A stretch of DNA of 64,000 nucleotides from Candidatus Rubneribacter avistercoris. GTDB taxonomy: Bacteria; Actinomycetota; Coriobacteriia; Coriobacteriales; Eggerthellaceae. Under the pieces are notes generated by a model. That model made no database searches, was not told the DNA's origin, and saw nothing but the letters and a program-made list of their open reading frames with translations. Below are positions 1-64,000 of the stretch, one piece after another (within the stretch, counting starts at the first letter, position 1; the number at the start of each line of letters is the position of its first letter). The position numbers were made by a program, and so were the translations under genes. The stretch is from the NCBI GenBank assembly GCA_019115845.1, contig DXCU01000010.1:1-64000 (forward strand), in the 5' to 3' direction.

Positions 1-80
1 GCCAGCTCGGCCGCCTCGGTCAGGCTGAACCCCGCCGCGACGGCCTCCACGGCGAGCTCCCTGGTCTCCAACGGGTACAT
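1..80 (-). CDS. Transposase-like HTH protein, 5' fragment
   Basis: Only the first 26 codons are in the window; the gene runs off the left edge. The start is the ATG at 80. The visible peptide begins MYPLETRELAVEAVAAGFSL and continues TEAAELA, which has the look of the helix-turn-helix N-terminus of an IS3-type transposase subunit (OrfA). Just upstream of the ATG the DNA at 91-125 resembles an IS3/IS150-group terminus, supporting a mobile element. The family is inferred from a short peptide and the adjacent end, so a different HTH protein is possible. Confidence 0.55.
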   Translation of the reverse strand, partial: MYPLETRELAVEAVAAGFSLTEAAEL

Positions 81-127
81 GCGGACTCCAATCCGGACAC
101 CGGAGTGTCCAACTTTTTGTCCGCACC
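81..127 (-). mobile_element. Probable IS terminus (IS3/IS150-like)
   Basis: Read on the minus strand this holds TGCGGACAAAAAGTTGGACA followed by a GGACAC-CGGA-GTGTCC palindrome, directly before the transposase-like ATG. The layout (terminal repeat, palindromic leader, OrfA start) is that of IS3-family elements. The boundary near 127 is a guess because the other end is not in the window. Confidence 0.45.
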
Positions 128-135
128 CCCCTGAT

Positions 136-280
136 GGTCAAAATCTGGGTAAATCGGGGATTTTGAAGGGGAGTTTGGGCGCGAGAAAATTCGCGACCTG
201 GGCTTTTTCTCTTTATCGAGAGGTTTGCCTGCGAGAAAACCCCCGACTTATCCGAATTTTGACCACCTGAGGAAATTTTT
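136..280. repeat. Palindromic module, arm type D, copy 1
   Basis: Inverted arms of about 24 bp (136-159 and 240-264, GGTCAAAATCTGGGTAAATC and its inverse) enclose about 80 bp containing the shared core at 194-211. The right arm continues as an AGGAAATTTTT-type extension to about 280. The left extension is missing because the IS-like end abuts the arm, so the element looks truncated by insertion. Same arm type as 12318-12492 and 57906-58093. Confidence 0.75.
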
Positions 281-309
281 CCTGCATTTCGGACGAGCAA
301 AAAGAGAGG

Positions 310-565
310 GCCGACACCCTGCGGCCCAGCGCCTTGCGCCCGACACCCCGGGATCCAATGCTCCGCGCCCGGCGCTCTGCCCCAAGCGCCCGCAGCCCCG
401 CGGCCCGGCGCCCCACAGCCCGAAGCCCGGCCACAAGCGTTCCGCGCCCGGCACCCGGCGCCCTACCCCAAGCGCCCCGTACCCCGCAGCCCTGCGCCCA
501 GCCGCAAGCGCCCCTCGGCCCGGCGCCCGCAGCCCGGCGCCCAACGCTCGGCGCCTGGGGTTCTC
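310..565. repeat. Degenerate GC-rich short-repeat tract
   Basis: Low-complexity DNA made of imperfect copies of CCCGGCGCCC / GCAGCCCGGC-like units, with no convincing start, RBS or protein pattern in either direction. It lies downstream of the giant surface-protein gene. The stretch 566-765 holds nothing recognisable beyond more GC-rich sequence. Confidence 0.6.
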
Positions 566-765
566 GCAACCCGGTGCTCTGTCGCGGGCCGCTCGGCGGC
601 AGTTGGAAGAGCCTGCTGGCGAACTGCTGTTGGAGCAAAACCGAAACCGGCGGTTGGCGGTGGGAGCGGACTGCCGCTGGGGGCGGACTGCCGCCGATAC
701 AAGGAGGACCCCGGAAGGGGCCCTCCTCATGGAAGGAGCGCGGGCGGCGGAGCATGTGCCGCCCG

Positions 766-3700
766 CTACCTCTCGGCGCTCGAGCGCGGCTTTCTCCGCA
801 GAACGCGAATCGCCGCAGCGCACGCGGCCGCCGCAAAGGCAGCGAGCGCGCCAAGGATCGCTGCGAGCGAAGCCGACCCGTCGCCGGTAGAGGTCAACGT
901 TGAGCCGCCGTTGCCGAATGCGGAAGGCGGCGTGGGATTGTCTTGGGAAACCGAGGGCAGCCTCTCGGGAATCTTCTGGTCGATAGCCTGCAGCGTCACT
1001 CCCCCGTCCACGATGGCATAGCCCTCGTGCTCGGGGCCAAGGAGCGTGCCGTCCTCCTGCACGGAGAACGTGTAGGACCCCTCGATGAGCAGGTAGCCTT
1101 CCGGCGCGATCGTCTCCGCAACGGTGTACGACCGCCCGGCCGCAAGCTCGCCGACAAGGAGGATCCTGCCTTGGGCGTCTGTTTCGTAGGTGCGGACAGA
1201 CGGACCGTCCTCGCCAACGAACAGGCCGGTTATCTGGAACGTCGCGCCTTCGAGCGGCGCGCCCAGGGTGTTCGTTTTGAGCAGGGACGCCTGCACGGGC
1301 TCGTCGACGGCTTGGATGACCGCAACGCCGTCGGCGTCTGCGGAGACGGCGTACCGACCGCTGCCCCCGCGCCCGGCCGCAACTCCGTCCTGAGCGTCTT
1401 CCAGCAAGAACGTGCCGTCGGGACTCACCGTGATCACGGCCGATCCGGCCAGCTCGTAGCCGGCGGGGGCCCGCACCTCGGCCACCTCGTACGCCGAACC
1501 CGCCGCCAACAGCGCGGAGGGAAGGCTCGCCAGGCCGTCGGCCCCGGTGACCACCTCGACAGGTTCCGTGGAGCCGTCGGCGAAGGTACCGCCCTCGACG
1601 GGGGCCACCGTAAACGCAGCGCCTGCAAGCGGCTCGCCCTCGGAATCCGTCTTGGCGATGCGCGCTTCTATGGGCGCGTCGGCGGCGGCGATGGCCACGT
1701 TGCCATCAGGGGTGATGCGGAATCCGGGACTCCCGTCCGCAACCTCTTCGGCATCGGGCAGCGCCGCGATGGTGCCGTCGTCAGCCACCCTGAAGCCGAA
1801 CGAGCCTTCGATGAGCTTGTAGCCCGGCGCGGGCACCACCTCGGCCACCGTGTAGGACTCGCCGGCGACCAGCAGGGCCTCAAGGCGTGCAAGGCCCTGG
1901 TCGTCCGAGGTCAGAAGCTGTTCAGTGCTGCCGTCGGCGAACGCGCCCTCCACGGCGAACACGGCGCCCGCAAGCGGGGTTCCGTAGTCCGCAGAACTCA
2001 CTTTCTGCAGCCCCACGACCACCGGGACGTTGACGACCTGCACCGTGAACGCGTTGGCGCCGTCTTTGCGGTAGCCGTTGGGAACCGGCCCCTTTGCGAG
2101 GATAGCGCCGTCGTCGGCCACTTCGATGGACAGCGTGCCCTTTATGAGTTCGTAGCCGGCGGGAGCCCGCACCTCGACGATGCTATACGAGCCGCCGACC
2201 ACCAGCTGGCCCGCAAGCTCGGCCATGCCGTCGGAGTCGGTTTGCATCGTGACAGGATCCGTGGAACCGTTGGCGAAGGCGCTGCCGTCCGCAGGCGTCA
2301 CCTGGAACGTCGCGCCGGCAAGCGGGGTCTGCCCGTCCTCGGCCACCTTCGCTAGAGCAAGGCGCGTCTGCTGGTCGGCTGCCGTAAGCGTCACGCCGTC
2401 GCCAGCCACCTGGTAGCCGTCCGCGTGCGCCCCCATCTTGAGCGTGCCGTCGGGGTCCACCGTGAACGAGCACGTTCCGGCGATGAGCGAATAACCGGCG
2501 GGCGAGGCCGTTTCGGCCACCGCATACGTTTCGCCCACGATGAGGCCGGTGACCGCAGCCAGACCGTCGGTGTTAGTCGAAAGCGTTTTCACCGGCTCGG
2601 CGCTATCTGCGAACGAGCCTGTCACCTGGAACGTTGCGCCGGGAAGGGGCTTGTTGTCGGCGGCGTCCACCTTCTTGACGAACGCCTCCACCAGCTGGTC
2701 GGTCACCGTGACGGACGCCTGGGCGCCGTCAAGCGACCAACCATCGGGCGCCTCGCCCACCGTCGCCAGCGCGCCGTCGGCCTGCACCGTCACGCACAGC
2801 GTGCCGGACCGCACCTCGTAGCCGGAGGGCGCAGTTGTTTCGGCAATGTCATACTGGTCGCCCACGACCAGCTGGCCCGCCGGCAGCGCAGCGGTGCCGT
2901 CGGGGCCGGTCGTAAGCTCGCGCGCGGTGGTGGAGCCATCCGCGAACGCACTACCCTCGACGGGCGTCACGGCGAACACGGCTCCGGAGAGCGTCGCGAT
3001 GCCGTCGATGTTCGTCTTGCGCAAGGTCAGAGGCGTGGTGCTGGCGTTTTCCACAGTGCCGAGCGCCACCTCCCGCTCAACCGTGGTGCGGTCGATGGTG
3101 AACTCGTTGCTCGTCACCGCCGTGCCGCCCGTTTGGCCCACGTAGCCGTCGGCGGGCGTTGTCTCGACGAAACGGTACGTGCCCCACGCAAGGCCGGCCA
3201 CGCGCAGCGTGCCCTCATCGGCCGAGTCGCCTGCGCCGCGGGCGACCGTGTTGGAAGCCGTGCCGTGTTTTGCCGAGCCGTCCGTATCGAGAGCGGCTAC
3301 GTTGGAAGCCATGCTGGTCTCCGCCGAGTTGCCTGCGCTGCGGGTGGCTGCGTTGGAGGCCGCGTCGGTTTCCGCCGAGTTGCCTGCGTCGGGAGCAGCC
3401 GCATCGGAAGCCGTGCCGGTTTCCGCCGAGTCGCCTGCGCCGCGGGCGGCCATGTCGTAGGCTTTGCCCGTCTCCAGGCTGGTTGCGACGTCATTCCACG
3501 CGCCGTCGGCGTCCTTCTTTTGCAGCGAGAACACCACGCCGTTGAGCGGCGTGCCGTCATCGCTCGTCTTCGTGAGCGACGCGCTGCCGGTAAGCCGATT
3601 GTTGACCAGGCCGCCGGCGGCAATTTCGCCCTCGACCGTCGCGCTCAGTATCGTGCGGTCGCCAGCTTCTGCCAGGTTGAACGTCTTGCCATGGTCCTCG

Positions 3701-6700
3701 TTCTCAAGGACGAACGTCACCTTGAAGTTCTTGTCCACCTGGTAGCCTGTGTTCTCCACCTCGGTGAGCGTGTAGGTGCCTTTGCCGGAAAGGGCGAGCG
3801 TTAGTGTGCCGTTCTCGTCGGTTTTCTCCCGCGTGACAACCGCCGTGCCGCCGCTTGCGGGCGTGTAGGAAAGCTCGAACACCGCGCCTTCGATGCCCTC
3901 TTTCGACGTGCCGTCCAGCTTGGGCAGCGTGACCGTGGCAGTGAACAGGTCGTTCAGCAAGGTTTCGCCCTGATCGCCGCCGTTGTCGCACACGGTCACG
4001 GCGTTGTTCGTGCCGTGGTTGCCCTCCGCGTCGATGACGAAGGGGAACTTCGCCTCATTGCCGTTGGGCAGGTGGGCGTTGTCTGCAGTGCCCTTTTCCA
4101 GCAGGTAGTAGCTACCCGCCTGCAAGCCGTCTTCGAGCGTGCTGCGGCGATTGTCGGTTTTGCCGACGATCTCGATGTCGCTTTGAGAGGAGGAGAAGCG
4201 ACCGTCTTTGTCGGTGGTCAGGCTCTGCGCCATCAGTTCGTCGGCTCCGTCCGTGCCCGTGCCCTCGCGGTACAGGTCGAAAGTCGCGCCCGCTATCGCG
4301 TTTGCGGCGCCCGCGTTGCCGGCAAGCGCCTTTGCGAACGTGAAGTATCCTCGGAACACCGGATCGATCATCGTCACGGTGGCAAGATCGCCTTTGGTGG
4401 ACACAGCACCGTCCGTCGAGGATGTGAGGGCGCCGCTTGCGGAGAGGGTCACGCGCACGTCCTGCGCCCGCACGTGGTCGGCGGGAACGGCGCCCGTCTC
4501 ACGCACGAGGTAGTTGCCGGCCTTCAACCCGACGATGCAGCCCGCCGCCTCGTCTTTCATGAGGGTGAACTGCGAAATTTTTGCGTTGCCGCTGCCCGTT
4601 CCGTCTGGCCAGACCTCGTCGGTTTTGACACCGCTCGGGTTCGACCAGGTGGTCACGGTTCCGTTCGCGTCGCGCTGCCATACGGCGTAGGTTGCGGCTC
4701 CATCGGTGGACATCACAGCGAGTTCGATGCCGTTCAGTGTCTCACCGACGCCCCAGTCGTTTTTCTTGTCGAGCGTGAAGCGCGTGGCGACGTTGGTGAT
4801 GGTGCCGTCTTGCCCCGCCGCCGAGCTGCCGTTGCCGTACGTGGGATAGAACCCGCCGACGCTGCCTGCGACCTCTTTGACGCGATAGCTGTACTTTTTG
4901 CCATCGCCGTCGAATTCGGGCAGGCCGCTGTACGACCAGGCCCAAGTGCCGTTGCTGTTGGCGGTCCATGTCGGCTGCGGCATATCGTCGATATCAGGTT
5001 TCGCCGACTCCCATGTTTTGCCATCCGTGCTGCGCTCGATGGTCATCCGGGGACGGTCATTTTCGCCAAACTTGGGCGCGAAACCCGTGCCGTAATCGGT
5101 CCACGCTTTCGTGCCGCTTAGACTGGTGGTGTAAAGCGAGTTCGTGAACGTCTGCGAAGTGCCGTCGGTGCCAATGTCAACAGTCGAGCCGACCACGGCT
5201 TCTTCGGCGTTCTTCACCTCGGTACCGTTCACCACCTGGTAGCCGCCGGGGACGATCTCCACGGCGCGATAGAGGTAGTCGTTGCCGTCAGCATCCTTCG
5301 CGGGGAGGTTCTCGAACGTGACGGTTTGCTCGTTGACATCCGGGGCACCGGTGATGATGGCGAGGGTTGTCTCGTCGCCGACCCACTCCCACGTCTGTTT
5401 ATTGTCGTTGGAACGCTGGAGCCGGTACTCCACCTTCCAAAGCGAGTTGTTGTGCTCGTCGGTCGTCTTGTCGCGCAGGCCCCACTTGTTGCTCTCATCG
5501 TTCCAAGCTTTCGTCACCTTCAAGAAGGTGGCATCAAGCGTGTTGGTGATGGACGTGGTGCTGGTCATCGCCTTTGATGGATCGTCCACATCGCCTGTCC
5601 ATGTCGTGGTTTGCTTGCCGTCGTAGGAGGCGGTGGTGTGGTAGGTCACCTCATTGCCCGAGTCTTCGATGAACGACGAGGCGACTTCCACGTCGCCGAC
5701 CTTCGTCTCGATCACGCGATAGCGCACCTCGTAGACCGTAGAATTTGTGCCCTTGACCTGCATAGGCACGCTGCTCCACGTGCAACGCCAGTTGTTGCTC
5801 TCGTTCAACGTCTGCTCGATGGCGGGGAACCCGCCGGGCAGCTCCGCGATGCCCATGCCCTTGAACGCCTCATCGGCGCTCTGCCACTTGCTGTAGGAAG
5901 TATCTGCGTCGCCCTTCTTCTTGTACTGCGCTTGCAGCTTCACGGTGACGCTCTGGGGGCGCAGACCCCATTCATCGTCGCCGTCGTTTTCCCAGTTCTT
6001 GGTGGCGGTCACGGAACCTTTGAGGGCGTTTTTCAGCGCGGCTATCGTACCATGGTGCGTGCCGTCGGCCCCGGCGGTCGCCCCTCCCTTGCCGCTGGCC
6101 GAGCCGGTCACAACGCGGTAGGAGGTTTCCCCGCTGGGCAGCGTCTCTTTCACCGTGTACGTCCAGGCGCTGCCGTCGGGCGCCCACTGCTCAAGCCCGG
6201 TGATGGAGTACTCCCAGGTGCTGTCGGTGGGGTCGATCTCCGTCCAAGTCAGATATCCCTCGCCAGTGGAGCTGGTTCCCTGCAGAACGACGTCCTCCTC
6301 CTGCCCGCTCGCGGACTCCCGCGAAAGCGAGAGGTCTATGCTCGCAGGACGCGTGCCGAATGCGTTGCCGTAGTCGTTCCACTCCTTGGTTCCCTTAAGC
6401 GCGAGCTTCTCAGCGTCATACGCATTCGCGAACGTCACGTCAACCGTGTTGTTATCCGCAGCTTCAACCGAACCCGACACTGGGCCGCCCGCAAGTCCTG
6501 CATTCCCAAGCTCAAGATCGCCCAGGCCGACGCTCGTCGTGTAGCCGTTGATGCTCTTTTCCTCCACGTGGTACTGCCACAGCTGCCCGTTGGGCGCGTA
6601 GATGTCCAGGTCCTCGAACGTGTACGAGTCCTCACCAGCCGTAAACTCGTCAGCCTTGATAACGCCCGTCGCCACGCGCTCCGCCTCGCTCAACGAGCCG

Positions 6701-9700
6701 TTGTGCGTTTCGTACTGCCGGTACAGCACGAACTCGACATCCGGGTAGTGGTCACCCGCCGCGCGCCCGTCGAGCAGCTTCTTCACCGTCAGCTTGCCCT
6801 TGTCGGCGTCGTAGACGTTGTTGATGAAGAACGAGCCGGTGTTGCCGTGGCGGATGGTGAAGACCTTGTTGCTGTTGTTGCTGTCGTCGTCTTCGCTCCC
6901 ATCCTGCGAGTACTGCGAGAAGTCCACATCCCCCACTTCGTCCACGTCGATGTAGCCCGGCGTGCCCAGCAGCCCGACCATCACCTCGCGGGCGCGGTAC
7001 TCGTAGAGGTTGCCGTTCTCGTCGTACAGGGGCAGCGCGTCGCCGGTCGAATCCTCGGCGGTGTTGTCGCCCGTATGCTCGATGCGATAGGAGTACTGGT
7101 TGTTCCCGGCAGGCGTCAGCTGGGACATCCACGCTACGGCCCCGTTGCCAACGGGCACGAGCGAATCGCCCTCCCACTTCACGCGCAGCGCGGGCCACGA
7201 CGCTTCATCGCTCGCCAGCTTCTGCTGCAAAAACACCGTGATCTTCGGCAAGTCGTCCGCCGGGAACGACCCGGGCAGGTTGGTCCACAGCTTCGTGCCG
7301 TTGGCAACCACGTTGCCTGAAAGCGCATTGACGAACGTGCCGCCGGAGCGCAGGGCGTAATCGGTGCCCGCCGCCGTGTCGATGTCGGCGACGGCCTCGC
7401 CCGTCTTCACCTTGATGACGGCGGGGTCGCTGTCCTCCACGACCCCCATGCGGTCATCGGCGAACGTTACGTCGCCGTAGCCCAGGCTGGCGCCGTCGTT
7501 CATGAACTCTTCCACCGCGTAGTAGGTTATCTTGTCGCCCTGGCCGTCGTATTTGGGCAGCCCGCTGATGGTGCAGGTTTGCGAGTAATGCGAAGCCGCC
7601 TGCGAGGACGGAGTCCCGGCAGCCGCGATGTCGCCGTCCGGGCCCTCGCCTGCCTCCCGGTTCTCATCCGCCTCCCAGAGGTAGTGGATGTAGCCTTCAA
7701 CCGCCTTCGGCTTGTTGCCGGTTTCGGCGCTCACCTGGTACAGCGTGAGCGCGATGTCGGGACGCTGCTGCAGGTCCTCGTTCACGTAGACGTCCTTCCA
7801 CTCCTTGTGGAAGGTGGCGCTGGTGGAGCCCACGCGCTTGTTGGTCACCGTGTAAGTCTGCGTGTCGTGGAAGTGGCGGCCCCCCACCTTGTACTCGCCA
7901 ACCGAGACGGAGCTTGCGTAATCGCCGGAGGCGCCAACGAAGCGCTCCTTAACGGTGTAGTGCACCACCTCGCCGTCGGATTCGATGCCCTTGTACTTGG
8001 GCAGCCCGAAGAAGCCGTAGGTGGATTCCTTCTGCGCAGGGTCGATGTTGATCACGAGCGCTTTGCCGTCGTCCTCGACGGTTGCCACAAGCGGTTTGTT
8101 CGCATCGTCGTACAGCGGGATGTTGTTGCCGCCGTCCAGCTTCGCGTACGCCTGGCCGTCAGCATCGACGGAGAACACCGCCTTCGGATCGTCTACCGTC
8201 AGCTCAAGCCGCGCTTTCGGACGCTCGCCCTCGGAAGCGTCGCCGTCCAACCACTTCTTCTCCACCGTGAGGTCCACCAAGCCCAGCCGGCGGTTGTTCA
8301 CCGTGAACGTCTGCTTGCCGAAGGGACCGTTCTGGTCGGGGTGGTACGTGACCTCGTACACGTGGTTGTCGGTGGCAACGCGCTCACGATCGGGGTTGGT
8401 CCACCCTTCGTTGACCCAGCCCTCGTTCCCAAGCTCTGCGCTCTCGGCCTCGGTTTTGAGGTACACGGGGTATTTGGTCTGGCCGTCGAGGGATTCCAGG
8501 CGCGTCTCCTCCACGACGATGTCAGCCGTGGTCAGGCCATTCACCGGAACGGTGAACTCCAGGAACCAGCCGTTGGCCTCGGAAAGCGCCAGACCCTCGA
8601 AGATGACATCGCCCTCCTGGTACTTGAGCGTTCCATCGATTGTCGAGTACAGGTCGTGCTTCGCGCGCACGTCGATGAAGCAGGCCAGGCGGTGGGCCGA
8701 GTCCTCGCCGTCCGTCCAGTCCTTCATGAGGTGGAAATCGGTGCCCTCGCCGGGCCCGTAGCTGTTGGTGATGGTGGTGAGGTGCTGCTCGGCATTGTAA
8801 CTGCGCTGGCTGTCCCAACCGGCGGGCTCCACCTCCACCACGCGGTACAGGTAGCGCGCGCCCGTCTCCGAGTACAGCGGAAGCCCCGTGATCTCAAGAT
8901 AATAGGGGTCCGTCTCCTGCGCGCTCGGCACGGCGTCGCCGGGATCGCCCTCCAAGCTGTCATAGAAGCCGCTTGCCTTGTCGTCTGCCTGGCCGTCCAG
9001 CATGAACTCGCCCACCAGCGTGGTGCCCTGGTACACGCGCATGGTCACCTCGTCCTCGCGCGCCGGGTCGGGCTGCGAGGGAAGCCACTGGTCATCGTTG
9101 GGCGCGGGCTGCTGCCACAGTTTCTGCACGTTCTCGTAGGTGGTGTTGTCGAACGAGTTGACGATGGCGCCGGTGCCGGGATCAACCTGCGACGTGAACT
9201 CCACCTGCACGGGTTCGTCGCCGGACCCTTCGAGCGACTCCAGGCTCAGCGTGAACGTGGCGGTGCCGTCGCTGTTGCGCGTGAAGTTCGTTTCGGCGCC
9301 GTTTTGCGTGACGTTCGTCTCGACCCAGCGATACTCCAGCTCGTAGCCGTCCTCGTCGTATTTGGGATACGACCCCGTTATCTCCTGCGTGAGCATTTCG
9401 GCATTGAAGCCGCTCAGGTTTTGCGTGACGGGGGCGCCTTGGGAGTCCTTCGCGTCCGTCCACTCGCCGTTCGTCCCTACGCGGCGCTGCTGCAGCGTGA
9501 ACGTGCAGGTCACGTCTTCCAGCTGGTTTTGGAACGCCGCCACCGACCACGTCTTGACCTGCGAAACCGGCTTGGTGCCCGTCAGATGGTTCTCCACGGT
9601 GCCGCCGTTGTAGGTGAGGCGATCGGTGTCGGGGCGCGTCCACAGGGCGCCCACCGCCGCGCTGGGGTCGCGGTTCTGGTCGGTGTAGAAAACCTGCGTC

Positions 9701-12041
9701 TTCCCATCCGCGTCGTAGTAATTGGGCGCGGTGTCGTCGAGCAGCATCTCATAGTCCGGCAGGGTCGTGTCCTCGCGCATGCCGTACACGAAGGGGTAGC
9801 CGTCCGAATCGTACTTGTCCAGTTCAAGGTTGGGGTATTGCTCCCTGAGCAGATCTCCGAGGTTCACGGTGCCGTCGTCGGCCGCATCGTCGGGATCGAC
9901 GGTGACGGTGATGAAGCTGCCGTCTGCCGCGCGCACCTGCGAGGCGTTGGCGATGCTGCCGGGCGTGGCGCCGTCCGAGTAGCGCCACAGCGAGAACGTC
10001 ACGTTGCCGCGCTTGCTCTGGTTGTCGCCGTCGCTCCATTGTTTTGTGGCGCCGAACGTGGTGGTGCCCACGTGCGTGAACACGATGGTTCCGCCCGGAT
10101 AGGCGTAATCCACCACCGTGCCGTGGTTGGCGGACGCCGAGTTGTCGTAGGTGGCTTGGTAGTAGTCGTCATCCTCGTCATAGCCCTGGTAGATCAGACG
10201 GTACTCGATAGGCCTGCCGTCCACCGTGTACTGGGGCAGATCGGCGAACAAGGCCACGGTGTTGGGGTCTTTGTCGAACTCCCAGTCCCAACCGAACGCG
10301 CCGCCGAAGCTCTCCTGCTTTTCGAGCGAAGCGGAGTCGGTGCTCTCCTGCATGAGGTCTTCAAGGGCGTATGCGCCCTTCACCTGGTTGTCCACCACCA
10401 CTTCAACGCGGATGAGGTTGTTTTCGTCCCCCAGGCCAACAAGGGATTCGTCACCCACCTTGCCCGTGATGGTGAACCGCACCTCCGTCAGAAGCTGGAG
10501 GTTCTGCGTGCCCTCCGGGGACGCGGGGTCGCGGCGGTAATTTTCGTAGTCGGTGGCGTCGGCAAGCGACCATTCCACCGTGTAGGAGGTTTTCGAAGAC
10601 TCGTAGACAGGCTCGCCCGTGCCCGGCTCGTACAGCAGGTTGCCATCATCGTCCCGCGCTTGCGACCAGGTGGTTTGTACCACCTCTGTAGGCAGGCCGG
10701 TCGCCATGGAGAGGTAGGTTCCCACAGCCGTTTGCTCCGTGGACACGGAGGGAGCGTCTGTCATACCAAGGTAGAGGCGCACGTTCTCGGCGGTGGCCGG
10801 GATGCCTTCCGCCGGCGTGCCGTCCGTCGCGCCGATGAGGCCGCCCTCCCCCACGGACGCGACAGCTCCCTTCTGGTCGCGGATCGTGAAAGTCAGGGTC
10901 GGTTTCATGTCTCCGGGCTGGGGGCGGCTTGCGTTGTTGTTGTCGGCCCAGTTGGTGGTGAGGGTCTTGCTCTCGGTTGCAGTGCCGGGAACCCGGGTGG
11001 GATCGGGCGCGGCGGCGCGGGAGGCGAGGGCGTTCGCCGGGGCCGCGGCGGCCGGGTCGTCTTCGGCTTCGTCGTCGGCTTCGCCACCGGCCTCGTCGCC
11101 GGCCTCAGGATCGCCCTCCGGCTCTCCCCACAAGGCCAAAAGCTCGGTCGCAGAGGGAATTTTCAGCTCAACCGTGCGCTGCTCGCCGTCCTCGGCGGTC
11201 TGCACGATCCATTCGATCAGAGAGCCTTCGTCGGTTGCCAGAGCCGCGTCCACCGCCACGTCAAGCGACAGATGCGCGGAGAGCGCCCCGTCCGCAGCAA
11301 GCTCCACGCGCAGCACGCCGTCCTTGACGGTTCCAAAGGCCGCCTCGGCTGCGGGGTCGTCCGCCGAGGCTTCGGGGTCGTCAGTCGAGGTCGCAGGGTC
11401 GCCAGCCGAGGTAGCGGAGTCGTCCGTCGTGGCTGCGAGATCATCAGTTGGGGTTGCGGAGCTGTCCGCCGAGGCTTCGGGGTCGTCCGCCGAAGTCGCG
11501 GGCACGGTGCCCTCGCCGCCTGCGTACGAGACGCCTTCGGGCAGCGCGACGGAAAACCAGTCGCCCGCAAGCACGGCGTCGTCTTCTTCGGTGGGAGCAA
11601 GCTCGAACGAGATGTCGAGCGAAGCGGGAATGGAAGTAGGAAGCCCGTCGTCGGGAGCGTCTGCGGGGCGCTGCGCCAAGACGGAGAGGGAGGCATCAAG
11701 GACGAGGTCGTCAAGGGAGGCCGACCAGTCCTTCGGGTCGCGCGGCTCGGGGTTCGCCGCGCCGTCGTCCGAGGGCGTTTCGCCTGTCGGGGCATCGCCA
11801 AATAGCCACCCCCCCTCTGCAAGCGAATCGCCGGACGACTCGGGGTCATTGGTCAGAGAATTAGCTGCCCCCCCCCGTTAGGGAAATCGGGGGTCTTGTC
11901 GCCGGAGGTTTCGGGGGTGTCGGAATCGGCATAGGCAGCCAAGGAAAGCGGCATCATCGTTGCCACCAACAAACCGGCCATCACAACGCTGAAAGCGCGC
12001 CGACCAAGCGCGCGTATGCGTGCGCACCTCGCCTTTCTCAT
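766..12041 (-). CDS. Giant Cna_B/SpaA-repeat surface adhesin, frameshifted at a poly-G tract
   Basis: The start is the ATG at 12041, with AGGGAGG six bases upstream; a signal peptide follows (basic start, hydrophobic core, cleavage near AAYA-DS). After about 55 codons the frame hits G9 (11868-11876) and stops in this sequence. With G10 the frame runs on to 766, giving 3758 residues. The long frame then shows an Asp/Ala/Thr repeat, many Cna_B-type domains (about residues 660-2430, each with a K..W start and ending in a ..N-type isopeptide strand), and SpaA-like prealbumin domains with GATF and APAGYE motifs, six in close tandem at about 3000-3700. It ends with a sorting signal (non-canonical LTSTGDG, hydrophobic segment, RRK tail). 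Probable wall-anchored adhesin or stalk. The frameshift looks like an OFF state of a phase-variable gene; sequencing error in the homopolymer is the alternative. Confidence 0.88.
3219..3465 (-). repeat. 51-bp in-frame tandem repeats inside the giant adhesin
   Basis: About four to five copies of a 51-bp (17-residue) unit coding for peptides such as NAATRSAGNSAETSMAS. The array is inserted in a SpaA-like domain between the strand ending DMAARGAG and the one starting LRVAGLAWGTYRF. The copies differ by several residues, so the array is old or under weak selection. Confidence 0.8.
11340..11510 (-). repeat. 24-bp-type Asp/Ala/Thr repeats near the adhesin N-terminus
   Basis: Imperfect units of about eight codons (TSADDPEA, SADSSATP, TDDLAATT, DDSATSAG and so on) form a linker about 60 to 120 residues after the poly-G tract. 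Length changes in whole units would keep the frame. Confidence 0.65.
11868..11876 (-). repeat. Poly-G tract (G9), predicted phase-variation switch
   Basis: Nine C on the plus strand, read as AAC-GGG-GGG-GGG-C in the gene. As sequenced, translation ends four codons later (QLIL then TGA). Ten G restores 3758 codons; eight G gives a stop two codons after the tract. The context matches the tract at 55323-55332. Confidence 0.8.
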
Positions 12042-12153
12042 AGAAACCTCCCTGCTCAACCGCCGCGCAAGACCGGCCTTGCGCGAGCCATCGCGGCTTT
12101 CGCCCCCTGTTTTGGCGATGCCGCCGTGTATCCGTCAGCATACATGCGCGTAC
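12042..12153 (-). promoter_or_regulatory. Predicted leader of the giant adhesin with an RBS-proximal hairpin
   Basis: A perfect 8-bp stem, CGCGCAAG (12064-12071) and CTTGCGCG (12078-12085) with a 6-base loop, sits about 10 bases upstream of the Shine-Dalgarno AGGGAGG (12047-12053). It could tune translation or transcript stability. No known riboswitch was recognised. Confidence 0.4.
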
Positions 12154-12162
12154 ATTCTAGCA
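12154..12162 (-). promoter_or_regulatory. Extended -10 promoter of the giant adhesin
   Basis: TGC-TAGAAT on the minus strand, about 105 bases upstream of the start codon. No good -35 is seen; a G6 and a G5 run (12171-12183) occupy the spacer and -35 region, and a G10 run lies at 12254-12263. Runs in such positions can alter promoter strength when their length changes. Confidence 0.4.
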
Positions 12163-12253
12163 GCAATTGAGGGGGGATGGGGGATAGGCGTTGTCCGCTT
12201 TTCGCGGACGGTGCTGCTAATCGGAGCCAAAGCGGGTTGGCAAAAAACAACCA

Positions 12254-12263
12254 CCCCCCCCCC
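12254..12263. repeat. C10 homopolymer upstream of the giant adhesin promoter
   Basis: Ten C on the plus strand (ten G on the coding strand of the adhesin), about 100 bases upstream of the predicted -10. It is not in a gene. Slippage here would change upstream spacing only. Confidence 0.6.
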
Positions 12264-12317
12264 ATCTCGAATTACGCTTTCGCTCGGTCCGATTCTGCGT
12301 TTTCTGCAAATGTGCAA

Positions 12318-12492
12318 AAAAATTTTTTCAGTTGGTCAAAATCCGGGCAAATCGGGGGTTTTAGGCGGCCTCCAGCCGCCTTTTTGTGCACCTGAAAAAC
12401 TCCGACCTGGGATTTCTCTCCGAAAAGGAAGGACCTGCTTCCGCCAAACCCCCGATTCGCCCGGATTTTGACCAAATGAGGGAATTTTCCGT
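12318..12492. repeat. Palindromic module, arm type D, copy 2
   Basis: Arms GGTCAAAATCCGGGCAAATC (from 12334) and its inverse (ending 12473), extended outward by AT-rich AAATTTT-like flanks. Inside are a small GGCGGC..GCCGCC hairpin (12364-12380) and the core at 12403-12418 (CGACCTGGGATTTCTC exactly). Confidence 0.8.
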
Positions 12493-12633
12493 GTTGAACC
12501 AGAATTGGCAGAGGCCAGGCCGGTTCGCCGGGCAAAACCTTACCCGTCAGGCGGGGAGAGCCTTGCCCGGCGCCCGACCAGGGAAGGCTCGGTTCGAGAT
12601 TCGGCAAACACCGGTTCGTGTCAACGCCGGTTT
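12493..12633. repeat. Palindromic module, arm type A, copy 1
   Basis: Begins GTTGAACCAGAATTGGCA and ends with the inverse-type sequence CGTGTCAACGCCGGTTT. It is the reverse complement of the copy at 13113-13272, sharing GAACCGGTGTTTGCCGAATC near one end. It directly joins module D on its left and module C on its right. Confidence 0.75.
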
Positions 12634-12653
12634 CGCAGAGAGCGCGCCCGCGC

Positions 12654-12792
12654 GGCGAGAATCCACCGAAGTCGGAAGGTCTGGCCGCCCGCGCGCCTTC
12701 CCCGTCGTTGCCGCAGAACCGCCGACCTGGTGCTTTCCTGACGAAAGAAGGACGCTCGCAACGCAATCTTTCCGACTTCGGCGAATTCTCGC
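12654..12792. repeat. Palindromic module, arm type C, copy 1
   Basis: Arms GGCGAGAATCCACCGAAGTC and GACTTCGGCGAATTCTCGCC, with the core variant CGACCTGGTGCTTTCC at 12723-12738 between them. Same arm type as 34814-34963. Confidence 0.75.
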
Positions 12793-12811
12793 CACCGGAG
12801 GCCGTTTTTTG

Positions 12812-12914
12812 CCAAACCACCGTCGACCTTCCGGGCCCTCCCGCATGCGGCGGGCGACCCGCGGGGCGAGGCCCCATGCGGCGGGCCGGCTCATCCTGCG
12901 CCGACGGCGATTCA
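12812..12914. repeat. Degenerate arm type A module
   Basis: AACCACCGTCGACC at one end and CGGCGATTCAAC at the other, with GC-rich inverted sequence (GCATGCGGCGGGC and CCATGCGGCGGGCC) between. It is weaker than the other A copies. Confidence 0.5.
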
Positions 12915-12933
12915 ACGATGATCGAAAGAATCA

Positions 12934-13091
12934 TGGACAAAACAGGCCCTCATCCACACGGATTCGAGCGGAATCGGCCCGATCCGGACCCCTTTCAAGG
13001 AGGCGCGCGGAAAGGCCGCGCGTTTCCCCAGGTAGGCAGCTCGCGGTTTTGGTTATCCTCTTTTGAGGATGTGGATTGGGGGCCGTTTTGT
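12934..13091. repeat. Palindromic module, arm type E
   Basis: Arms GGACAAAACAGGCCCTCATC and the inverse of GGACAAAACGGCCCCCAATC (13072-13092). A core-like sequence in reverse orientation lies at 13022-13034 (TACCTGGGGAAAC on the minus strand). This is the only copy of these arms in the window. Confidence 0.65.
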
Positions 13092-13112
13092 CCAGAAGGG
13101 CCGCCGTTCGCT

Positions 13113-13272
13113 GTTAAATCACCGTTGACACGAACCGGTGTTTGCCGAATCTCGGGCCGGGCTTCCCCTGATTGGGCGTTTTGGAAAGCCCCGTCTGCCC
13201 GTCGGAAAGGGCTCTCCGAAGCGCCGGCGGGGCCTTGCCCGGCGGCCCGGCCCATGCCGATCCCGGTTCAAC
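13113..13272. repeat. Palindromic module, arm type A, copy 2
   Basis: Begins GTTAAATCACCGTTGACAC and ends CCGATCCCGGTTCAAC. It is followed after GGGGCGCTTTCGA by a type B module; the same A-B junction appears inverted at 35201-35230. Confidence 0.75.
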
Positions 13273-13287
13273 AGGGGCGCTTTCGAA

Positions 13288-13446
13288 AGTTGGTCACAAA
13301 CGTCGCCCTGTGGCACTCCGGGCGGTCGATTCGGCTCGCCAGCAAGCCGCACGATTCTCGCGACCTGGGGTTTCTCCAAGCGCGGAGGGCACAGAGGGCA
13401 GAAAACCGGCCCCGCGCGTGCCATAGGGTGCGGTTTGTGGCCAACT
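13288..13446. repeat. Palindromic module, arm type B, copy 1
   Basis: Arms AGTTGGTCACAAACGTCGCC and the inverse of AGTTGGCCACAAACCGCACC, each followed by CCTRTGGCAC. The core CGACCTGGGGTTTCTCC lies at 13361-13377. Same arms as 29417-29575 and 35048-35208. The remainder, 13447-13514, is GC-rich hairpin-forming sequence next to the kinase stop codon. Confidence 0.8.
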
Positions 13447-13514
13447 CGCGGGCAACCCCTCGCCGAGCCGCCGGCACGGGCCTGCGCCGGCCGGATCCCG
13501 GGCCGGGCCTCGCC

Positions 13515-14834
13515 CTACCGTCCCAGCGCGCCGCCTTTGAGCACCAGCTTGACGCAGGTGCCGACGCCCAGCTCGCTTTCCACGTCCATATGGGTGCCCA
13601 TTCCGAAGTACCCGCAAATGCGGTCGTGCACGTTTTTCACGGCAATGCCCAGGCCCGTGGACGATTCCGGATGCAGGATGTTCTGCCGCGCCTCCTCGGT
13701 CATGCCCACGCCGTCGTCGGCCACGCGGATGACCACGTCGTCGCCGGCCACCTCGCCCTTCACCAAAATGGTCAGCTTCCCCTCCGAGGGCATGGCGTGG
13801 CGCACCGCGTTTTCCACCAGCGGCTGGATCAAAAACGGCGGCACCAGCATGTCGTCCACGCGCGGATCGATGTCCTCCTCCATGACCACGCGATCGGCTC
13901 CGAAACGCGCCACCTCGAACGTGAAGTACCGCCGCGTCTGCTCCATTTCCCGAGCGAACACAATGAGGTCGGCCGAGTCCTCCAACGTGCGACGGTAGAA
14001 CACGGCGAACTCCCGCAGCAGCTTGCGCGCGGTCACGGGGTCGGTGCGCACAAGCGAGGCGATGGTGTTGATGGTGTTGAACAGGAAATGGGGATTGATC
14101 TGGCTTTGCAGCATCTTCAGCTCCATGCGCGTGGCCAGCTGCGTCTGCTCTTCCAACGCGGCCGCGGCCATCTGCGTGGACAGGAGCTGGCCGAACCCCT
14201 CGGCCATTGATTTTTGCGTCTCGCTGATGTGGCTGGCGCGCCGGTAGTAGAACTTGAGCGTGCCAGCCACGGTGCGGCCGATGGTCAGTGGCACGATGAT
14301 GGCGGCCTTGATGCTGGAATGGCCCCGCGGAAAGCCTATGTCCTCGGGCGTGAACAGAATGCGCATCGTACCCTCCGCGATGGCGGCGTGCGTCGCATGC
14401 GTTCGGATGATGCTGCCGGTGGGGTTCGCCGACTCCTCGTGCCCGACGTAGGCCAAGATGCGCTCTTTGTCGGTGATGGCCACCGCGATGGCGGCCGTGG
14501 CGGGAAGCAGCAGCTGGCAGATCTTCTGCGCTGCGGCGGGATCCATGCCCTCGCTCATGCACGCGAGCGTTTGGCTTGCCAGCTTGAGCATGGCGTTGGA
14601 TTGGCGCGCGCGCACCGAGTCGGGGTCCATGTACAATCGGATAACCACCACAATGGACAGGGTGAACACCACGCCCGCGCAGGCCAGAGCCGCCATGTTG
14701 CGGTTCGGGCCCACCAGGTGCCAGATGAGCACCAGCCCCGAGAGCACGGCAATCGTGAACATGAGCATCTCGAGCGTGAAAAAGCGGGGCAAGGCCGCCC
14801 TTGCCGCCCGAGCCGCTTGAGCGTCTTCCTGCAT
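13515..14834 (-). CDS. LytS-type sensor histidine kinase (orphan)
   Basis: 439 residues from the ATG at 14834, which has GGAGGAG six bases upstream. Two or three N-terminal membrane segments (about 20-65) are followed by a GAF-like region, then a His_kinase domain with the phosphoacceptor motif QINPHFLFN and a HATPase domain (VENAVRHAM; DDGVGM; STGLGIAVKNV). This is the architecture of LytS/YehU-type kinases that normally signal to a LytTR regulator, but none is adjacent. It lies 84 bp downstream of the TauE/SafE gene on the same strand and is probably co-transcribed with it. The signal is unknown; control of transport or wall functions is inference from family and neighbours. Confidence 0.9.
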   Translation of the reverse strand: MQEDAQAARAARAALPRFFTLEMLMFTIAVLSGLVLIWHLVGPNRNMAALACAGVVFTLSIVVVIRLYMDPDSVRARQSNAMLKLASQTLACMSEGMDPAAAQKICQLLLPATAAIAVAITDKERILAYVGHEESANPTGSIIRTHATHAAIAEGTMRILFTPEDIGFPRGHSSIKAAIIVPLTIGRTVAGTLKFYYRRASHISETQKSMAEGFGQLLSTQMAAAALEEQTQLATRMELKMLQSQINPHFLFNTINTIASLVRTDPVTARKLLREFAVFYRRTLEDSADLIVFAREMEQTRRYFTFEVARFGADRVVMEEDIDPRVDDMLVPPFLIQPLVENAVRHAMPSEGKLTILVKGEVAGDDVVIRVADDGVGMTEEARQNILHPESSTGLGIAVKNVHDRICGYFGMGTHMDVESELGVGTCVKLVLKGGALGR

Positions 14835-14918
14835 ACTCTCCTCCTGACCAGGGTGCGCCGCCCGGCAAGCGCCCAGCATGGCGGCGGCGCGTGCGCAGCG
14901 CCGTCGCCGTTTCGTCCG

Positions 14919-15749
14919 TCAGCCCAGTATACCGAATTCGTTGAGCGCCAGCAGGACGGCGGCCACCAAAAGAAACCCGCTGAAAATGAAGCGGAGCGTG
15001 CGCTCGGGAACCACGCGCACCAGGCGGGCGCCCACCGCCGCGCCGGGGATGGACCCCACCGCCACGGCGATGCCCGCCAGGTAGTTGATGTTGCCGAACA
15101 GCGCCTGCTCGATAACGCCGGGAACGGCCAGTATCATGACGGCCATCAGCGAGGTCCCCGACGCCAGCCGCATGGGAATGCCGACGAACGACAGCATGAA
15201 AGGCACCATGATGAAGCCGCCTCCCACGCCCACGTACCCGGAGGCAAGACCGGCCCCCAAGCCAATGATCGCGCCCGTGACCAGCTGCTTCCGCGTGAGT
15301 TTGACGGAAGAGGGAGGCGGCGCGGCGTCGTTTGCGTCGCCCTTCGCGGATTGGCCCGCTTCCGCAGTCCGCGACTCCTTCACCGCCTTCCTGAGCACGT
15401 CGACAGCCGACCACCCGATGATGAGGGCGGCGGCCACCATGATCATCCACGACGGCGAGATGCTGGCCAGCCACACGCCCACAGGCGAAGTGAGGGCGCC
15501 GCCCAAGCCGGTGGCCACCCCCAAAGAAACCACGCACGTTTTGAACCGCACATGCGACGCCACGCCCGACACGGACGTGGGGATGATGGTGAACAGCGAC
15601 GTTGCCGTGGACATGACGGGGCTCATGTTGAAGAGCAGGCGGAACACGGGCACCAAGATGGTCCCCCCGCCTATGCCGAGCATGCCCGACAAAACGCCGA
15701 TCCCCGCTCCAACAAGCGCGGGAAGAGCGAACAGCGTGAGGGTGTCCAT
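14919..15749 (-). CDS. TauE/SafE-family membrane permease
   Basis: 276 residues with about eight hydrophobic segments and two related halves, each with the family glycine-rich motif (GMLGIGGGTILVP near residue 22; GYVGVGGGFIMVP near residue 155). A polar linker with Ala/Asp/Ser (about 120-145) joins the halves. Members export or import sulfite, sulfoacetate or related anions; the substrate cannot be told from sequence. It starts 16 bp after the glycosyltransferase gene ends and precedes the orphan kinase, suggesting a three-gene operon. Confidence 0.92.
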   Translation of the reverse strand: MDTLTLFALPALVGAGIGVLSGMLGIGGGTILVPVFRLLFNMSPVMSTATSLFTIIPTSVSGVASHVRFKTCVVSLGVATGLGGALTSPVGVWLASISPSWMIMVAAALIIGWSAVDVLRKAVKESRTAEAGQSAKGDANDAAPPPSSVKLTRKQLVTGAIIGLGAGLASGYVGVGGGFIMVPFMLSFVGIPMRLASGTSLMAVMILAVPGVIEQALFGNINYLAGIAVAVGSIPGAAVGARLVRVVPERTLRFIFSGFLLVAAVLLALNEFGILG

Positions 15750-15765
15750 AGGCGCAACCGACTCC

Positions 15766-17067
15766 CTACTCGGCGATGTTCAGGCGTATCTCGCTTGTGA
15801 CGCCCGGGTCAATGGCCGACGGAGAGGCGGCCACGGGATGCACGGGCGCGCCGTCGCCGGCGGCGTCGAGCTGACGCTGGGCGGCCGACTGCAGCAGCGC
15901 CGTGCGCAGGATCTGATCGCCCTCCATGCGCGCCATAAGCTCCGGCCACACGAACTGGAACTCGAAGTACTTCGCGCAGTTGCGCTGGGCGTACGTGGTG
16001 GCCTCACCCGTTGCCGCCTTGGCCGCCTTGCGGTACGCCCGCTTGTCGGGGCGCGCCAAGCTGCGCAGAAACGCCGTCAGGCGGATGCGCTTCGTGATGC
16101 CCGGCTCCAGGAACGGGCCCGGGTACGGCTCAAGCGACGAGGGCTTCACCTGCAGAAGGTCGATCTGGGTGCGGCTGTACTCCATCTTGCGGTACTCGTA
16201 GAGCCAGCGGAAGATGTCCTGGCGGAAACGCGTGCCCTCGCTGGCCGTCTCGGGGGGCAGATGGCGCAGGCTCCACTGGTTGTCGAACCAGATGTCCGAG
16301 CCGTACATGCGCAGGTTCAGCATGTAGTCCAAATCCTCGCCGCGCGCGATCCACGGGTCGAAGGACAGGCGCCGGAACGCCTCGCGATGCAGCGCCAGGC
16401 AGCCGCCGCACACGTGGTTCGAACGCGACAGGCGCGGACCCCGCACGGCCTTCGAGATCCACTTGTTGAACGCCCTGCCCTGCTGCCAGAAATGGTTGTA
16501 CCACTTGTCTTGGCTTTTCGAGAGATAGGAGCCCTCGGAGTTGAAGTAGAACCCGGTCTTGGCCAGGATGGGGATGCCCTTCTTGGTGAGCTTGCCCAGC
16601 CCGTACATGGCCTTTTGGAGGAAGTCGGCGTCGTCCACCACCTCGTCATCGTCCAAAAACACCACCGAGTCGTAGCCCAAGACGTTGGCCATCACCAATC
16701 CGAGGTTGCGCACGGCGCCGTACCCGGCAAGGCCGATCTCCTTCTGCAGCTTGCCCAGGCCCAGCTGCTCCATGCGCTGCTGAACGAGCGCCAGCTCGGA
16801 CGAGCCGATGACCAGCGTGTTGAGCGACGGGAACCGGGACACCGCAGCTTGCACCTTCTCGGACGCCTGGTTCTCTATGGAAGGCTCGCTGACAACCAGC
16901 ACCAGCACCTGGCCCAGCCCGCGTACCTTCTGCAGCGACGCAAGAAGCCGCGGCAGCTCGCCGGGCGCCGAGATGGGCGTGGCGTGATCGTAGGTGGTGA
17001 GCATGGTGCCGCCTTCTTTGCGGCGCCGAGCGGAGATGAAAACGGGAACGACGACAACCGGGTTCAT
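15766..17067 (-). CDS. Family 2-like glycosyltransferase
   Basis: 433 residues from the ATG at 17067, with GAAGGA upstream. It has a GT-A type fold signature: an N-terminal beta strand (NPVVVVPVFIS), a YGAVRNLGLV segment, and a DDD metal-binding motif in SVVFLDDDEVV near residue 135, followed by CGGCLALHREAFRRLSFDPW and a GEDLDY acceptor-side motif. No membrane segments are seen, so it is likely cytoplasmic. The sugar and acceptor are not predictable. It is the first gene of the apparent operon with the TauE/SafE permease and LytS-type kinase. Confidence 0.85.
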   Translation of the reverse strand: MNPVVVVPVFISARRRKEGGTMLTTYDHATPISAPGELPRLLASLQKVRGLGQVLVLVVSEPSIENQASEKVQAAVSRFPSLNTLVIGSSELALVQQRMEQLGLGKLQKEIGLAGYGAVRNLGLVMANVLGYDSVVFLDDDEVVDDADFLQKAMYGLGKLTKKGIPILAKTGFYFNSEGSYLSKSQDKWYNHFWQQGRAFNKWISKAVRGPRLSRSNHVCGGCLALHREAFRRLSFDPWIARGEDLDYMLNLRMYGSDIWFDNQWSLRHLPPETASEGTRFRQDIFRWLYEYRKMEYSRTQIDLLQVKPSSLEPYPGPFLEPGITKRIRLTAFLRSLARPDKRAYRKAAKAATGEATTYAQRNCAKYFEFQFVWPELMARMEGDQILRTALLQSAAQRQLDAAGDGAPVHPVAASPSAIDPGVTSEIRLNIAE

Positions 17068-17249
17068 GCACGTCCTTCTATCGGCCAACAGTTCGCGGGC
17101 CTGCGGGCGAAGACGGCGGGGCCGCGCCCGTCCGCAAAGCCGGACACCGTATTGTATAGCCAGAATCGTTCGGCTGTCGCCCAATTCATCGAATCAGTGC
17201 AGCGGGACGAAGGGCGAAAGGCGGCGAAAGGACGGCGGGGCGCCCCTGT

Positions 17250-17362
17250 TTGGGACGGCGGGGGCGCTCGCTTGGCGGGCCCCCATCGCGTCCGGCGGGG
17301 GCGCTCGCTTGGCGGGGCGTGCCGCTCGGGACGGCGGGGGCGCTCGCTTGGCGCGCCCCCGC
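17250..17362 (-). terminator. Three tandem hairpin units downstream of the YDG-repeat protein
   Basis: GGCGGGGGCGCTCGCTTGGC occurs three times at about 40-bp spacing. Each copy can pair GGGGGCGC with a following GCGCCCCC or GGGCCCCC. No U-run follows. The position right after the stop codon of the leftward gene suggests GC-rich terminators or 3'-end protection. Confidence 0.5.
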
Positions 17363-17368
17363 GCGCCA

Positions 17369-20300
17369 TCACCTTCCCTTGCGACGCACGACGAGCGCGC
17401 AAACGCCCGCCGCCACCGCGCAAACCGCAAGCAGCACCACCGCGATCGCAAGCGGATCGCCCGTCGGCAGGGGGACCTGCGCCGGGGCGGCGGCCTTCTC
17501 CTCGCCCGACGTCGCGGGCGCGCCCTCCCCCGCCGGCGCCGAACCGGACCCGGGGTTAGACCCAGGGCTGGAGCCGGAATCGGGGGTCGCCGCGGCATCC
17601 GACCCAGAGCCGGAGCCGGGCGCGGAACCGGGGGGCGTCGCGGGATTGGAGTCCGGATCCTGCCCGACGTTCGGCGCCTCGGCAACCCGCACCGCAACCG
17701 TGCCGGAGACAGGCTCGTAGTTGGCGGAGTCCCGGGGAACGAACGTCCACATCGCCTCGTGCTCGCCTGCCGCAAGCACGAGCGAGGGGTCGCTCCACGC
17801 AAGCGAACCCGGAACCGGATCGCCCGAAGCATCGTTCGAAAACGCCCCCGACAGCCCGACGGCGGACAGCGGAGAGCCGGCCGCCACCTCCCCGATCACG
17901 GAAACCGAACCCGTCACCGCAGGCACCGCCTTCACAACCTCGCCGACGGCGGACACCGGCGGCGCGTCCGCCGCAATCACGTAGTTCGACGCCGCGTCGC
18001 TGCCGAGCAGCTGCACGGACACGTTCGTCGCGCGCTTGCCCGCGCCCGCGTTCGCGTCGGCGTACACCCCCGCCCCCTGCACGTCCGTGCCCACGACCAG
18101 CCGCTCGCCGGGCACAAGGTTGTCGAACACGGCCTCGGCCACCGGGGCGTCAAGCGAGCCGTCGTAAGCGCGCGGGGCGATGGAGGCCGAAACAAGGACG
18201 ATCTCCCGCGGCGCTATCCCCGAGGGGACCGTCCCGCGCACCTCGACGCCCGAACGGGCCGCGGCGGGCAACGCGTAGTTGTGGGCCCGGGCACCGAAGA
18301 GGGAAACCCCGGAGGCCACCACGGCGTTCTCGTACGCGTTCTTCCCGGCGAACGCGTACGCCGCAGCCGTTGCCTCCACCTGGCCGGCGTCGGAGGCGAG
18401 CACCCCGCCCGTCAGCGCCAGCCCCAGCGTGTGGCTCGCCGGAACGGCCGTTGTGCCGTCGTAGGCCTTGGCGGCGTCGCCCGTCAGGGCCACCTCAACC
18501 GAACGCCGGGCGACCGAGAGCGGCACCGTTCCCGAAACGGGCTGGTAGGTGGCCGAATCGTCAGGCGCGAACGTCCAGGAGGGGGCGGCGTCGCCCGCAT
18601 CGGGGACCGCGCCCGGGTCGTCCCACGAAAGCGTGCCTGCAACCTCCCGCCCCGTCTGCGGATCGACGAACGTCGCCGAAAGGGCCGACTCGGAGACGGC
18701 CTGCCCGTACGTTATGGGCGTTGCGGCCACGCCCGACGCGACGGGCTGGGCGCGGTTGGCGCTCGACACGTTCAGAACCGCCGTCACAGGTTCGAAGTTG
18801 CCCGACTCGTACACCGCGGTCACCGTGCCCACCGGCCCCTCGGCAGACGATTCGACAGGCTGGATGGGCAGGGTCAGCACCGAACCCTCCAAGCGCGCGG
18901 GGCCGGCGCCCTCATCGTAGTAGCCGCCCGACACGTTTACGGAGCTGAGCGTCCAACCCTTCGCATCGCCCCATGTCAGACCGTCCCCAAGCGCGGGAAG
19001 CAGCGTGGCGAAGTCGAACGTCGCCACCGAGGGGACGCCGTTTTTGACGACGAGCGAGGCGGACGCGGCCGCAGGCGGGGCCACGCGCTCAACAACAACC
19101 CGCGCCTCAACTTGCCGCTGCTCGTAGCGGATGTGCGGGGCGGCCGTTACGTCGGTCCATGCGGCAAGCGTTATCCGCACATCGTAGGCGCCGGCGTCCG
19201 TTGGCAGGCCATCCCGCCACCCGTCCGTCGCGCCGGCGGCGCGGTGTTGGTAGGACAGCTGGTCGGCCGTGGCGGGAACGGCGCCGTACGCAGCCTGCGC
19301 CACCACGTCGGCCTGTTGGAGGGCCGCGCCGTCGTAGGGCACGGAGGCGCCGGCCACTGCGGAAAGCGTCGCGACGCCCTCCACGACCTCGGGCTTGGCC
19401 GGGGCGATGACCACGCTGCGGGAGATCTTCGGATCGGCGGGCACCCGGTACCACGACGCCCGGTCGCCCTCCACGCGCTCCAAGGTCACCTGGAAGGTTC
19501 CGGCGGTCTGGCGGGAGGCGTTGTCGCTCAGCACAAACGCCAAGCCCTTGTCGGGCACCTTCGACCCCTCGGCGACGGAGGCGCTCACGTGCACGCCGTC
19601 GTTCTCGCGGCGGTCGTCCATGCCGCTCCACGCAACGTCGCCATCCGCAAGCGTGTACGGGTTCGCCGTCAGGCGGGCGGTGGCCCGGCCCTCGACATGG
19701 TTGCCCCCGTCCGCCACCGCGGTGACGGTGATCTGGTTCTCCCCCGGCTCAAGCGCGTCAACCGCGTCCTCAAGGGCGAACACGGCGCTCAGCTCCTCTT
19801 GGGCAAGGCTCAAAACCCCCAGCTCCCCGCGAGGACCCGCTATGCTCACCTGCGCCGGCGAGTCCGCCGACGCGCCGGCTATCCGCGCCGTCACGGTGAA
19901 ATGGTCGTCGGCCACGTAGGTGACGCTCGGCTGCTCGACGCCGGCCTCGCCCACCTGCCACGGAACCGGCGTGATGGAGCCCCGCGCGTCAACGTGGCCG
20001 CTGGCGGCAAGCCGGTAGAACCCGGCGTTCTCTCCCGACAGCGACACATCCGAGGCCACGATGGGCACGTCGGTCCCCGCGTCCGCCGACGCGTACGCGT
20101 ACGACCCCACAATCACCTGCGGCGCCAAGCCGCCCACCACCTGATCGGCGGGAACGGCCGCCGTGATGGCATCTGGCATGGTCACTGCGGTCGTGCCGTC
20201 GTAGGGTTTCGTCACGCCCGAGGCCGCATGCTCCACCGTCACCTCCTTCTTCGCAAGCCGCACCTCGCACGCAACGTCATGGGAACCCGACGCGTCGGCG

Positions 20301-23300
20301 AAGCGCACCGCAAGCGGCGTGGCGTCGTCGGCGCCGTACCGGTCGGCGGGGATGTCGGCGTTATCGAGCACGACGGGGACGGAAAACGAGCCGTCGCCGC
20401 CCACCTCGCCCGTCGCCAGCACCACAGAATCCCACAGCACGCTCACGCCCTGCGAACCCGCGGCCGCCTCCGCGCTCACGCTCCCTTTGACGGTGACGAC
20501 GTCGCCGAACGTGAACTCGGTCTGCGCAACGTCCCCCGCGTACGTGGTCGCCTGCAGGTTCACCTCGGGCGCGGCGCCTTCCTCCACCTCCACCTGCGTT
20601 GCCGGGCTCACCGCCTCAAGGTAGCCGCCGTTGCCGGCGTACTTCTGCTTCACCCAGTACGCGGTGTTCGCCGCAAGGCCCGTGATGACCGGGCTTTCCT
20701 GCCACGTGTACTGCCCGTTCTCCTCCGTGCTCCAGCCGTAGCGCACGCCACCGCGCCCCTGCGCCGGGTCCAGCTCCTCAAGGGTGACCGATCCCGCGCC
20801 GACGCTTTCCACCACAGGCGCCTCGGGCGCCTTCTGCGACACGCGCGCCGGCTGCCCCACGCTGGCCACCATGTCGCCGACCGCCTTCGCTATCTGGCCG
20901 CCGTCGTACACCACGCCGATCTCCGTGCCGTCGCGCCGCGCACCGTCGGCCACCACGGGCGCGGCCTCGATGAACGCGTTGCCGGGGCGAATCTTGAACG
21001 AGCGGCTCTCGCCGGGTTTCAGCACCTTGTCGGCCTCGGTCGCGTCAACGAACTCGAACAGCGCGTAGGGGTCCCCGCCCGTGCTGGGATAGAGCGCAAG
21101 CCCCTCGAGCGCAGCCTCCTTCTTGCCCGTGTTCGCAAGCTCAACCGTCAAAAACTCCGGCGTGAAGCCTATGCCGAACGCGCCGTTCGGCTCGAACATC
21201 AGCAGGCCGTCCTCGCCTCCCGAAATGGAGAAGCCGGGCTGCTCAACCTGCGACTCCTCCACCTCCACAACGGTGGCCGACGACGCGAACGCGTTGCCCG
21301 GGCCGCCTTCGTAGTCGCGCATGACGTGGGCCTGGGCGTCCCAATGCCGGCGCTGCGGGTTGTAGTCCGCCTTGTAGCGGACCTCGTAGGTTCCCGCAGG
21401 CACCTCCACGCTGCCGTCCGCGTAGACGTCCTGCCATACGCCCGTTCCGTCGTCGGTTTTCGGACGGTACTGCATCGCGGTGGTGACGCCGGTGATCTTG
21501 CCGTCGCCGCGGCCGCTTGCGCTGGGCTGCTGGCTGCCCAGGCCCTGGGGCCCCTGGGGGCGGGTGGGCACGGTCACCGCCGTGGCGGCCGAGGGGAACG
21601 CCGAGGCGTTGTCAGCCACGCGCAGGTACACCACGTGCGGCTCTTCGCCGTACTCGCCGATGAACGGGGAAACGGACGCGCCGTTCGCTATCTTTTGCCC
21701 GGTGAAGTCCTCCTTGGTGTTCGCCTCGTGTATTTCCACGCCGTTTTCCATGTAGACGGTCACCGTCTCGGCGGCGTAGTCGATCTCGAAATCCCACTCG
21801 GGTGGCGCCGAGGGAACGGGGTACTCGTACTCGCCGTCCTCGGTCAGCTTGCCCCATTGCAGATCGACGTTGTACACGCCGTCGAGCCTTTGCGACACGT
21901 AATTGGGGTCCTCGATATGGGCCGTCACGCTGTAGGAGCCCGCGCTCAAACCGCGAATGGTGGGATAGGGCTTGGAGGAGTCGGCGATGATCCACCCGTC
22001 CGACCCTCCTTCGCCGGCGTCCGGCCGCGCGATGCGCTCGCCGATGGGCAGGTACGCGGAGCCGTCGTAGAGCACGGTGGCCCGCACGGTTTCGCCTTCC
22101 ACGTTTTGGTACACGGCCTCCAAAGGCCCGTTGTAGCCCTGGTCGTAGACGGTGGTCTGCACGCCCCCTTCCGGGTAGTCGGGGTTGGACGCTTGCGCGA
22201 CGGAGGCGCGGTAGGCGGCCTCGTTGTGGTCGTAGGTGTTCCAGAACCCGCCGAACCGGTCTTCTTCCCACACCAGGTCGCCGTCGGCGTAGATGGATGT
22301 GGTGTCGGTGGCGGACTGCTCGGACCCCACGCGCCAGAAGGGCTTCTCCGACTCTTTGAGCCGCGTGGTGACCACCACCTGCTTGGGGTGCACCACAAGC
22401 TCCAGCGCGGTGGAGAGGCTTGCGATCTGCCCGTTCGTCTCGTACGTCACGGTCACGGTCGCTTGGTAGGCGCCGGCGTCGATGGACCCTTTGGGGACGA
22501 TGCTCCACGACTCGTCCGCATCACCCGGGGCGATGGCGGCAACGCCTCCCCTCACCTCGAAGACCTCCGGCAGGTTGGTGGACACGGACACGTTGGCGGC
22601 CTGGGACAACCCCACGTTGTCGATGCGGACGCTTTGGCCCAGGCGCCCCATGTCGTCGCCGTACGTGGCGTCAAGGGCCGCCAGGCCGCCCAGCTGGAGC
22701 GCCGCGCCCCCCTGCCCGTCGGTCACCTTGAGCGCGACGTCGGAGGTGCGGCTGGCAACCGCGGTGGCCCTTGCGTCCTCATCCGCCTTCTCGGCGAACA
22801 CCTTCAGCGTGTAGTCGCCCCACTGCATGTCCTGGGGGATGGTCAGGGCGTAGGTTCCGTCCTCGGCTTTGTCGGCAAGGGGGCCGTAGGCCATCACGGC
22901 GCCCGCCGAGTTCACGAGCATGGCCGAGATGCGGTTGTAGCCCCTTGCGGGGTCGACGCCCGTCACCTGGACGGACAGCTGCGATCCGGGAGAGGCGGCG
23001 TCCAGCCCCCCAGCCACAAAGGCCCGAAGCGCCGCGTCGTCGTTGAGCACGGCCACGCCCCACTCGTTGCCGGAGGAGAGGGCGGTGCCCGAAAGGGACT
23101 CCGCGCGGGAGGCGCCGGCGTCAATGAAGTACAGCACGCCGTCCCATCCCAGGTTCAGCGCGGGCGCGACGCCGATGCCCTCGTATCCGCCGGCGGCGCT
23201 TTTGGCGAGCGCATCCAAGCCGAGCGTGCCCGCGCCTTCGGCCAGGGGAACGTCCAAGCCGAGCGCGCCTGCGCCTTCGGCCAGGGGGGCGGCCTCCCTG

Positions 23301-24220
23301 TTGGAGTACACCGCGCCCTCGGAATCCACGGCTGCGGGGCGGATTTGGTCGTACATGCCCTCGGATCCGCTCAAATCCAGGTAGGAGCGCGTCCAATAGG
23401 AGCCGTACGCGTTCGTGGACGTGCTCACCGTCGCGCCCTGCGACTGCGCGTAGGGGGTGGCGGTGAGCTGCACGGAGGACTGGACGTAGGAGGTATCGGG
23501 GAAGGGCGCGAAACCGTAGTCCGCGCGCAGAAGCTCCGCCCCCGAAAGGATGAACGCCGTGTCGTCGGCAAGGGGCATGTCCACAAGCAGGCCCACGTTG
23601 CCCCTCGCCGGCCACGTGGTGCGCTTGACGGCGGCCTGCTCGTCGGGCGTGAAGGCGGTGTTCCAGAAACCGCCCGCGGTGTAGGAGTCGTACTGCTGGT
23701 CGAAGCTTTCCGAGCGCATCCATTTGCGCAGGTTGGACTCGTTCCACTTCTCGTCGAAGTGGTTGATCTGCTCCTTCCAGAGCACCTGGTCCACAATGTA
23801 GGCCGTCTGCAGAAGGAAGCTGTCGGACGCGGCGTTGCCGCTGGCCGACTCCTTGTCAAGCAGGCGCCACCGCAGCGGATCCTTCTGCTCGGCGGAGTCT
23901 ATGAAGTAGCGGCCGAAGTAGACGTAGCTGCCGTTGCCGCCGTTCGCCCAGGTGGCCGATGGCGAAGCGGTGGGCTGCGCCGGGTTGCGGACGCCCGAGA
24001 CGAACCCGTCGGGCTGCACGAGGTTCACCGTGCGCGCCGTGTTGTCCCACGCGCTTGCGCCGCCCTCCTCAAGCGGCGCCGATTCCCCTTCGCTCGCCCG
24101 CGCCGCTTGCGGCAGCGCCGGGAGCATGGACAATGCGAGCACCGCCGCCAGCAAAAGCGACAGGAGCGCGCCTTTCGGCCGAGCCTCCCCCGACCGAGAC
24201 AAAGCTGTACGCCTCATCAT
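17369..24220 (-). CDS. Large wall-anchored YDG/MBG-repeat surface protein
   Basis: 2283 residues from the ATG at 24220, chosen because GAGAGG lies six bases upstream; two nearby in-frame ATGs are alternatives. The signal peptide ends near ARASEG. Residues about 60-400 resemble a DUF6273-like domain (YVYFGRYFID, LRKWMRSESF, FILSGAELL, YWTRSYLDL). The long remainder is beta-rich, with repeated AYDGTTAV-type YDG motifs. The C-terminus is a PVPLPTGD-like sorting signal: sequence VPLPTGD, hydrophobic helix, RRKGR. It also has Gly/Ser/Pro repeats before the anchor and a short repeat (LAEGAG..GLD twice, 23217-23290). Probable surface-exposed adhesin or matrix protein. It follows the transglutaminase-like gene in the same direction, 154 bp away. 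Confidence 0.85.
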   Translation of the reverse strand: MMRRTALSRSGEARPKGALLSLLLAAVLALSMLPALPQAARASEGESAPLEEGGASAWDNTARTVNLVQPDGFVSGVRNPAQPTASPSATWANGGNGSYVYFGRYFIDSAEQKDPLRWRLLDKESASGNAASDSFLLQTAYIVDQVLWKEQINHFDEKWNESNLRKWMRSESFDQQYDSYTAGGFWNTAFTPDEQAAVKRTTWPARGNVGLLVDMPLADDTAFILSGAELLRADYGFAPFPDTSYVQSSVQLTATPYAQSQGATVSTSTNAYGSYWTRSYLDLSGSEGMYDQIRPAAVDSEGAVYSNREAAPLAEGAGALGLDVPLAEGAGTLGLDALAKSAAGGYEGIGVAPALNLGWDGVLYFIDAGASRAESLSGTALSSGNEWGVAVLNDDAALRAFVAGGLDAASPGSQLSVQVTGVDPARGYNRISAMLVNSAGAVMAYGPLADKAEDGTYALTIPQDMQWGDYTLKVFAEKADEDARATAVASRTSDVALKVTDGQGGAALQLGGLAALDATYGDDMGRLGQSVRIDNVGLSQAANVSVSTNLPEVFEVRGGVAAIAPGDADESWSIVPKGSIDAGAYQATVTVTYETNGQIASLSTALELVVHPKQVVVTTRLKESEKPFWRVGSEQSATDTTSIYADGDLVWEEDRFGGFWNTYDHNEAAYRASVAQASNPDYPEGGVQTTVYDQGYNGPLEAVYQNVEGETVRATVLYDGSAYLPIGERIARPDAGEGGSDGWIIADSSKPYPTIRGLSAGSYSVTAHIEDPNYVSQRLDGVYNVDLQWGKLTEDGEYEYPVPSAPPEWDFEIDYAAETVTVYMENGVEIHEANTKEDFTGQKIANGASVSPFIGEYGEEPHVVYLRVADNASAFPSAATAVTVPTRPQGPQGLGSQQPSASGRGDGKITGVTTAMQYRPKTDDGTGVWQDVYADGSVEVPAGTYEVRYKADYNPQRRHWDAQAHVMRDYEGGPGNAFASSATVVEVEESQVEQPGFSISGGEDGLLMFEPNGAFGIGFTPEFLTVELANTGKKEAALEGLALYPSTGGDPYALFEFVDATEADKVLKPGESRSFKIRPGNAFIEAAPVVADGARRDGTEIGVVYDGGQIAKAVGDMVASVGQPARVSQKAPEAPVVESVGAGSVTLEELDPAQGRGGVRYGWSTEENGQYTWQESPVITGLAANTAYWVKQKYAGNGGYLEAVSPATQVEVEEGAAPEVNLQATTYAGDVAQTEFTFGDVVTVKGSVSAEAAAGSQGVSVLWDSVVLATGEVGGDGSFSVPVVLDNADIPADRYGADDATPLAVRFADASGSHDVACEVRLAKKEVTVEHAASGVTKPYDGTTAVTMPDAITAAVPADQVVGGLAPQVIVGSYAYASADAGTDVPIVASDVSLSGENAGFYRLAASGHVDARGSITPVPWQVGEAGVEQPSVTYVADDHFTVTARIAGASADSPAQVSIAGPRGELGVLSLAQEELSAVFALEDAVDALEPGENQITVTAVADGGNHVEGRATARLTANPYTLADGDVAWSGMDDRRENDGVHVSASVAEGSKVPDKGLAFVLSDNASRQTAGTFQVTLERVEGDRASWYRVPADPKISRSVVIAPAKPEVVEGVATLSAVAGASVPYDGAALQQADVVAQAAYGAVPATADQLSYQHRAAGATDGWRDGLPTDAGAYDVRITLAAWTDVTAAPHIRYEQRQVEARVVVERVAPPAAASASLVVKNGVPSVATFDFATLLPALGDGLTWGDAKGWTLSSVNVSGGYYDEGAGPARLEGSVLTLPIQPVESSAEGPVGTVTAVYESGNFEPVTAVLNVSSANRAQPVASGVAATPITYGQAVSESALSATFVDPQTGREVAGTLSWDDPGAVPDAGDAAPSWTFAPDDSATYQPVSGTVPLSVARRSVEVALTGDAAKAYDGTTAVPASHTLGLALTGGVLASDAGQVEATAAAYAFAGKNAYENAVVASGVSLFGARAHNYALPAAARSGVEVRGTVPSGIAPREIVLVSASIAPRAYDGSLDAPVAEAVFDNLVPGERLVVGTDVQGAGVYADANAGAGKRATNVSVQLLGSDAASNYVIAADAPPVSAVGEVVKAVPAVTGSVSVIGEVAAGSPLSAVGLSGAFSNDASGDPVPGSLAWSDPSLVLAAGEHEAMWTFVPRDSANYEPVSGTVAVRVAEAPNVGQDPDSNPATPPGSAPGSGSGSDAAATPDSGSSPGSNPGSGSAPAGEGAPATSGEEKAAAPAQVPLPTGDPLAIAVVLLAVCAVAAGVCALVVRRKGR

Positions 24221-24277
24221 GAACATCCTCTCAACCTCGAAACACACGCTGCACGCGCCTTCCTGCTGCGCCGCCTA

Positions 24278-24311
24278 GGCGGGCGAGGCCCCTCGCGCGG
24301 CCTCGCCCGCC
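24278..24311 (-). terminator. GC-rich hairpin between two surface-protein genes
   Basis: A perfect 13-bp stem, GGCGGGCGAGGCC (24278-24290) with its inverse (24299-24311), and an 8-base loop. There is no U-run after it. It lies between the transglutaminase-like gene and the YDG-repeat gene and may end or attenuate the upstream transcript. Confidence 0.5.
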
Positions 24312-24374
24312 CTCCCGCTGCATCCGCCCCGCGCACGACGCAAGCGGGGGCGCCTTCCTCTTCCGAGCCGGCCC

Positions 24375-27300
24375 TCACGCCCCGCTTCCAGAAGACGGCG
24401 CCGCCGGGTAGGACGGATCGTCGGCGAAGGAGGACACCGCAAGGTCCGCCCATGCGCCGTGGTTGTTGCCGGACCCTTGGCACAGCATGGTCAGACGCGC
24501 CTGGACGGCCTGGTCGGGCACCGCAACCGACACTTTTTCCGCCTCGTGCTTCCAACCGTGGGCCCCGGTTTGGAAGGCGTCGCCTATGAGCCGGCCCTGC
24601 GCGTCCAGGAACTCAACCCGGAAGGCCACCTTGCAGTAGTGGCCCCACTTGAGGTTCTGGCGCACCGATCCCAGCACGCCCGCCGTGGCGGACAGCACGC
24701 GCCGCTCGCCCGCGGGCAGGTCCACGACCTTCGGGTTGTTGCTGCGCTCCATTTGGACGACGCCTTGCGAGTAGGCCGTCTCCTTCCCGTCTTGCAGCAG
24801 GGTGAACGAGGCTTTGCCAACCTCCAGCGCCACGCTGCCCTCGGCGATGGCGGCGCGCGTTTCAAAGGACCCGGACGCAAGCTCGTAGTTCGCGGCCTTG
24901 GCCGAATCCGCAAGCGCCACCGTCACGACGGCGACGCGCGAGCCGGACGCCCCGGCGCCGTCGAAGGAGGCGCTGGCCTCGTAGTCGGCGCCCGCCTCAA
25001 GCGCCTCGCCCGCAACCAGGCCCTCAAACGACACCGACTCCACCCGCGCCTCGGTCGTGCCGTCGTAGGCTTTGTCGGCCACCTGGGCGGAGGAGATGGA
25101 AAGCGGGGCCTTGGCAACGGAGGCCGGCACGGACACGGAGGGCGGCGCGCTGTACCACTGGGCGTCGGCGCCCGCAAGCGTCACGCCCTCCACCAGCACC
25201 GCGGACGCCCGCGCCGCCTCGGCATGGTCGTAGGCGGCGGATGCGAACTCCACGCGCACATCGTCGTCGGCAACGGCGCCCGACGCCACCACGGACGAGC
25301 CCTGGGGAAGCGCCGTCGTGCCGTCGTAGGCCTTGGAGGGGCCCTCCACCGTCACCGCCGCATCGCGCTTCCCAAGCTCCACCCGAACCTCGGAGGAGAC
25401 AGAGCCCGTTGCGTTGGCGTTGCCCCTGAACTGCACGGTCAGGGAGTTCGACCCCACGGCCAGGCCCTTTTCCGCCGTGTCGTAGACGAACTGGGCGGGC
25501 GCGCCGGGTCGCGCCTCCAGCTCGCCCAGGTGCGTGCGGCCGGCCCACACATGCACCGTTTCGGACTCGGCCAGCGCGGCCTCGGACTCGGAGGAGAGCG
25601 TCACCGTGACAACCAGGTCCTCCCCGTACGCGACGTGCTCCGCAGCACTTGCCTCGACGCTGGTCGAGGCGTAGGAGATGGTCGCCTGAGTGCGGACGGA
25701 GGCGTTTTCAAGCTGGTAGTTCTCCGCAGCGGCGTCCGTCAGCTCAACCGAAACGGCCACGCCCTTTTCGGACAGGGACGCGGACGGATCGTCGAAGGCG
25801 CCGACAACCTGGTAGTGGGTGCCCGCCTCCAAGGATTCGCCGGCCACCACGCCCTCGAACGCAACGGATTCAACGCGCGCATCCGCGGTGCCGTCGTAGA
25901 CCTTGTCCGCCACCTGGGCGGAAACGACGGAGAGCGGGACCTTGGCAATGGAGAACTCAACCGGCTGGGAAACGGCCCCCGCATACACCAGGCCCTCGGC
26001 CAGATGGGCCGTCACGCGGTACTCGCCGGCGGCCGAGGGGGCGGCGCCCAGCGCCTCCCAGCCCTCCCCGGACCTGCGCTCCCACGAAAACGTGACGGCC
26101 CCGGTGCTGCCCGAGGCGCGAACCGCAGGCTCGGCGACGGGGCTGCCATTGTACGCCAGTCCCTCCAGGTTCTCCGTTATCTCGATTTCGCTGGGCAGCT
26201 TGTCGGCCACGGAAGCCACCTCAAGGTTGGCCCATGCGCCGTGGTTGTTGCCGGACCCCTGGCACAGCATGGTCAGACGCGCCTGGACGGCCTGGTCGGG
26301 GACGGCCAGCTCGATGTCTTCCGCCTCGTGCTTCCAGCCGTGCGTCTGGGTTTGGAAGGCGTCGCCTATGAGCCGGCCCTGCGCGTCCAGGAACTCAACC
26401 CGGAAGGCCACCTTGCAGTAGTGGCCCCACTTGACGTTTTGGCGCACCGACCCCAGCACGCCCGCCGTGGCGGACAGCACGCGCCGCTCGCCCGTCGGCA
26501 GGTCCACGACCCGGGGGTTTCCGAAGGCCTCCTTCTGCACGAAGCCGCGGTCGTAGGCCGTCTCGGCCCCGTCGCGCAGCAGGGTGAACGACGCCTCGTC
26601 GGCCTCCAGCGCCACGCTGCCGTAGGAGATGGCGGCTTGGGCCGCAAAGGGACCGGGCGCAAGCTCGTAGTTCGACGCCTTGGCCGAGTCCGTCAGCGCC
26701 AACTCCACGGAGACGTCGCGCGACGGGGAGGCCCCGGCGCCGTCGAAGGAGGCGCTGGCCTCGTAGTCGGTGCCCGCCTCAAGCGTCTCGCCCGCAACCA
26801 GGCCCTCAAACGACACCGACTCCACCCGCGCCTCGGTCGTGCCGTCGTAAGCCTTGTCGGCCACCTGGACGGAGGGCACAGAGAGCGGAGCCTTGGCTAT
26901 TTGGAACTCCACGGATCCCGACGCCGCCGCATGCACGGCGTCAGCCGCAACCGAGGCCGTCACGCGGTACTCGCCGGCGGCCGAGGGGGCGGCATCGAGC
27001 GCCTCCCAGCCCGCCCCGGACCTGCGCTCCCACGTAAACGAGACGGCCCCGGTGCTGCCCGAGACGAGGATGGCGGACTCGGGAGCGGGGCTGCCGTTGT
27101 AGACCAGATCGCTCAAACCGCCCGCAACGCCCACCGCGCTTGGGAGCAGGCGGTCAAGCTCAACCACCCTGACCCCGGCCCACGCGCCGTGGTTGTTGCC
27201 GGACCCCTGGCGCAGCATGGTCAGACGCGCCTTGGCGGCCTGATCGGGAACGGCCAGCTCGATGTCTTCCGCCTCGTGCTTCCAGCCGTGCGTCTGGGTT

Positions 27301-28892
27301 TGGAAGGCTTCGCCCACCACCTGGTTGGCGGCATCGAGGAACTCAACCTTGAACGCCACCTTGCAGTTGCTTCCCCACTGCGTGTTTTGCCGGACCGACC
27401 CCAAAACGCCCACCGTGGCCTCGAACAGGCGATGCTCGCCGGCGGGAAGGTCTATGACCTTCGGGTTGTTGCTGGCCTCCTTTTGGATGATGCCCTTCGC
27501 GTAGGGCACCTCCTTGCCGCCTTGCAGCAGCGTGAAGCCGTTCGCTCCCCCGAACTCCAAGACCTCGCCTTCCACAACAGACACCCGCGCCGTCTTGCTC
27601 GCCGAGTTTCCGTGGCTGTCGAACACCGATGCGGTGACCAGCCAATCGCCTGTCATGGTGGTGTCGATTCGCCCGGTTTCGGCAATGTCGCCGGGGCCGC
27701 TCACGCGCTCGACGGTTACCTGCAGATTTTCGGTCAGATCCTCTCCGTAGATATTCGAGTACCCGATCACGAGCGATTGAGGGTCAAGCTCGGCGCCCTT
27801 CGCGACAACCGTCGACTCCTTCATGCTCAGCGAGATGCCGGGGTACAATCCCCACGCCTGGGGGATGCGCGTGTCAGAAAGCGTCGGCATGACGGCGAAC
27901 GTCGCGTTGTGCTTGCGGTTGGGCGCGTAGGTGCCCGACTGCATCCACCAGTTCGCGCCGCCCCATGTGGTGTCGCACATGTACCAGGCGCCGTCCATCA
28001 ACAGGTAGTTCCACGCATGATAGGTGTTGCCGGAGGACGTGACGTTGGCGTACCCCTCCACCCAGATGGTGTTGATGCCCAGGTGGTGCATCAGGTACAT
28101 CCACCCTTTGGCGTATCCGCCGCAGATGGCCTTTCCGTTGAGGAAGGCGCCGCGCAAATCGCTGCATGCGCCCTCCTGCTTGTACGAGACGCTGCCTTCG
28201 TACGCTTCTCGAAGGGCCCACGTTTGCTGGTAGATGGTCATGTCGGCCTTGAGGTTGGCCTTGAGCATCTGCTGAACCTTGGCCTCAATGTTGCGCAGGG
28301 CGTTTTGGTAGTTCGACCCCGCCGCCATGCCGTTGCCCACGGTGAACGTCTGCTTTGTCACCACGCCTCCGGCCTGGGTGAACGACGCGGCCCAGTCCTT
28401 CAGGTGGAACATGCGCGCCTCGTTGCGCACCAGGTAGCTCTGAATGCGCCGGGCGTCGTCGGCCGTGGGCCTGATGCCCAGGTCGGCGTAGTTGACCACC
28501 ACCGACGCGTTGCCGCCGGACACCTTGTGCGCGCCGTCGGCGTTGTCGTAGTGCAGCAGGAGGTCCAGCACGTGGTCCCATGCCCTCTGCCCCTCGCTCG
28601 TCAGGAGCGTGCGCCCGTAGTACACGTCGGCCGCGAAGGGCTTGGCGGGGTCCATGTCGAAGGCCACGTGATTGAGCCCCGCATGCCCGGGTATGGCGGG
28701 ACCGCCGTTCGCCGCAGGCTGCACGTCGATCGAGCGCAGCGCCGCCGCGTCGAAAGCGGGAGCGGGTTCTCCCGCTGCATCGTCCGCATACGCCGGCGTC
28801 GTCGCCAGCGCGCATGCAAGCGCGAGCGCGCACGACGCGAGCGCCCAGCGAGCCCAGCCGCGCCGGGCGAGCCGTTTCCTCGCCGCGCGCAT
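24375..28892 (-). CDS. Secreted transglutaminase-like protein with NPCBM-like and YDG repeats
   Basis: 1505 residues from the ATG at 28892, with GGGAAGG upstream and the best signal peptide (basic RKRLARRG, hydrophobic stretch, AYA-DD). An upstream in-frame start is possible but less likely. A transglutaminase/protease-like domain has the Cys-His-Asp triad in AICGGYAKG (about residue 254), YHAWNYLL (about 292) and YMCDTTW (about 307). Three NPCBM/NEW2-like carbohydrate-binding modules (each with FQT..HGWKHEAE and GSGNNHGAW) alternate with YDG-type domains. No sorting signal is present; the protein ends DPSYPAAPSSGSGA, so it is probably released or held by sugar binding. It may crosslink or trim surface proteins or glycans; that role is inference. 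About 1.78 kb is tandemly duplicated. Confidence 0.88.
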   Translation of the reverse strand: MRAARKRLARRGWARWALASCALALACALATTPAYADDAAGEPAPAFDAAALRSIDVQPAANGGPAIPGHAGLNHVAFDMDPAKPFAADVYYGRTLLTSEGQRAWDHVLDLLLHYDNADGAHKVSGGNASVVVNYADLGIRPTADDARRIQSYLVRNEARMFHLKDWAASFTQAGGVVTKQTFTVGNGMAAGSNYQNALRNIEAKVQQMLKANLKADMTIYQQTWALREAYEGSVSYKQEGACSDLRGAFLNGKAICGGYAKGWMYLMHHLGINTIWVEGYANVTSSGNTYHAWNYLLMDGAWYMCDTTWGGANWWMQSGTYAPNRKHNATFAVMPTLSDTRIPQAWGLYPGISLSMKESTVVAKGAELDPQSLVIGYSNIYGEDLTENLQVTVERVSGPGDIAETGRIDTTMTGDWLVTASVFDSHGNSASKTARVSVVEGEVLEFGGANGFTLLQGGKEVPYAKGIIQKEASNNPKVIDLPAGEHRLFEATVGVLGSVRQNTQWGSNCKVAFKVEFLDAANQVVGEAFQTQTHGWKHEAEDIELAVPDQAAKARLTMLRQGSGNNHGAWAGVRVVELDRLLPSAVGVAGGLSDLVYNGSPAPESAILVSGSTGAVSFTWERRSGAGWEALDAAPSAAGEYRVTASVAADAVHAAASGSVEFQIAKAPLSVPSVQVADKAYDGTTEARVESVSFEGLVAGETLEAGTDYEASASFDGAGASPSRDVSVELALTDSAKASNYELAPGPFAAQAAISYGSVALEADEASFTLLRDGAETAYDRGFVQKEAFGNPRVVDLPTGERRVLSATAGVLGSVRQNVKWGHYCKVAFRVEFLDAQGRLIGDAFQTQTHGWKHEAEDIELAVPDQAVQARLTMLCQGSGNNHGAWANLEVASVADKLPSEIEITENLEGLAYNGSPVAEPAVRASGSTGAVTFSWERRSGEGWEALGAAPSAAGEYRVTAHLAEGLVYAGAVSQPVEFSIAKVPLSVVSAQVADKVYDGTADARVESVAFEGVVAGESLEAGTHYQVVGAFDDPSASLSEKGVAVSVELTDAAAENYQLENASVRTQATISYASTSVEASAAEHVAYGEDLVVTVTLSSESEAALAESETVHVWAGRTHLGELEARPGAPAQFVYDTAEKGLAVGSNSLTVQFRGNANATGSVSSEVRVELGKRDAAVTVEGPSKAYDGTTALPQGSSVVASGAVADDDVRVEFASAAYDHAEAARASAVLVEGVTLAGADAQWYSAPPSVSVPASVAKAPLSISSAQVADKAYDGTTEARVESVSFEGLVAGEALEAGADYEASASFDGAGASGSRVAVVTVALADSAKAANYELASGSFETRAAIAEGSVALEVGKASFTLLQDGKETAYSQGVVQMERSNNPKVVDLPAGERRVLSATAGVLGSVRQNLKWGHYCKVAFRVEFLDAQGRLIGDAFQTGAHGWKHEAEKVSVAVPDQAVQARLTMLCQGSGNNHGAWADLAVSSFADDPSYPAAPSSGSGA
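24455..26860 (-). repeat. 1782-bp in-frame tandem duplication inside the transglutaminase-like gene
   Basis: The segment beginning at 24455 recurs 1782 bp later (26237). About 84 bases around 24562-24645 are identical to 26344-26427, and the match resumes at 25021 versus 26803 with the same offset. The period is exactly 594 codons, so loss or gain by recombination keeps the frame. Confidence 0.8.
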
Positions 28893-29174
28893 GTCGCCTT
28901 CCCGCTTTCTCGTTTTTCCAACCGTGAGCACCATAGGGGCCAAAACCTCGCTTTCTCCATATGCCGACATTCCGTCGAAGCCGCGTGCCGCGCCGTCAGA
29001 CCGCTCGCAAACCTTGCGGCCCAACGCTGCGATCAGGCGCCTCGACAGAAGCCGATGCTTAGTAGCACGTAATTTGTCTCATTTTGATGCAAGGGAGGGC
29101 GAAAAACCTCTACAGCAGCTTCGTTTTCGAAGGGGGATAGGGCCGCACGCGAGGAATTCGCAGGAGACTCTCCG
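28893..29174. other. Upstream region of the transglutaminase-like gene
   Basis: No gene is seen. The stretch 29050-29110 is AT-richer than its surroundings and is the most likely promoter area, but I could not assign clear -35 and -10 boxes. Confidence 0.4.
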
Positions 29175-29405
29175 TTAAACCGCCGCCGGCTCGGACCCGC
29201 GCCGACGGCGATCCGGCAGGGGCCGCACGCATCCGCCGTCAAACCAGGATTGGCATGAACCCGCGCTCGTCGGACCGCAGGCCGAACACCCCTTTGACCA
29301 GGTGATTCGAAAGCCCCTTCCCGCCCAGCAGGCGGGGTTCTCCGAAACACCGGTGGGGCTTTGCTCGGCAGGCCAACCGGGCCTATGGCAATCCCGGCTT
29401 AACAG
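29175..29405. repeat. Arm type A modules, two adjoining copies
   Basis: GTTAAACCGCCGCCGGCTCG starts a short degenerate copy (about 29175-29240). A fuller copy (29238-29405) runs from GTCAAACCAGGATTGGCATG to ATCCCGGCTTAACAG. The latter is followed by a type B module, in the same order as at 13113-13446. Confidence 0.65.
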
Positions 29406-29416
29406 CCCCCCGCGCG

Positions 29417-29575
29417 AGTTGGTCACAAAACGCGCCCTATGGCACTCCGGACGCCCGATCCGGCGCATCGGCGGGCTGCGCGATTTCCGCGACCTGGGAT
29501 TTCTCCGGGCGCGAAGGGCGCGGAGGGCGGAAAGGCGGCCCCGCGCGTGCCACAGGGCGTAGTTTGTGACCAACC
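29417..29575. repeat. Palindromic module, arm type B, copy 2
   Basis: Arms AGTTGGTCACAAAACGCGCC and the inverse of TTGGTCACAAACTACGCCC, both followed by a TGGCAC box. The core CGACCTGGGATTTCTCC lies at 29490-29506. Another A-like end (CGCGTCAACGCCTGTTTAAC) follows at 29612-29631. Confidence 0.8.
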
Positions 29576-29665
29576 TGCGGGCGGCCCCTCGCCGAGCCGC
29601 CTCCGGCGGGACCCGCGTCAACGCCTGTTTAACGGCGGAGCACCAGCACCCACGTTGGAACCGCA

Positions 29666-29706
29666 GCAAAAAGCATCAAGCCCGTCAGGAATCCGAACGG
29701 GCTTGA
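29666..29706 (-). terminator. Intrinsic terminator of the oxidoreductase operon
   Basis: Stem TCAAGCCCGT (29676-29685) with its perfect inverse ACGGGCTTGA (29697-29706) and an 11-base loop. On the minus strand it is followed by TGCTTTTT. It lies 64 bp beyond the stop codon of the membrane subunit. Confidence 0.85.
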
Positions 29707-29769
29707 CGGAAAACAGAGAGGATCGTGAGAACCTTCGCGGCAGCGCGGGCAAAAGGTTCCTTCGCTTCT

Positions 29770-30462
29770 TTACGCGTCCGCGCAGGGCGGCTTAGAGGCT
29801 ACGCGGTCGCGCGCGGCCCGCACGATGCGCGCAACCGCGTAGCCCGCAAACACCACCGAGTACGCGGCCACGCTCGTTTGCGCGGCCGCACCGCCGCGCA
29901 GGGCCGAGGGCAGCAGCATGAGCATGAGGTGCACGTACACCAGGGCGAAAAAGGGATACGCCCACAGCTGCACGCGTTTCCACGCCTCCTTGCTCATGCG
30001 GCGCTTCACCGCGTTGAACGACGTGATGCCCAGCACGAGCAGCAGCACGAGCAGCACGAACGCCACCGCGATGGCCGCCGCCACGTTGGCCTGCGGCAGA
30101 CCCGACGCAAGCCGCGTGACATAGGAGGCCGCATACACCGCCACATGCCCAAGCGACAGCAGCCACGCCAGGATGGAAAGCTCGGCGCGCACGGGGCGCA
30201 ACGTCTGCGCCACCCGCCCGTCGCGCTTGAACACCCCAATGTACATGACCACGGCAAACAGCGCTGTGGCCAGCGTGCACTTGTGCAGCAGCACGAACAG
30301 CGCATCGTGCAGCACGCCCGGCAGCTGCGCAAACGAATCGACCACGAACAGCGCGTCCAGCACAAGGGCAAGCGCGTAGAACACCCCGGGATGCGCTTTG
30401 AGCGGTCCTTTGCACGCAACGGAAAACACCACCGCGCCCGCCAGCACCAGCAGAAACGTCAT
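29770..30462 (-). CDS. Ferric-reductase-like b-type cytochrome membrane subunit
   Basis: 230 residues from the ATG at 30462, which overlaps the TorD stop codon (ATGA). About six transmembrane segments are visible, with histidines in membrane context (LLHKCTLATALF, LSLGHVAVYAAS, ALVYVHLMLML). These resemble the heme-ligating helices of the ferric-reductase-like/YedZ (MsrQ) domain. As last gene of the operon it may pass electrons from quinol to the Fe-S subunit in place of a DmsC- or NrfD-type anchor. That role is inference from position. It has no flavin or NAD-binding domain. Confidence 0.75.
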   Translation of the reverse strand: MTFLLVLAGAVVFSVACKGPLKAHPGVFYALALVLDALFVVDSFAQLPGVLHDALFVLLHKCTLATALFAVVMYIGVFKRDGRVAQTLRPVRAELSILAWLLSLGHVAVYAASYVTRLASGLPQANVAAAIAVAFVLLVLLLVLGITSFNAVKRRMSKEAWKRVQLWAYPFFALVYVHLMLMLLPSALRGGAAAQTSVAAYSVVFAGYAVARIVRAARDRVASKPPCADA

Positions 30463-31178
30463 GCGATCACCCCCGCTGCCTCTGTGTCCGCCAGCGCCCC
30501 CAACGCCGCCTCGCCCAGTGCGGCGAGCGCCGCGTAGGGCCCGCCAACGGCCGCCTCCTGCTCGCGCGTGCGCCTCATGAAGGACGGAATCCACGCCAGC
30601 GCGTGCTTGCGTGCGAACCGCACCGCACGGTCAGCCCAGGTCGCAGCCTCATCGGCCGCATCGCGCACCAACGCGTCCGCGCGCCGCGCATGCAGGTAGG
30701 ACAGAAACTCGAACTCCTCGAACACGCTGTCGCACGGCTCCTTGCGAGCGTCCTTCGCCACCACGCCGGCCTCGCGCATCTGCGCCTCCACGTCCAGCGT
30801 CACCGGCGTGCGGAACAGCACGGGAATGCCCGGCGCGCCTTTCTCCACATGCAAAAACGCGCTTTCGTAGGGAAAGACGGGCGTGTGCCCGCCCGGCGCC
30901 AGGTACATCCGCGAATAGGCCACGCGCATGCCAGGCAGCACCTGCGCGACGTCGGCGCCGCGCCACGCGCGCAAGCCCTCGGCCACCCGGCGCGCCTCGT
31001 CGGCGGCAACGCCCGCGTCGATCAGGCACGCCTCGGCGTCGTCGGCCAGCGCGCCGTCGCACAGCCCAACCGCAAGCCGCTCGTCCGGATACGCGAACGC
31101 GCACGACAGCAGCTCGCACGCATCGGCCAGGCCCACGGCCCTCCGCACCTGCGCCTCCGTCTTCCGTTCCCGGTCCAT
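30459..31178 (-). CDS. TorD/DmsD-family molybdoenzyme chaperone
   Basis: 239 residues, all-helical appearance, start ATG at 31178 with GGGGGAGCG upstream. The family motif region is GGHTPVFPYESAFLH, with the E-F-E-F-L-S-Y-L segment (VFEEFEFLSYLH) typical of TorD proteins. These cytoplasmic chaperones bind the TAT signal of the catalytic subunit and help insert the molybdenum cofactor before export. It sits between the Fe-S subunit gene and the membrane subunit gene, so its client is most likely the oxidoreductase at 32009-34486. Confidence 0.88.
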   Translation of the reverse strand: MDRERKTEAQVRRAVGLADACELLSCAFAYPDERLAVGLCDGALADDAEACLIDAGVAADEARRVAEGLRAWRGADVAQVLPGMRVAYSRMYLAPGGHTPVFPYESAFLHVEKGAPGIPVLFRTPVTLDVEAQMREAGVVAKDARKEPCDSVFEEFEFLSYLHARRADALVRDAADEAATWADRAVRFARKHALAWIPSFMRRTREQEAAVGGPYAALAALGEAALGALADTEAAGVIA

Positions 31179-31251
31179 TCGCTCCCCCTTCTCGCCCCAA
31201 GGGGCGACAGCCGCGCACCCCTGCGCAACCGCCGCCCCCGCCGTCAGCCGC

Positions 31252-31283
31252 CCGGGGGCACGGCCTCCCGGCCATGCCCCCGG
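31252..31283 (-). terminator. Strong hairpin between the Fe-S subunit and TorD genes
   Basis: CCGGGGGCA-C-GGCC pairs with GGCC-A-TGCCCCCGG (one mismatch, 4-base loop). A second small hairpin, TCGCCCC..GGGGCGA, lies at 31193-31208. With no U-run it may act as an attenuator or RNA-stability element that lowers torD expression relative to the structural subunits. Confidence 0.5.
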
Positions 31284-31331
31284 CCCGCAACCGACGCCCG
31301 CCGAGGGGCCCGCCGGCGCGGGCGGCGGCCT

Positions 31332-31994
31332 TTACTGCAGATAGTACACGCTCGGCTTCGTGCCGGCCTCCTCCTGCAGAAACATGGTCTCGCGCCCTGC
31401 GATGGCCTTCGACACGTCCGACTCGGGGTCGTCCAGGTCGCCCCAGTAACGCGCGCGGCCCGGGCACAGCTGCATGCACGCCGGCACCTCGCCGCGGTCG
31501 ATGAGGTTCTTGCAGAACGTGCACTTCTCCACCGTGCCGCCCTTGTGAGGCGGCGCGTCATGCTCGCCCACCACCACGTCAAGGTAGTACTCCGGACTTT
31601 TGATGAGCGTGCGCACGCCCTCGTACGGACACGCCTTGATGCACGACTCGCACCCGATGCACAGCTCGCTGTCCACCGTCACGATGCCCGTTTCCTCGTC
31701 CTTGGCCGTGGCGCCCGTGGGGCACACGTCCAAGCACGCCGGATTCTCGCAGTGCTGGCACTGGAAGGGAAGGAACAGGAGCGTGGGGTCGTCATACGTA
31801 CCACCGGCGCAGTCGTTGGAAACAGCCCCCTTCGCAACCGCCAAACCAAGCGTGCTGAAGTCTTTGTCGGCTTTCGTATACACCACGTTGTAGCTGTAAT
31901 CTTTCGGCATGTTGTTGGCAACTTTGCAGGCAGCGGCACATGCTTGGCATCCGAAGCAGCGCTTCAGGTCAATCGCCATTCCGTAATGAGTCAT
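31332..31994 (-). CDS. Four-cluster ferredoxin-type electron-transfer subunit (DmsB-like)
   Basis: 220 residues. Four Cys clusters are seen in the order of DmsB/NrfC proteins: CFGCQACAAACK (about residue 13), CQHCENPACLDVCP, CIGCESCIKACPYEG, and CTFCKNLIDRGEVPACMQLCP. They would bind four [4Fe-4S] clusters. There is no signal peptide, so it would be exported with the TAT-bearing catalytic subunit encoded 14 bp upstream. The start at 31994 has GGGGAG upstream. It carries electrons between the membrane subunit and the molybdenum site. Confidence 0.93.
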   Translation of the reverse strand: MTHYGMAIDLKRCFGCQACAAACKVANNMPKDYSYNVVYTKADKDFSTLGLAVAKGAVSNDCAGGTYDDPTLLFLPFQCQHCENPACLDVCPTGATAKDEETGIVTVDSELCIGCESCIKACPYEGVRTLIKSPEYYLDVVVGEHDAPPHKGGTVEKCTFCKNLIDRGEVPACMQLCPGRARYWGDLDDPESDVSKAIAGRETMFLQEEAGTKPSVYYLQ

Positions 31995-32008
31995 TTTTCA
32001 CCACTCCC

Positions 32009-34486
32009 CTAGAGTTTCTCGATCGCAACCGCAACATCGTTGAAAGCCTGGTTCGCAATCATGGGATTGTAGTCTTTCGAAGACAGATTCGCGAAATGGC
32101 CGTCGATGAAGTCATCCTTCTGCCAACTGCGTCCAGACGACACCATCTTGCGCGGCAGACCGGCACTGATAGCCGCCTTCATGACCACATACCCGTTGTC
32201 GTTGTAAAGGCGAACCGTATCGCCTTCCACGATGCCCAACTCGGCAGCGTCGTCGGGATTGATGCGCACGACAGGCTCTCGCTCGAACTCGCGCACGTAA
32301 CCGCACTCCCACCATTGCGTGTGCGTATGGGTGCGCATATGCTCGGACAGCACGCTGTAAGGATATTGTTGACGGTATTCGCGATCCTCCCCAATGAACT
32401 GCGGGGTTTCCCAATACAGGCCGCGCTCTTTGGAGATGTCGAATTCCACAGTGGCTACGTTATTGGGAACTGCCGTTTCCTGGTAGAGCTGAATGCGGCC
32501 GGTTTCCGTGGCAAGCACATCAGCGCTCCCCAGCTTGTCGCCCTCGGGATAGATGCGCACAGCCCCCTTGCTCTTGATGTTCTCCAGCGTGCAATCCAGC
32601 GATTTCCAATACTCGGAGTCCAAAACGGTCTGAGCGTACTCGTCTTCCGTGCACCAGAACTCGCCCAAACCGAGGCGATCTAAAATGCTGCCGAAGATCT
32701 GGAAGTCAGGCTTTGCCTCACCGAGAGGCTCGACGCATTTCTCCTGATAAAGCAAATACGGATGCGACGAGAACAAGAATCCGATATCCTCTTGCTCAAA
32801 CCAATGGGCGGCAGGCAGCACAATGTCTGCATGCTTGCATGTTTCGGTCATGCACATGTCGGCAACCACGACAAATTCAAGCGCGTCAATCCAACGCGAG
32901 GTGTAATCGTTGTTGCACATGGTCACCAACGGATTCGAGCAATGAATGTACGCGCTCTTCACAACGTAGTCTTCACCCTTGAACTTACCCGTGGTGAACA
33001 CGTCCTCGAACACCGTCGTATCCAGGTGCCCCGAAACGCCAGGCGCAACATTGCCCGCAGCGTCGGTGGGATAGCATGCCTCCTTGATATTGGAGAACAT
33101 CATTTGGGGCAGATATTCTTCGCTTTGCCCAATGGCGGCGCCGGGCTTGCCCGCGTTGCCCGTCAGCAGCCCCACCAAATACACCGGCCAACCGGTGTAG
33201 TGAGCATTGCGATAATGGTTCAAACCCTGCATGATTTCAGTCGTCACCGGGCCATCTTCGTAGTAGACGCGCGCAAGCTCGCGGATGTCGTCCTCCGAAA
33301 CGCCACATACTGCTGATGCCGCCTCGGGCGTCCATGCGGAAATGTAACTCATCGCGTTCTCGTACACCGTCTGGACCGCAATGCCCTCGATGGGAGCCAC
33401 GTTCTCCAGGGCCGGTTTCGTAGCGTCGCTAAACGCGACAGCCTTGCCTGCATCTTCGTCCCACACAGCAGGCAGGTCAATCACCTTCGGCTTACCCGTC
33501 AACGGGTCCACGTCGCCCTCGGTCGGCTCGACGCCAAGATCGCTCATACGCAGGTACATGCCGTCTTCCTTGATGAGCAGACCGCAATTCGTCTTGTTGC
33601 GCAGCGTGTCGTCATCCACCCATCCGTTTGCAAGCAGCACGTTCAGCACGCCCAAAGCAAGCGCTCCGTCAGTGCCCGGCTTGACAGGTATCCACCAGTC
33701 AGCCTTCGCGGTGTTCGGGTTGAACACCGGATCGATGACGACGAGCCGTGTGCCGTTCTCCTTCGCTTCCATCATGAAATGCAAGGTATGGGGGAGAGAG
33801 ATGGCGGGATTGTTCCCCCACAGTATCTGGGTTTTTGCATTTTTGCGGTCGGTGAGTTCGTTGCCAAGGTCGCTGCCGCCGTGCGCACGCGTCGCACCAT
33901 AACCGGTTCCCACGTCCACGTCCAAGCCGGCATCGGTGCACCCAAGGATATTCTCGAATCGCACGACCGCGCCCACCGCATTGCAGCTGCCGCTGTAAAG
34001 CGCGTAGTTCCCCGAACCGTAAAAGAGCATGATGGACTGCGGGCCGTACTCCTCACGGTAGCCCTTCCATTTCTCGGCGATGGTATCAAGCGCCTCATCC
34101 CAACTGATGCGCTCGAAATCGTTCGAGCCACGCTCGCCGATGCGCTTCATGGGATACAGGACGCGGTCGGCGCTGTAGATACGGCCCACCTGGGTCAAAC
34201 CACGCGCGCAAATACGGTTGTATTCCGGGTTCGGCATATCGCGCGCGGACGTACGCACCACCTGACCGTCGCGCACGTGCACATTCAGAAAGCAGCCGCC
34301 ACCGCAGTTGCCACGGCATACGCCGGAGAAGATCTGCGTCTCCGGGGCCTCGGCTTGCGTGGAGTCGGTTTCCTCGAGGTTTGTCGTCTGCGGGCTGCAG
34401 CCGGCAAGGGCGCCTGCCGCCGTGGGGGCCGCCGCTCCCTTGATGAAGCTCCTGCGAGTGAAACTATGCTTCGTGGGTTCAGCCAT
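32009..34486 (-). CDS. TAT-exported molybdopterin oxidoreductase, DMSO-reductase family
   Basis: 825 residues from the ATG at 34486 (GAGAGGAG upstream; the ATG six bases earlier is an alternative). The TAT signal is FTRRSFIKGAAAPTAAGALA followed by a lipobox-like GC. A [4Fe-4S] motif lies at CRGNCGGGC..C near residue 55, then YGSGNYALYSGS in the molybdenum-site region, and a C-terminal molydopterin-binding domain (VRINPDDAAELGI; GDTVRLYNDNGYVV). It is the large subunit of a respiratory reductase or dehydroxylase acting outside the membrane. The substrate (sulfoxide, N-oxide, catechol or other) cannot be told from sequence. It heads the operon with Fe-S, TorD and cytochrome-like genes. Confidence 0.92.
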   Translation of the reverse strand: MAEPTKHSFTRRSFIKGAAAPTAAGALAGCSPQTTNLEETDSTQAEAPETQIFSGVCRGNCGGGCFLNVHVRDGQVVRTSARDMPNPEYNRICARGLTQVGRIYSADRVLYPMKRIGERGSNDFERISWDEALDTIAEKWKGYREEYGPQSIMLFYGSGNYALYSGSCNAVGAVVRFENILGCTDAGLDVDVGTGYGATRAHGGSDLGNELTDRKNAKTQILWGNNPAISLPHTLHFMMEAKENGTRLVVIDPVFNPNTAKADWWIPVKPGTDGALALGVLNVLLANGWVDDDTLRNKTNCGLLIKEDGMYLRMSDLGVEPTEGDVDPLTGKPKVIDLPAVWDEDAGKAVAFSDATKPALENVAPIEGIAVQTVYENAMSYISAWTPEAASAVCGVSEDDIRELARVYYEDGPVTTEIMQGLNHYRNAHYTGWPVYLVGLLTGNAGKPGAAIGQSEEYLPQMMFSNIKEACYPTDAAGNVAPGVSGHLDTTVFEDVFTTGKFKGEDYVVKSAYIHCSNPLVTMCNNDYTSRWIDALEFVVVADMCMTETCKHADIVLPAAHWFEQEDIGFLFSSHPYLLYQEKCVEPLGEAKPDFQIFGSILDRLGLGEFWCTEDEYAQTVLDSEYWKSLDCTLENIKSKGAVRIYPEGDKLGSADVLATETGRIQLYQETAVPNNVATVEFDISKERGLYWETPQFIGEDREYRQQYPYSVLSEHMRTHTHTQWWECGYVREFEREPVVRINPDDAAELGIVEGDTVRLYNDNGYVVMKAAISAGLPRKMVSSGRSWQKDDFIDGHFANLSSKDYNPMIANQAFNDVAVAIEKL

Positions 34487-34669
34487 GCTCATCTCCTCTC
34501 GTCCAGACGGCCGAAACGGCCGCATCGGGCCCGTCGCCGCATCAGCCACGAGGAGGGGAGGTGCGCCTTTGCGACGGCGGGCGGAAAAGCCTTCTCACCC
34601 CCGGCTTTTCGCTGGCTTCACTCTACGAGGATGCCGAGGTTATTGCGATAAATCGTCCATAAGTTTCGA

Positions 34670-34686
34670 GTTAAGAAGTTCTTAAC
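34670..34686. promoter_or_regulatory. Perfect 17-bp palindrome upstream of the oxidoreductase operon
   Basis: GTTAAGAAGTTCTTAAC is an 8-bp inverted repeat around one base, 184 bp upstream of the catalytic-subunit start. A GTTAAC half-site follows at 34692-34697. The surrounding AT-rich stretch (34640-34710) is the likely promoter region. It is a candidate operator; the cognate regulator is unknown. Confidence 0.5.
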
Positions 34687-34749
34687 GGGAGGTTAACGAG
34701 TTTTCCGATTGGCGGCAACAGCATCTGGCCATGGCGTTATCAACTCTCT

Positions 34750-34813
34750 GTTGAACCACCGCTGACACGAACCCCGCCGGAGGCGGTTCGGCGGGGGCCG
34801 TCCGCGCTTGCTT
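34750..34813. repeat. Arm type A half-module
   Basis: Starts GTTGAACCACCGCTGACACG and contains CGCCGGAGGCGG; a near copy is at 34981-35047. The two flank the type C module in the same orientation. Confidence 0.6.
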
Positions 34814-34963
34814 GGCGAGAAATCACCGAAATCGGAAACTCAACGGCGCCAACAACGCGCGGAGAGAAATTTCGGCAGACCGTGACCTGGCCTTTTCTTG
34901 AGCGAAAGCGTCCGTCAGCGCCCCATGCGCCGCCCAACCTTCCGATTTCGGTGATTTCTCGCC
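34814..34963. repeat. Palindromic module, arm type C, copy 2
   Basis: Arms GGCGAGAAATCACCGAAATC and GATTTCGGTGATTTCTCGCC are perfect inverses, extended by GGAA/TTCC. The core variant TGACCTGGCCTTTTCTT lies at 34883-34899. Confidence 0.8.
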
Positions 34964-35047
34964 ATCCGGAGCCTCTTCCGCTGTTGAACCACCGCTGGCA
35001 CGGACCCCGCCGGAGGCGGCTCAGCGGGCGGGCGGGGGGTCGACCGC

Positions 35048-35208
35048 AAGTTGGCCACAAAACGCGCCCTGTGGCACGCCCGGGGCCGCCTTTCCGCCCT
35101 CCGCGCCCCTCGCGCCCGGGGAAATCCCAGGTCGCGGGAATCGCGCGGCCCGCCGGCGCGCCGGATAGGCCGTCCGGAGTGCCATAGGACGTCGTTTGTG
35201 ACCAACTT
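35048..35208. repeat. Palindromic module, arm type B, copy 3 (core inverted)
   Basis: Arms AAGTTGGCCACAAAACGCGC and the inverse of AAGTTGGTCACAAACGACGT, with a TGGCAC box on each side. The core lies in reverse orientation at 35119-35134 (CGACCTGGGATTTCCC on the minus strand), opposite to copies 1 and 2. Confidence 0.8.
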
Positions 35209-35220
35209 GCGGAAGCGCCC

Positions 35221-35396
35221 CTGTTGAACCAGGGCCGGCAGAGGCCGAGCCGGCCCGTCGGGCAAAGCCCCACTGGCGCTTCGGAAGGCCCCGCCCGACG
35301 GGCAGCCGGCGGGCGGGGCCTTCCGAAGCGCCCGGCCAGGGGAAGCCCGGCTCGAGGGTTGGCCGGCATGGGTTCGCATCAATCCTGGTTTAACAG
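35221..35396. repeat. Palindromic module, arm type A, full copy
   Basis: Ends CTGTTGAACCAGGGCCGGCA and TGCGAACC../TCCTGGTTTAACAG are inverted. Inside is a long hairpin, GCGCTTCGGAAGGCCCCGCC (35276-35295) with its inverse near 35309-35332. A sigma-70-type promoter starts 20 bp further on. Confidence 0.75.
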
Positions 35397-35415
35397 AGAG
35401 GTTATTAAAGAACTA

Positions 35416-35444
35416 TTGAACTGGGAAAACTTTTGCAATACAAT
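35416..35444 (+). promoter_or_regulatory. Sigma-70-type promoter of the toxin-antitoxin pair
   Basis: TTGAAC (35416-35421), a 17-bp spacer and TACAAT (35439-35444). Transcription would begin near 35451, giving a very short leader before the pair. Confidence 0.7.
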
Positions 35445-35457
35445 TGTCGGGAAATGA

Positions 35458-35739
35458 GAATACGGAGGCGCTGCGGGAACTCTTGTCATTCACTCGCGGA
35501 TAGCGGAGCGGCACCCGGAACTCACCGAGGGCGACGTTGTCCACGCGTGGGAAAACGCTATCGTCTCAGCCCCTCGACTCGGAAAAGATCGCGACGAATA
35601 CGTGTCTGTCGGCTTTGACGAAAGCGGCAGAATGATTGAGAGGGCAGCCGTCCGCAACCCATCAGGCACATGGACGGTGTTCCACGCAATGACTCCCCCG
35701 TCAAAAAAGACGTTTCACAAACTTGGAATAGGCAGGTGA
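35458..35739 (+). pseudogene. Toxin-like gene without a standard start codon
   Basis: An open frame of 93 codons with no ATG, GTG or TTG before the conserved part (VIHSRIAERHPELTEGDVV, then WENAIVSAPR, then DEYVSVGFDESGRMIERAAV, then TVFHAMTPPSK). This pattern is that of small BrnT-like toxins as I remember them. The frame begins after TGA at 35455-35457. It overlaps the antitoxin-like gene by one base (TGATG). Either the start has been lost, a one-base shift joins it to the ATG at 35454, or a rare start such as ATT at 35488 is used. The family call rests on recalled similarity. Confidence 0.55.
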
Positions 35740-35981
35740 TGGAAATGACCAACAACGATTTCGACGCCATGGCAAAAGAATACGAGGATGGCACATGGGA
35801 GGGTTGCGGCGAACCCACGATGGGGCGCCCCAAGCTCTACGACGAGGATCTGGAAACCGTGTCTTTCCGCCTCGCTCGTTCCCGCATTGCGGCCGTTGAC
35901 GCAGCAACTCGGCGCGCTGGCATCAGCAAGTCGGAGTTTTATCGTCGCGCCGTGGATCGGGAACTCGCAGCGCTGTCTTGA
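35739..35981 (+). CDS. Ribbon-helix-helix antitoxin-like protein
   Basis: 80 residues from the ATG at 35739, overlapping the stop codon of the toxin-like frame. A second ATG six bases on is an alternative. The C-terminal half fits a ribbon-helix-helix DNA-binding fold: a beta strand (TVSFRLARSRIAAVDAAT) then AGISKSEFYRRAVDRELAAL. The acidic N-terminal part (MAKEYEDGTWEG) could bind the toxin. Gene order, toxin first and antitoxin second, matches brnTA-type pairs. It ends 4 bp before the convergent response-regulator gene. Confidence 0.75.
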   Translation: MEMTNNDFDAMAKEYEDGTWEGCGEPTMGRPKLYDEDLETVSFRLARSRIAAVDAATRRAGISKSEFYRRAVDRELAALS

Positions 35982-35985
35982 CGCC

Positions 35986-36702
35986 TTACCCCTTCACCCG
36001 GTCGGCCATCTTGTAGCCCACGCGCTGCACGGTGAGCAGGTACTTAGGCTCGCTGGGGTTTTCCTCTATCTTCTCGCGGATCTTGCGCACGAACACGGTG
36101 ATGTTGTTGGTGGGCTTGCACCCCTCGTCGGATTCGCCCCAGATGTATTCCTGGATCTGCCCGCGCGTGAACACCTTGCCGGGATGCGCCGCCAAAAACG
36201 CCACTATCTCGAACTCCTTGGTGGTCAGCTGCACCGGCTTGCCCTTCACGCGCACCTCGTACTCGCCGAAGCGCACTTCCAAATCCCCGATGCGCGCCAC
36301 GCCCTCGCGGTTGTGCGAGCGTGCGAAGTCGATGGTGTCCTTGTGCCGCCGGATGTTGGCCTCTACGCGCAGCAACAGCTCGGTTGAGTCGAAGGGCTTG
36401 GTCACGTAGTCGTCCCCGCCCGCGCGAAACCCGATGCTCTTGTCCACGATGTCGCACTTCGCCGACAGGAAGATGATGGGGATGCGCCGCCCCTCCTGCC
36501 GGATGCGCGCGCAGAGGTCGAAGCCGTTCGTGCCGGGCAGCATCACGTCAAGCAAAAGCAGGTCGGGCTTCTCGCGCGCGAGCACCTCCATGCCCTCCTC
36601 GGCGTTTCTGGCGCCCACGTAGGCGTAGCCGTTCGCCGTCAGCAGCTGCTCGATAGCCTGCTGCAGGTTGTCTTCGTCGTCTATGAGCATGACTTTATAC
36701 AT
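35986..36702 (-). CDS. OmpR/PhoB-type response regulator
   Basis: 238 residues from the ATG at 36702, which overlaps the kinase gene by 8 bases. The receiver domain has acidic D8-D9, phosphoacceptor D52 (LLLLDVMLPG), S80 and K102 (TKPF). The winged-helix effector domain (about 140-235) contains LTTKEFEIVAFLAAHPGKVF and the recognition-helix region NNITVFVRKIREKIE. It is the transcription factor partner of the heme-motif kinase. Targets are unknown; the adjacent oxidoreductase operon is a reasonable guess from distance and redox theme only. Confidence 0.93.
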   Translation of the reverse strand: MYKVMLIDDEDNLQQAIEQLLTANGYAYVGARNAEEGMEVLAREKPDLLLLDVMLPGTNGFDLCARIRQEGRRIPIIFLSAKCDIVDKSIGFRAGGDDYVTKPFDSTELLLRVEANIRRHKDTIDFARSHNREGVARIGDLEVRFGEYEVRVKGKPVQLTTKEFEIVAFLAAHPGKVFTRGQIQEYIWGESDEGCKPTNNITVFVRKIREKIEENPSEPKYLLTVQRVGYKMADRVKG

Positions 36703-38377
36703 CGTCTTCCCCCACAATCGCTTCCTCGGGCACCGTGATGGTGAACGTGCTGCCGCACCCCAGCTCGCTTTCCACCGACACCTCAAACCCCTGCACGTCG
36801 GCGTACTCGCGCACAAGCGCCAGCCCCAACCCGCTTCCGTTGTACTTGCGCGTGGACGTGCTGTCCACCTGCACGAACCGCTCGAAGATGCGCTCCTGAT
36901 CCTGCGGCGCTATGCCGATGCCGGTGTCCACCAGGGAAAGCGTCACCGTGCGCGCCTGCGCGTCGTAGGCCACGCGCAGCTCCGCCGAGCCTCCGTCGGG
37001 CGTGAACTTGACGGCGTTGCTGGCCAGGTTCTCCAGCATGCGCGTGGTTTTCTCGAAGTCGCCGAACACCAGCGGCACGTCGGAGGCCACGCTCGTGCGG
37101 AACGTCACCGCGTACTTGCGCGCGAGCGGCGCCATGGTGCTTCTCACCGAGGCCACCACATCGCCCAGGTCCATGGGTTCGCGCGAGGCGTGCACGGTGC
37201 CCGCGTCCGAGCGCGCGATGTCCAGCATGTCGTTGATCATGTTGAGCAGGATGAGGCTGTTCTTCTCTATCTCCTCCCACGAGCGGCGGTCGGACTCGCG
37301 GTCCGGCCCGCACGACTCGCGCGAGATCTGCGCGAACGTGATAATGGACGTGAGCGGCGTGCGCAGCTCGTGGTTCACCATGGAAAGCAGGTCGGACTTG
37401 AACCGCGCCTCCTGGGCCAGCTCCGCGTTGAGCCGCTCCAGCTTGTCGCGCTGCCCCTCCAACAGCTCGTTGGCCTTCCGCAGATCGCTCGTGCGCGCCT
37501 GCACCTGCGACTCCAAATGGCCGTACATGTCGTGCAGCTCGCCCGCCATGTCGTTGAATCCGGAAATGAGGACGTCCACCTCCTTGGCGGTGCGCGCCTC
37601 GTCAAGCGACGCGCCCAGGCGCCCCGCGCGCATCTCGCCGAACGCGCCTTGCAGCCCGCGCAAAGGCCGCAGCACGAAAAACGCGGTGGCAACGTAGACG
37701 ATGGAGCCTATGACCACCGTGATCAGCAGAAAAAACGCGATGTCGCGCACCACGTTGTCGCGCAGCGCCTGTTGGTGCTGGTCGATGGGAATGACGATGC
37801 TGATGGCGCCGCCCACGCCGCCCAGCTCCCAGCCCTCTTTCTGGTACCCCGTGACATCGACCTCCCCCTGGGGATCGCCGTGGCATTCCAGGCAGCTCTC
37901 GTCCACCTCAAGCGCCCGGATGTAGCGGAAGCGCTCCTCGCCTTCGAACAAGGCGGTGCCGTAGTGCTCGGTGACGGACGGGTCGGCGTAGAACGTCTCC
38001 AGCGCCTGCGCCTCGAACTCGTCGGGGATGCCCTGCTCGTTGCGCGGGTTGAAGTTCGTGTAGCGGATGGCGTAGTCGCTGCCCGCCGAGAACAGCGCGC
38101 CCACGCTCTTGCCCACCACGGCGCAGTGCAGGCCCTTGAACTCGTAAACGCCGTTGGAGGTGGTGTTGATGATGGTCTGCGAGTTGTCCATGAACTTCCA
38201 GACGGCGTCCATCTCGCGCGCGAACGTGCGCGCCTCCTCCAGCAGCGCCGCCTGGGTTTGCTCGCGTTGGGAATGGATGTCGAACAGGGCGAACGCGAAG
38301 CACGACACGGCGAAGGCCACCGTCAAGGCGGCCAGGTAAATGGTCTTCAGGCTGAATGCGCGCGTGCGCCCTCCCAT
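36695..38377 (-). CDS. Sensor histidine kinase with a heme-c-type CXXCH sensor (DUF3365-like)
   Basis: 560 residues from the ATG at 38377, with GGGGAGCG upstream. One N-terminal membrane segment (about 12-33) precedes an extracytoplasmic domain resembling DUF3365/Tll0287. It holds the heme-attachment motif C162-L-E-C165-H166 in ESCLECHGDP. A second membrane segment follows (about 212-237), then HAMP, a coiled-coil linker, HisKA with H336 in VNHELRTPL, and a HATPase domain (NLASNAVKFTPDGG; DTGIGI; GSGLGLALV). The heme suggests sensing of redox state, oxygen or nitric oxide, which is inference. Co-transcribed with the response regulator. Confidence 0.9.
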   Translation of the reverse strand: MGGRTRAFSLKTIYLAALTVAFAVSCFAFALFDIHSQREQTQAALLEEARTFAREMDAVWKFMDNSQTIINTTSNGVYEFKGLHCAVVGKSVGALFSAGSDYAIRYTNFNPRNEQGIPDEFEAQALETFYADPSVTEHYGTALFEGEERFRYIRALEVDESCLECHGDPQGEVDVTGYQKEGWELGGVGGAISIVIPIDQHQQALRDNVVRDIAFFLLITVVIGSIVYVATAFFVLRPLRGLQGAFGEMRAGRLGASLDEARTAKEVDVLISGFNDMAGELHDMYGHLESQVQARTSDLRKANELLEGQRDKLERLNAELAQEARFKSDLLSMVNHELRTPLTSIITFAQISRESCGPDRESDRRSWEEIEKNSLILLNMINDMLDIARSDAGTVHASREPMDLGDVVASVRSTMAPLARKYAVTFRTSVASDVPLVFGDFEKTTRMLENLASNAVKFTPDGGSAELRVAYDAQARTVTLSLVDTGIGIAPQDQERIFERFVQVDSTSTRKYNGSGLGLALVREYADVQGFEVSVESELGCGSTFTITVPEEAIVGEDDV

Positions 38378-38434
38378 GCGCTCCCCCCGTGTTCCCGCTG
38401 CGGCCCCGTGCGGCAGCAGGCCCACCCTAGCACA

Positions 38435-38469
38435 AGAGCGCCCCGCACGCAAAGGCGGCGGGGCGCTCT
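38435..38469 (-). terminator. Hairpin downstream of queT
   Basis: A perfect 12-bp stem, AGAGCGCCCCGC (38435-38446) and its inverse (38458-38469), with an 11-base loop. It lies 145 bp past the queT stop codon and 58 bp before the kinase start, separating the two transcripts. There is no U-run. The bases between it and queT are GC-rich with nothing else recognised. Confidence 0.55.
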
Positions 38470-38614
38470 GGGAACGCGGGGAGCGGGGGGAGCGGGGGGC
38501 ACGCCGGCACGTCGGCGCAACGCGGGCACGCGCCCGGCGCACGCGAGGAGGCGCAAAGCGGAGGGTGCGCGGGGGCGGAATGCTGGGGCGCGGGGGCGCG
38601 CCGCCCGGTGACCC

Positions 38615-39184
38615 CTAGGCGGCCGCCCGCTTCGCCACGCCAGTGCGCTTGAGGGCCGCAAGCAGCGGCAGGCCGAGCACGTACATGACCAGCGCCTCGC
38701 CCACGCCCGTGGCCACCACGCCGAACAGGTACATGGGCAGGTACAGCCCGTCAAGCGCGATGGAGGTGAAGGGGATGGTGTAGTAGCCCATGCCCTGCAG
38801 CAGAATGGGCAGGTACGCGGGCACCACAAGCGCGTTGGCAACCACGGGGCCAAGCAGCGCCAGCTTCGGACGCTCGCGCATCTTCCAGCACCACAGCGCC
38901 CCCAAGAAGGTGGCCAGGCTGCCGAACACCACATCAAGCATCCCAAGCGCCCCCGTGCCGTTGATGGCGAGCGCGATGAGGTTGGCAACGGCGCAGCCCG
39001 CCGTCAGCCCCGGCACCGCCGCCGGCGTGAGCACCGCCAGCACGCACACCGCCTCCGATATGCGGAACTGCACCGGCCCCCACGCAAGCCCCTGCAACAG
39101 CAGCAGCGCAACGAGGGTGGCCGCCGCGTACACAGCCGCGATCATGCCGGCCTGGGCAACATACGCCGTTTTTTTGTTGGTCAT
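38615..39184 (-). CDS. queT: QueT-family transporter (queuosine precursor uptake)
   Basis: 189 residues, five to six hydrophobic segments, start ATG at 39184. The pattern GPVQFRISEAVCVLAVLTPAA followed by GLTAGCAVANLIA and DVVFGSLATFLGALWCW matches QueT proteins, the substrate-specific S component of an ECF transporter thought to import preQ1-type precursors of the tRNA base queuosine. The shared ECF ATPase and T components are not in this window. The leader is about 205 bases long, but I recognise no preQ1 riboswitch in it. Confidence 0.85.
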   Translation of the reverse strand: MTNKKTAYVAQAGMIAAVYAAATLVALLLLQGLAWGPVQFRISEAVCVLAVLTPAAVPGLTAGCAVANLIALAINGTGALGMLDVVFGSLATFLGALWCWKMRERPKLALLGPVVANALVVPAYLPILLQGMGYYTIPFTSIALDGLYLPMYLFGVVATGVGEALVMYVLGLPLLAALKRTGVAKRAAA

Positions 39185-39394
39185 GGTTTTCTGCTCCTTG
39201 TCTCCGCACGGCAAAAGCAGCGCGGAGCAGGCGCGCGCATCCCGGCCGACACGGCCAAGGAGCAAGCAGCGGTTCCGCACGGCAGCGCCGCGGGCTATGG
39301 GCAACTGACAGTCCGCGAGTGCAGGGCCCAACGATGCAAACGCGCAGCCTCAACGACGCGGGCGCGCAGACGCGCGCCGCCGAAGCCGCAGTGC

Positions 39395-39423
39395 AGTATA
39401 GCAGAAAGCCGCAAACCGGGTCA
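39395..39423 (-). promoter_or_regulatory. Promoter of queT
   Basis: Minus strand TGACCC (39423-39418), a 17-bp spacer ending TGC, and TATACT (39400-39395), an extended -10. It overlaps the stop codon of the upstream HTH gene. The predicted start near 39388 leaves an unusually long leader of about 205 bases before queT. Confidence 0.6.
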
Positions 39424-39762
39424 TCTGCCGCGCGAACGGCGCGCGGACGCGAACGCGCCCGCGTCCTCAACCTGCTCCACCCGCTCGTCGAACGCCGGGA
39501 CGATGGTCCCCTTCGCACCGGCCTCCCTCCAGCGCGCGATGGCCCGCTCCACCCGCTTGTAACCGATCATGCGCACGTCGAAGCCGGCGGCCTCGAATAT
39601 CTTCTTGGGCGGCGTCCCGGCCTGCCAACTGGCCAGCGCATGGGCTTTGAAGCGATCTGTGTACGTGATGCGCGTGGGGCTTACGCCCTCGACGTTGGGA
39701 TTGCGCTTGAGCTCCCTGATCTCTTCTCGGTTGAATCCGCATGTCCTGCTTCGTCCTACCAT
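39421..39762 (-). CDS. Solo HTH protein related to IS3-type OrfA
   Basis: 113 residues. The N-terminal part (NREEIRELKRNPNVEGVSPT, then ITYTDRFKAHALASWQAGTP and KKIFEAAGFDVRMIGYKRVE) follows the pattern of homeodomain-like HTH proteins related to IS3-family OrfA subunits. No OrfB and no terminal repeats are seen beside it. It may be a remnant or a domesticated DNA-binding protein. It lies between the pilus operon and queT on the same strand, and the queT promoter overlaps its stop codon. Confidence 0.65.
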   Translation of the reverse strand: MVGRSRTCGFNREEIRELKRNPNVEGVSPTRITYTDRFKAHALASWQAGTPPKKIFEAAGFDVRMIGYKRVERAIARWREAGAKGTIVPAFDERVEQVEDAGAFASARRSRGR

Positions 39763-39831
39763 GATGCAACTTCCTTTCCGTTGCTCTTTGCCCGACCGAC
39801 TTCATGCAGCCGCCTCTGCGCAACCAGCGAC

Positions 39832-39866
39832 CAAAACACCCTCCGTCAGCGGCACCGACCGAAGGC
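39832..39866 (-). terminator. Possible terminator of the pilus operon
   Basis: Minus strand CCTTCGGTC and GACGGAGG can form an imperfect stem around a 9-base loop, followed by GTGTTTTGG. It starts just after the sortase stop codon. Confidence 0.35.
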
Positions 39867-39867
39867 C

Positions 39868-40923
39868 CTACAATCCAAAGAACTCCACCACCTGCCCGTC
39901 AAACCACGAATACCCGGCATCGAAGAACGGCAGGAAGCCAGCTCGCATGGACAGCCCTCCAGCCGCCCACAGGCAAACGGCAAGCACGGCAAGGCACGCA
40001 GCGAACCCTACCGCTCGGACCCACGCCCTTCCGGCCCTGGTCGTCCCCACCCTGCGGCGCCCGGCTCGCGCCAAAGCGACAAGCCCCACGCAGCACAACA
40101 ATGCGAGCAGGCCCAGCCACACAAGCACGCTCTCCGGAACGCCACGCGGAGGCGGAGCCGGCTCGGCAGAGGGATGCCCCGTCACCAGCAGCCGGTGCGA
40201 GTTGATTCCGTAAGGGGTGCAGGTAAGCAGCGTAAAACGTTGTTCGCCTCGCACCGACTGCAGCAAAGAGGTGTCGTGAGGGTCCACCACGTTCACGGAG
40301 TCCACGCGATACGTCAGCGTCCGTCCCAAAACGTGCACAGAGAACGCGTCGCCCGGCCGTACGCAGGACAAGTTCGTGAACAGCAGCTTGTCGGGTATGC
40401 CCGTATGGCCGGTCAGCACCGGATGGGTGCTGTCTCCGCCTACAGGCAAAGCCGTGGTGGCAATGTGACCTGCGCCCTCTTCCAGCACGTCGTCCGATGT
40501 GCCATGGTAGATGGGCAGCATCAAGCCGATGCCGGGAACCTCCACGTAGCCCATCATGCCGGTCCCGGCCGGATCGAGCGTCTCCCAATAGCGATCGAGC
40601 GGCGGGAGCACTGCCCGATAGCTCCATGGATCATCCACGTTCTGACCCGCCAACTCGTTGTTGTACGCCTGCGCTTCCTCCCAAAGACCGTCCAGCTCTT
40701 CCTGACTTAACGCCGCCAGCGACTTATCGTAAGATGACACGGCACTGTGAGCCATCACCTGGTACAGCGCGTTTCCCAACACGGGGTACAGCGCAAGGCA
40801 CAGGCCCGCCGCCATCGCCAACGCACACGCAACGTTGCAGGCACGCCGAGCGAATGACGACAGGCAAGGCGCCTCGCGGCGGACGCGGTTTATTCCGAAG
40901 ATGAATCGTCGCTTCGCCAGCAT
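39868..40923 (-). CDS. Class C (pilin) sortase
   Basis: 351 residues from the ATG at 40923, two bases after the adhesin stop codon. An N-terminal membrane segment (about 28-55) is followed by a sortase domain with His173 (LTGHTG), Cys235 in TLLTCTPYG and Arg244 in NSHRLLVTGH. A C-terminal pair of membrane segments (about 265-320) follows; two anchors are typical of class C enzymes that polymerise pilins. It is encoded directly after the three pilin-like genes and would join them and hand the fibre to the wall. The upstream in-frame ATG at 40953 is possible but lies inside the previous gene. Confidence 0.93.
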   Translation of the reverse strand: MLAKRRFIFGINRVRREAPCLSSFARRACNVACALAMAAGLCLALYPVLGNALYQVMAHSAVSSYDKSLAALSQEELDGLWEEAQAYNNELAGQNVDDPWSYRAVLPPLDRYWETLDPAGTGMMGYVEVPGIGLMLPIYHGTSDDVLEEGAGHIATTALPVGGDSTHPVLTGHTGIPDKLLFTNLSCVRPGDAFSVHVLGRTLTYRVDSVNVVDPHDTSLLQSVRGEQRFTLLTCTPYGINSHRLLVTGHPSAEPAPPPRGVPESVLVWLGLLALLCCVGLVALARAGRRRVGTTRAGRAWVRAVGFAACLAVLAVCLWAAGGLSMRAGFLPFFDAGYSWFDGQVVEFFGL

Positions 40924-40925
40924 AA

Positions 40926-43900
40926 TCAAGCTTCCCGGGAACGGGCGCATCGCCCCCAAGCACGATGCAGCCGACGTCCCGCCGCGCAACGACGCGCGAC
41001 GGCGGCGAAAAACGACATTGCAACCAATCCTATTCCAACGGAAAACCAAGGAGCCGCGCCCGAAGCGCCCGTATGCGGGAGGGCATAGGATGCGGAGGGC
41101 ACGTTCACGCAGCATGCACCCTCTATTTTGCCCGACGCCACATCGACAGAAGATCTGAAATCCGGGGGCGAGAACCCCGAAGCGTCCCGCTTCCCCAATA
41201 TTTGATTCACATCAAAATCGTAGTCCTCCGCCTGATCGGAAGGAAAAGACACTTTGAACGCCCACTGGCCGCCTGGAACCTGGTATCCATCGGGCGCTCC
41301 CGTCTCCACCAGCATGTACCATGCAGAAGGGTCAAGGCCGTCTAGCTGCACCGTCCCATCGTCGGCAGAGGAAAACGTCTTGGGGACATCGGTTGGCTGC
41401 ACGCCGTCCACCGTCTTGCCATCCTTATCGCTTGTGAGCGGTATCCAACGCGCGGAGTAGTTTCCGGCCTTGCCCGCAAGCGGGACCGTTCCAGCAGCAT
41501 CGTTTATGCTCGACGCAGTGATCTCCCCCGCCTCTCCCTGCCATTTGTACACGTTGAAAGACGCGCCGGAAAGCAGCCGATACGTTCCCGAAGCGCTGTC
41601 GAATCCAACCTTGGAGAATTCGACTCCTTTCTGCTTCCATCGGGCGTACACGCACCAGTTGCTCCCACCTACCTCGCTCACCACCATACCCACTTTATCG
41701 GCGTACGATTCCCCCCAAGCGGAATCTTCCTTCTTGAAATACCATCCGTCGAAATCATAGCCATCTCGCACGGGAACACTATCGATAGCCGCCGGAACCC
41801 TCCATGACGCCGGATACGGCCGCGGCACCACGACCTCCATTTGAAGGCTTTTGAAAAGCGACCCGTCCTCGAACGCTCCGCCATTCGCATCGAACCGCAC
41901 CTGGGATTCGCCACCCCATTTGATCATTTTGTCTTTCTCCAAAGCAGGCGAGCTCACTTCGCCCGTCTCTGACATGCCCACAAGATATTCGTAACCCGGA
42001 GAATCGTTGAAAAAGCTCTCCAGCCCGGTCACCTCGGCCGCGCATAGCGACACATCCTGCTGAACCTTCGCAAACACGTTCCCTGGTTTGCTCCGAGAGG
42101 GGCACTGCACGCCGATGCCCCCCTCCAACAACGGCCCCGACACCGCAATGCCGACCTCATGCTGGGAATAAATATTGCCCCGCGTTCCGCTCGTTGCCCC
42201 TCTTCCGCCTACCCAGTTGTCGCAGATGCTCACCTTCCCCTCCAAACAAAGGGGCGTATTGTCAATGTAAACCGCCGAGGGGAACTCCGTTGTCTCCACG
42301 GGGTATACGACGCCGCTCTCGCACGCGTTGTTCGAGAATCGAACACCTTGGTCGCCGTTCCCGTTTATCTTCGCCGTCCCTGTATCCAAATTCGGCGACG
42401 TGCGCAAGACCGATCCATAACCCATATACGCATAGTTTCCAGTTGCTTTGAAGTTGCCGGATAAATCAATGGTCGTCTTTGCCTTGTCGCCACCCTCCTG
42501 GTAAATGGCCGCAGCACCGCTCTGGGTGTTGCGCACTTCGGCATTGTCGGTGGCAATGAACTGAGAAAGATAGCCGCACACATACACAAATCCTCCTTGG
42601 CGTCTGGCCTCATTCTCGTCGCCGAAAGCGTAATCACGCATCTCCACTGTGGTATGGCCCCCATATCTCTCTCTGCCACATGCGATCGCGCCTCCTTTTC
42701 CTGTATCTTTCCCATTATCTTTTCCAGAGCATTTGTTTCGCACCAACGACGAGCGGTCCTTCATGAGCAAGGTCCCATACTCCTCTATGCATACCGCGCC
42801 GCCCTCCTCCGCTGCTTGGCAGTCGCGAATGCACGCATTCCCTTCCATAACGAGCTTGGCAGGATGCAACTGATTCCCTACCACGAACACCGCTCCGCCG
42901 TGGCTCGTCCAAGCCTTCTCCAACACCGCCCCATCCGACAGAATAAGCGTCATTCCGCCGTCAACGTGCACCAGGCCTCCGTAAGCCGTCGGGGCGTATA
43001 CGTTCGCATCTCGAGTTCCCTGCAGGGTGATGTTCGTCAGCTTGAGGGTGCCGCCGGCACTACCTTGCAGCCTTATCATCCGGTAATCCAAAGCCTGCAT
43101 CGTCAGGAACCCGCTTCCCTTCACCACGTCACGCTGCCCGTCCACCACTATGGTTTTGCCTTCGGGAATCCCGGCGAATACAACCGAGATCTTCCAATAC
43201 GTATCATTCACGCTCCGGGGGGCCTCGTAGCTCTTCCATTGCTTGATGGTCACTTCCGTTGCCGAACTTGTGCTCTTCAGAAAATCGGAAGCTGCGTTGG
43301 CGGCTTTCTGCAAAAGGTTGCCGTCCGCGTTCAGCTTGATTTGCTCAAGGATTTTCCCCTCGTGCTCGACCGTGAACACCGTGTCCGCATCCGGCACCGC
43401 AGGATCACCTTCTTGGCGCGGACGCACTGCCGTCCCCTCTCCAGAAAGCGAATCCCGCCCCCAAAGCAAAAGTCCCGTCTGCGCAGAATCGAGGTCGGAA
43501 ACCAGATGCAAATCAACGTCGGAATCGCTCACCACGTCCTCGCAAGAGCCGGCAACAGCCGCATCCGCTGCGCAGCCTTTCTCCAGCGACCAGGCAACGG
43601 CCCCCACAGACCCTTCCTCGGCCACGCCGTCTATGCCGATGCTGGATCCGGTCAGGCTTCCCGTCACCCTCACTGCCAGAGGGTCGCGCCCCGACACGCC
43701 AAGGTTGGATGCGAAAAGCCCTGCGTCCGCCACCCCGTAGCTTCCGTCATTGCCCCAGAGATAAAGAGAACCCTGCAAGTAGATTGCCGCGTCGCCACCG
43801 TAGAGACCGGCCCCAAGGACACCTTCGCCTCCCTCGCAGAAATTGTTCGTTATGCATGCGCTATCGCTCAGGTAAACGTTGCTATCGGCAGAGCCGGGAG

Positions 43901-44819
43901 CCACGTAGACACCGCCGCCCCTGCCGTACGCCCTGTTCTCTTCGACAGACGAGCTGCCGCTCATGTCCACGACAACAGGGCCGGCGCCGGCCTCGAACGC
44001 GGCTCCGCCGCCTTCGGCACCGGCGATGTTCTTCGAAAGGCACGCCTCGTCGGTCATGCGCAGCATCGAGCAATCACGGCCCAGCACGCCGCCTCCGCGC
44101 TGCTCGGCGCGACACGCCTCAATACGGGCGTTCGACGCCATCTCCAACGCAGCGCTCGCGCCTCCGGTCTCATCGCCCAAACACACTCCGCCGCCTGAGA
44201 CGGCGAAGCCCTTCTCGAGCAAGGTTCCTTCGGACAGGCGCAACGTCGAGCCGGATTCGACATCGACAAGCTGGCCCTCAGGCGCTGCCACCCCCTCGTC
44301 GGCAGAACCCGTCAGCGTCACGTTCGCCAGCTCAAGCGCGCCTGCGCCCTGCACGCGCACCATGCTGAAGTCCTTGGTGCCGCCTATGCGGATGCTCGCC
44401 GTCGATCCATCGTCTTGCAACCCGTCGAGCAGCACGGCCTTGCCTGCCGGAACGGTAACCGTCGCCGTCGCCTCCGCGACGAAATCCCGCATCTGACTGA
44501 TCGTCACTTCGCTGTCGGGCGAACCGGCAAGCACGGAAACCGCCTTGTCCAAAGCGGACTGGAGGTCGGGGCAGTCTTGGCCTTCCACTATGAATGCGGC
44601 GTCATCACACGTCACGGGCGGATCCATGGGCACCTGTCCGTCTGCGGTCTCCCCGACTTCTTTAGCCGATGCGTCCTCTTCCGAGGCAATCGCTCGCACA
44701 GAAAGCGGCATCATCGACAGGGCAAGCAACGCAGCCAGCGCAGCGACACCGGCGCCTCTTATCCGGCAAGCCCACGACCCGGCAGCCAAGGGAGCACGAA
44801 CCTTTTCTCCGTTACCCAT
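40926..44819 (-). CDS. Large LPHTG-anchored pilus-tip-like adhesin
   Basis: 1297 residues from the ATG at 44819, with GGAGAAG upstream; it overlaps the minor-pilin gene by 8 bases. The signal peptide is followed by two long beta-helix-like regions with many ELANVTLTGS/KLTNITLQGT and CRAEQRGGGV-type strands, as in polymorphic or right-handed beta-helix adhesins. An InlB-like repeat (VRFDANGGAF..YARWKQK) and a SpaA-like domain (about 1100-1240) precede the sorting signal LPHTG, a hydrophobic segment and a basic tail. Position beside the class C sortase suggests the tip or ancillary subunit of the pilus. Confidence 0.88.
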   Translation of the reverse strand: MGNGEKVRAPLAAGSWACRIRGAGVAALAALLALSMMPLSVRAIASEEDASAKEVGETADGQVPMDPPVTCDDAAFIVEGQDCPDLQSALDKAVSVLAGSPDSEVTISQMRDFVAEATATVTVPAGKAVLLDGLQDDGSTASIRIGGTKDFSMVRVQGAGALELANVTLTGSADEGVAAPEGQLVDVESGSTLRLSEGTLLEKGFAVSGGGVCLGDETGGASAALEMASNARIEACRAEQRGGGVLGRDCSMLRMTDEACLSKNIAGAEGGGAAFEAGAGPVVVDMSGSSSVEENRAYGRGGGVYVAPGSADSNVYLSDSACITNNFCEGGEGVLGAGLYGGDAAIYLQGSLYLWGNDGSYGVADAGLFASNLGVSGRDPLAVRVTGSLTGSSIGIDGVAEEGSVGAVAWSLEKGCAADAAVAGSCEDVVSDSDVDLHLVSDLDSAQTGLLLWGRDSLSGEGTAVRPRQEGDPAVPDADTVFTVEHEGKILEQIKLNADGNLLQKAANAASDFLKSTSSATEVTIKQWKSYEAPRSVNDTYWKISVVFAGIPEGKTIVVDGQRDVVKGSGFLTMQALDYRMIRLQGSAGGTLKLTNITLQGTRDANVYAPTAYGGLVHVDGGMTLILSDGAVLEKAWTSHGGAVFVVGNQLHPAKLVMEGNACIRDCQAAEEGGAVCIEEYGTLLMKDRSSLVRNKCSGKDNGKDTGKGGAIACGRERYGGHTTVEMRDYAFGDENEARRQGGFVYVCGYLSQFIATDNAEVRNTQSGAAAIYQEGGDKAKTTIDLSGNFKATGNYAYMGYGSVLRTSPNLDTGTAKINGNGDQGVRFSNNACESGVVYPVETTEFPSAVYIDNTPLCLEGKVSICDNWVGGRGATSGTRGNIYSQHEVGIAVSGPLLEGGIGVQCPSRSKPGNVFAKVQQDVSLCAAEVTGLESFFNDSPGYEYLVGMSETGEVSSPALEKDKMIKWGGESQVRFDANGGAFEDGSLFKSLQMEVVVPRPYPASWRVPAAIDSVPVRDGYDFDGWYFKKEDSAWGESYADKVGMVVSEVGGSNWCVYARWKQKGVEFSKVGFDSASGTYRLLSGASFNVYKWQGEAGEITASSINDAAGTVPLAGKAGNYSARWIPLTSDKDGKTVDGVQPTDVPKTFSSADDGTVQLDGLDPSAWYMLVETGAPDGYQVPGGQWAFKVSFPSDQAEDYDFDVNQILGKRDASGFSPPDFRSSVDVASGKIEGACCVNVPSASYALPHTGASGAAPWFSVGIGLVAMSFFAAVARRCAAGRRLHRAWGRCARSREA

Positions 44820-45621
44820 GCGTCTTCTCCGTTCCGACGGACCCTTCCTCGCACAACGCAGCGCGACTTTCTCCACGCCGACGCCGCATCGCAACGCTGG
44901 CAGCCGTCACAGCCGCCGAGCCAATCAAAATCGCCGCAAAGGCCCCTACCATCATGCTGTCCCCCGTCGCCAGCAAAGAGCCGCGACTGGCTTTGCCCTT
45001 TTCGGCCGAACCCAAACATTCCTCCAAAGCCTTGCCCGGCTGAACCGACCGAAGCTTTGGATACACATGCACGGCCCATTGATGGGAGCCGTCGGCGTTT
45101 CGCATGGGCACCGCCACCAGAAAACTCTTCTGCGCCGGGACAAGCCCGGTGCCTTCTCCCACTGTCAGACGATAGACGCCTTGCCCAAGCCCCTCGAACG
45201 CGCAGGTTCCCGCATCGTCCGTCACGCCGGTTCTGGAACCGAACGAGGCCAGGGGTGCGGCATCCACCGTAACGGCGGGATCTTTCCCGTTTGCAGCGGC
45301 TGCATCGCAGGAAAGCTTCTCCAACACGAAGACCGCTCCACTCACCGGCTGCGAATCGGAAGGAAGGACCGATGGATGATTTTCTTGCCCATCTTCCGCA
45401 GGAATGCCATCAGTATTGGATTGCAGCGCATGCACGTTGATCGACCCAATACGCTCCTCCGCCCATGCGCAAGCCGGATCGAGCGAAGCGATTGCGAGCA
45501 TTCCGAGCATGCACAAAATAGCGCATGCCAAAAGGGCAGACCGCATCAGCAAGAAAGAGCCGACAGCCGCTCCCTTGCGCTCGTAGCGCATCGCCGGTAT
45601 CTCGTTCTTTTCTCTGTTCAT
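44812..45621 (-). CDS. Minor or basal pilin with non-canonical LLATG signal
   Basis: 269 residues from the ATG at 45621, with GAGGACGG upstream. A long membrane-type signal sequence (about 18-45) precedes a pilin-like beta domain (SINVHALQ, SGAVFVLEKL, YRLTVGEGTGLVP, FLVAVPMRNADG). The C-terminus is LLATGDSMM, a hydrophobic helix and RRRRG, a variant of LPXTG with Leu in place of Pro. It is the second gene of the pilus operon, overlapping the adhesin start by 8 bases. Likely a basal or ancillary subunit. Confidence 0.85.
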   Translation of the reverse strand: MNREKNEIPAMRYERKGAAVGSFLLMRSALLACAILCMLGMLAIASLDPACAWAEERIGSINVHALQSNTDGIPAEDGQENHPSVLPSDSQPVSGAVFVLEKLSCDAAAANGKDPAVTVDAAPLASFGSRTGVTDDAGTCAFEGLGQGVYRLTVGEGTGLVPAQKSFLVAVPMRNADGSHQWAVHVYPKLRSVQPGKALEECLGSAEKGKASRGSLLATGDSMMVGAFAAILIGSAAVTAASVAMRRRRGESRAALCEEGSVGTEKTHG

Positions 45622-45639
45622 AGAACCGTCCTCACACAC

Positions 45640-45674
45640 CCCCTCCCCGCCTTGGGATGCACGACGGGGAGGGG
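45640..45674 (-). terminator. Hairpin between major and minor pilin genes
   Basis: CCCCTCCCCG (45640-45649) pairs perfectly with CGGGGAGGGG (45665-45674) around 15 bases. It lies between the major-pilin stop codon and the minor-pilin start. With no U-run it may be an attenuator or 3'-end stabiliser that makes the major subunit more abundant. Confidence 0.5.
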
Positions 45675-45703
45675 ATCCTCGCGAAAAAAGCGGAAGATGC
45701 GAC

Positions 45704-47617
45704 TTACTGCCTCTTGCTCTTCTTCCGATTGAGGATGAAAAGCGTTGCTCCGCCCGTCATCAGAATCAGGCCAACGCCCACGATGAGCGCCGCGCCCGCA
45801 CCACCGGTGTTGGGCAGCGGGAATTCGCCCGCCCCACTTCCAGCTTGATTGTAGGTGTAGTTGGGCACGTGCACGACTCCGCTCTTGCCTTCCGACCACG
45901 ATATCGTTCCATCGTTGGCTTTGGTGAACGCGATGGGCACTTCGTACACCTTGTCGGAAGAACGGTACCCGTTCGGCGCTTGCGTCTCATACACGTAGAA
46001 CGAATACTCTTTCGTCGCGCCAGGGGCAAGCTTCTCAATGAAATCTTTGAGGTCCTTTACGGCCTCGCCGTCTTTCGCAGCCATGCCGTCGGTGTTCGAC
46101 AAAGTGCCGGTTGCGGTGGTGCCCAGATCAACGTTCACCAAGTCATCGAGGTCGAGAGCGCTCAACCCAACCTTGCCGTTGCCATCGGACTCAACCACGA
46201 ACGCCTGCTTCGCGTTGGCTTTCTTCGATCCAAGCCACTTGCCTTCTTTGTACGCCTTCTCGCTCTCGGCAACAAGGAACTTCGCTCCTTTGAGGGGCAC
46301 ATCCAGGTTGGCTTCGCCCGCGTCCGTTGCCGTAGTCTTGACGAAGCTCATACCTATGTGCCCGGCGCCATCGCCCTCGCTAGGATTCGAGGGATTCGGC
46401 TTGATCACCTCAGCGCCCGACATGTCCTTCGTGCCGACATCGTACTTGTTGACCAGTCTGTTGCCAGACTCGGCTATGGCGCCGGTAACAAGCTTGTTGG
46501 CCTGCACCTTGAAGTCGAAGAATATAGCCTCCACCTTGTTGCTGGGATTCTTCTCGTTGATCTCCTTCACCGCCTTCGCAAGGGCTCCGTCGGAGGTTGT
46601 CTCCCACTCCAGCACATCGCCCGTTCCCTTGACACCTTGCTGCGTGAGATCGGACGAGTTCTTAACGGAATAAGCATTGAAGTACTTGGAGAACCCACCC
46701 TCTAGCAAAACGGGATCGGACTTTCCCTGGAGCTTGAGGAAAACCTTCTCGCTGCCCTTCTGCAAATCGAACACCGGGGAGCCTTTCCCGTTGATAGGCA
46801 AAAAGTCCCGCACGACCGCGCTCGCCCATTTGCTGTCCGCCGACGGTCCCAACTTGCTCTCGTCCCACGTGTCGAAGGAGATGCGGTAATCGATGATCGT
46901 ACCCTCCGTCACGTTCTGCACGCTCGTCGCACCATTCTTCATCTCCAAGATGGCTTTCGAGGACTGCTTTACGGTGGTGCTCCTGTTCTTCGGATACACA
47001 TGGACGTCTTTGACGAACTTCGGCGCACCGCCTTGAGAGTCCGCCTGCACAAAGGGAAGCGTCACAATCGACGGATCCACGCTGCTCACATCCTGGTACC
47101 CGGTAGGAGCATCGGTCTCGACGAGAAGGTAGTATCCGAAGCTCAGATTATCCCAACAGATGGCGCCATCGACGTCCGTCGTCTTTTCGCTCGCGAAGAA
47201 GTCGGTGGGATCCGTGTACTGCTTTGCCCAGTTGCTGTTGCCGGGACCGCTCGCATCAATGGAATCGAGGTTATCGATATTGCGTCGTTCCGGCGTTTTG
47301 TTGTCCAGCCCCGAAACCCCGTCAACCAATCCCTCAACGGCCTTGGCGTTCAGCTTGACAAGCTTGAACTTGGCGCCGGGCACAGGATGCGCCCCTGCGG
47401 GCTTGTCGGCCTCGGTGCCGCTCATCCCGGGACCTCCCACATATTGGCTCTCCAGCTTGTGAACAGTGATGGAGTTCGCCTTGTCGTCGACCATTCCGCC
47501 CGTTTGAAGCGCAATAGCCCGTTGGGCGCCTCCCAGCGCCACCGAAACCGCAAGGACGATTGCCGCCATGCACGCAATCGCCTTGCCGCACGTCAGCAAG
47601 CCTCTTTTTCGCGTCAT
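45704..47617 (-). CDS. Major pilin, SpaH/EbpB-type, LPNTG-anchored
   Basis: 637 residues from the ATG at 47617, with AAAGGA upstream. The signal peptide ends near AIALQTGG. The N-terminal pilin domain begins NSITVHKLESQ, and VHVYPKNRS (near residue 220) is the pilin-motif region with the polymerising Lys (YPK). Cna_B-like domains follow, with an E-box-like YVYETQAPNGY near residue 570. The C-terminus is LPNTGG, a hydrophobic segment and KKSKRQ. First gene of the pilus operon; the shaft subunit polymerised by the sortase at 39868-40923. Confidence 0.93.
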   Translation of the reverse strand: MTRKRGLLTCGKAIACMAAIVLAVSVALGGAQRAIALQTGGMVDDKANSITVHKLESQYVGGPGMSGTEADKPAGAHPVPGAKFKLVKLNAKAVEGLVDGVSGLDNKTPERRNIDNLDSIDASGPGNSNWAKQYTDPTDFFASEKTTDVDGAICWDNLSFGYYLLVETDAPTGYQDVSSVDPSIVTLPFVQADSQGGAPKFVKDVHVYPKNRSTTVKQSSKAILEMKNGATSVQNVTEGTIIDYRISFDTWDESKLGPSADSKWASAVVRDFLPINGKGSPVFDLQKGSEKVFLKLQGKSDPVLLEGGFSKYFNAYSVKNSSDLTQQGVKGTGDVLEWETTSDGALAKAVKEINEKNPSNKVEAIFFDFKVQANKLVTGAIAESGNRLVNKYDVGTKDMSGAEVIKPNPSNPSEGDGAGHIGMSFVKTTATDAGEANLDVPLKGAKFLVAESEKAYKEGKWLGSKKANAKQAFVVESDGNGKVGLSALDLDDLVNVDLGTTATGTLSNTDGMAAKDGEAVKDLKDFIEKLAPGATKEYSFYVYETQAPNGYRSSDKVYEVPIAFTKANDGTISWSEGKSGVVHVPNYTYNQAGSGAGEFPLPNTGGAGAALIVGVGLILMTGGATLFILNRKKSKRQ

Positions 47618-47687
47618 CTCCAATCCTTTCTTCCAACTCTCGACCCGATACGGCCTTGAATCAGTATTGGAGTTTGACCACGATCTG

Positions 47688-48683
47688 TCATCGCGTTTCC
47701 GGATACTCACCAACTTGTTGAGTAGACCCTCTTCCAGCTGGGCAAGCACCTTTTTCTTCTCCCTTGGCGAACACCCCTCTGTCAAGGATGCTGGCCCCTA
47801 CCGCGCTGCACAAAAAGCGTTGGAACGCCACGCACGAAGGCGCCTTGCCAACGCGCGAGCTGACCAGGCAGACGGGGACCGCTATCTGATCTTGCGAAGC
47901 TATGGGGCGCACCACCGTTTCAGAGTTCATCGACCTCGAACGCGACACCAGCGCCGTGAACACGAACCCGTCCTCCCTCATCACTTGCGCAAGCGCGTTC
48001 GCGTTCGCCACCGCCACCCGCCGCGACGCCAGACCGCGCTTGGCGTACAGTAACAAGATGGAGTCGCTGCAGCCCTCAAGGCGACACGACATCACAGCAG
48101 GGAACGCTCCGAGGTCGGCCAGACGCACGTCTTTTTGCTCGGCCAGAGGATGGGCCTTGCGAATGACCACGCCTGTCTTCATGCTACCCACCACCGCGCA
48201 ATCCAGCCCAGGCACCGACGGCCGCCCCATGGTCATCAGAGCATCCACCTCCCCGCGTGCAAGGGCCTCGACGGCAGCCTGCACCGAAGGCACGGCGGAA
48301 ACGCACGCAGGAACCCCTATGTTGCGCTCAGCCACCTCCTCCAAGCCTCGACGCACCGAATCGCTCCCCGGAAGCGAGGGAAAGCACAGCGCGACGCGCA
48401 GAACCCGGTTGCCAACGGTCCGCTCGTCAAACCGCTCGGAAAGCGCCTTCAGCTCTTCCAGTTGCTTGAGTATGCGCTCAGCCCTCTCCAGAAACAGACA
48501 GCCGAAAGGCGTCAGGATAACCGCACGGCGACCGTGGACCATAAGCTCGTGCCCCAGTTCGTTTTCAAGCGACCGCACCGCCTTGGACACGCCCTGCAAG
48601 GTAACGTAGCGTTTTTTCGCGGCCTTCGATATGCTCCCAAGTCGCGCTGCCTCCACGAAATGGCCGATGTACTCAACCTTCAT
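47688..48683 (-). CDS. LysR-type regulator upstream of the pilus operon
   Basis: 331 residues, start ATG at 48683. The N-terminal winged HTH (YIGHFVEAARLGSISKAAKK, then VTLQGVSKAVRSLENELGHE) is followed by a ligand-binding domain of periplasmic-binding-protein type. It runs the same way as the major pilin gene and ends 70 bp before it, unlike the usual divergent LysR arrangement. Control of the pilus genes is inferred from position. The tail after about residue 300 (KGEEKGACPAGRGSTQQVGE) is polar and not part of the fold. Confidence 0.9.
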   Translation of the reverse strand: MKVEYIGHFVEAARLGSISKAAKKRYVTLQGVSKAVRSLENELGHELMVHGRRAVILTPFGCLFLERAERILKQLEELKALSERFDERTVGNRVLRVALCFPSLPGSDSVRRGLEEVAERNIGVPACVSAVPSVQAAVEALARGEVDALMTMGRPSVPGLDCAVVGSMKTGVVIRKAHPLAEQKDVRLADLGAFPAVMSCRLEGCSDSILLLYAKRGLASRRVAVANANALAQVMREDGFVFTALVSRSRSMNSETVVRPIASQDQIAVPVCLVSSRVGKAPSCVAFQRFLCSAVGASILDRGVFAKGEEKGACPAGRGSTQQVGEYPETR

Positions 48684-48740
48684 GATGAGCCTTCTTCCCG
48701 TCAGGTCTTAATGCGATTAAAAGGGGACCACTTGAAAAAT

Positions 48741-48768
48741 CGTATACCGATCAAGGGGTTCGCTGCAA
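48741..48768 (-). promoter_or_regulatory. Candidate promoter of the LysR-type gene
   Basis: TTGCAG (48768-48763), a 16-bp spacer and TATACG (48746-48741) on the minus strand. The -10 lies within ATCGGTATACGAT, a near palindrome that could be an autoregulatory site. A C9 run lies about 70 bp upstream. Confidence 0.45.
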
Positions 48769-48835
48769 TTGCGAAGGGGGCATGTTAACACTACGTTGAA
48801 TTCCAGCTAGAAAGTGGGCGGCATTCAGGGAAACG

Positions 48836-48844
48836 CCCCCCCCC
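48836..48844. repeat. C9 homopolymer upstream of the LysR-type gene
   Basis: Nine C in the 293-bp gap between rsgA and the LysR-type gene, about 68 bp upstream of the candidate -35. It is outside genes. The rest of the gap holds only the rsgA-end hairpin. Confidence 0.6.
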
Positions 48845-48947
48845 GAGACGTCTCGGCATAGCGCCCGCATGGGAGCTCCGCCCGACACCTCACACGCCGA
48901 CAGATCCTCGCCGACCTGCTTGCGAAGCGCGCTTGCGGGATTGAACC

Positions 48948-48984
48948 GGGGGTAGCGCCCCGCCGTCTGCGGGGCGCTACCCCC
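48948..48984 (-). terminator. Hairpin overlapping the rsgA stop codon
   Basis: A perfect 16-bp stem, GGGGGTAGCGCCCCGC (48948-48963) and its inverse (48969-48984), with a 5-base loop. The TAG stop of rsgA (48979-48977) is inside the stem. There is no U-run. Confidence 0.6.
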
Positions 48985-49996
48985 GGCGGCGCTTCGAGCC
49001 GCCCTTGCGGGTGCGGCCAGAACGGGCGGCGGACTTCTTCCGGTCGCTCGCCTTCTCGCCGCGCATGCGGCGGGCCTCCTCGCGGCGCTCGCGCAAATCG
49101 GCCGTCTCCTGCTTGAGCACCCGGTAGGACGCGAACCGCTCGGGGGCCAGCTCGCCCGCCTCCACGGCGGCGCGCACGGCGCACCCGGGCTCGTCCGCGT
49201 GGCGACAGTCGCGGAAGCGACAGTTCGCGGCCAGCTTCTCCACGTCGGAGAACGCGGCGCCTATGCCCGCGTCGGCCTCCCACATCCCCAAGCCGCGCAC
49301 TCCCGGCATGTCCACCACGAAGCCGCCACCGGGCACGGGCACCATCTCGCGGCTCACCGTGGTGTGGCGGCCCTTTCCGTCTTCGCGCACAGGCGTCGTC
49401 TCCTGCACATCGGCCCCCACCAGCATGTTCACCAGGCTGGACTTTCCCACGCCGCTCTTGCCCAAAAGCACGGCCACAGATCCCTCCGGGATCAGCGCGC
49501 GCACCTCCTCCACGCCGGACGGGTCGTCCGCCGACACCACCAGCGTGCGCACGTCGGGACCCGCCAGGGCACGCACGCGGTCACGCACCTCGGCGACATG
49601 CCGCTCGTCCTCGGCCAGATCGGCCTTCGTCAGCACCACGGTCACCTGCGCGCCCGTCTCGTAGGCCAACACCAGCTCGCGCTCGAGCCGCCGAACGTTG
49701 ACGTCGGCCAGGGGCTGGGCCACGAACACGCGGTCGAAGTTGGCGGCCAGCACCTGCGGCAGCGCGCGCTCGGCGGGGTCTTTGCGCACGAAGGCGCGCG
49801 TGCGCGGCAGGATGCGCTCGATGATGCCCTTGTCATGCCCGCGCGGCACGTCAACCTCAACGAAGTCGCCCACCACCGCGCGCAACTCGTCGCCCTTCAC
49901 AAGCGCCGTTGCGTGCTCGCAGCGCACAAGCGGGCCGTCCTCGCACCGCACCAGGGGATACCCCCGGTCAAGCTTCACTACCCGCGCCTTTCGCAC
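48977..49996 (-). CDS. rsgA: Small ribosomal subunit biogenesis GTPase RsgA
   Basis: 339 residues from a GTG at 49996, with GGAGGAGG upstream. An N-terminal OB-fold is followed by a circularly permuted GTPase: G4 TKAD first, then G1 GKSGVGKSS, switch region GKGRHTTVSRE and G3 DMPGVRG. The C-terminal zinc-binding knuckle is CRFRDCRHADEPGC. It helps the late maturation of the 30S subunit. The Lys/Arg-rich tail (after about residue 305) is long and probably binds rRNA. A housekeeping gene between variable surface loci. Confidence 0.95.
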   Translation of the reverse strand: MRKARVVKLDRGYPLVRCEDGPLVRCEHATALVKGDELRAVVGDFVEVDVPRGHDKGIIERILPRTRAFVRKDPAERALPQVLAANFDRVFVAQPLADVNVRRLERELVLAYETGAQVTVVLTKADLAEDERHVAEVRDRVRALAGPDVRTLVVSADDPSGVEEVRALIPEGSVAVLLGKSGVGKSSLVNMLVGADVQETTPVREDGKGRHTTVSREMVPVPGGGFVVDMPGVRGLGMWEADAGIGAAFSDVEKLAANCRFRDCRHADEPGCAVRAAVEAGELAPERFASYRVLKQETADLRERREEARRMRGEKASDRKKSAARSGRTRKGGSKRRRG

Positions 49997-50042
49997 ACGT
50001 CCTCCTCCGCGCTCGCCGCGCCGCGTTGCGCCCGCATCCGCG

Positions 50043-50657
50043 CTAACGCTGCCGCTCCCTCAGCCAGTAGAACACGCCCATCATGGCAAGCCCCAGCGCC
50101 ACCACCGCCGCGCCGGGTGCAAACATTCCCAGGTCAAGCGGGTCTTCGGTCACCTTGCCCGGCTCCACTGCGGTCACCACCTCCGCATGCAGGTCGGACA
50201 GCCCCTCGTGTTCGGGGCACGCCAGATGGAACGTGCCCTGCACCTGCAGCGTGGTGCCCTTCGTCCCGTACGCGCCGAACGCGTCTATCTTCGCTGCGGA
50301 CTCGCTCGACATGAGCACCGTGACGGTGGACGAATCGTTGGGGGACGTAAGGGTGATCCAGCAGCGCCTCCCGTTTAGGCCTTCGCTGATCTTGTCGCCC
50401 ACAACCTCGCCTGTCACCTGGACGGTCTGGTTGTCGTAGTACGTGTCGGCCGTGCCCAGGTCGGTGATGGACGTGTCGTAGATGAACGAGCTGTCGGGCA
50501 ACTGCTGGGTGTTCACCGCGTTGTCGCCCTCCGGCTCCTCGGCAAACGCCCGCATCGCAGGCGCGCCCGCCAGCAGCCCCCCGCACAACGCGCACGTTGC
50601 GGCCGCCCTCCCAAGGAGCCGCCCCGCGCGCCGCGCCCTGTCGCGAACCTCGCTCAT
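50043..50657 (-). CDS. Membrane-anchored protein with an OB-like domain, linked to trkH
   Basis: 204 residues. An N-terminal signal or membrane segment (about 18-40) is followed by a beta-rich extracytoplasmic domain (TVQVTGEVVGDKISEGLNGR, then CWITLTSPNDSSTVTVLMSS, then GTTLQVQGTFHLAC) that looks like an OB-fold. A C-terminal membrane helix (about 175-197) and a short basic tail end it. It overlaps the trkH stop by four bases (ATGA), so it is translationally coupled. I do not recognise the family. A role with the potassium transporter is only a guess from coupling. Confidence 0.75.
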   Translation of the reverse strand: MSEVRDRARRAGRLLGRAAATCALCGGLLAGAPAMRAFAEEPEGDNAVNTQQLPDSSFIYDTSITDLGTADTYYDNQTVQVTGEVVGDKISEGLNGRRCWITLTSPNDSSTVTVLMSSESAAKIDAFGAYGTKGTTLQVQGTFHLACPEHEGLSDLHAEVVTAVEPGKVTEDPLDLGMFAPGAAVVALGLAMMGVFYWLRERQR

Positions 50658-52174
50658 GATCGATGCACCAACCTTCGGGGGTCAAGCGACACCACCACTT
50701 CCACCAGCAGCGCGAGCAGCGTCACGAACTCCAAACGGCCGGCCCACATCTGGAAGATGTAGAACGCCTCCAGCGTGGCCGGCATGCCCGAAACCGATAT
50801 GCCCGAGGTCACGCCGCCATTGCTGGCCATAGACACCGACTCGAAGATGGCCTGCGTGGCCTCGTACCCATGCGCGATGCCCACAAGCGCGCCCACCGCG
50901 TACGTGGCCACGTACAGCACGAACACGGTCATGGCCTCCTTCACCACCTCGGGCGAGAGGATGCGCCGACCCACATGATAGTAGTCCACCACCACGCGCG
51001 CGGAGTCGGGCGCCAGCGCCTCCTTGATGGTGGCCACGATGGACTTCATGATGACGCCCATGCGGCTGAACTTCACGCCGCCGGACGTGGAGCCGCCGCT
51101 GCCGCCCACGGCCATGAGAACCGCCACCACCAAAAACGCGCCCGACGAGAGCGCCGTGGTCAGCTGGTTGGTGGTGATGTTCTGAAAGCCCGTGGTCGAA
51201 AACGCCGAGATCACGGTGAACAACCCGCGCCGCAGCATGGCGGGCAGGTCGGAAAACTCGCCGCTTGCGCTCAGGGAGGCGGCGAACACGCACGTCATGA
51301 CGGCCAGCCACAGAAACATGGTGCGTATCTCCAGGTCCCTGAAAAACACCTCCAGGCGCCCCTTCCACACCTCGGAGTGCAAGACGAAGTTGATGGATCC
51401 CAGCAGCATGAGCAGCATGAGCACCAGCTCGATGGGAAACGAATGGTAGTACATGACGCTTTGGCTCATGGGGGCGAACCCGCCGGTGGAAAACCCGGAT
51501 ATGGCCAGCCACAGCCCGTGCAGCGTCGCACGCACAGGCTCCATGCCGGCGAACAGGCACAGCAGAGCAAGGATGCCCGTCGCCACCAGGATGACGCCGA
51601 TGGCTATCTTGCCGATGAACTGGGCGGTTTGCACCACGTTGGGCACCACGTGCTCGCTGCGCCCCTCGGACATGTACAGGCTGGCGCCGGCGCGCTTGCC
51701 GAACAGCCCGAACGAGAGCGCCACCACGATAAGCCCCAAACCGCCCAAAAGGTGCATCATGAAGCGCCACATGTTGTCGGCGTTGGAGAGGTGGTCCAGG
51801 TCCGTGATGAGGCTGACGCCCGTGGTGGTGATGCCCGAAACGACGTCGAACAGCGCGTCCAGATACGTGCCGTAATGGCCGGACAGATGCAGCGGCACGG
51901 CCGCCACCAGGGCTAGGACGATCCACGCCAAGCCGGTGACCACAAGCGCCTGCTGCCGGTTGAGCCGGCCGGGCTCAATGCGCAGAAAGCGCAAGGCCGA
52001 TCCCACGACCAGAGACACGCCGATGGTCAGCAGGTAATGGCTCGCGGGCACCCATTCCGCGCAAGCCAAGGCCGTGACGAACGGAACCAGCAAGGCCAGC
52101 GACGAGAACAGGACGAGCACGCCCAGGTAATGCCCGATGACCCGAATGTCGTACAAGGTGAACCGCTGCCACAT
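50654..52174 (-). CDS. trkH: TrkH-family potassium uptake protein
   Basis: 506 residues with about ten or more membrane segments. Four P-loop-like selectivity regions are visible: SGITTTGVSLITD, SGFSTGGFAPMSQ, SAFSTTGFQNITT and SMASNGGVTSGIS, the repeated T/S-G-G/T pattern of Trk/Ktr channels. It takes up K+ across the membrane, normally gated by a cytosolic TrkA/KtrA subunit, which is not found in the window. The start at 52174 is an ATG with a weak upstream GAGG. A 44-residue membrane protein lies 52 bp upstream and an OB-like protein is coupled downstream. Confidence 0.93.
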   Translation of the reverse strand: MWQRFTLYDIRVIGHYLGVLVLFSSLALLVPFVTALACAEWVPASHYLLTIGVSLVVGSALRFLRIEPGRLNRQQALVVTGLAWIVLALVAAVPLHLSGHYGTYLDALFDVVSGITTTGVSLITDLDHLSNADNMWRFMMHLLGGLGLIVVALSFGLFGKRAGASLYMSEGRSEHVVPNVVQTAQFIGKIAIGVILVATGILALLCLFAGMEPVRATLHGLWLAISGFSTGGFAPMSQSVMYYHSFPIELVLMLLMLLGSINFVLHSEVWKGRLEVFFRDLEIRTMFLWLAVMTCVFAASLSASGEFSDLPAMLRRGLFTVISAFSTTGFQNITTNQLTTALSSGAFLVVAVLMAVGGSGGSTSGGVKFSRMGVIMKSIVATIKEALAPDSARVVVDYYHVGRRILSPEVVKEAMTVFVLYVATYAVGALVGIAHGYEATQAIFESVSMASNGGVTSGISVSGMPATLEAFYIFQMWAGRLEFVTLLALLVEVVVSLDPRRLVHRS

Positions 52175-52226
52175 GGCGCGCGCCTACCCTCGCTCCGCGG
52201 CGAACGTCGCTGTGCCCTCGCCCACG

Positions 52227-52361
52227 TCAACCCACCAGGAATCGCACGAGGGTGATCAGCGCCCACAGCGCCAACAAAAAGCACAGCAGCGTCAGCAGCA
52301 CCACGCCGAACCCCAACGTCGGCGTCTCGATGCTTTGGCGTATGTTCTGCTTTTTGCGCAT
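52227..52361 (-). CDS. 44-residue single-span membrane protein
   Basis: A short frame, start MRKKQNIRQSIETPTLGF, then one hydrophobic segment rich in Val, Leu and Ala, ending TLVRFLVG. The ATG at 52361 follows TGC-TACAAT by six bases, so the transcript would be leaderless or nearly so. It lies 52 bp upstream of trkH in the same direction and may be a small partner of the transporter; that is inference. I recognise no family. Confidence 0.7.
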   Translation of the reverse strand: MRKKQNIRQSIETPTLGFGVVLLTLLCFLLALWALITLVRFLVG

Positions 52362-52367
52362 TGGTGT

Positions 52368-52376
52368 ATTGTAGCA
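52368..52376 (-). promoter_or_regulatory. Extended -10 promoter directly before the small membrane protein
   Basis: TGC-TACAAT on the minus strand; the expected start site falls on or next to the ATG at 52361. No Shine-Dalgarno precedes the ATG, consistent with leaderless translation. It may also drive trkH. Confidence 0.6.
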
Positions 52377-52566
52377 TTAACGGATCGGGGATCGCACCCA
52401 TTGCACGACCTGCGAAAACCCGCATCCGGAAGGATGCCGCGCCGTGAACGCGAGGGGCGGAAGGCAGCGGTGGGAGGGGCTGCGGGCGAAAGGCAGCGGC
52501 GGGCGGGAGCTGCGGAGAGCGAGCGGACTGCAGGCGGAAGCCGGGGCGGCCGCCAGCTGGGGGCGC

Positions 52567-55368
52567 CTATCGGCAGGCGCGCCCGCTTCGACGCAGCCAG
52601 ACGGCGCAGCCCAGGCCCAGCACCAGCACCCCGGCCGCGCCGGCGGCATCGACTCCTGCGGCACCTGTGCGCGCCAACAGCACCGGCGCCGGCTCCTCCA
52701 CCCGGTTCTCGAACGCGGCGGGGGCGTCCGCGCCGTCGTAGGACACCTCGGCCGAGAGGGAGCCGTCGGCGCGGGCGACCACCGTGACGGTCGCCGCGCG
52801 CTCGGAGGTGTCGTAGACCACGCCGTCCTTGGCGAAGCCGCCCGCGGCCAGCTGGTCGGCGGTGGCCTGGTCGTAGCGCACGCCGTCGGCGTTGCAGGCG
52901 TCGCCGGGCACCTGCTCGCGCACGGTGTAGGCGTAAGTGCCCGCCTGCGCGTAGCTCAAAACGCCGAAGTCCACGGGCGCGGCGCCCTCCTCGGAGGCGT
53001 CCGCCGCGCCGTTGCTCGCCTTTGCGACGACGGCGCCCGCGGCGTCCAGCAGCTCGAAGGTGAACTGCCCCTCGGACAGCTCGCCGCCCTCGAAGCGCTT
53101 GGACGCCTCGATCCGCGCCTCGCCCGACGCGGCGTACTTGTTGGAGAAGCTCGCCTGCGCCCGCTTTCCGGCCTCGACGGCGCCCGTCGCGCCCTCAAAG
53201 CCCGTCAGCGTCCAGCCGGCAGGCACGTCGACCTCGGCCACCTCGTAAGCGCATCCGTCGTCCAGGCCCTCAACGACCGCGGTCTGGCCGCCCTTGAGCA
53301 CAACGACGCCGTTCGCGGCGGTCCGCTGCTCGGCGCCCACCGTGTAGGGGCCGCTGTAAGGCTTGCCGTCCACCGTCAGCTCGAAGCGGAACTCCTGCTC
53401 GCCCGACGGCCCGCCGGCCATCGCGCCGGAAACGACCTTGGAGATTGCCAGCGAGCCGGGACCGGCCTCCCACTGCGCGTACAGGTTGACCTCGGCCGGC
53501 AGCAGCCCCGAGAGGTAGTCCTGCGCGAACGTGGCCCGGTCGGCGTAAGATGTGCCGGAGCCGTCGGGCTCGGTGTTCCAGCCCAGGAAGGAGTGGCCCT
53601 CCCACGTGAAGCCCAGGGCGTCCAGGACGGCGTCGCCGTCCTCCCAGTCGACCGTCTGCACCGGCATGGCGCCGCCCGCGGCGCCGTTGGCGTGGAAGAC
53701 GAAGTCCACGAGCGTGTCCCACACGTAGGTGCCCGCGGGCGCCGCCGCGCCGGGGTAGGCCTCCGCGAAGCCGCCGGGCTGGTGCGACGTGCCCTTCTGC
53801 TGCTCGCCGCCCTCCAGCCGTATCCACGCCTGCTTGACCGTGGCCGGCGTGGGGAGCGTCGTGAGCACCTGGCCGGTCGTCTGGGCGTAGGCGCCCTTGA
53901 AGGAGAAGTCGTCCCCCAGCGTGATCATCCGCAGCGCCGGCATCTGACGGAACATGTTCGACATGTCCGTGGCGCTCGAGGTGTCGAAGGTGCCGATGTC
54001 AAGCGACGGCAGCGAGGAGCAGCGATCGAACATGTCCTTCATGCTGGTGACCTTCGCCGTGTCGAAGTTCGACACGTCAAGAGACGTCAGGCCCGAGCAT
54101 CCGGCGAACATGCCGCCCATGTTCGTGACGTTCGCCGTGTTGAAGGTTGACAGGTCAAGGTCCGTCAGGGAGCTGCACTCGGAGAACATGCAGTACATCG
54201 TGGTGACGCTTGAGGTGTCGAACATCGACACGTCAAGGTTTTGCAGCTTCGGGCAGTTGTGGAACATGCTCGTCATGTTCACGACCTTCGACGTGTCGAA
54301 GCTCGACAGGTCGATGGACTCCAAAGACGTGCAGTTGTAGAACACGTAGGCCATGTTCGTGGCGTTCGAGGTGTCGAACGTCGTCACGTCGATGGTGGTG
54401 AGGGACTTGCAGCCGCTGAACATGCTGGACATGTTGGAGATGTTCGCCGTGCTGAAGTGCGAGAGGTCCAAAGAGCCAAGGGACTCGCACTGCTCGAACA
54501 TGCCGGACGCGTTCCACACCCGCTCGGAGTCGAACGACGTTATGTTCAAGGAGGTGAGGGCCTTGCAGCCGGCGAACATCTTGTCCATGCGCGTGACGTT
54601 CTCGGTGTTGAAGAACGACAGGTCAAGGGACGTGAGGGAAGAGCAGCCGTTGAACAGGTAGCCCATGTTCGCTATGTTCGTGGTGTCGAAATTCGGCCCG
54701 AACGTGATGGAGTCCGAAGTCAGGCTGGAGCAGCCGGAGAGCAGCTTCGATATGTCCGTGACGTTGCCGAGCGAGAGGTTGGTGAAATCGACGCTGGTCA
54801 TGTTGCTGTGCGTCGAGAACATCGTGGAGATGGACACCGCGGCCGTCGTGCCCGGGGCGAAAGACGCGCTCTTCACGTCGCTCGCGAAGGCGGCCCAGGG
54901 GGAGTTGCACTCCTTGTCGCCTGCAATCGACACTCCCGTGCCGCTGATCAGGAGGTGGCCGGCGTCGTCAAGCTCCCATTTCCAGGTGCCCATGTCGCCG
55001 CTTTGCACCACGGCCCTGGCGGAAGCGGCGGCAGGCGCGCTGCCTGCGGCGGGCGTCAGGAGCGCCGAGGGCGCTGCGGGATTCTCGTCGGTCGCGTCCG
55101 CTGCGTTCGCCGCGTCAGCTGCGGCGGGCGCGTCGGTTGCGGCGGGCGCGTCGGCTGCGGCGGGCGCGTCGGCCGTATCCGCCGCATTCGCCGCATTCGC
55201 CGCGTCGGCCGCGTTCGCTGCGTTCGCGGCGTCCTCCTGCGCCAAAGCGACGAAGACTTGCGTCGGGAGCAGCGCGGTCGAAATGAGCAGCGCCGTGAAC
55301 AGCGCTAATGCTCGTTTATACGCCCCCCCCCCGTTTCGTTTTCGCATCACGGACCTCAGTGCCTCCAT
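52567..55368 (-). CDS. BspA-like leucine-rich surface protein, phase-variable
   Basis: 933 residues from the ATG at 55368, with AAGGAGG upstream. A G10 tract codes residues NGGGA at 12-16, in frame here (ON), just before the signal peptide (to about residue 44). An Ala/Asp/Asn-rich repeat follows (about 45-105). About twelve DUF285/BspA-type repeats (about 175-470; pattern MFSGCKSLTTIDVTTFDTSN) and an InlB-like repeat (about 560-635, VDFVFHANGAAGG to YAQWEAG) follow. Then come two Spy0128-like pilin domains with a YAQAGTYAYTVRE E-box. The C-terminus is a non-canonical LARTGAAGV sorting signal, hydrophobic helix and RRSGR. Likely adhesin or host-binding protein, wall-anchored. Confidence 0.9.
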   Translation of the reverse strand: MEALRSVMRKRNGGGAYKRALALFTALLISTALLPTQVFVALAQEDAANAANAADAANAANAADTADAPAAADAPAATDAPAAADAANAADATDENPAAPSALLTPAAGSAPAAASARAVVQSGDMGTWKWELDDAGHLLISGTGVSIAGDKECNSPWAAFASDVKSASFAPGTTAAVSISTMFSTHSNMTSVDFTNLSLGNVTDISKLLSGCSSLTSDSITFGPNFDTTNIANMGYLFNGCSSLTSLDLSFFNTENVTRMDKMFAGCKALTSLNITSFDSERVWNASGMFEQCESLGSLDLSHFSTANISNMSSMFSGCKSLTTIDVTTFDTSNATNMAYVFYNCTSLESIDLSSFDTSKVVNMTSMFHNCPKLQNLDVSMFDTSSVTTMYCMFSECSSLTDLDLSTFNTANVTNMGGMFAGCSGLTSLDVSNFDTAKVTSMKDMFDRCSSLPSLDIGTFDTSSATDMSNMFRQMPALRMITLGDDFSFKGAYAQTTGQVLTTLPTPATVKQAWIRLEGGEQQKGTSHQPGGFAEAYPGAAAPAGTYVWDTLVDFVFHANGAAGGAMPVQTVDWEDGDAVLDALGFTWEGHSFLGWNTEPDGSGTSYADRATFAQDYLSGLLPAEVNLYAQWEAGPGSLAISKVVSGAMAGGPSGEQEFRFELTVDGKPYSGPYTVGAEQRTAANGVVVLKGGQTAVVEGLDDGCAYEVAEVDVPAGWTLTGFEGATGAVEAGKRAQASFSNKYAASGEARIEASKRFEGGELSEGQFTFELLDAAGAVVAKASNGAADASEEGAAPVDFGVLSYAQAGTYAYTVREQVPGDACNADGVRYDQATADQLAAGGFAKDGVVYDTSERAATVTVVARADGSLSAEVSYDGADAPAAFENRVEEPAPVLLARTGAAGVDAAGAAGVLVLGLGCAVWLRRSGRACR
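55085..55245 (-). repeat. Ala/Asp/Asn codon repeats in the BspA-like protein
   Basis: Units such as ANAADAANAANAAD and DAPAAADAPAATD from 9- and 18-bp repeats (for example GCGGCGGGCGCGTCGG) lie just after the signal peptide. They keep the frame when their number changes. Confidence 0.75.
55323..55332 (-). repeat. Poly-G tract (G10) near the BspA-like start codon
   Basis: Ten C on the plus strand read as AAC-GGG-GGG-GGG-GCG in the gene, keeping the frame. Nine or eleven G would stop the protein early. The codon context AAC-G(n)-GC matches the giant adhesin tract. Confidence 0.8.
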
Positions 55369-55470
55369 GGGCAGCCTCCTTCTGTGCCGTCATCATGGGT
55401 GCTCGCCGCGAAGCGGACGGCGGGCGCGAGCGCGCCTGCCGAAGACCGGCACCCGGTTGGTAATGCGACC

Positions 55471-55476
55471 ATTGTA
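55471..55476 (-). promoter_or_regulatory. Possible -10 of the BspA-like gene
   Basis: TACAAT on the minus strand, about 100 bases upstream of the start codon; no clear -35. The leader between has GC-rich inverted repeats (about 55410-55440). Confidence 0.35.
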
Positions 55477-55547
55477 GGGGCTTTCATGTTTCGCACACGG
55501 GGGCGGCGCTTCTGGTTCAAATACGAGTTGATGCCCGCCGTCGCGCC

Positions 55548-57491
55548 TTACCCTTGACGCCAGCGATTGAAGGCTGCGAACAGCTCCTGCGGGCGGGGCA
55601 TGGCAAGGCCGCACGTCGGGCAGCCATGGGCGTCGAGCGCGGCCCAACCCTCGCTGCGGACCATATCGAACAGGCGCGCGACCGCCTCCTGCGGGGAAAG
55701 GCTGCCCGCCAGCAGGCCCTTCTCCTGAGCTAGGCGCACCATCTGAGCGAGCGCGGCCGTCTGCTCGGCGTCCACCAGCTGTTCGACCAACCGCAGGTCG
55801 GCAGACCCATCGCCCACCCGCATGCCATCGCGCCCGAGCAGCTTCACCTTGACGCGGTCATCCCGCCCGTGCCGCTCGGCGCCGCCGCGCATACCGCGAC
55901 CGCGCGCCCCGCGCCCGCCGCCTTGCGCACCGCGCCTGCCGTCGTGCGCACCGCGCCTGCCGCCCGCGCCCCGCGCGCCGCCATCGCGCCCGCCCGGGCC
56001 GCGTTCCGCGCTCATCCCGCGGTCGCTTCCGACCTCGCTGCGGTCCGCACCCTGGCCGCCGCCGCTTCCAACCGCTCCGCGCTCATCGCTCATCGTGCCG
56101 CCGCGCATCGGCACGACCTTCCCTATCGTCCGTCGCGCTTCCGGCAGCTTGAACGGCGGCGTCCCGGAGCCAAGCGGCGACGCCCACTCGCTGCACGCGG
56201 CGCGCACGCGCTCCGTTATGTCGTGCGCTTCGTAGCGCTCCATCTGCACCACCGTGTCCGCCGTGAAGAAAAACGCCCCCGAGCTGCCCGCCACCAGCAC
56301 GGTGCTCACGCCCGCCGTCTCGTACAGGTCGCGCACGCGTTCGACGAACGGCGTGATGGGCTCGTCTTGGCGGCGCACCACCGCCTCCATCAGCTCGTCA
56401 CGCACCATGAAGTTGGTGGCCGAGGTGTCCTCGTCAACCAAAAACGCGCGACAGCCGGCCTCCACCGCTTCCACCGCGCCCGCCGCCTGGGACGTGCTGC
56501 CGCTCGCATCGGTCGTGGAGAAGCGGCGGGTGTCGCGCCCGTCGGGCAGGTCGTTGATGAACAGCGAGATGTCCACGTCGCGCACCGACCGCCCGTCTTC
56601 GGCCCGCAGCTTCACGGCGGTGTCGTCGGTGACGACCAGTTCCCGCCCGTCGCCGAGCACGTGGTTGTACACGCCTTCCTGCAAAGCTTTGAGCAGGGTC
56701 GATTTGCCGTGATAGCCCCCGCCCACAATGAGCGTGACGCCGCGGCGCACGGCCATGCCCGTCGTGGGGCCGCGATGCGGCAAATCAAGCGTCACCCGCA
56801 AGGACTCCGGAGAGGAGAACGGGCGCGCGCCCCGCATCGGTCGGCTGGACACGCCGCTTTCGCGCGGCAGCACCGCCCCGTCGGCCACGAAGGCCACCAG
56901 GTCGCGGCGCTCAAGCTCCTTGCGCGCGGCCCGCTGATCGTCCGCCAACTCCGTTGCGGCGCGCACGGCGGCGCGGGCCTCTTCGTTGTAGGAGCCGTAG
57001 TGCAGCGCGGCCCGCACGCAGCGCGGCACGAAGTCGAACAGCATCTTCTCCAGCGCCGAGGCGTCGACGGTGCGGCCGTGCGCGGGAAAGCCCGCCTCAA
57101 ACCGCACGACGATGCCGAAAGCCCCCGCCTCGCACGCCGAGCGCGCCAGCACCTCGGGTCCCGGGCGGCTCGTGGCCAGAAGGCCGCTTTTGCCCGAACC
57201 GCCCACCTTGCAGCTGAACCGAGCCAGCTCGCGCGAGAAGCGCCGCACCAGATGGTCTTCGAACGCGATGCGGCGATGAGGCTCGTCGTGCAGATCGGGC
57301 GGGAACGCAGCCCGGTCGGCCGCCACGCGCACGGACAGCCCCGAGGGTGCGGCGAACGGATCGCCCTGCACGTGGTCGATGGACAGTTCGAAGCCGTCGA
57401 AGGCGTAGCGGCCGCGCAGCCCCTTGTACGCCGGGTACCCCCGACGGTCGATGCCGCGCAGTCGCGCGCGCAGGTCGTTCGCTGTCTGCAT
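55548..57491 (-). CDS. ABC-class ATPase with a Gly/Arg-rich insert
   Basis: 647 residues from the ATG at 57491, with AAGGAGGGCAGC upstream. It follows the pattern of ABC_ATPase (PF09818)-type proteins: RGYPAYKGLRGRY near the start, a P-loop in VGGGYHGKSTLLKALQ (about residue 260), and Walker B-like FLVDEDTSATNFM (about 345). ABC-class ATPases of this type are thought to be cytoplasmic and nucleic-acid related, but the role is unknown. A Gly/Arg-rich insert (about residues 478-545, with repeated RGG/GRG) interrupts it, possibly for RNA binding. No operon partner is seen. Confidence 0.85.
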   Translation of the reverse strand: MQTANDLRARLRGIDRRGYPAYKGLRGRYAFDGFELSIDHVQGDPFAAPSGLSVRVAADRAAFPPDLHDEPHRRIAFEDHLVRRFSRELARFSCKVGGSGKSGLLATSRPGPEVLARSACEAGAFGIVVRFEAGFPAHGRTVDASALEKMLFDFVPRCVRAALHYGSYNEEARAAVRAATELADDQRAARKELERRDLVAFVADGAVLPRESGVSSRPMRGARPFSSPESLRVTLDLPHRGPTTGMAVRRGVTLIVGGGYHGKSTLLKALQEGVYNHVLGDGRELVVTDDTAVKLRAEDGRSVRDVDISLFINDLPDGRDTRRFSTTDASGSTSQAAGAVEAVEAGCRAFLVDEDTSATNFMVRDELMEAVVRRQDEPITPFVERVRDLYETAGVSTVLVAGSSGAFFFTADTVVQMERYEAHDITERVRAACSEWASPLGSGTPPFKLPEARRTIGKVVPMRGGTMSDERGAVGSGGGQGADRSEVGSDRGMSAERGPGGRDGGARGAGGRRGAHDGRRGAQGGGRGARGRGMRGGAERHGRDDRVKVKLLGRDGMRVGDGSADLRLVEQLVDAEQTAALAQMVRLAQEKGLLAGSLSPQEAVARLFDMVRSEGWAALDAHGCPTCGLAMPRPQELFAAFNRWRQG

Positions 57492-57905
57492 GCTGCCCTC
57501 CTTGCGACGGCAGGACTTCGCGCCGCTTTGCGCGCGCCCTGCGGAAGCGCCGCCGGCAAGGCGAAAGGGCCGGCGACGACTCGAACATGTTCCAGTCCGG
57601 CATTGTACCGCATGTGTCCCGCGTTCGGCCGCGATGCCGAAGGACGCCCGGCCGCACCGCCGCGCTCCTTCGTTTCGCCACTGCGCCCCCACATCGTCGT
57701 GCGCGCAATGCCGCGTTCGCGCGCACCATCGTACGCGAGCCGCCGCGCCCGCGCTCCCGTCCGCGCGCAAGCCACCATGCCTGCGCCCCCGTCCGCGCGC
57801 TGCCCTCCGTGAGCTGCATGCCTGCGCCCCGTCCGCGAGCCGCCGCGCCCGCGCTCCCGCACCGTTACGCTTCCACGCCCGCACCGTCGCGATAATCCTA
57901 AAGTG
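57492..57905. other. Gene-free stretch with GC-rich direct repeats
   Basis: No gene found. GAGCCGCCGCGCCCGCGCTC occurs at about 57738 and again at 57837; CATGCCTGCGCCCC and GTCCGCG are also repeated between 57775 and 57835. The part 57540-57640 is unremarkable. Confidence 0.5.
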
Positions 57906-58093
57906 CGCGAAATTTTCCTGAGATGGTCAAAATCCCGGCGAGTCGGGGGATTTTTAGGGCAAAACGCGGACGCGTTTATGAGCGCCCAAGAGAAAGGCCA
58001 GTTCACAGCTTCCCGCTTCATCAGAATGCCCTTCCGTACGTGGCGGAAAGCCCCGACTTGCCAAGATTTTGACCATCTCAGGAAAATTTCGCG
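57906..58093. repeat. Palindromic module, arm type D, copy 3 (longest arms)
   Basis: Arms of about 42 bp: GCGAAATTTTCCTGAGATGG, then TCAAAATCCCGGCGAGTCGG, with the inverse ending at 58093. The core is degenerate and in reverse orientation at 57990-58005 (TGAACTGGCCTTTCTC on the minus strand). Confidence 0.8.
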
Positions 58094-58157
58094 TATCTGC
58101 GCGACGTTTCGCGCGCTACCGGGCCGTTTCGGAGTTCGCGCGCCGCCAACGCGCCTG

Positions 58158-59648
58158 CTACCGACGCACCTCCTGACTCCCCACAAGGTCAAGCAGCTCC
58201 TGCTTGGAATGAATGCCCAGTTTGGCGTACAGGTTCTTGCGATGGAAGTTCACGGTGTTCTTGCTCAGGCACAACGCCTCTTGAATGTAGGGCGTGTCCC
58301 GCCCGATGGCCACGTATGCCATGATCTCCACCTCGCGCTCGGTCAGATGGTAACGCCGGCCGATGGCCAGGCAGCGCTCCTTGAACGGCCGCCGACGCAT
58401 CTCGGGGATAGCCTCGGTCAGCAGCGCCACGTCGCGCTCGGTGAGCACGATCACGTAGCATACGGCCAGAAGCAATGCCAAAAGCACAATGGCCGCAGCG
58501 AACGCCTCCTCGCCCCGTCCAGCCACGCAGCGGGACGCAAGCAGCCCGCTCGCGCTCCCAAGCGCCCAGAAGCCGCCGACGAACGTGGCCACGCGCATGG
58601 GAGTGAGATGCTTGTTCGTGGAAAGCGCCGTTTCCACAACACGCATGATCATAGCGAACAGCTGCAGCGAGGCGAAGTTCAGCGCCCTCACCACGAACAC
58701 AAGCCCGCTCCCAGGAGGGAAGAGGATCGACAGCAGCGTGGTGGCCAGGGAAATAAGGAACAAAAACCGGTAGACCCACTCCAGTTTGAACTCGGTCGGC
58801 AGGCAGAACAGCAGCACCACCGCCGCAGAGAGGACAAGCGCCAAGCACAGCCCCGCCATGTCTTCCTTCTGAAACGGAAGAACAACCGCTCCGCCTCCCG
58901 CTTGCGAAAGCAGGGCCCCTTGGCACCTCAAAACAAAGAACCAGATAAGGACGCACACCGAAAACCGCAGCGTGACCGCGCGCGCCGACGTGCGTCCCCT
59001 CTCCGTCGCCTTGTCCCCCAAAGCCAGGGAAAACGGCTCCCTTTCGGCAAGGGGCCTGCCCGCAAGCAGCCGGTCGGATGCCAAAAGAACCGCCAGCGCG
59101 GCCACACCTAGCGCAGAGCACGCAACCACGCCCGCCGCAGGGTCTGCCGCCCCCTCGCCGGCAATGAAGTTGGGCAGCAGCGAGGCTATGGCAAACGCAG
59201 ACGCCACCACACCGAACAATGTGGCTATTGGCAGCGAGCTGAGAACCTTCACCCAATAGATGAACAATGCGAACGAAGCAGCCACCGCAAGCACTGCCGC
59301 GCATGACACCGCAGAGGGGGCATTGAAAGAAGCCGCAGCCGCAAGCGGGGAGGCAGCCGCCACCACGATCACGGCAAGGGCGTTGCCCCAGCGAGTTTTG
59401 AAGATGAAGCGGTAAACTTCCTCCGCCTTGAAGCAGACGGCGAACTCCAGCACACCGAGCACCGCGCAGTACTCCATGCGCAGCAGCACCGTGTTCTGCA
59501 CATGAGCGTCAGCCGCAAACCCCGTGAGGAACGCACCCGCGCACACGCACACGTTGTTCGACCAGACGACATACAGAACGTATCCCGCTACAACCGCGAT
59601 CAGCCGCGCGTCGAACGCGAACGTGCCGGCAATCCCCTTCTTCTCCAT
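58158..59648 (-). CDS. Multi-pass membrane protein with a LuxR-type HTH
   Basis: 496 residues from the ATG at 59648, with GGGGGAGG upstream. About twelve hydrophobic segments fill residues 15-420. They end in a cytoplasmic LuxR-type HTH (about 430-490; RYHLTEREVEIMAYVAIGRD, then EALCLSKNTVNFHRKNLYAK). This architecture is common in Eggerthellaceae next to respiratory molybdoenzymes. It is divergent from the oxidoreductase operon at 59875-64000, so control of that operon by an extracellular or membrane ligand is likely but inferred. Confidence 0.9.
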   Translation of the reverse strand: MEKKGIAGTFAFDARLIAVVAGYVLYVVWSNNVCVCAGAFLTGFAADAHVQNTVLLRMEYCAVLGVLEFAVCFKAEEVYRFIFKTRWGNALAVIVVAAASPLAAAASFNAPSAVSCAAVLAVAASFALFIYWVKVLSSLPIATLFGVVASAFAIASLLPNFIAGEGAADPAAGVVACSALGVAALAVLLASDRLLAGRPLAEREPFSLALGDKATERGRTSARAVTLRFSVCVLIWFFVLRCQGALLSQAGGGAVVLPFQKEDMAGLCLALVLSAAVVLLFCLPTEFKLEWVYRFLFLISLATTLLSILFPPGSGLVFVVRALNFASLQLFAMIMRVVETALSTNKHLTPMRVATFVGGFWALGSASGLLASRCVAGRGEEAFAAAIVLLALLLAVCYVIVLTERDVALLTEAIPEMRRRPFKERCLAIGRRYHLTEREVEIMAYVAIGRDTPYIQEALCLSKNTVNFHRKNLYAKLGIHSKQELLDLVGSQEVRR

Positions 59649-59687
59649 GCTCCGCGCCTCCCCCTTGTCGCGATGCCCTCGCCGTCC

Positions 59688-59716
59688 ACTATAGTGCGTC
59701 CGAGCCCTCGTCAAAA
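59688..59716 (-). promoter_or_regulatory. Promoter of the membrane LuxR-type gene
   Basis: TTTTGA (59716-59711), a 17-bp spacer and TATAGT (59693-59688) on the minus strand. The -10 lies in CACTATAGTG, a perfect 10-bp palindrome. The promoter of the divergent oxidoreductase operon was not resolved; a small CCACC/GGTGG hairpin is at 59735-59751. Confidence 0.55.
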
Positions 59717-59874
59717 CCCCTCAAGCGCAATACCACCCTTCGATGGTGGGGCTGTTTTCACCATCCTACCGACCGACGGTGATCACAAGCGTGCGGACGC
59801 GGAGCACCATGAGCGGGGAGGGGAAGCCGCCGACACGGGCTTCCCAACGATCCGAGACGGGAGGAGCGAGGGCA

Positions 59875-62508
59875 ATGGCAAAAAATCAGATAGGCGCTGC
59901 GGACGCCACCGACGTCACCCGGCATACGGCGATAAGCCGCCGTAGCTTCCTGAAGTGGTCGGCGGCCGTGGGCGGGTCAGCAGCCGCCTCGGGCGCGCTT
60001 TTGACCGGCTGTGCGACCGAAGCAGGTCAGACGTCGGACGAAAACGCGGTAGCAAACGGCTATGCCGGCAACACCGCAGCCGCCATCAGCGACGGTCTGC
60101 CATACGGTGCGGACAAGGTGGTGCCCGTGCTCTGCGGATGCGGCGATGTGTGCGGCAACCCCCACACGGCCAACTGCTATGTGAAAGACGGCGCCATCGT
60201 GCATTACGAGGGGTGCGCCGAAGGCTACTGCAAGGGACACCTGTGCGCCCGCGGTATCTCAGGCTTTGAGCTCATCAACTCGCCCGACCGCATCATGTAC
60301 CCCATGCGCCGCACCAACGAGAAGGGTATCGAAGGAGAGTTCGAGCGCATCAGCTGGGACGACGCCATCAACGAGATCACCGACTACATGGCAACCGCCA
60401 TCAAGGAGGAGGGGCCCCACACCATCGTCATCGGCAACTCGCACGTGGCGAACAAGAACACAAGCTCGTCTGTCAGCCGCATGGTGAAGCTCTTCAAGTT
60501 CGACAGCTCCAACAACGGCGGATGCTATTCCGACCTCATGATGGGCCCCACGCCCACGCTCGGCGACTACTACCACTGTCTGGAAGAAGACCCCAGCTAT
60601 TCAAAGGTGCAGATTCACTGGGGCGAGAACTGCGCGGTGGGCAAACCGCAGGAGTGGTCGGACTCGTTCTTCAAGGCCAAGGAGGAGCACGGCTCCACCA
60701 TCGTGGTCATCGAGCCGCGCTTCACGCCCTCAGCTGCGCGCGCAGACATCTTCTGCCCGCTGCGCCCCGGTACCGACGCCTACGTGGCCCTGGCCATGGC
60801 CAACGTCATCATTACGGAGGGTTTGGAAGACAAGGAATTTATCGAGAAGCACACCTACGGCTACGAGGAGTTCAAGGAGCTGGCGCTCAAGTACACGCCC
60901 GAGCTGGTGGAAGAGATTGCCTGGGCGCCGGCCGACACCGTGCGCCAGATCGCGCGCCTCTACGCCACGCAGAAGCCGGCCATGCTGGAAGTGGGGCGCG
61001 GCGGCAACCAGGTGGGCGGCGCCACCTCGAACGCTGGGTGGCTCATGTCGCGCGCCATCACCTGTCTTATTGGCCTTACCGGCAACGCGGGCATGAAGGG
61101 CGGCGGTTTTTCCATGGAAGCCTCGGCGGGAACCGCCGACGGGCTGTCGTTCCACTGGCCGACGTCCACCACAAGCGCCACCGTGGCGTGCGAGCCGGTC
61201 ATCGAGCGCACGCAGGGGTCGGACGGCAACGCCTGGGGCCGCGACGACCACCTGTTCAAACGCGAACCGTACGGCACGCGCGTGTACATCACCACGCACA
61301 ACATCGCCTCGTGCTTCGGCGATCAGGACATGGTGGCCGAGGCCCTGAAGAAACTTGACTGCATCGTTATCCTGGGGCGCACGGCCAACTGGACGGCGTC
61401 GGCGTTTGCCGACTACATCCTGCCGGTGTGCAGCTGGGCCGAATGCTACATGCGCCGCTTCGACTGGGAAAACATCATGTACACCGCGCCCGCCATCGAC
61501 AAGATGTACGAGTCGAAATCCGACCCTGACATCTTCCGCGAACTGGCGCTTTCGCTGTACAAGAAGCTCGATTGCGTGCGCGAGTTCACCGACGAGGAAG
61601 TGTGGCCCTACAAAGACGATTACGAGTTCACGAGCGCCTACCTTGCAAGCGAGACGCTCAAGAAAGGCTACGAGGACGCCGTGGCCGACGGGTTCGACCA
61701 GTACGCCGACTACATTGGGATGACCCTGGACGAAGCGGTCACCTGCACCAAGGGGCTGCCCAACCCCTTCTACGCCGGGCGGCCTGACTTCGTTCCCTAC
61801 CTGGCCAAACACTACCGCGGCAACGGACTTGTGCCCGACGACGTGCCGGATGACGAGGTGTTCTTCCCCACCTACGATGGCAACGGAGGATCGACCGGGC
61901 GCCTGCTGTTCAAGGTGGACTGGCTGGGCGAGCTGCACGAGTCCTGTCCGGCGCTGCCCGTGCCCGAAGAGCCGTTCGACCGCTGGTACGCCTCCGGCAA
62001 CCCCATCGAAACGGGCGACTGGGAGCTTTCCGACGCGGTGAAGGCGGGCTACGACCTGATCTCTGTGGGCAAAGCGCATCAGCATTGGCAGTTCCTCTCG
62101 TTCAACCAAACGTGGGACGGCGGCAACGTGTCGCGGCTTTTGCGGGAGTCCTTCGAGAACTGCAACGAGCCGTGCGTGGAGCTCAACCCGGCCGATGCGC
62201 TCAACCGCGGGCTGCACGCCGGCGACTACGTCACCGTGGAGTCGCAATACGGTTCGATGGAGCACATCAAGCTGGTCACGACGCAAACCGTCATGCCCGG
62301 CACCATTGTGCCGCCGTACCACTGGGGCAACATCCAGAACAAGATCTACCCGCACACGCTCTCGTTCGCCCAACTGAACGACGATCAGCGCAAAGCGCTC
62401 AACCCGCTGCCCGTAGGCCCGTTTGCCAGCCCCAACTCCATCGTGACCGTGGGCGGCCAGGGCAACCAGTCGGCCGTGCTGTGCAAGATCTACAAGAGCG
62501 AAGCATAA
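59875..62508 (+). CDS. TAT-exported molybdopterin oxidoreductase, second copy
   Basis: 877 residues from the ATG at 59875, with GGGAGGAGCGAGG upstream. The TAT signal is SRRSFLKWSAAVGGSAAASG with a GC lipobox-like end. A Cys-rich motif for [4Fe-4S] binding (CGCGDVCGNPHTANC, then CKGHLCARG) lies near residues 85-125. The molybdopterin domains follow, ending in a C-terminal cap (VELNPADALNRGLHAGDYVT). It is only distantly like the enzyme at 32009-34486 and resembles the dehydroxylase/reductase expansion of Eggerthellaceae. The substrate is unknown. First gene of an operon with Fe-S subunit and TorD; no membrane anchor gene is visible before the window ends. Confidence 0.92.
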   Translation: MAKNQIGAADATDVTRHTAISRRSFLKWSAAVGGSAAASGALLTGCATEAGQTSDENAVANGYAGNTAAAISDGLPYGADKVVPVLCGCGDVCGNPHTANCYVKDGAIVHYEGCAEGYCKGHLCARGISGFELINSPDRIMYPMRRTNEKGIEGEFERISWDDAINEITDYMATAIKEEGPHTIVIGNSHVANKNTSSSVSRMVKLFKFDSSNNGGCYSDLMMGPTPTLGDYYHCLEEDPSYSKVQIHWGENCAVGKPQEWSDSFFKAKEEHGSTIVVIEPRFTPSAARADIFCPLRPGTDAYVALAMANVIITEGLEDKEFIEKHTYGYEEFKELALKYTPELVEEIAWAPADTVRQIARLYATQKPAMLEVGRGGNQVGGATSNAGWLMSRAITCLIGLTGNAGMKGGGFSMEASAGTADGLSFHWPTSTTSATVACEPVIERTQGSDGNAWGRDDHLFKREPYGTRVYITTHNIASCFGDQDMVAEALKKLDCIVILGRTANWTASAFADYILPVCSWAECYMRRFDWENIMYTAPAIDKMYESKSDPDIFRELALSLYKKLDCVREFTDEEVWPYKDDYEFTSAYLASETLKKGYEDAVADGFDQYADYIGMTLDEAVTCTKGLPNPFYAGRPDFVPYLAKHYRGNGLVPDDVPDDEVFFPTYDGNGGSTGRLLFKVDWLGELHESCPALPVPEEPFDRWYASGNPIETGDWELSDAVKAGYDLISVGKAHQHWQFLSFNQTWDGGNVSRLLRESFENCNEPCVELNPADALNRGLHAGDYVTVESQYGSMEHIKLVTTQTVMPGTIVPPYHWGNIQNKIYPHTLSFAQLNDDQRKALNPLPVGPFASPNSIVTVGGQGNQSAVLCKIYKSEA

Positions 62509-62520
62509 GGAGGGATTGCA

Positions 62521-63054
62521 ATGGCCCAATGGGGATTCATGGTCAACACCAACAACTGCGTCGGTTGCAAAGCATGCGAGGTGGCGTGCAAGCAGCGCAA
62601 CGGACTGAAACCGGGCGAGGCGCGGCTGCGCGTGGTGGCGTCTGTGGAGTCGGGAACGTTTCCCAACGTGCAAGTGCGCAACTACTCCATGGCGTGCATG
62701 CACTGCGCAAGCCCGGCGTGCATGGAGGTGTGTCCGGCCAACGCCATCGTCAAGGACGAGGATGGCGCGGTGCTCGGCATCCGCGACAAGTGCATCGGGT
62801 GCAAGGCGTGCTTCTTCGCCTGCCCGTTTGGCGTGCCCTCGTACCGCGAGGAGGACGGCACCATGGTCAAGTGCGACCTGTGCGCCGACCGGCGTGCCAT
62901 GGGGCTTGACCCGGCGTGCGCGCACACGTGCTTCTACGGCGGGCTGAAGGCAGGGCCGCTTGAGGAGTTGTCAAGCGAGCTGAAGGAGTCCGCGACAAGC
63001 GCCATGGCCAGCGCAAGCGGCGCCACGCAACCTTCTGTGATGGTGATCGAATGA
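62521..63054 (+). CDS. Ferredoxin-type electron-transfer subunit (DmsB-like)
   Basis: 177 residues, start ATG at 62521 with AAGGAGGG upstream, 12 bp after the catalytic gene. Four Cys clusters are seen: CVGCKACEVACKQRNG (about residue 13), CMHCASPACMEVCPANA, CIGCKACFFACPFG and CDLCADRRAMGLDPACAHTC. It lacks a signal and would be exported with the TAT-bearing partner. It is shorter than the subunit at 31332-31994 and has a small Ala/Ser-rich tail. Confidence 0.93.
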   Translation: MAQWGFMVNTNNCVGCKACEVACKQRNGLKPGEARLRVVASVESGTFPNVQVRNYSMACMHCASPACMEVCPANAIVKDEDGAVLGIRDKCIGCKACFFACPFGVPSYREEDGTMVKCDLCADRRAMGLDPACAHTCFYGGLKAGPLEELSSELKESATSAMASASGATQPSVMVIE

Positions 63055-64000
63055 GCACGCGGCGCAAGCTGGCAGGCAGCGAAGCAAGCGGCGATGCGCG
63101 ATGCGCTATCGCCACATGCGCGGCGCTCGACGAGCTGACGGCGCAGCTGCTTCTCGCCCCCGCAACCGACGGGCATCGGGCGTTTTTCGCACGCCTCAAC
63201 CTGGATGACGAGGATGACCCCGTGTGCGCGCACCCTGCGGGTCGCGAGGGGCTTTCGCTCATGCGGGAATGCTGCCGCGCGGGCGAGGATGCAGGTGAGG
63301 ATGCGAGCGAAGTCGCAGGAAGCAGCTCCGAGGCGCTGGCCGAAACCGCAAACGGCAGCTCCACAGCGCGGGCCGAAGTCGCAAGTAGCAGCTCCGCAGC
63401 GCTGGCGCGGGAGCTGTCGAACGACTTCACCAAGCTGTTCGTTGGCCCGGGACGCAAGCCCTGCCCTCCGTGGTCGTCGGTGTATCTGGATGGGAAACGC
63501 CTGGTGAACGGTCCTACAGCCCAGGAGGTCAAGCGCGTTGTGCGGAGTCTCGGTCTGGCCGCGCCTGCGGGCAACCACGAGCCGTGGGACCACGCCGGCT
63601 ACGAGTTCCTCGTGGTCGCAGCGCTTCTCAACCGCTGGTGCGAGGCCGCAGACCGCAAGACGGAGCCAGCGGCAGGCAAAACGCGCGGCAACGCGGGCGG
63701 CGCGAACGCCCCGCTCGGCGCGGGTAGAAGCGCGAACGGCGCGAACGCCCCGCTCGGCGCGGGCGGCAACCGGGACGATGCCGAAGATGCGAGCCCTGCG
63801 GACGCTCCGGCCAACGCAACCGACGCAAGCAACGCCTTAACCAGGGCGCTCGACTTCTGCGAGCGCTACCTGGCCCCGTGGATGCCGGCGTTTTTGGACG
63901 ACGTGGCCGCGCATGCGCGCACCGACTTCTACCGGGGGTTCGCTCTGTTCGCCCGCGCGGTGCTCGATGTCAACCTGCACGAGATGCGCCGCATCCTGCA
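63051..64000 (+). CDS. TorD-family chaperone with repeat inserts, 3'-truncated
   Basis: The ATG at 63051 overlaps the Fe-S subunit stop codon (ATGA); the frame is open to the window edge (316 codons). TorD features are the LFVGPGRKPCPPWSSVYLDG block (family G-x-P-x-P-P-x-x-S type) and YRGFALFARAVLDVN near the end. It is interrupted by two low-complexity inserts: Ala/Ser/Glu repeats (about 63290-63410) and Gly/Ala/Asn repeats (about 63660-63840, with GGANAPLGAG twice). Most TorD proteins are near 200-240 residues; this one is longer. The client is probably the oxidoreductase at 59875-62508. Confidence 0.85.
   Translation, partial: MSTRRKLAGSEASGDARCAIATCAALDELTAQLLLAPATDGHRAFFARLNLDDEDDPVCAHPAGREGLSLMRECCRAGEDAGEDASEVAGSSSEALAETANGSSTARAEVASSSSAALARELSNDFTKLFVGPGRKPCPPWSSVYLDGKRLVNGPTAQEVKRVVRSLGLAAPAGNHEPWDHAGYEFLVVAALLNRWCEAADRKTEPAAGKTRGNAGGANAPLGAGRSANGANAPLGAGGNRDDAEDASPADAPANATDASNALTRALDFCERYLAPWMPAFLDDVAAHARTDFYRGFALFARAVLDVNLHEMRRIL

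Follow-up and report, generated by a model that had tools for sequence, protein, structure and literature searches.

A run of nine G on the minus strand of the window (the whole stretch of 64,000 nucleotides analysed here) separates a short frame that encodes a signal peptide from a very long frame that encodes the body of a surface protein. The locus raises the question of whether this break is a reversible switch within one gene, a site of recoding, an error in the assembly, or damage to a gene that is no longer used. Our comparisons of sequences indicate that the run very probably switches a giant sortase-anchored surface protein ON and OFF by phase variation, as a contingency locus, and that the gene is OFF in this assembly. 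The features of the locus, together with those of a second candidate gene in the window, are listed in Table 1.

Table 1 Positions of the putative switch tracts and associated features in the window
Feature	Position	Strand	Remark
Putative intragenic slippage tract, G9 homopolymer (C9 on the plus strand)	11868..11876	-	sequence
Upstream ORF with ATG and signal peptide, 62 codons, ending just past the tract; predicted OFF product	11853..12041	-
Ribosome-binding region GGGAGGTTTCT before the ATG	12042..12060	-	conserved with R. badeniensis
Downstream frame of the giant surface protein, 3,703 codons	766..11877	-	open to the stop at 766
G10 run that precedes the start codon by 212 nt; candidate for a second, transcriptional switch	12254..12263	-
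G10 in the signal-peptide n-region of an LRR/DUF285/FctA protein, in frame (ON); second switch candidate of the window	55323..55332	-
Surface protein gene with the 55323 tract, 933 aa, LRR/DUF285/FctA	52567..55368	-

The tract at 11868-11876 is exactly C9 on the plus strand and G9 on the minus strand, where the junction reads CCT AAC G9 CAG CTA ATT CTC TGA. The upstream ORF begins with an ATG at 12041, just downstream of a Shine-Dalgarno-like GGGAGG, and encodes a clear signal peptide (MRKARCARIRALGRRAFSVVMAGLLVATMMPLSLAAYA). It ends just after G9, as the earlier note had described, with a stop codon at 11853-11855 that lies seven codons on from where the tract begins, and at G9 its register indeed differs by one base from that of the giant frame. 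The same note held that the giant frame is otherwise intact for more than 10 kb, and we find it open from 11877 to 766 with no other lesion in 11 kb. The 3637 codons given in the note count from an internal TTG at 11679; the whole open frame has 3,703 codons. The two frames run together without a stop for only ~24 nt, and the tract itself makes up 9 of these. GC content by codon position is 0.55/0.56/0.71 in the signal-peptide frame before the tract and 0.72/0.57/0.75 in the body frame after it, and this register changes at the tract. Long ORFs on the opposite strand of the giant gene (e.g., 7579-11805 on the plus strand, 1408 codons) were taken as shadow ORFs of high-GC DNA. The window contains four G/C runs of at least 9 (at 11868, 12254, 48836, and 55323), compared with 0.4-0.6 expected under Markov models of order 2 to order 5 and 1.4 under an order-1 model.

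A Pfam search of the 3,703-codon frame finds seven stretches of SpaA (PF17802) and three of Cna_B (PF05738). The C-terminus of the protein contains LTSTGDG, a membrane segment, and a basic tail, RRK. Although the motif departs from the canonical LPXTG, this end is a predicted sortase signal because the membrane segment and RRK follow it and because homologues end with LEKTGDG (G001), LSKTGDG, and LPKTGDN (G018). The protein thus combines a signal peptide, SpaA and Cna_B domains, an LPXTG-like motif, a membrane segment, and a basic tail, and resembles isopeptide surface proteins and pilins of the SpaA/Cna_B class in its repeated domains and in both of its ends. It differs from such pilins in its match to the SpaH/EbpB major pilin model NF033902, which reaches only 48.8 bits against a cut-off of 95 bits, so that it is at most a candidate pilin. 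From the domain class and the sortase signal, we infer that the protein is an adhesin. No sortase gene adjoining the giant gene is seen, and the contig starts 765 nt beyond the end of the giant frame. Elsewhere in the window, a pilus cluster on the minus strand (39871-47785) comprises a sortase, a SpaA protein (1,322 codons), and an LPXTG pilin with GramPos_pilinD1, and a G9 tract lies ~1 kb upstream of it (48836-48844). Two further giant ORFs on the minus strand, of 2,292 aa (17372-24247) and 1,549 aa (24378-29024), carry YDG/MBG/Big domains, the latter also with a transglutaminase core, and each is faced by a shadow ORF of equal length on the plus strand.

The giant gene is present in 12 of 138 genomes of the family, including the window's own. 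A search of genome contigs for a same-species counterpart matched only Rubneribacter badeniensis (R. badeniensis), which belongs to the same genus as the gut bacterium of the window, a genus-wide search at the DNA level matched only the window's own genome, and viral contigs gave no match. The R. badeniensis orthologue (G001; L005/L010) has the same order of signal peptide, G10, and a 3,700-codon frame, which is also out of register; its N-terminal part is only 37% identical to that of the window. Two genomes of another genus, G041 and G042, contain G10 and G9, respectively, ~245 codons into the gene, and both are out of register there. The signal peptide of the window is homologous to those of all three genomes. 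It matches the start of the pre-tract frame of G041 (55%, E 5e-10), and window residues 28-130 after the tract match the same pre-tract frame (35%, E 4e-17), while the rest of the window body matches the post-tract frame of G041 (52% over 574); over ~570 aa, the bodies of G041 and G042 are 51-52% identical to that of the window. The signal peptide and N-terminal domain, which are split in the window, thus share one frame in G041 and G042. As the parts that are split in the window are joined in G041, and the reverse, the two frames belong to one gene in both lineages, and as the split sites differ within this gene, the lineages acquired or moved the tract independently. In the homologues of G018 and G068, the signal peptide is in one frame with the body, and there is no tract at that place.

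The four tracts, at two sites, have lengths of G9, G10, G10, and G9, and all four genes are OFF in their assemblies; among these homologues, no copy that is ON through the tract is seen. Within the first 900 coding nucleotides of the 12 homologues, four sense G tracts of at least 9 are observed, where no more than 0.17 would be expected (P 3e-5; 7e-4 with G041 and G042 taken as one). These expected numbers are based on each genome's own count, with the whole-genome average as the background rate. Beyond the tract, comparison of G041 with G042 gives a dN of 0.094, a dS of 0.35, and a dN/dS of 0.27 over 2,850 codons; this frame is under purifying selection in both genomes.

A break of this kind could also be bridged without any change of the DNA. 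RNA polymerase slippage can result from long homopolymers, and transcriptional slippage or ribosomal frameshifting on G9 might yield some full-length protein from the OFF allele, a process that could coexist with replication slippage. We consider recoding an unlikely explanation of the tract, as its position is not conserved between the lineages and lengths of 9 and 10 both occur. Moreover, no stimulatory RNA structure beyond the effect of composition is found: the fold z-score is +1.4, i.e., less stable than most shuffled sequences, and such a structure was rejected as a stimulator.

The tracts of the giant gene are part of a wider population. In 425,574 bases of the genome, G/C runs of length 5 to 11 number 658, 91, 7, 2, 24, 22, and 8. 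The sampled regions were chosen around runs of at least 9, so these are over-sampled ~7.5-fold compared with shorter runs; when the numbers are scaled to the genome, those from length 6 are ~688, 53, and 15, then 24, 22, and 8. The counts therefore drop to length 8 and rise to a second mode at 9-10, which persists after scaling. Most of the tracts are intergenic under a simple codon model. Sense tracts that read in frame (ON) are found in the LRR/DUF285/FctA gene of Table 1, in an M6-like secreted protease directly after its signal peptide (L042), in a secreted protein of more than 1,868 aa (L026), and in a TupA-like ATP-grasp glycosyl enzyme (L033). A membrane-anchored GDSL hydrolase has G10 after its membrane segment (L018:4117-4126) and is OFF in the window's genome, while its counterpart in a one-contig genome of another genus has G10 at the same place and is ON (G022; L092:1486-1495). 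Such a mix of ON and OFF states among sense-tract genes would be expected under phase variation. Several tracts elsewhere (L022, L028, L034, L040, and L063) also seemed to join frames, but these cases were attributed to noise from shadow ORFs and left aside. Slippage is favoured where MutS-type repair is lacking, and none of the three genomes of the genus contains MutS_V, which the control finds in 11 of 14; a marginal match to NucS over 38 positions was not taken as evidence. We also note that LuxR-, LysR-, and PucR-type regulator genes carry sense G10-G11 tracts inside the gene or at the 3' end (L041:10101, L044:4055, and L047:4030), where switching of regulators is possible. The end of contig C30 (L032:4035) and the start of C24 (L025:22) have nearly identical sequence with G11 and G10, and may be either a repeat or a single locus at which the reads had two tract lengths.

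The states of these tracts also bear on whether the break is a sequencing or assembly error in a homopolymer, so that the true tract is in frame and the gene constitutive. G tracts are difficult to sequence, and database entries can give a wrong length for them (PMC9187656); moreover, the genome is a draft of 104 contigs. Against this, four independent assemblies are broken at their own tracts in the giant gene, at two different sites, while the genome's other surface genes with a sense tract mostly read in frame through it. Even a mis-called length would leave a slippage-prone tract of 9-10 nt, and we regard an error as highly improbable. That the gene is instead a recently broken pseudogene, with a fixed frameshift that chances to fall in a homopolymer, would agree with the broken frame of all homologues that have a tract at one of the two sites but is scarcely credible given 11 kb without another lesion, a dN/dS of 0.27 past the tract in a comparison of two OFF genomes, and tract positions that are independent between lineages.

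We therefore return to phase variation by slipped-strand mispairing. The G9 lies inside the coding sequence and is of a length prone to slip (8-9 or more), and this length sets the register between the start and the body. The body is intact (3,703 codons, and dN/dS 0.27 in G041/G042), and relatives have the tract with differing lengths. In the proposed mechanism, slippage of DNA polymerase would change the length of the G tract. With some lengths, the signal-peptide codons would be in register with the SpaA/Cna_B body, giving a secreted, wall-anchored protein of ~3,760 residues; with others, as in this assembly, translation would stop seven codons on, with no export and at most a 62-residue peptide. 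Tract lengths presumably vary within the living population. The earlier note called the break recent or reversible, and its reversible nature gains support from the same break at G10 in R. badeniensis, the breaks at another site in two genomes, the intact and selected frame, and the tracts in both states elsewhere.

The G10 upstream of the gene is absent from the finding of the earlier note. R. badeniensis also has a G10, 209 nt upstream of the start, and the sequence in between is poorly conserved with the window. Overall, G/C tracts of at least 9 precede the start in 4 of 12 homologues (212 nt in the window, 209 nt in R. badeniensis, ~120 nt in G019, and ~28 nt in G032), compared with 0.15 expected; P is 2e-5 to 7e-3 with a one- to five-fold correction, applied because intergenic DNA is richer in such runs. 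No sigma-70 consensus is found near the upstream G10 in the window. In R. badeniensis, TTGATG-18-TAAAAT, read by eye, begins 7 nt past the upstream G10. From its position, we would guess that the upstream G10 also tunes transcription, which could add a transcriptional layer as for Helicobacter pylori sabA. It is worth noting that an interspersed repeat of ~45 nt (CCGGGCAAATCGGGGG-like, 84-86% alike) occurs in both orientations at 236-280, 12319-12368, and 12441-12488 of the window and at G000:C95:30-73, adjoining surface genes and a contig end.

A broader proposal, which we hold to be evenly balanced, is that Eggerthellaceae possess a contingency system of poly-G tracts across the genome, and that within it one giant adhesin gained its switch independently at different positions, with two tracts in some copies. 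Such a system would consist of dozens of tracts of 9-11 nt in a MutS-less genome, located before or inside surface, glycan-modifying, and some regulator genes, with the switch placed behind the signal peptide, within the N-terminal domain, or in the 5' region. Little is known of the genetics of Coriobacteriia, a class common in the gut. Our literature search found no paper that describes tract-driven phase variation in Eggerthellaceae, a negative that does not prove that none exists. In reference genomes, the protein appears broken in all four copies that have a tract at one of the two sites, and annotation would miss it. If the proposal is true, stochastic poly-G surface switching would be general among gut Actinobacteria rather than confined to Bifidobacterium and Gardnerella, and each cell could switch the giant surface protein, for which there is evidence that its gene evolved the switch more than once.

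This type of switch is already known from bifidobacterial pili, and its comparative signature is unusually clear here. The sabA gene of Helicobacter pylori resembles the locus in having repeat tracts in both the promoter region and the coding sequence of one adhesin gene; it differs in encoding a Gram-negative adhesin, and the upstream tract of the window is only a candidate promoter element (PMC2715451). Gardnerella has homopolymer contingency loci with measured length variation, and its genomes likewise contain G/C tracts of at least 8 throughout, mostly upstream of ORFs, many of them with sortase-signal surface proteins, but of protein families other than that of the window (PMC11287997). 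The closest known case is another gut actinobacterium, Bifidobacterium breve UCC2003, in which bbr_1889a/b and bbr_0113a/b are switches of sortase-dependent pili (PMC9187656). The layout of bbr_1889a/b is nearly the same: a 65-codon signal ORF, a G tract, and a 2,674-aa LPXTG-type frame out of register, with the reference OFF (PMC9187656). The locus of the window, known here from sequence alone, differs in its class (Coriobacteriia), in its different and larger protein, and in the additional upstream G10. For bbr_1889a/b, the in-frame form gives pili by experiment, and in-frame lengths are enriched in mice (PMC9187656).

Follow-up and report, generated by a model that had tools for sequence, protein, structure and literature searches.

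What fills the 1,129-bp gap between a giant adhesin gene and a histidine-kinase gene in Candidatus Rubneribacter avistercoris, and how was it put together? The window analysed, which contains this gap, is a stretch of 64,000 nucleotides (G000:C43:1-64000) from a genome assembly of 3.2 Mb in 104 contigs, here called G000. As a preliminary description of this DNA had claimed, the space between the two genes contains no predicted gene, and three scanned long open reading frames that overlap the gap gave no Pfam match. The modules and their order, D-A-C-A-E-A-B, were also described correctly: seven modules are present (Table 1), and every one of them belongs to a dispersed family that recurs in the genome. 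When used as a query, the gap gave 114 matches in G000, far more than chance would give, and the families matched also recur in G001 and G002, two genomes of the same genus. The A-B pair had been reported to be repeated at 29238-29575 and inverted at 35048-35396; both copies are real, with 75% identity to 13181-13445 and 77% identity to 13108-13446, respectively. Two kinds of element make up the gap: palindromes of families B, C, D and E, which we call phased-site elements (PSEs), and a MITE, A. The spacers along the chain measure 12, 10, 10, 11, 12 and 12 bp (the two around the degenerate middle A by hand), and the term "nested" is not quite apt for a chain in which PSEs and A elements alternate across such short spacers. 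We read the island as an alternating chain in which a looped complex on the PSE would draw the A transposase, and give this reading a probability of about 0.6.

Table 1. Features of the gap, its flanking genes and other PSEs in the window. Paired numbers are the distances in bp from the 5' end to the core and from the core to the other end.
Feature	Position	Strand	Remarks
Adhesin open reading frame	766-11679	minus	3,637 aa; 7 SpaA and 3 Cna_B stretches
PSE family D, 142 bp	12333-12474	plus	TGG...CCA palindrome; core GACCTGG from 12404, 71 bp from left end and 71 to right
Spacer D/A1, 12 bp	12475-12486
A1, MITE of 148-bp type	12487-12642	plus	TIR to TIR 12491-12638, plus 4 nt each side
Spacer A1/C, 10 bp	12643-12652
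PSE family C, 142 bp	12653-12794	plus	left end CGG instead of TGG; core at 12724 (71/71)
A', degenerate middle A	about 12805-12922		ends hand-aligned; 10 bp from C, 11 bp from E
PSE family E, 161 bp	12934-13094	minus	core variant TACCTGG, minus strand, from 13034 (60/101)
Spacer E/A2, 12 bp	13095-13106
A2, longer-type MITE	13107-13278	minus	164 bp TIR to TIR, plus 4 nt each side
Spacer A2/B, 12 bp	13279-13290
PSE family B, 153 bp	13291-13443	plus	core at 13362 (71/82)
Histidine-kinase gene	13515-14879	minus
PSE family D, 131 bp	135-265	plus	60/71
PSE family B, 153 bp	29420-29572	plus	71/82; A element precedes
PSE family C, 152 bp	34813-34964	plus	71/81
PSE family B, 153 bp	35052-35204	minus	71/82; beside A (inverted A-B); found at a laxer cut-off, below that of the main scan
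PSE family D, 152 bp	57924-58075		no GAYCWGG match; core variant CCAGTTC

Bacterial MITEs are short, have conserved inverted ends and target duplications, and occur in many copies. A is a MITE with 8-bp target duplications. Its conserved terminal inverted repeats are centred on CTGTTAAACCANNNTTGACA, with 70 matches in G000 (36 + 34), 64 in G001 (31 + 33) and 11 in G002 (5 + 6), and none for the backward-pattern control. The flanks agree in at least 7 of 8 bp in 22 of the 62 copies with both ends, compared to a mean of 0.75 and a maximum of 4 in shuffled pairings, and the duplication is exact in 16 copies. The description of A as "half-palindromes" has to be abandoned, as A1, A2 and A' are whole elements with two inverted ends. 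The lengths of A have modes at 148 and 168-170 bp with a wide spread, unlike those of the PSEs, and are only weakly periodic on the lattice described below (R 0.55). At about 150-170 bp, A is too short for a transposase gene. A-type ends face each other at insertion-sequence size at G005:C1:2878350-2879459 (1,110 bp apart) and at G058:C1:186401-187937 (1,537 bp apart); both are candidate autonomous elements. The A end pattern is present in 13 of 60 genomes of the family, with 28 matches in G058 and none for the control, and its 11 viral matches are near our chance expectation. The A ends also resemble the integron attC consensus, GTTRRRY/RYYYAAC; an attC assignment was dropped because of the exact 8-bp duplications.

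A PSE is a palindrome with TGG...CCA ends and a central GAYCWGG core, a motif that was picked after viewing the elements of the window. Apart from B, C, D and E, families F, H, B1 and X were recognised elsewhere; end sequences vary among families and genera, and the interiors of copies look unlike. The main scan required TGG...CCA ends and 24-nt arms with at least 19 matches, and was run on stretches fetched independently of similarity. In G000, G001, G002, G005, G010 and G021 it found 33, 14, 9, 4, 0 and 0 palindromes, versus 3, 0, 0, 0, 0 and 0 in mononucleotide-shuffled controls; five more genomes gave two in G006, one in G009 and none in G007, G014 or G024 (G005-G010, G014, G021 and G024 belong to the same family as G000). 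PSEs are thus present in three other sampled genera (G005, G006 and G009). The pooled set comprises 63 palindromes from 2.31 Mb of 11 genomes. The core, with matches less than 45 bp from an end ignored, is carried by 45 of these 63, compared to a mean of 2.2 and a maximum of 7 for shuffled interiors. An alignment of 39 B copies shows mostly no length change, long inverted ends and a conserved centre, with conservation higher in the ends and core (0.93, 0.94 and 0.91) than in the spacers (0.86 and 0.83). A paired-end search for C, D, E and F returned lengths nearly all near 131, 142, 152 and 162 bp.

The helical repeat of DNA, one turn of the B form, is 10.5 bp. In the PSEs, two inverted ends and a central core lie on a lattice of this period, despite differing end sequences and spacers. 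End-to-core distances cluster at about 50, 60, 71, 81, 91 and 101 bp. They measure 60-61, 70-71 or 81-82 bp on the 5' side of the core and 60, 70-71, 81-82 or 91 bp on its other side; a period of 10.5 bp fits both sides best, with Rayleigh R values of 0.97 and 0.96, so that the core is phased with each end separately. There are 59 elements in the range of 120-175 bp, of which 58 have total lengths of 130-132, 141-142, 151-153 or 161-163 bp and one is 149 bp long; this length test excludes four palindromes of 94, 102, 114 and 117 bp. Part of the sampled copies share a common descent. When collapsed to one entry per family and value (n = 20, 14 and 28), each of three tests against a uniform distribution gave P ≤ 5e-5 (20,000 simulations), where the family grouping that corrects for descent is crude (8 of 24 mismatches). 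Family H, with TAG/CTA ends and found beside A elements in G001 and G002, was outside the main test: of its 18 copies, 17 are 120 bp long and one is 119 bp, and the 14 copies with the motif have distances of 50/70, except one with 50/69. Of 15 copies of family E, which has the TACCTGG variant core, the 7 in which this motif is found have distances of 60/101, 60/91 or 60/102. The lattice also fits the PSEs of G005, G006 and G009, whose end sequences are different. A length quantum of 10.5 points to duplex DNA and not to an RNA hairpin; a hairpin following the core (TTTC...GAAA), seen by eye in many copies, was dropped on this account. Separately, we observed palindromes that are off the lattice. 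One family, GTGACAGGGGGACGGGGATA..., is 86-135 bp long and has no core (L199:18550, L200:1467, L200:3427, L271:7796 and L273:9689); others have TTGG(C/T)GAAC-type ends and measure about 135 and 128 bp by hand (L219:13264 and L228:11388).

The two kinds of element meet at a fixed distance. Looking outward from A with ten end sequences, a PSE end was found within 60 bp in 120 of 455 A-end contexts, a pool that includes loci fetched by similarity; the distance is exactly 12 bp in 82 of these 120 and 10-13 bp in 99. In stretches chosen without regard to similarity, a PSE end lies 10-13 bp away from 17 of 40 A ends in G000, 7 of 27 in G001 and 4 of 20 in G002, a count that allowed PSE ends with up to 8 mismatches and so includes chance matches. 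Under stricter PSE detection, a random intergenic point falls within 30 bp of a PSE with P = 0.007. Surviving duplications usually begin 4 bp from the PSE, and the 12-bp offset is therefore the 8-bp duplication plus 4 bp. Among the 22 duplication-bearing A copies, 15 have a recognised PSE 11-12 bp away and 7 have none nearby. At locus L185, several A elements have landed successively on one 8-bp site (AGGCGATC, three times). PSEs flank both sides of 6 of 60 A copies, one of which has a duplication. The junctions thus look conserved because A chooses its target at a fixed distance beside PSEs. Randomly placed junctions, the outcome that the preliminary description had named as contrary to its reading, were not seen.

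The lattice might have another origin if PSEs were ordinary MITEs of several transposase families and their phasing a fossil of transposition, the duplications having decayed or never been made. This supposes that short transposons move well only with their ends in helical phase, and passages of PMC3464196 do cite effects of helical twist on the end-to-end distance of transposons. The inverted ends, dispersed copies and fixed lengths of PSEs resemble those of MITEs. We nevertheless think this origin unlikely. Across 56 PSEs there is no consistent flanking repeat, only chance-like 6-7-mers at varying offsets, and hence no target duplication in the elements tested, yet neighbouring A copies keep exact 8-bp repeats. 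The core is phased with each end separately, and the lattice holds across genera whose ends differ. A long element with B ends is absent from G000, and no autonomous PSE was found among the unpaired ends for eight end sequences or families in 2.06 Mb of six genomes.

The genomic setting of the PSEs bears on a second account. All 53 placeable PSEs lie outside predicted genes and three more are at stretch edges, as judged with gene calls from a simple codon model in mostly draft genomes; their gene context shows no clear departure from that of baseline gaps. The intergenic position, the phase and the size of 120-163 bp would suit a wrapped or looped complex, and PSEs could be where a protein of architectural or regulatory function loops the DNA, by gyrase-like wrapping, in a repressor loop or as a nucleoid protein, without any role in recombination; A would then exploit them as bound landing sites free of genes. 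Against this, sister genomes differ strongly in which PSE families they carry and in how many copies, the B end pattern having 82 matches in G000 and none in G001 or G002, and there is no bias towards the leading strand (17 versus 22) or for gene direction (11 versus 16). Such an architectural or regulatory role apart from recombination is improbable, in our judgement.

The distribution of the elements is patchy. An extended core pattern occurs in 29 of 60 genomes of the family, well in excess of its backward control in G000 (46 versus 2), G001 (28 versus 1) and G005 (16 versus 1), with counts near background in most others. PSEs are present at orthologous loci in G000 and G001, which suggests that they move seldom; one PSE of G005 is missing from the corresponding gap of G002. 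Close relatives of the kinase are encoded by Paraeggerthella, Eggerthella sinensis, Gordonibacter sp. An230, Rubneribacter, Slackia, Adlercreutzia and one further bacterium, which very probably places the host in the Eggerthellaceae. The surroundings of the kinase gene in eight named relatives gave no match to the gap elements, and a true empty site was not found because the genes neighbouring the kinase differ. Near the kinase gene of Adlercreutzia agrestimuris we noted an unrelated 110-bp palindrome (L028:7313-7422) with three CCGATTAGGCGG-like motifs. Searches of mobile DNA gave no plasmid match (for B, the family searched) and no phage match, and the exact core was not found in viral contigs.

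A reading of PSEs as structured RNAs or transcription terminators is very improbable. The single-strand fold of B, calculated for both strands with DNA parameters, has a z-score of -4.5 on the plus strand and -1.9 on the minus strand, but Rfam gave no match in the window at the gathering threshold and none in the gap at E ≤ 0.5. Mismatches counted by hand over pairs 4-36, the outer stem of B, are 28 of the G.U type and 32 of the A.C type, near-equal numbers that favour neither strand; covariation in B made no case for RNA either, and the 10.5-nt length quantum again suits duplex DNA. Insertion at terminators was also considered and dropped: some C outer arms are complementary, one of them followed by CTTTTT, and most have no T run. 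A link to parS was rejected as well, with a parS-like site sharing the gap of 0 of 32 PSEs in G000, 0 of 11 in G001 and 1 of 9 in G002. The 16-mers TGTTTCACGTGAAACA, which we take to be parS-like, are in themselves unusually frequent and mostly intergenic in loci L194-L285 (for example L210, L223, L243, L277 and L285); with at most one mismatch, G000 has 21 in 863 kb, G001 has 14 in 400 kb and G005 has 20 in 300 kb. Two of the four sampled TGG palindromes of G005 (L283:4304-4433 and L284:14877-15006) are about 20 bp from such a site.

Insertion beside PSEs does not account for the whole island. In the window, neither A1 nor A2 has flanks that pair up as a duplication, and joining the pieces must therefore also have taken rearrangement or the movement of composites. 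The C-A'-E block recurs at G000:C24:16736-17219 with 97% identity over 484 bp. B is often located inside an A-ended unit; three A-B-A composites, with lengths of 255, 344 and 349 bp, each carry one 8-bp duplication at their outer ends. These perfect composites do not adjoin a PSE, and a shorter A without B, at L140, also has an exact repeat. The composites and the duplicated C-A'-E block indicate that PSEs can be carried along. It is scarcely credible that block duplication and recombination between repeats built the island as a patchwork with no targeted insertion at all, since the recurring block and the non-matching A flanks fit such a history but two species have exact 8-bp duplications at a distance of 4 bp from PSEs, and these PSEs belong to different families. 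The preliminary description had argued for a composite unit that arose either through repeated insertion or through copying as a block. Repeated insertion stands, sharpened to a fixed offset, and block copying stands in places; a single composite unit does not, because four palindrome families with unrelated ends are linked by one MITE family. The data support a history in which targeted A insertions next to PSEs built most of the island and the copying of blocks contributed some of it.

For the targeted insertion, we propose the following mechanism. A protein complex would contact the core and the two ends of a PSE from the same side of the helix, folding the element into a small loop like that of a synapse in recombination or transposition. 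This complex would be recognised by the A transposase, which would insert its element at a fixed position just outside. Such an insertion would not consume the landing site, allowing more A copies to land, and A-PSE-A stretches may sometimes be moved or copied as a block, spreading PSEs and generating islands like D-A-C-A'-E-A2-B. The presence of a recombinase, rather than an architectural protein, in the PSE complex is the weakest step of this proposal. Several points count against the overall reading: PSEs do not move often, some duplication-bearing A copies have no recognised PSE nearby, no protein has been linked to the PSEs, and neither recombination nor excision was observed.

Several known systems share features with these elements. 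A resembles bacterial MITEs in being short, with inverted ends, target duplications and many copies, and differs in its fixed position beside another repeat; PSEs differ from MITEs in having no duplications. REP and BIME sequences are 20-40-nt palindromes with a RAYT transposase, intergenic, multicopy and arranged in mosaic clusters. PSEs are likewise intergenic, palindromic, multicopy and found in mosaic clusters, but they are larger (120-163 bp), have a phased core and change their ends between families. For the targeting of A, the best functional parallel is the res-site hunters of the Tn5053/Tn402 type, as portrayed in passages of PMC7765201. According to these passages, such transposons insert preferentially at a multi-part recombination site and nest repeatedly, require a protein bound at the target and use the resolvase of the target site; they produce 5-bp direct repeats and encode Tni proteins (PMC7765201). 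A likewise lands repeatedly, at a fixed 12-bp offset beside PSEs, which could conceivably be res sites. Each PSE has three conserved sites in helical phase, and these may be protein-binding sites like those in the res site of a resolvase. A differs from these transposons in its 8-bp duplications and in its length of about 150-170 bp, too little for a transposase gene; with a duplication of 8 bp and not 5, it is not a member of Tn5053/Tn402.

The length lattice of the PSEs finds its best parallel in the internal eliminated sequences (IES) of Paramecium, which the passages of PMC3464196 concerned describe as short elements with a length periodicity of about 10 bp, explained by end-to-end looping. 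PSEs share the shortness and the periodicity. In contrast, IES are eukaryotic, bounded by TA and present as unique copies, and those passages describe no doubly phased central core (PMC3464196). The ends of PSEs are TGG/CCA, or TAG/CTA in family H, and not TA.

Searches of an open-licence library turned up no account of elements like these. Tentatively, and with somewhat less than an even chance of being right, we suggest that PSEs represent a kind of bacterial DNA element not described before, occurring in several Eggerthellaceae genera. Their two inverted ends and central core would be held whole helical turns apart, with almost all of the remaining sequence, and the end sequences too, free to vary, and they may serve as looped assembly sites for a site-specific recombination machine and as fixed-position landing pads for a MITE. 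If so, they would be a natural helical-twist experiment in bacteria, in which spacing is kept to about one base as the sequence turns over, and this conserved spacing would point to a DNA-bound machine still to be identified. A would be a clear case of a MITE aimed at a fixed position beside another repeat, which would explain regular repeat islands.

Follow-up and report, generated by a model that had tools for sequence, protein, structure and literature searches.

A G10 tract in the signal peptide of a BspA-like surface protein is a probable phase-variation switch in Candidatus Rubneribacter avistercoris

Results

Our analysis of a 64,000-nucleotide stretch of the Candidatus Rubneribacter avistercoris genome (contig DXCU01000010.1, positions 1 to 64,000; hereafter, the window) points to a homopolymeric G tract that very probably serves as a translational phase-variation switch, operating by slipped-strand mispairing and assembled in its ON state; slippage in living cells is what we infer from the sequence. 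The tract lies in a minus-strand open reading frame (ORF) for a 933-aa BspA-like, sortase-type surface protein (52567-55368), which is in frame at the assembled tract length. The ATG at 55368 is preceded, after a 6 nt spacer, by an AAGGAGG ribosome-binding site (55375-55381, minus strand). A search of 55300-55620 turned up neither a sigma-70-like promoter nor a terminator.

The original prediction placed ten Gs at codons 13-16, and a C10 run indeed stands on the plus strand at exactly 55323-55332, with the tract starting at codon 13 of the minus-strand ORF (AAC GGG GGG GGG GCG). This is a repeat near the start of an ORF whose changes in length switch the reading frame. When tract lengths of 8-12 were simulated, the frame was open only at 10, and translation ended after 16, 20, 17, and 21 codons at lengths 8, 9, 11, and 12, respectively; in general, a stop is reached within 16-21 codons unless the tract length is congruent to 10 modulo 3. 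The predicted exact fit at ten was therefore confirmed, as was the loss of the open frame upon a change of one base in either direction. Both off-frames are closed at most six codons past the G10, a situation found at 0.7% of 7,449 sampled coding positions. Among the glycine codons of the Rubneribacter genome, the share of GGG is only 18%, and this low share, like the early closure of both off-frames, speaks against a chance run. Downstream of the tract, the signal-peptide sequence contains no ATG, GTG, or TTG up to the end of its hydrophobic core, and hence no easy restart that would preserve export; translation restart 3' of the G10 was considered and rejected on these grounds. A second G tract 5' of the gene, of the kind seen at another surface gene in the window and at surface genes of two congeners (G001 and G002, described below), was not found within 600 nt.

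The encoded protein begins with MEALRSVMRKRN-GGG-AYKRALALFTALLISTALLPTQVFVALA-Q..., placing the tract between a basic n-region and a hydrophobic core. As we read it, the signal peptide (55240-55368, minus strand) is split by the tract into the basic MEALRSVMRKRN, GGG, and a hydrophobic core ending in VALA. The tract had been described as lying before the signal peptide; its position is corrected here to the inside of the signal peptide, in the basic n-region. The rest of the protein contains, in minus-strand order, a BspA/DUF285 leucine-rich repeat (LRR) region at about residues 183-515 (53824-54822; Pfam DUF285, PF03382, 2.6e-77, and BspA-type LRR_5, PF13306, 2.2e-11), a DUF7601 domain at residues 638-745 (53134-53457; 2.4e-15), and an FctA/Spy0128-like isopeptide stalk domain at residues 753-890 (52699-53112; 4.1e-19). 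With its BspA-type/DUF285 LRR domain, the protein belongs to the BspA-like family, and the predicted identity as a BspA-like surface protein holds. The minus-strand segment 52570-52677 encodes a sortase-type tail in which a LARTG motif is followed by a hydrophobic stretch and the Arg-rich end RRSGRACR. The signal peptide, the LARTG motif, and the hydrophobic tail suggest that the protein is secreted and wall-anchored, presumably by a sortase.

A comparison of the 933-aa protein with genome contigs returned only distant relatives in other phyla. No recognisable orthologue was found in the two congeners, in which the best matches were weak, and among the matches listed no gene of this type adjoined the neighbouring ABC-type ATPase in either of them. 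The G10 tract of this gene is therefore not traceable across species. The same genome encodes a paralogue on contig C52 (L102), whose open frame of 3,636 aa includes LRRs and recurring stalk domains; no G tract lies close to its start.

The window contains a second intragenic G tract in a giant surface gene on the minus strand (766-12041), which starts at an ATG at 12041 with an AGGGAGG ribosome-binding site, an N-terminus reading MRKARCARIRALGRRAFSVVMAGLLVATMMPLSLAAYA..., and a signal peptide. This gene is broken by a G9 tract at 11868-11876 (minus strand), 55 codons in (codon 56) and right behind the signal peptide: the 12041 frame stops a few codons past the G9, and another frame is then open for 3,696 codons, so that the two halves do not share a frame and the gene is OFF as assembled. 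The downstream half encodes SpaA and Cna_B domains and ends in an LTSTG tail. That 3,696 codons have stayed open behind the frame break suggests that the gene is often ON rather than dead or decaying, and it is likely a second phase-variable surface locus. A further, non-coding G10 tract lies about 210 nt 5' of the start (12254-12263, minus strand) and is mirrored by upstream tracts of the surface genes in G001 and G002. Elsewhere in the window, a G9 run at 48836-48844 stands behind a GGAG and an ATG and leads only to a 27-codon frame; it is probably not a gene switch.

We then considered G/C runs throughout the genome. Exact runs of length 7 and 8 number 35 and 13, while lengths 9, 10, 11, 12, and 13 occur 24, 22, 8, 1, and 1 times among the matches listed (all but three of 104 nonamer matches). 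For comparison, 360 kb of sampled sequence contains 2082, 550, 77, and 6 runs of 4, 5, 6, and 7, respectively. Simple decay with length cannot produce a second hump, and the thinning to 13 runs at length 8 followed by 24 and 22 at lengths 9 and 10 therefore indicates a separate class of tracts, which are longer than composition predicts and of a length prone to slippage. The majority of the genome's tracts, however, fall between genes or immediately beside them, which shows that G runs also persist where no frame is switched and counts against reading them as switches.

By our own gene calls, intragenic tracts in this genome are found in both frame states. In-frame examples include a LuxR-type regulator (L096), a LysR regulator (L099), a TupA-like protein (L088), a GNAT protein (L094), a large protein without a Pfam match (L081), and an M6-peptidase-like exported protein with the tract right behind its signal peptide (L097). 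Out-of-frame tracts occur in two LuxR-type regulators (L083 and L119), a PucR regulator (L077), and a gene of unknown function (L076). The three LuxR-type proteins have membrane or long N-terminal parts and carry intragenic tracts of G9-G10, in frame only in L096; in L083 the frame break falls between the membrane part and the helix-turn-helix. These regulators may themselves be switched. In the PucR-type regulator, on contig C15, two frames are split exactly at a G9 tract. Just 5' of a NusG/LoaP-like gene (MWYVVQTVGGQEKQ...) on contig C63 (L104, 8832) lies a G10, possibly in the leader of that gene. Finally, the end of contig C30 (L087) and the start of contig C24 (L080) have nearly the same sequence around a G tract, with one difference in the flank and with tract lengths of G11 in one contig and G10 in the other; these ends represent either two copies or a population heterogeneity that broke the assembly.

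Surface genes of relatives provide further cases of tracts near the start; the relatives in G001, G002, and G005 were chosen from protein matches, and the tract near the G005 pair was known beforehand, and we therefore attach no P value to this comparison. G005, a single-contig genome, contains tandem DUF285 genes with the near-identical starts MATSSSTFIRAEKHD-GGG and MVPSSSIFVRAEKHD-GGG. The first has a G10 and is in frame; the second has a G9 and is out of frame, with 1,511 codons open behind the tract and an LAPTG tail. In G002, two genes carry tracts right behind the signal peptide, a G10 in frame (L123) and a G9 out of frame (L124, tail LVRTG). In G001, a gene of 2,473 codons with FctA and VWA domains and an LVKTG tail (L127) has an out-of-frame G10 in its n-region. 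A second G10 stands some 260-460 nt 5' of the first in each of L123, L124, and L127. Tracts near the start are not present in every such gene: among the surface genes examined in eight genomes of other genera (G004, G006, G007, G012, G014, G019, G023, and G029), only one (G029c) had one. In the intergenic space between two genes of G005 (L142, contig C1, about 225276-225390), five G tracts of 9 to 33 bases lie within about 110 bases.

A pattern scan for GGAG-N4-11-ATG-N12-42-G9 matched 41 of 138 family genomes, a weak enrichment taken by itself, since a reversed-pattern control likewise matched many genomes. Tract and frame states were read at 30 loci returned by the scan, several of which have a hydrophobic signal directly behind the tract followed by a long open frame. 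These signal-behind-tract loci are in frame in L196 and L215 and out of frame in L200, L209, L211, L214, L216, and L217, a mixture that would be expected if tracts slipped freely. L214 (G105) encodes a Tat-signal molybdopterin oxidoreductase with a G9 immediately ahead of its twin-arginine motif; the ATG upstream is in a different frame. L205, a GGDEF protein, is in frame, but its start may be later. L196 from G005, with an in-frame G10, and L216 from a different genus (G109), with an out-of-frame G9, encode products that share 50% identity along about 500 residues, and in both the tract falls at one and the same point of the signal peptide, indicating that the position has been kept and the length has not. 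Taking the G005 tandem pair, the G002 pair, L196/L216, and the 11868 gene together, ON and OFF lengths both occur among homologous or analogous loci, though this does not extend to strict orthologues of the 933-aa gene. The on/off switch implied by the original prediction is thus supported by the frame argument and by in-frame and out-of-frame surface genes here and in relatives, and switching itself is presumed from these.

Lack of MutS and MutL lets homopolymer slips persist. Searches with the MutS1 model (TIGR01070) gave no match in nine of nine genomes, comprising that of Ca. R. avistercoris and eight relatives, while the control matched 11 of 14 well-known genomes. A bona fide MutL was also not found in these searches, with TIGR00585 giving only short matches below the cut-off. 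NucS was considered as a substitute repair enzyme and rejected, having only marginal partial matches.

Discussion

We propose that the G10 behaves as a hypermutable simple-sequence repeat to which replication slippage would add or from which it would drop a G. At ten Gs, or any length equal to ten modulo 3, ribosomes would pass from the basic start through the tract and on into the hydrophobic core, and the adhesin-like product of 933 aa would be exported and then anchored (ON). With any other number of Gs, translation would be over within 16-21 codons and nothing would reach the surface (OFF). Within one clone, some cells would then be expected to display the protein and others to lack it. 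The benefit of such switching may be adhesion, or evasion of immunity or phage. The genome would contain further loci of this kind besides the G10, and its apparent lack of MutS and MutL would leave slips uncorrected.

Three other accounts of the tract have to be weighed. Homopolymers of at least nine bases tend to make RNA polymerase and the ribosome slip, and slippage during transcription or frameshifting during translation of the G run might set a fixed fraction of full-length product while the DNA length stays stable. Such slippage would provide some protein from the out-of-frame 11868 gene, L124, L127, and L216, but the 933-aa gene, the frame of which is open with the assembled G10, would only lose product by it, and both the two-humped spectrum of runs in the DNA and the homologues with different DNA lengths point to change at the DNA level. 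We consider this account improbable, and it is compatible with DNA-level phase variation rather than exclusive of it. Slightly less probable still is an invariant run without any role in switching, an incidental G-rich stretch under weak constraint at the protein level, with its frame held by selection. Signal-peptide n-regions tolerate residues freely and intergenic G runs are common in the Rubneribacter genome, as this account would have it; a G10, however, is far above the decay of run lengths, relatives have surface genes with out-of-frame tracts at the corresponding site, and behind the G10 both off-frames are closed at once.

The third account concerns the assembly, which comprises 104 contigs and is probably built from short reads, leaving room for a one-base error in tract length. 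The true length might then not be ten, and the in-frame state might be coincidental or imposed by the read consensus. Several tracts do lie at contig ends, Illumina sequencing has trouble with G tracts (PMC9187656), and G-tract lengths in databases can differ from those in the population (PMC9187656). Against an artefact, the tract stands at a conserved position in many assemblies, including the single-contig G005, and an error of one base would alter the ON or OFF call and not the presence of a switch; we regard this as the least probable of the three. A translational switch by slipped-strand mispairing at the G10 is therefore the reading we prefer.

A broader and distinctly more tentative idea, which we hold as possible but somewhat doubtful, is that signal-peptide poly-G tracts form a family-wide switchboard of the secretome. 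Export of adhesins and of unrelated enzymes (such as the L214 oxidoreductase) would be switched at random in genomes without MutS/MutL repair, and at some of the genes a second tract 200-460 nt upstream might tune transcription.

If phase variation operates as proposed, single-colony cultures would be mixtures in their surface make-up, and the state of the tract may influence what is claimed for a strain regarding its adhesion, its recognition by the immune system, or its sensitivity to phage. Poly-G contingency loci, which are familiar from mucosal pathogens and from bifidobacterial pili, would then reach into another family of actinobacteria, where the seeming lack of mismatch repair would offer a simple reason for tract instability.

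The poly-G/C contingency loci of Campylobacter and Neisseria are found in Gram-negative mucosal bacteria and, to our knowledge, are not tied to the n-region of signal peptides. Like the tracts proposed here, they form a genome-wide set that switches surface-related genes (e.g. PMC6321876, PMC5953494). Candidatus Mycoplasma girerdii offers a parallel in the protein family, as its BspA-like LRR surface proteins are switched between intact and truncated forms by repeat length at several loci per genome; it differs in belonging to the Mollicutes, in using dinucleotide repeats rather than poly-G, and in that the variation was shown in metagenomic reads (PMC5476646). Closer in taxonomy, the capsule of Eggerthella lenta, probably of the same family as Ca. 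R. avistercoris, also undergoes reversible surface variation, but by a megabase inversion of DNA and not by homopolymer slippage; the paper describes the inversion, treats slipped-strand mispairing only in general terms, and does not mention homopolymers or poly-G (PMC13174815). We found no report of homopolymer phase variation in the Eggerthellaceae in the open-licence literature, and as far as that literature shows, the mechanism is well known elsewhere and its proposed occurrence in this family would be new.

The nearest counterparts are the pilus G tracts of Bifidobacterium breve UCC2003, for which deep sequencing revealed mixed lengths and the productive length was enriched in mice (PMC9187656). 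The B. breve loci are pilin operons rather than a gene for a BspA-type LRR protein, their tract lies between a Sec-signal ORF and an LPXTG ORF and not inside the signal peptide, and switching was measured there, whereas here we infer it. In bbr_0113 and bbr_1889, as in the 933-aa gene, an actinobacterial gut commensal encodes a sortase-type surface protein in which a G tract in the first coding sequence (about 11-12 in B. breve) links the export signal with the remainder of the protein at some lengths only, and in both cases tracts recur, across the genus in B. breve (PMC9187656).
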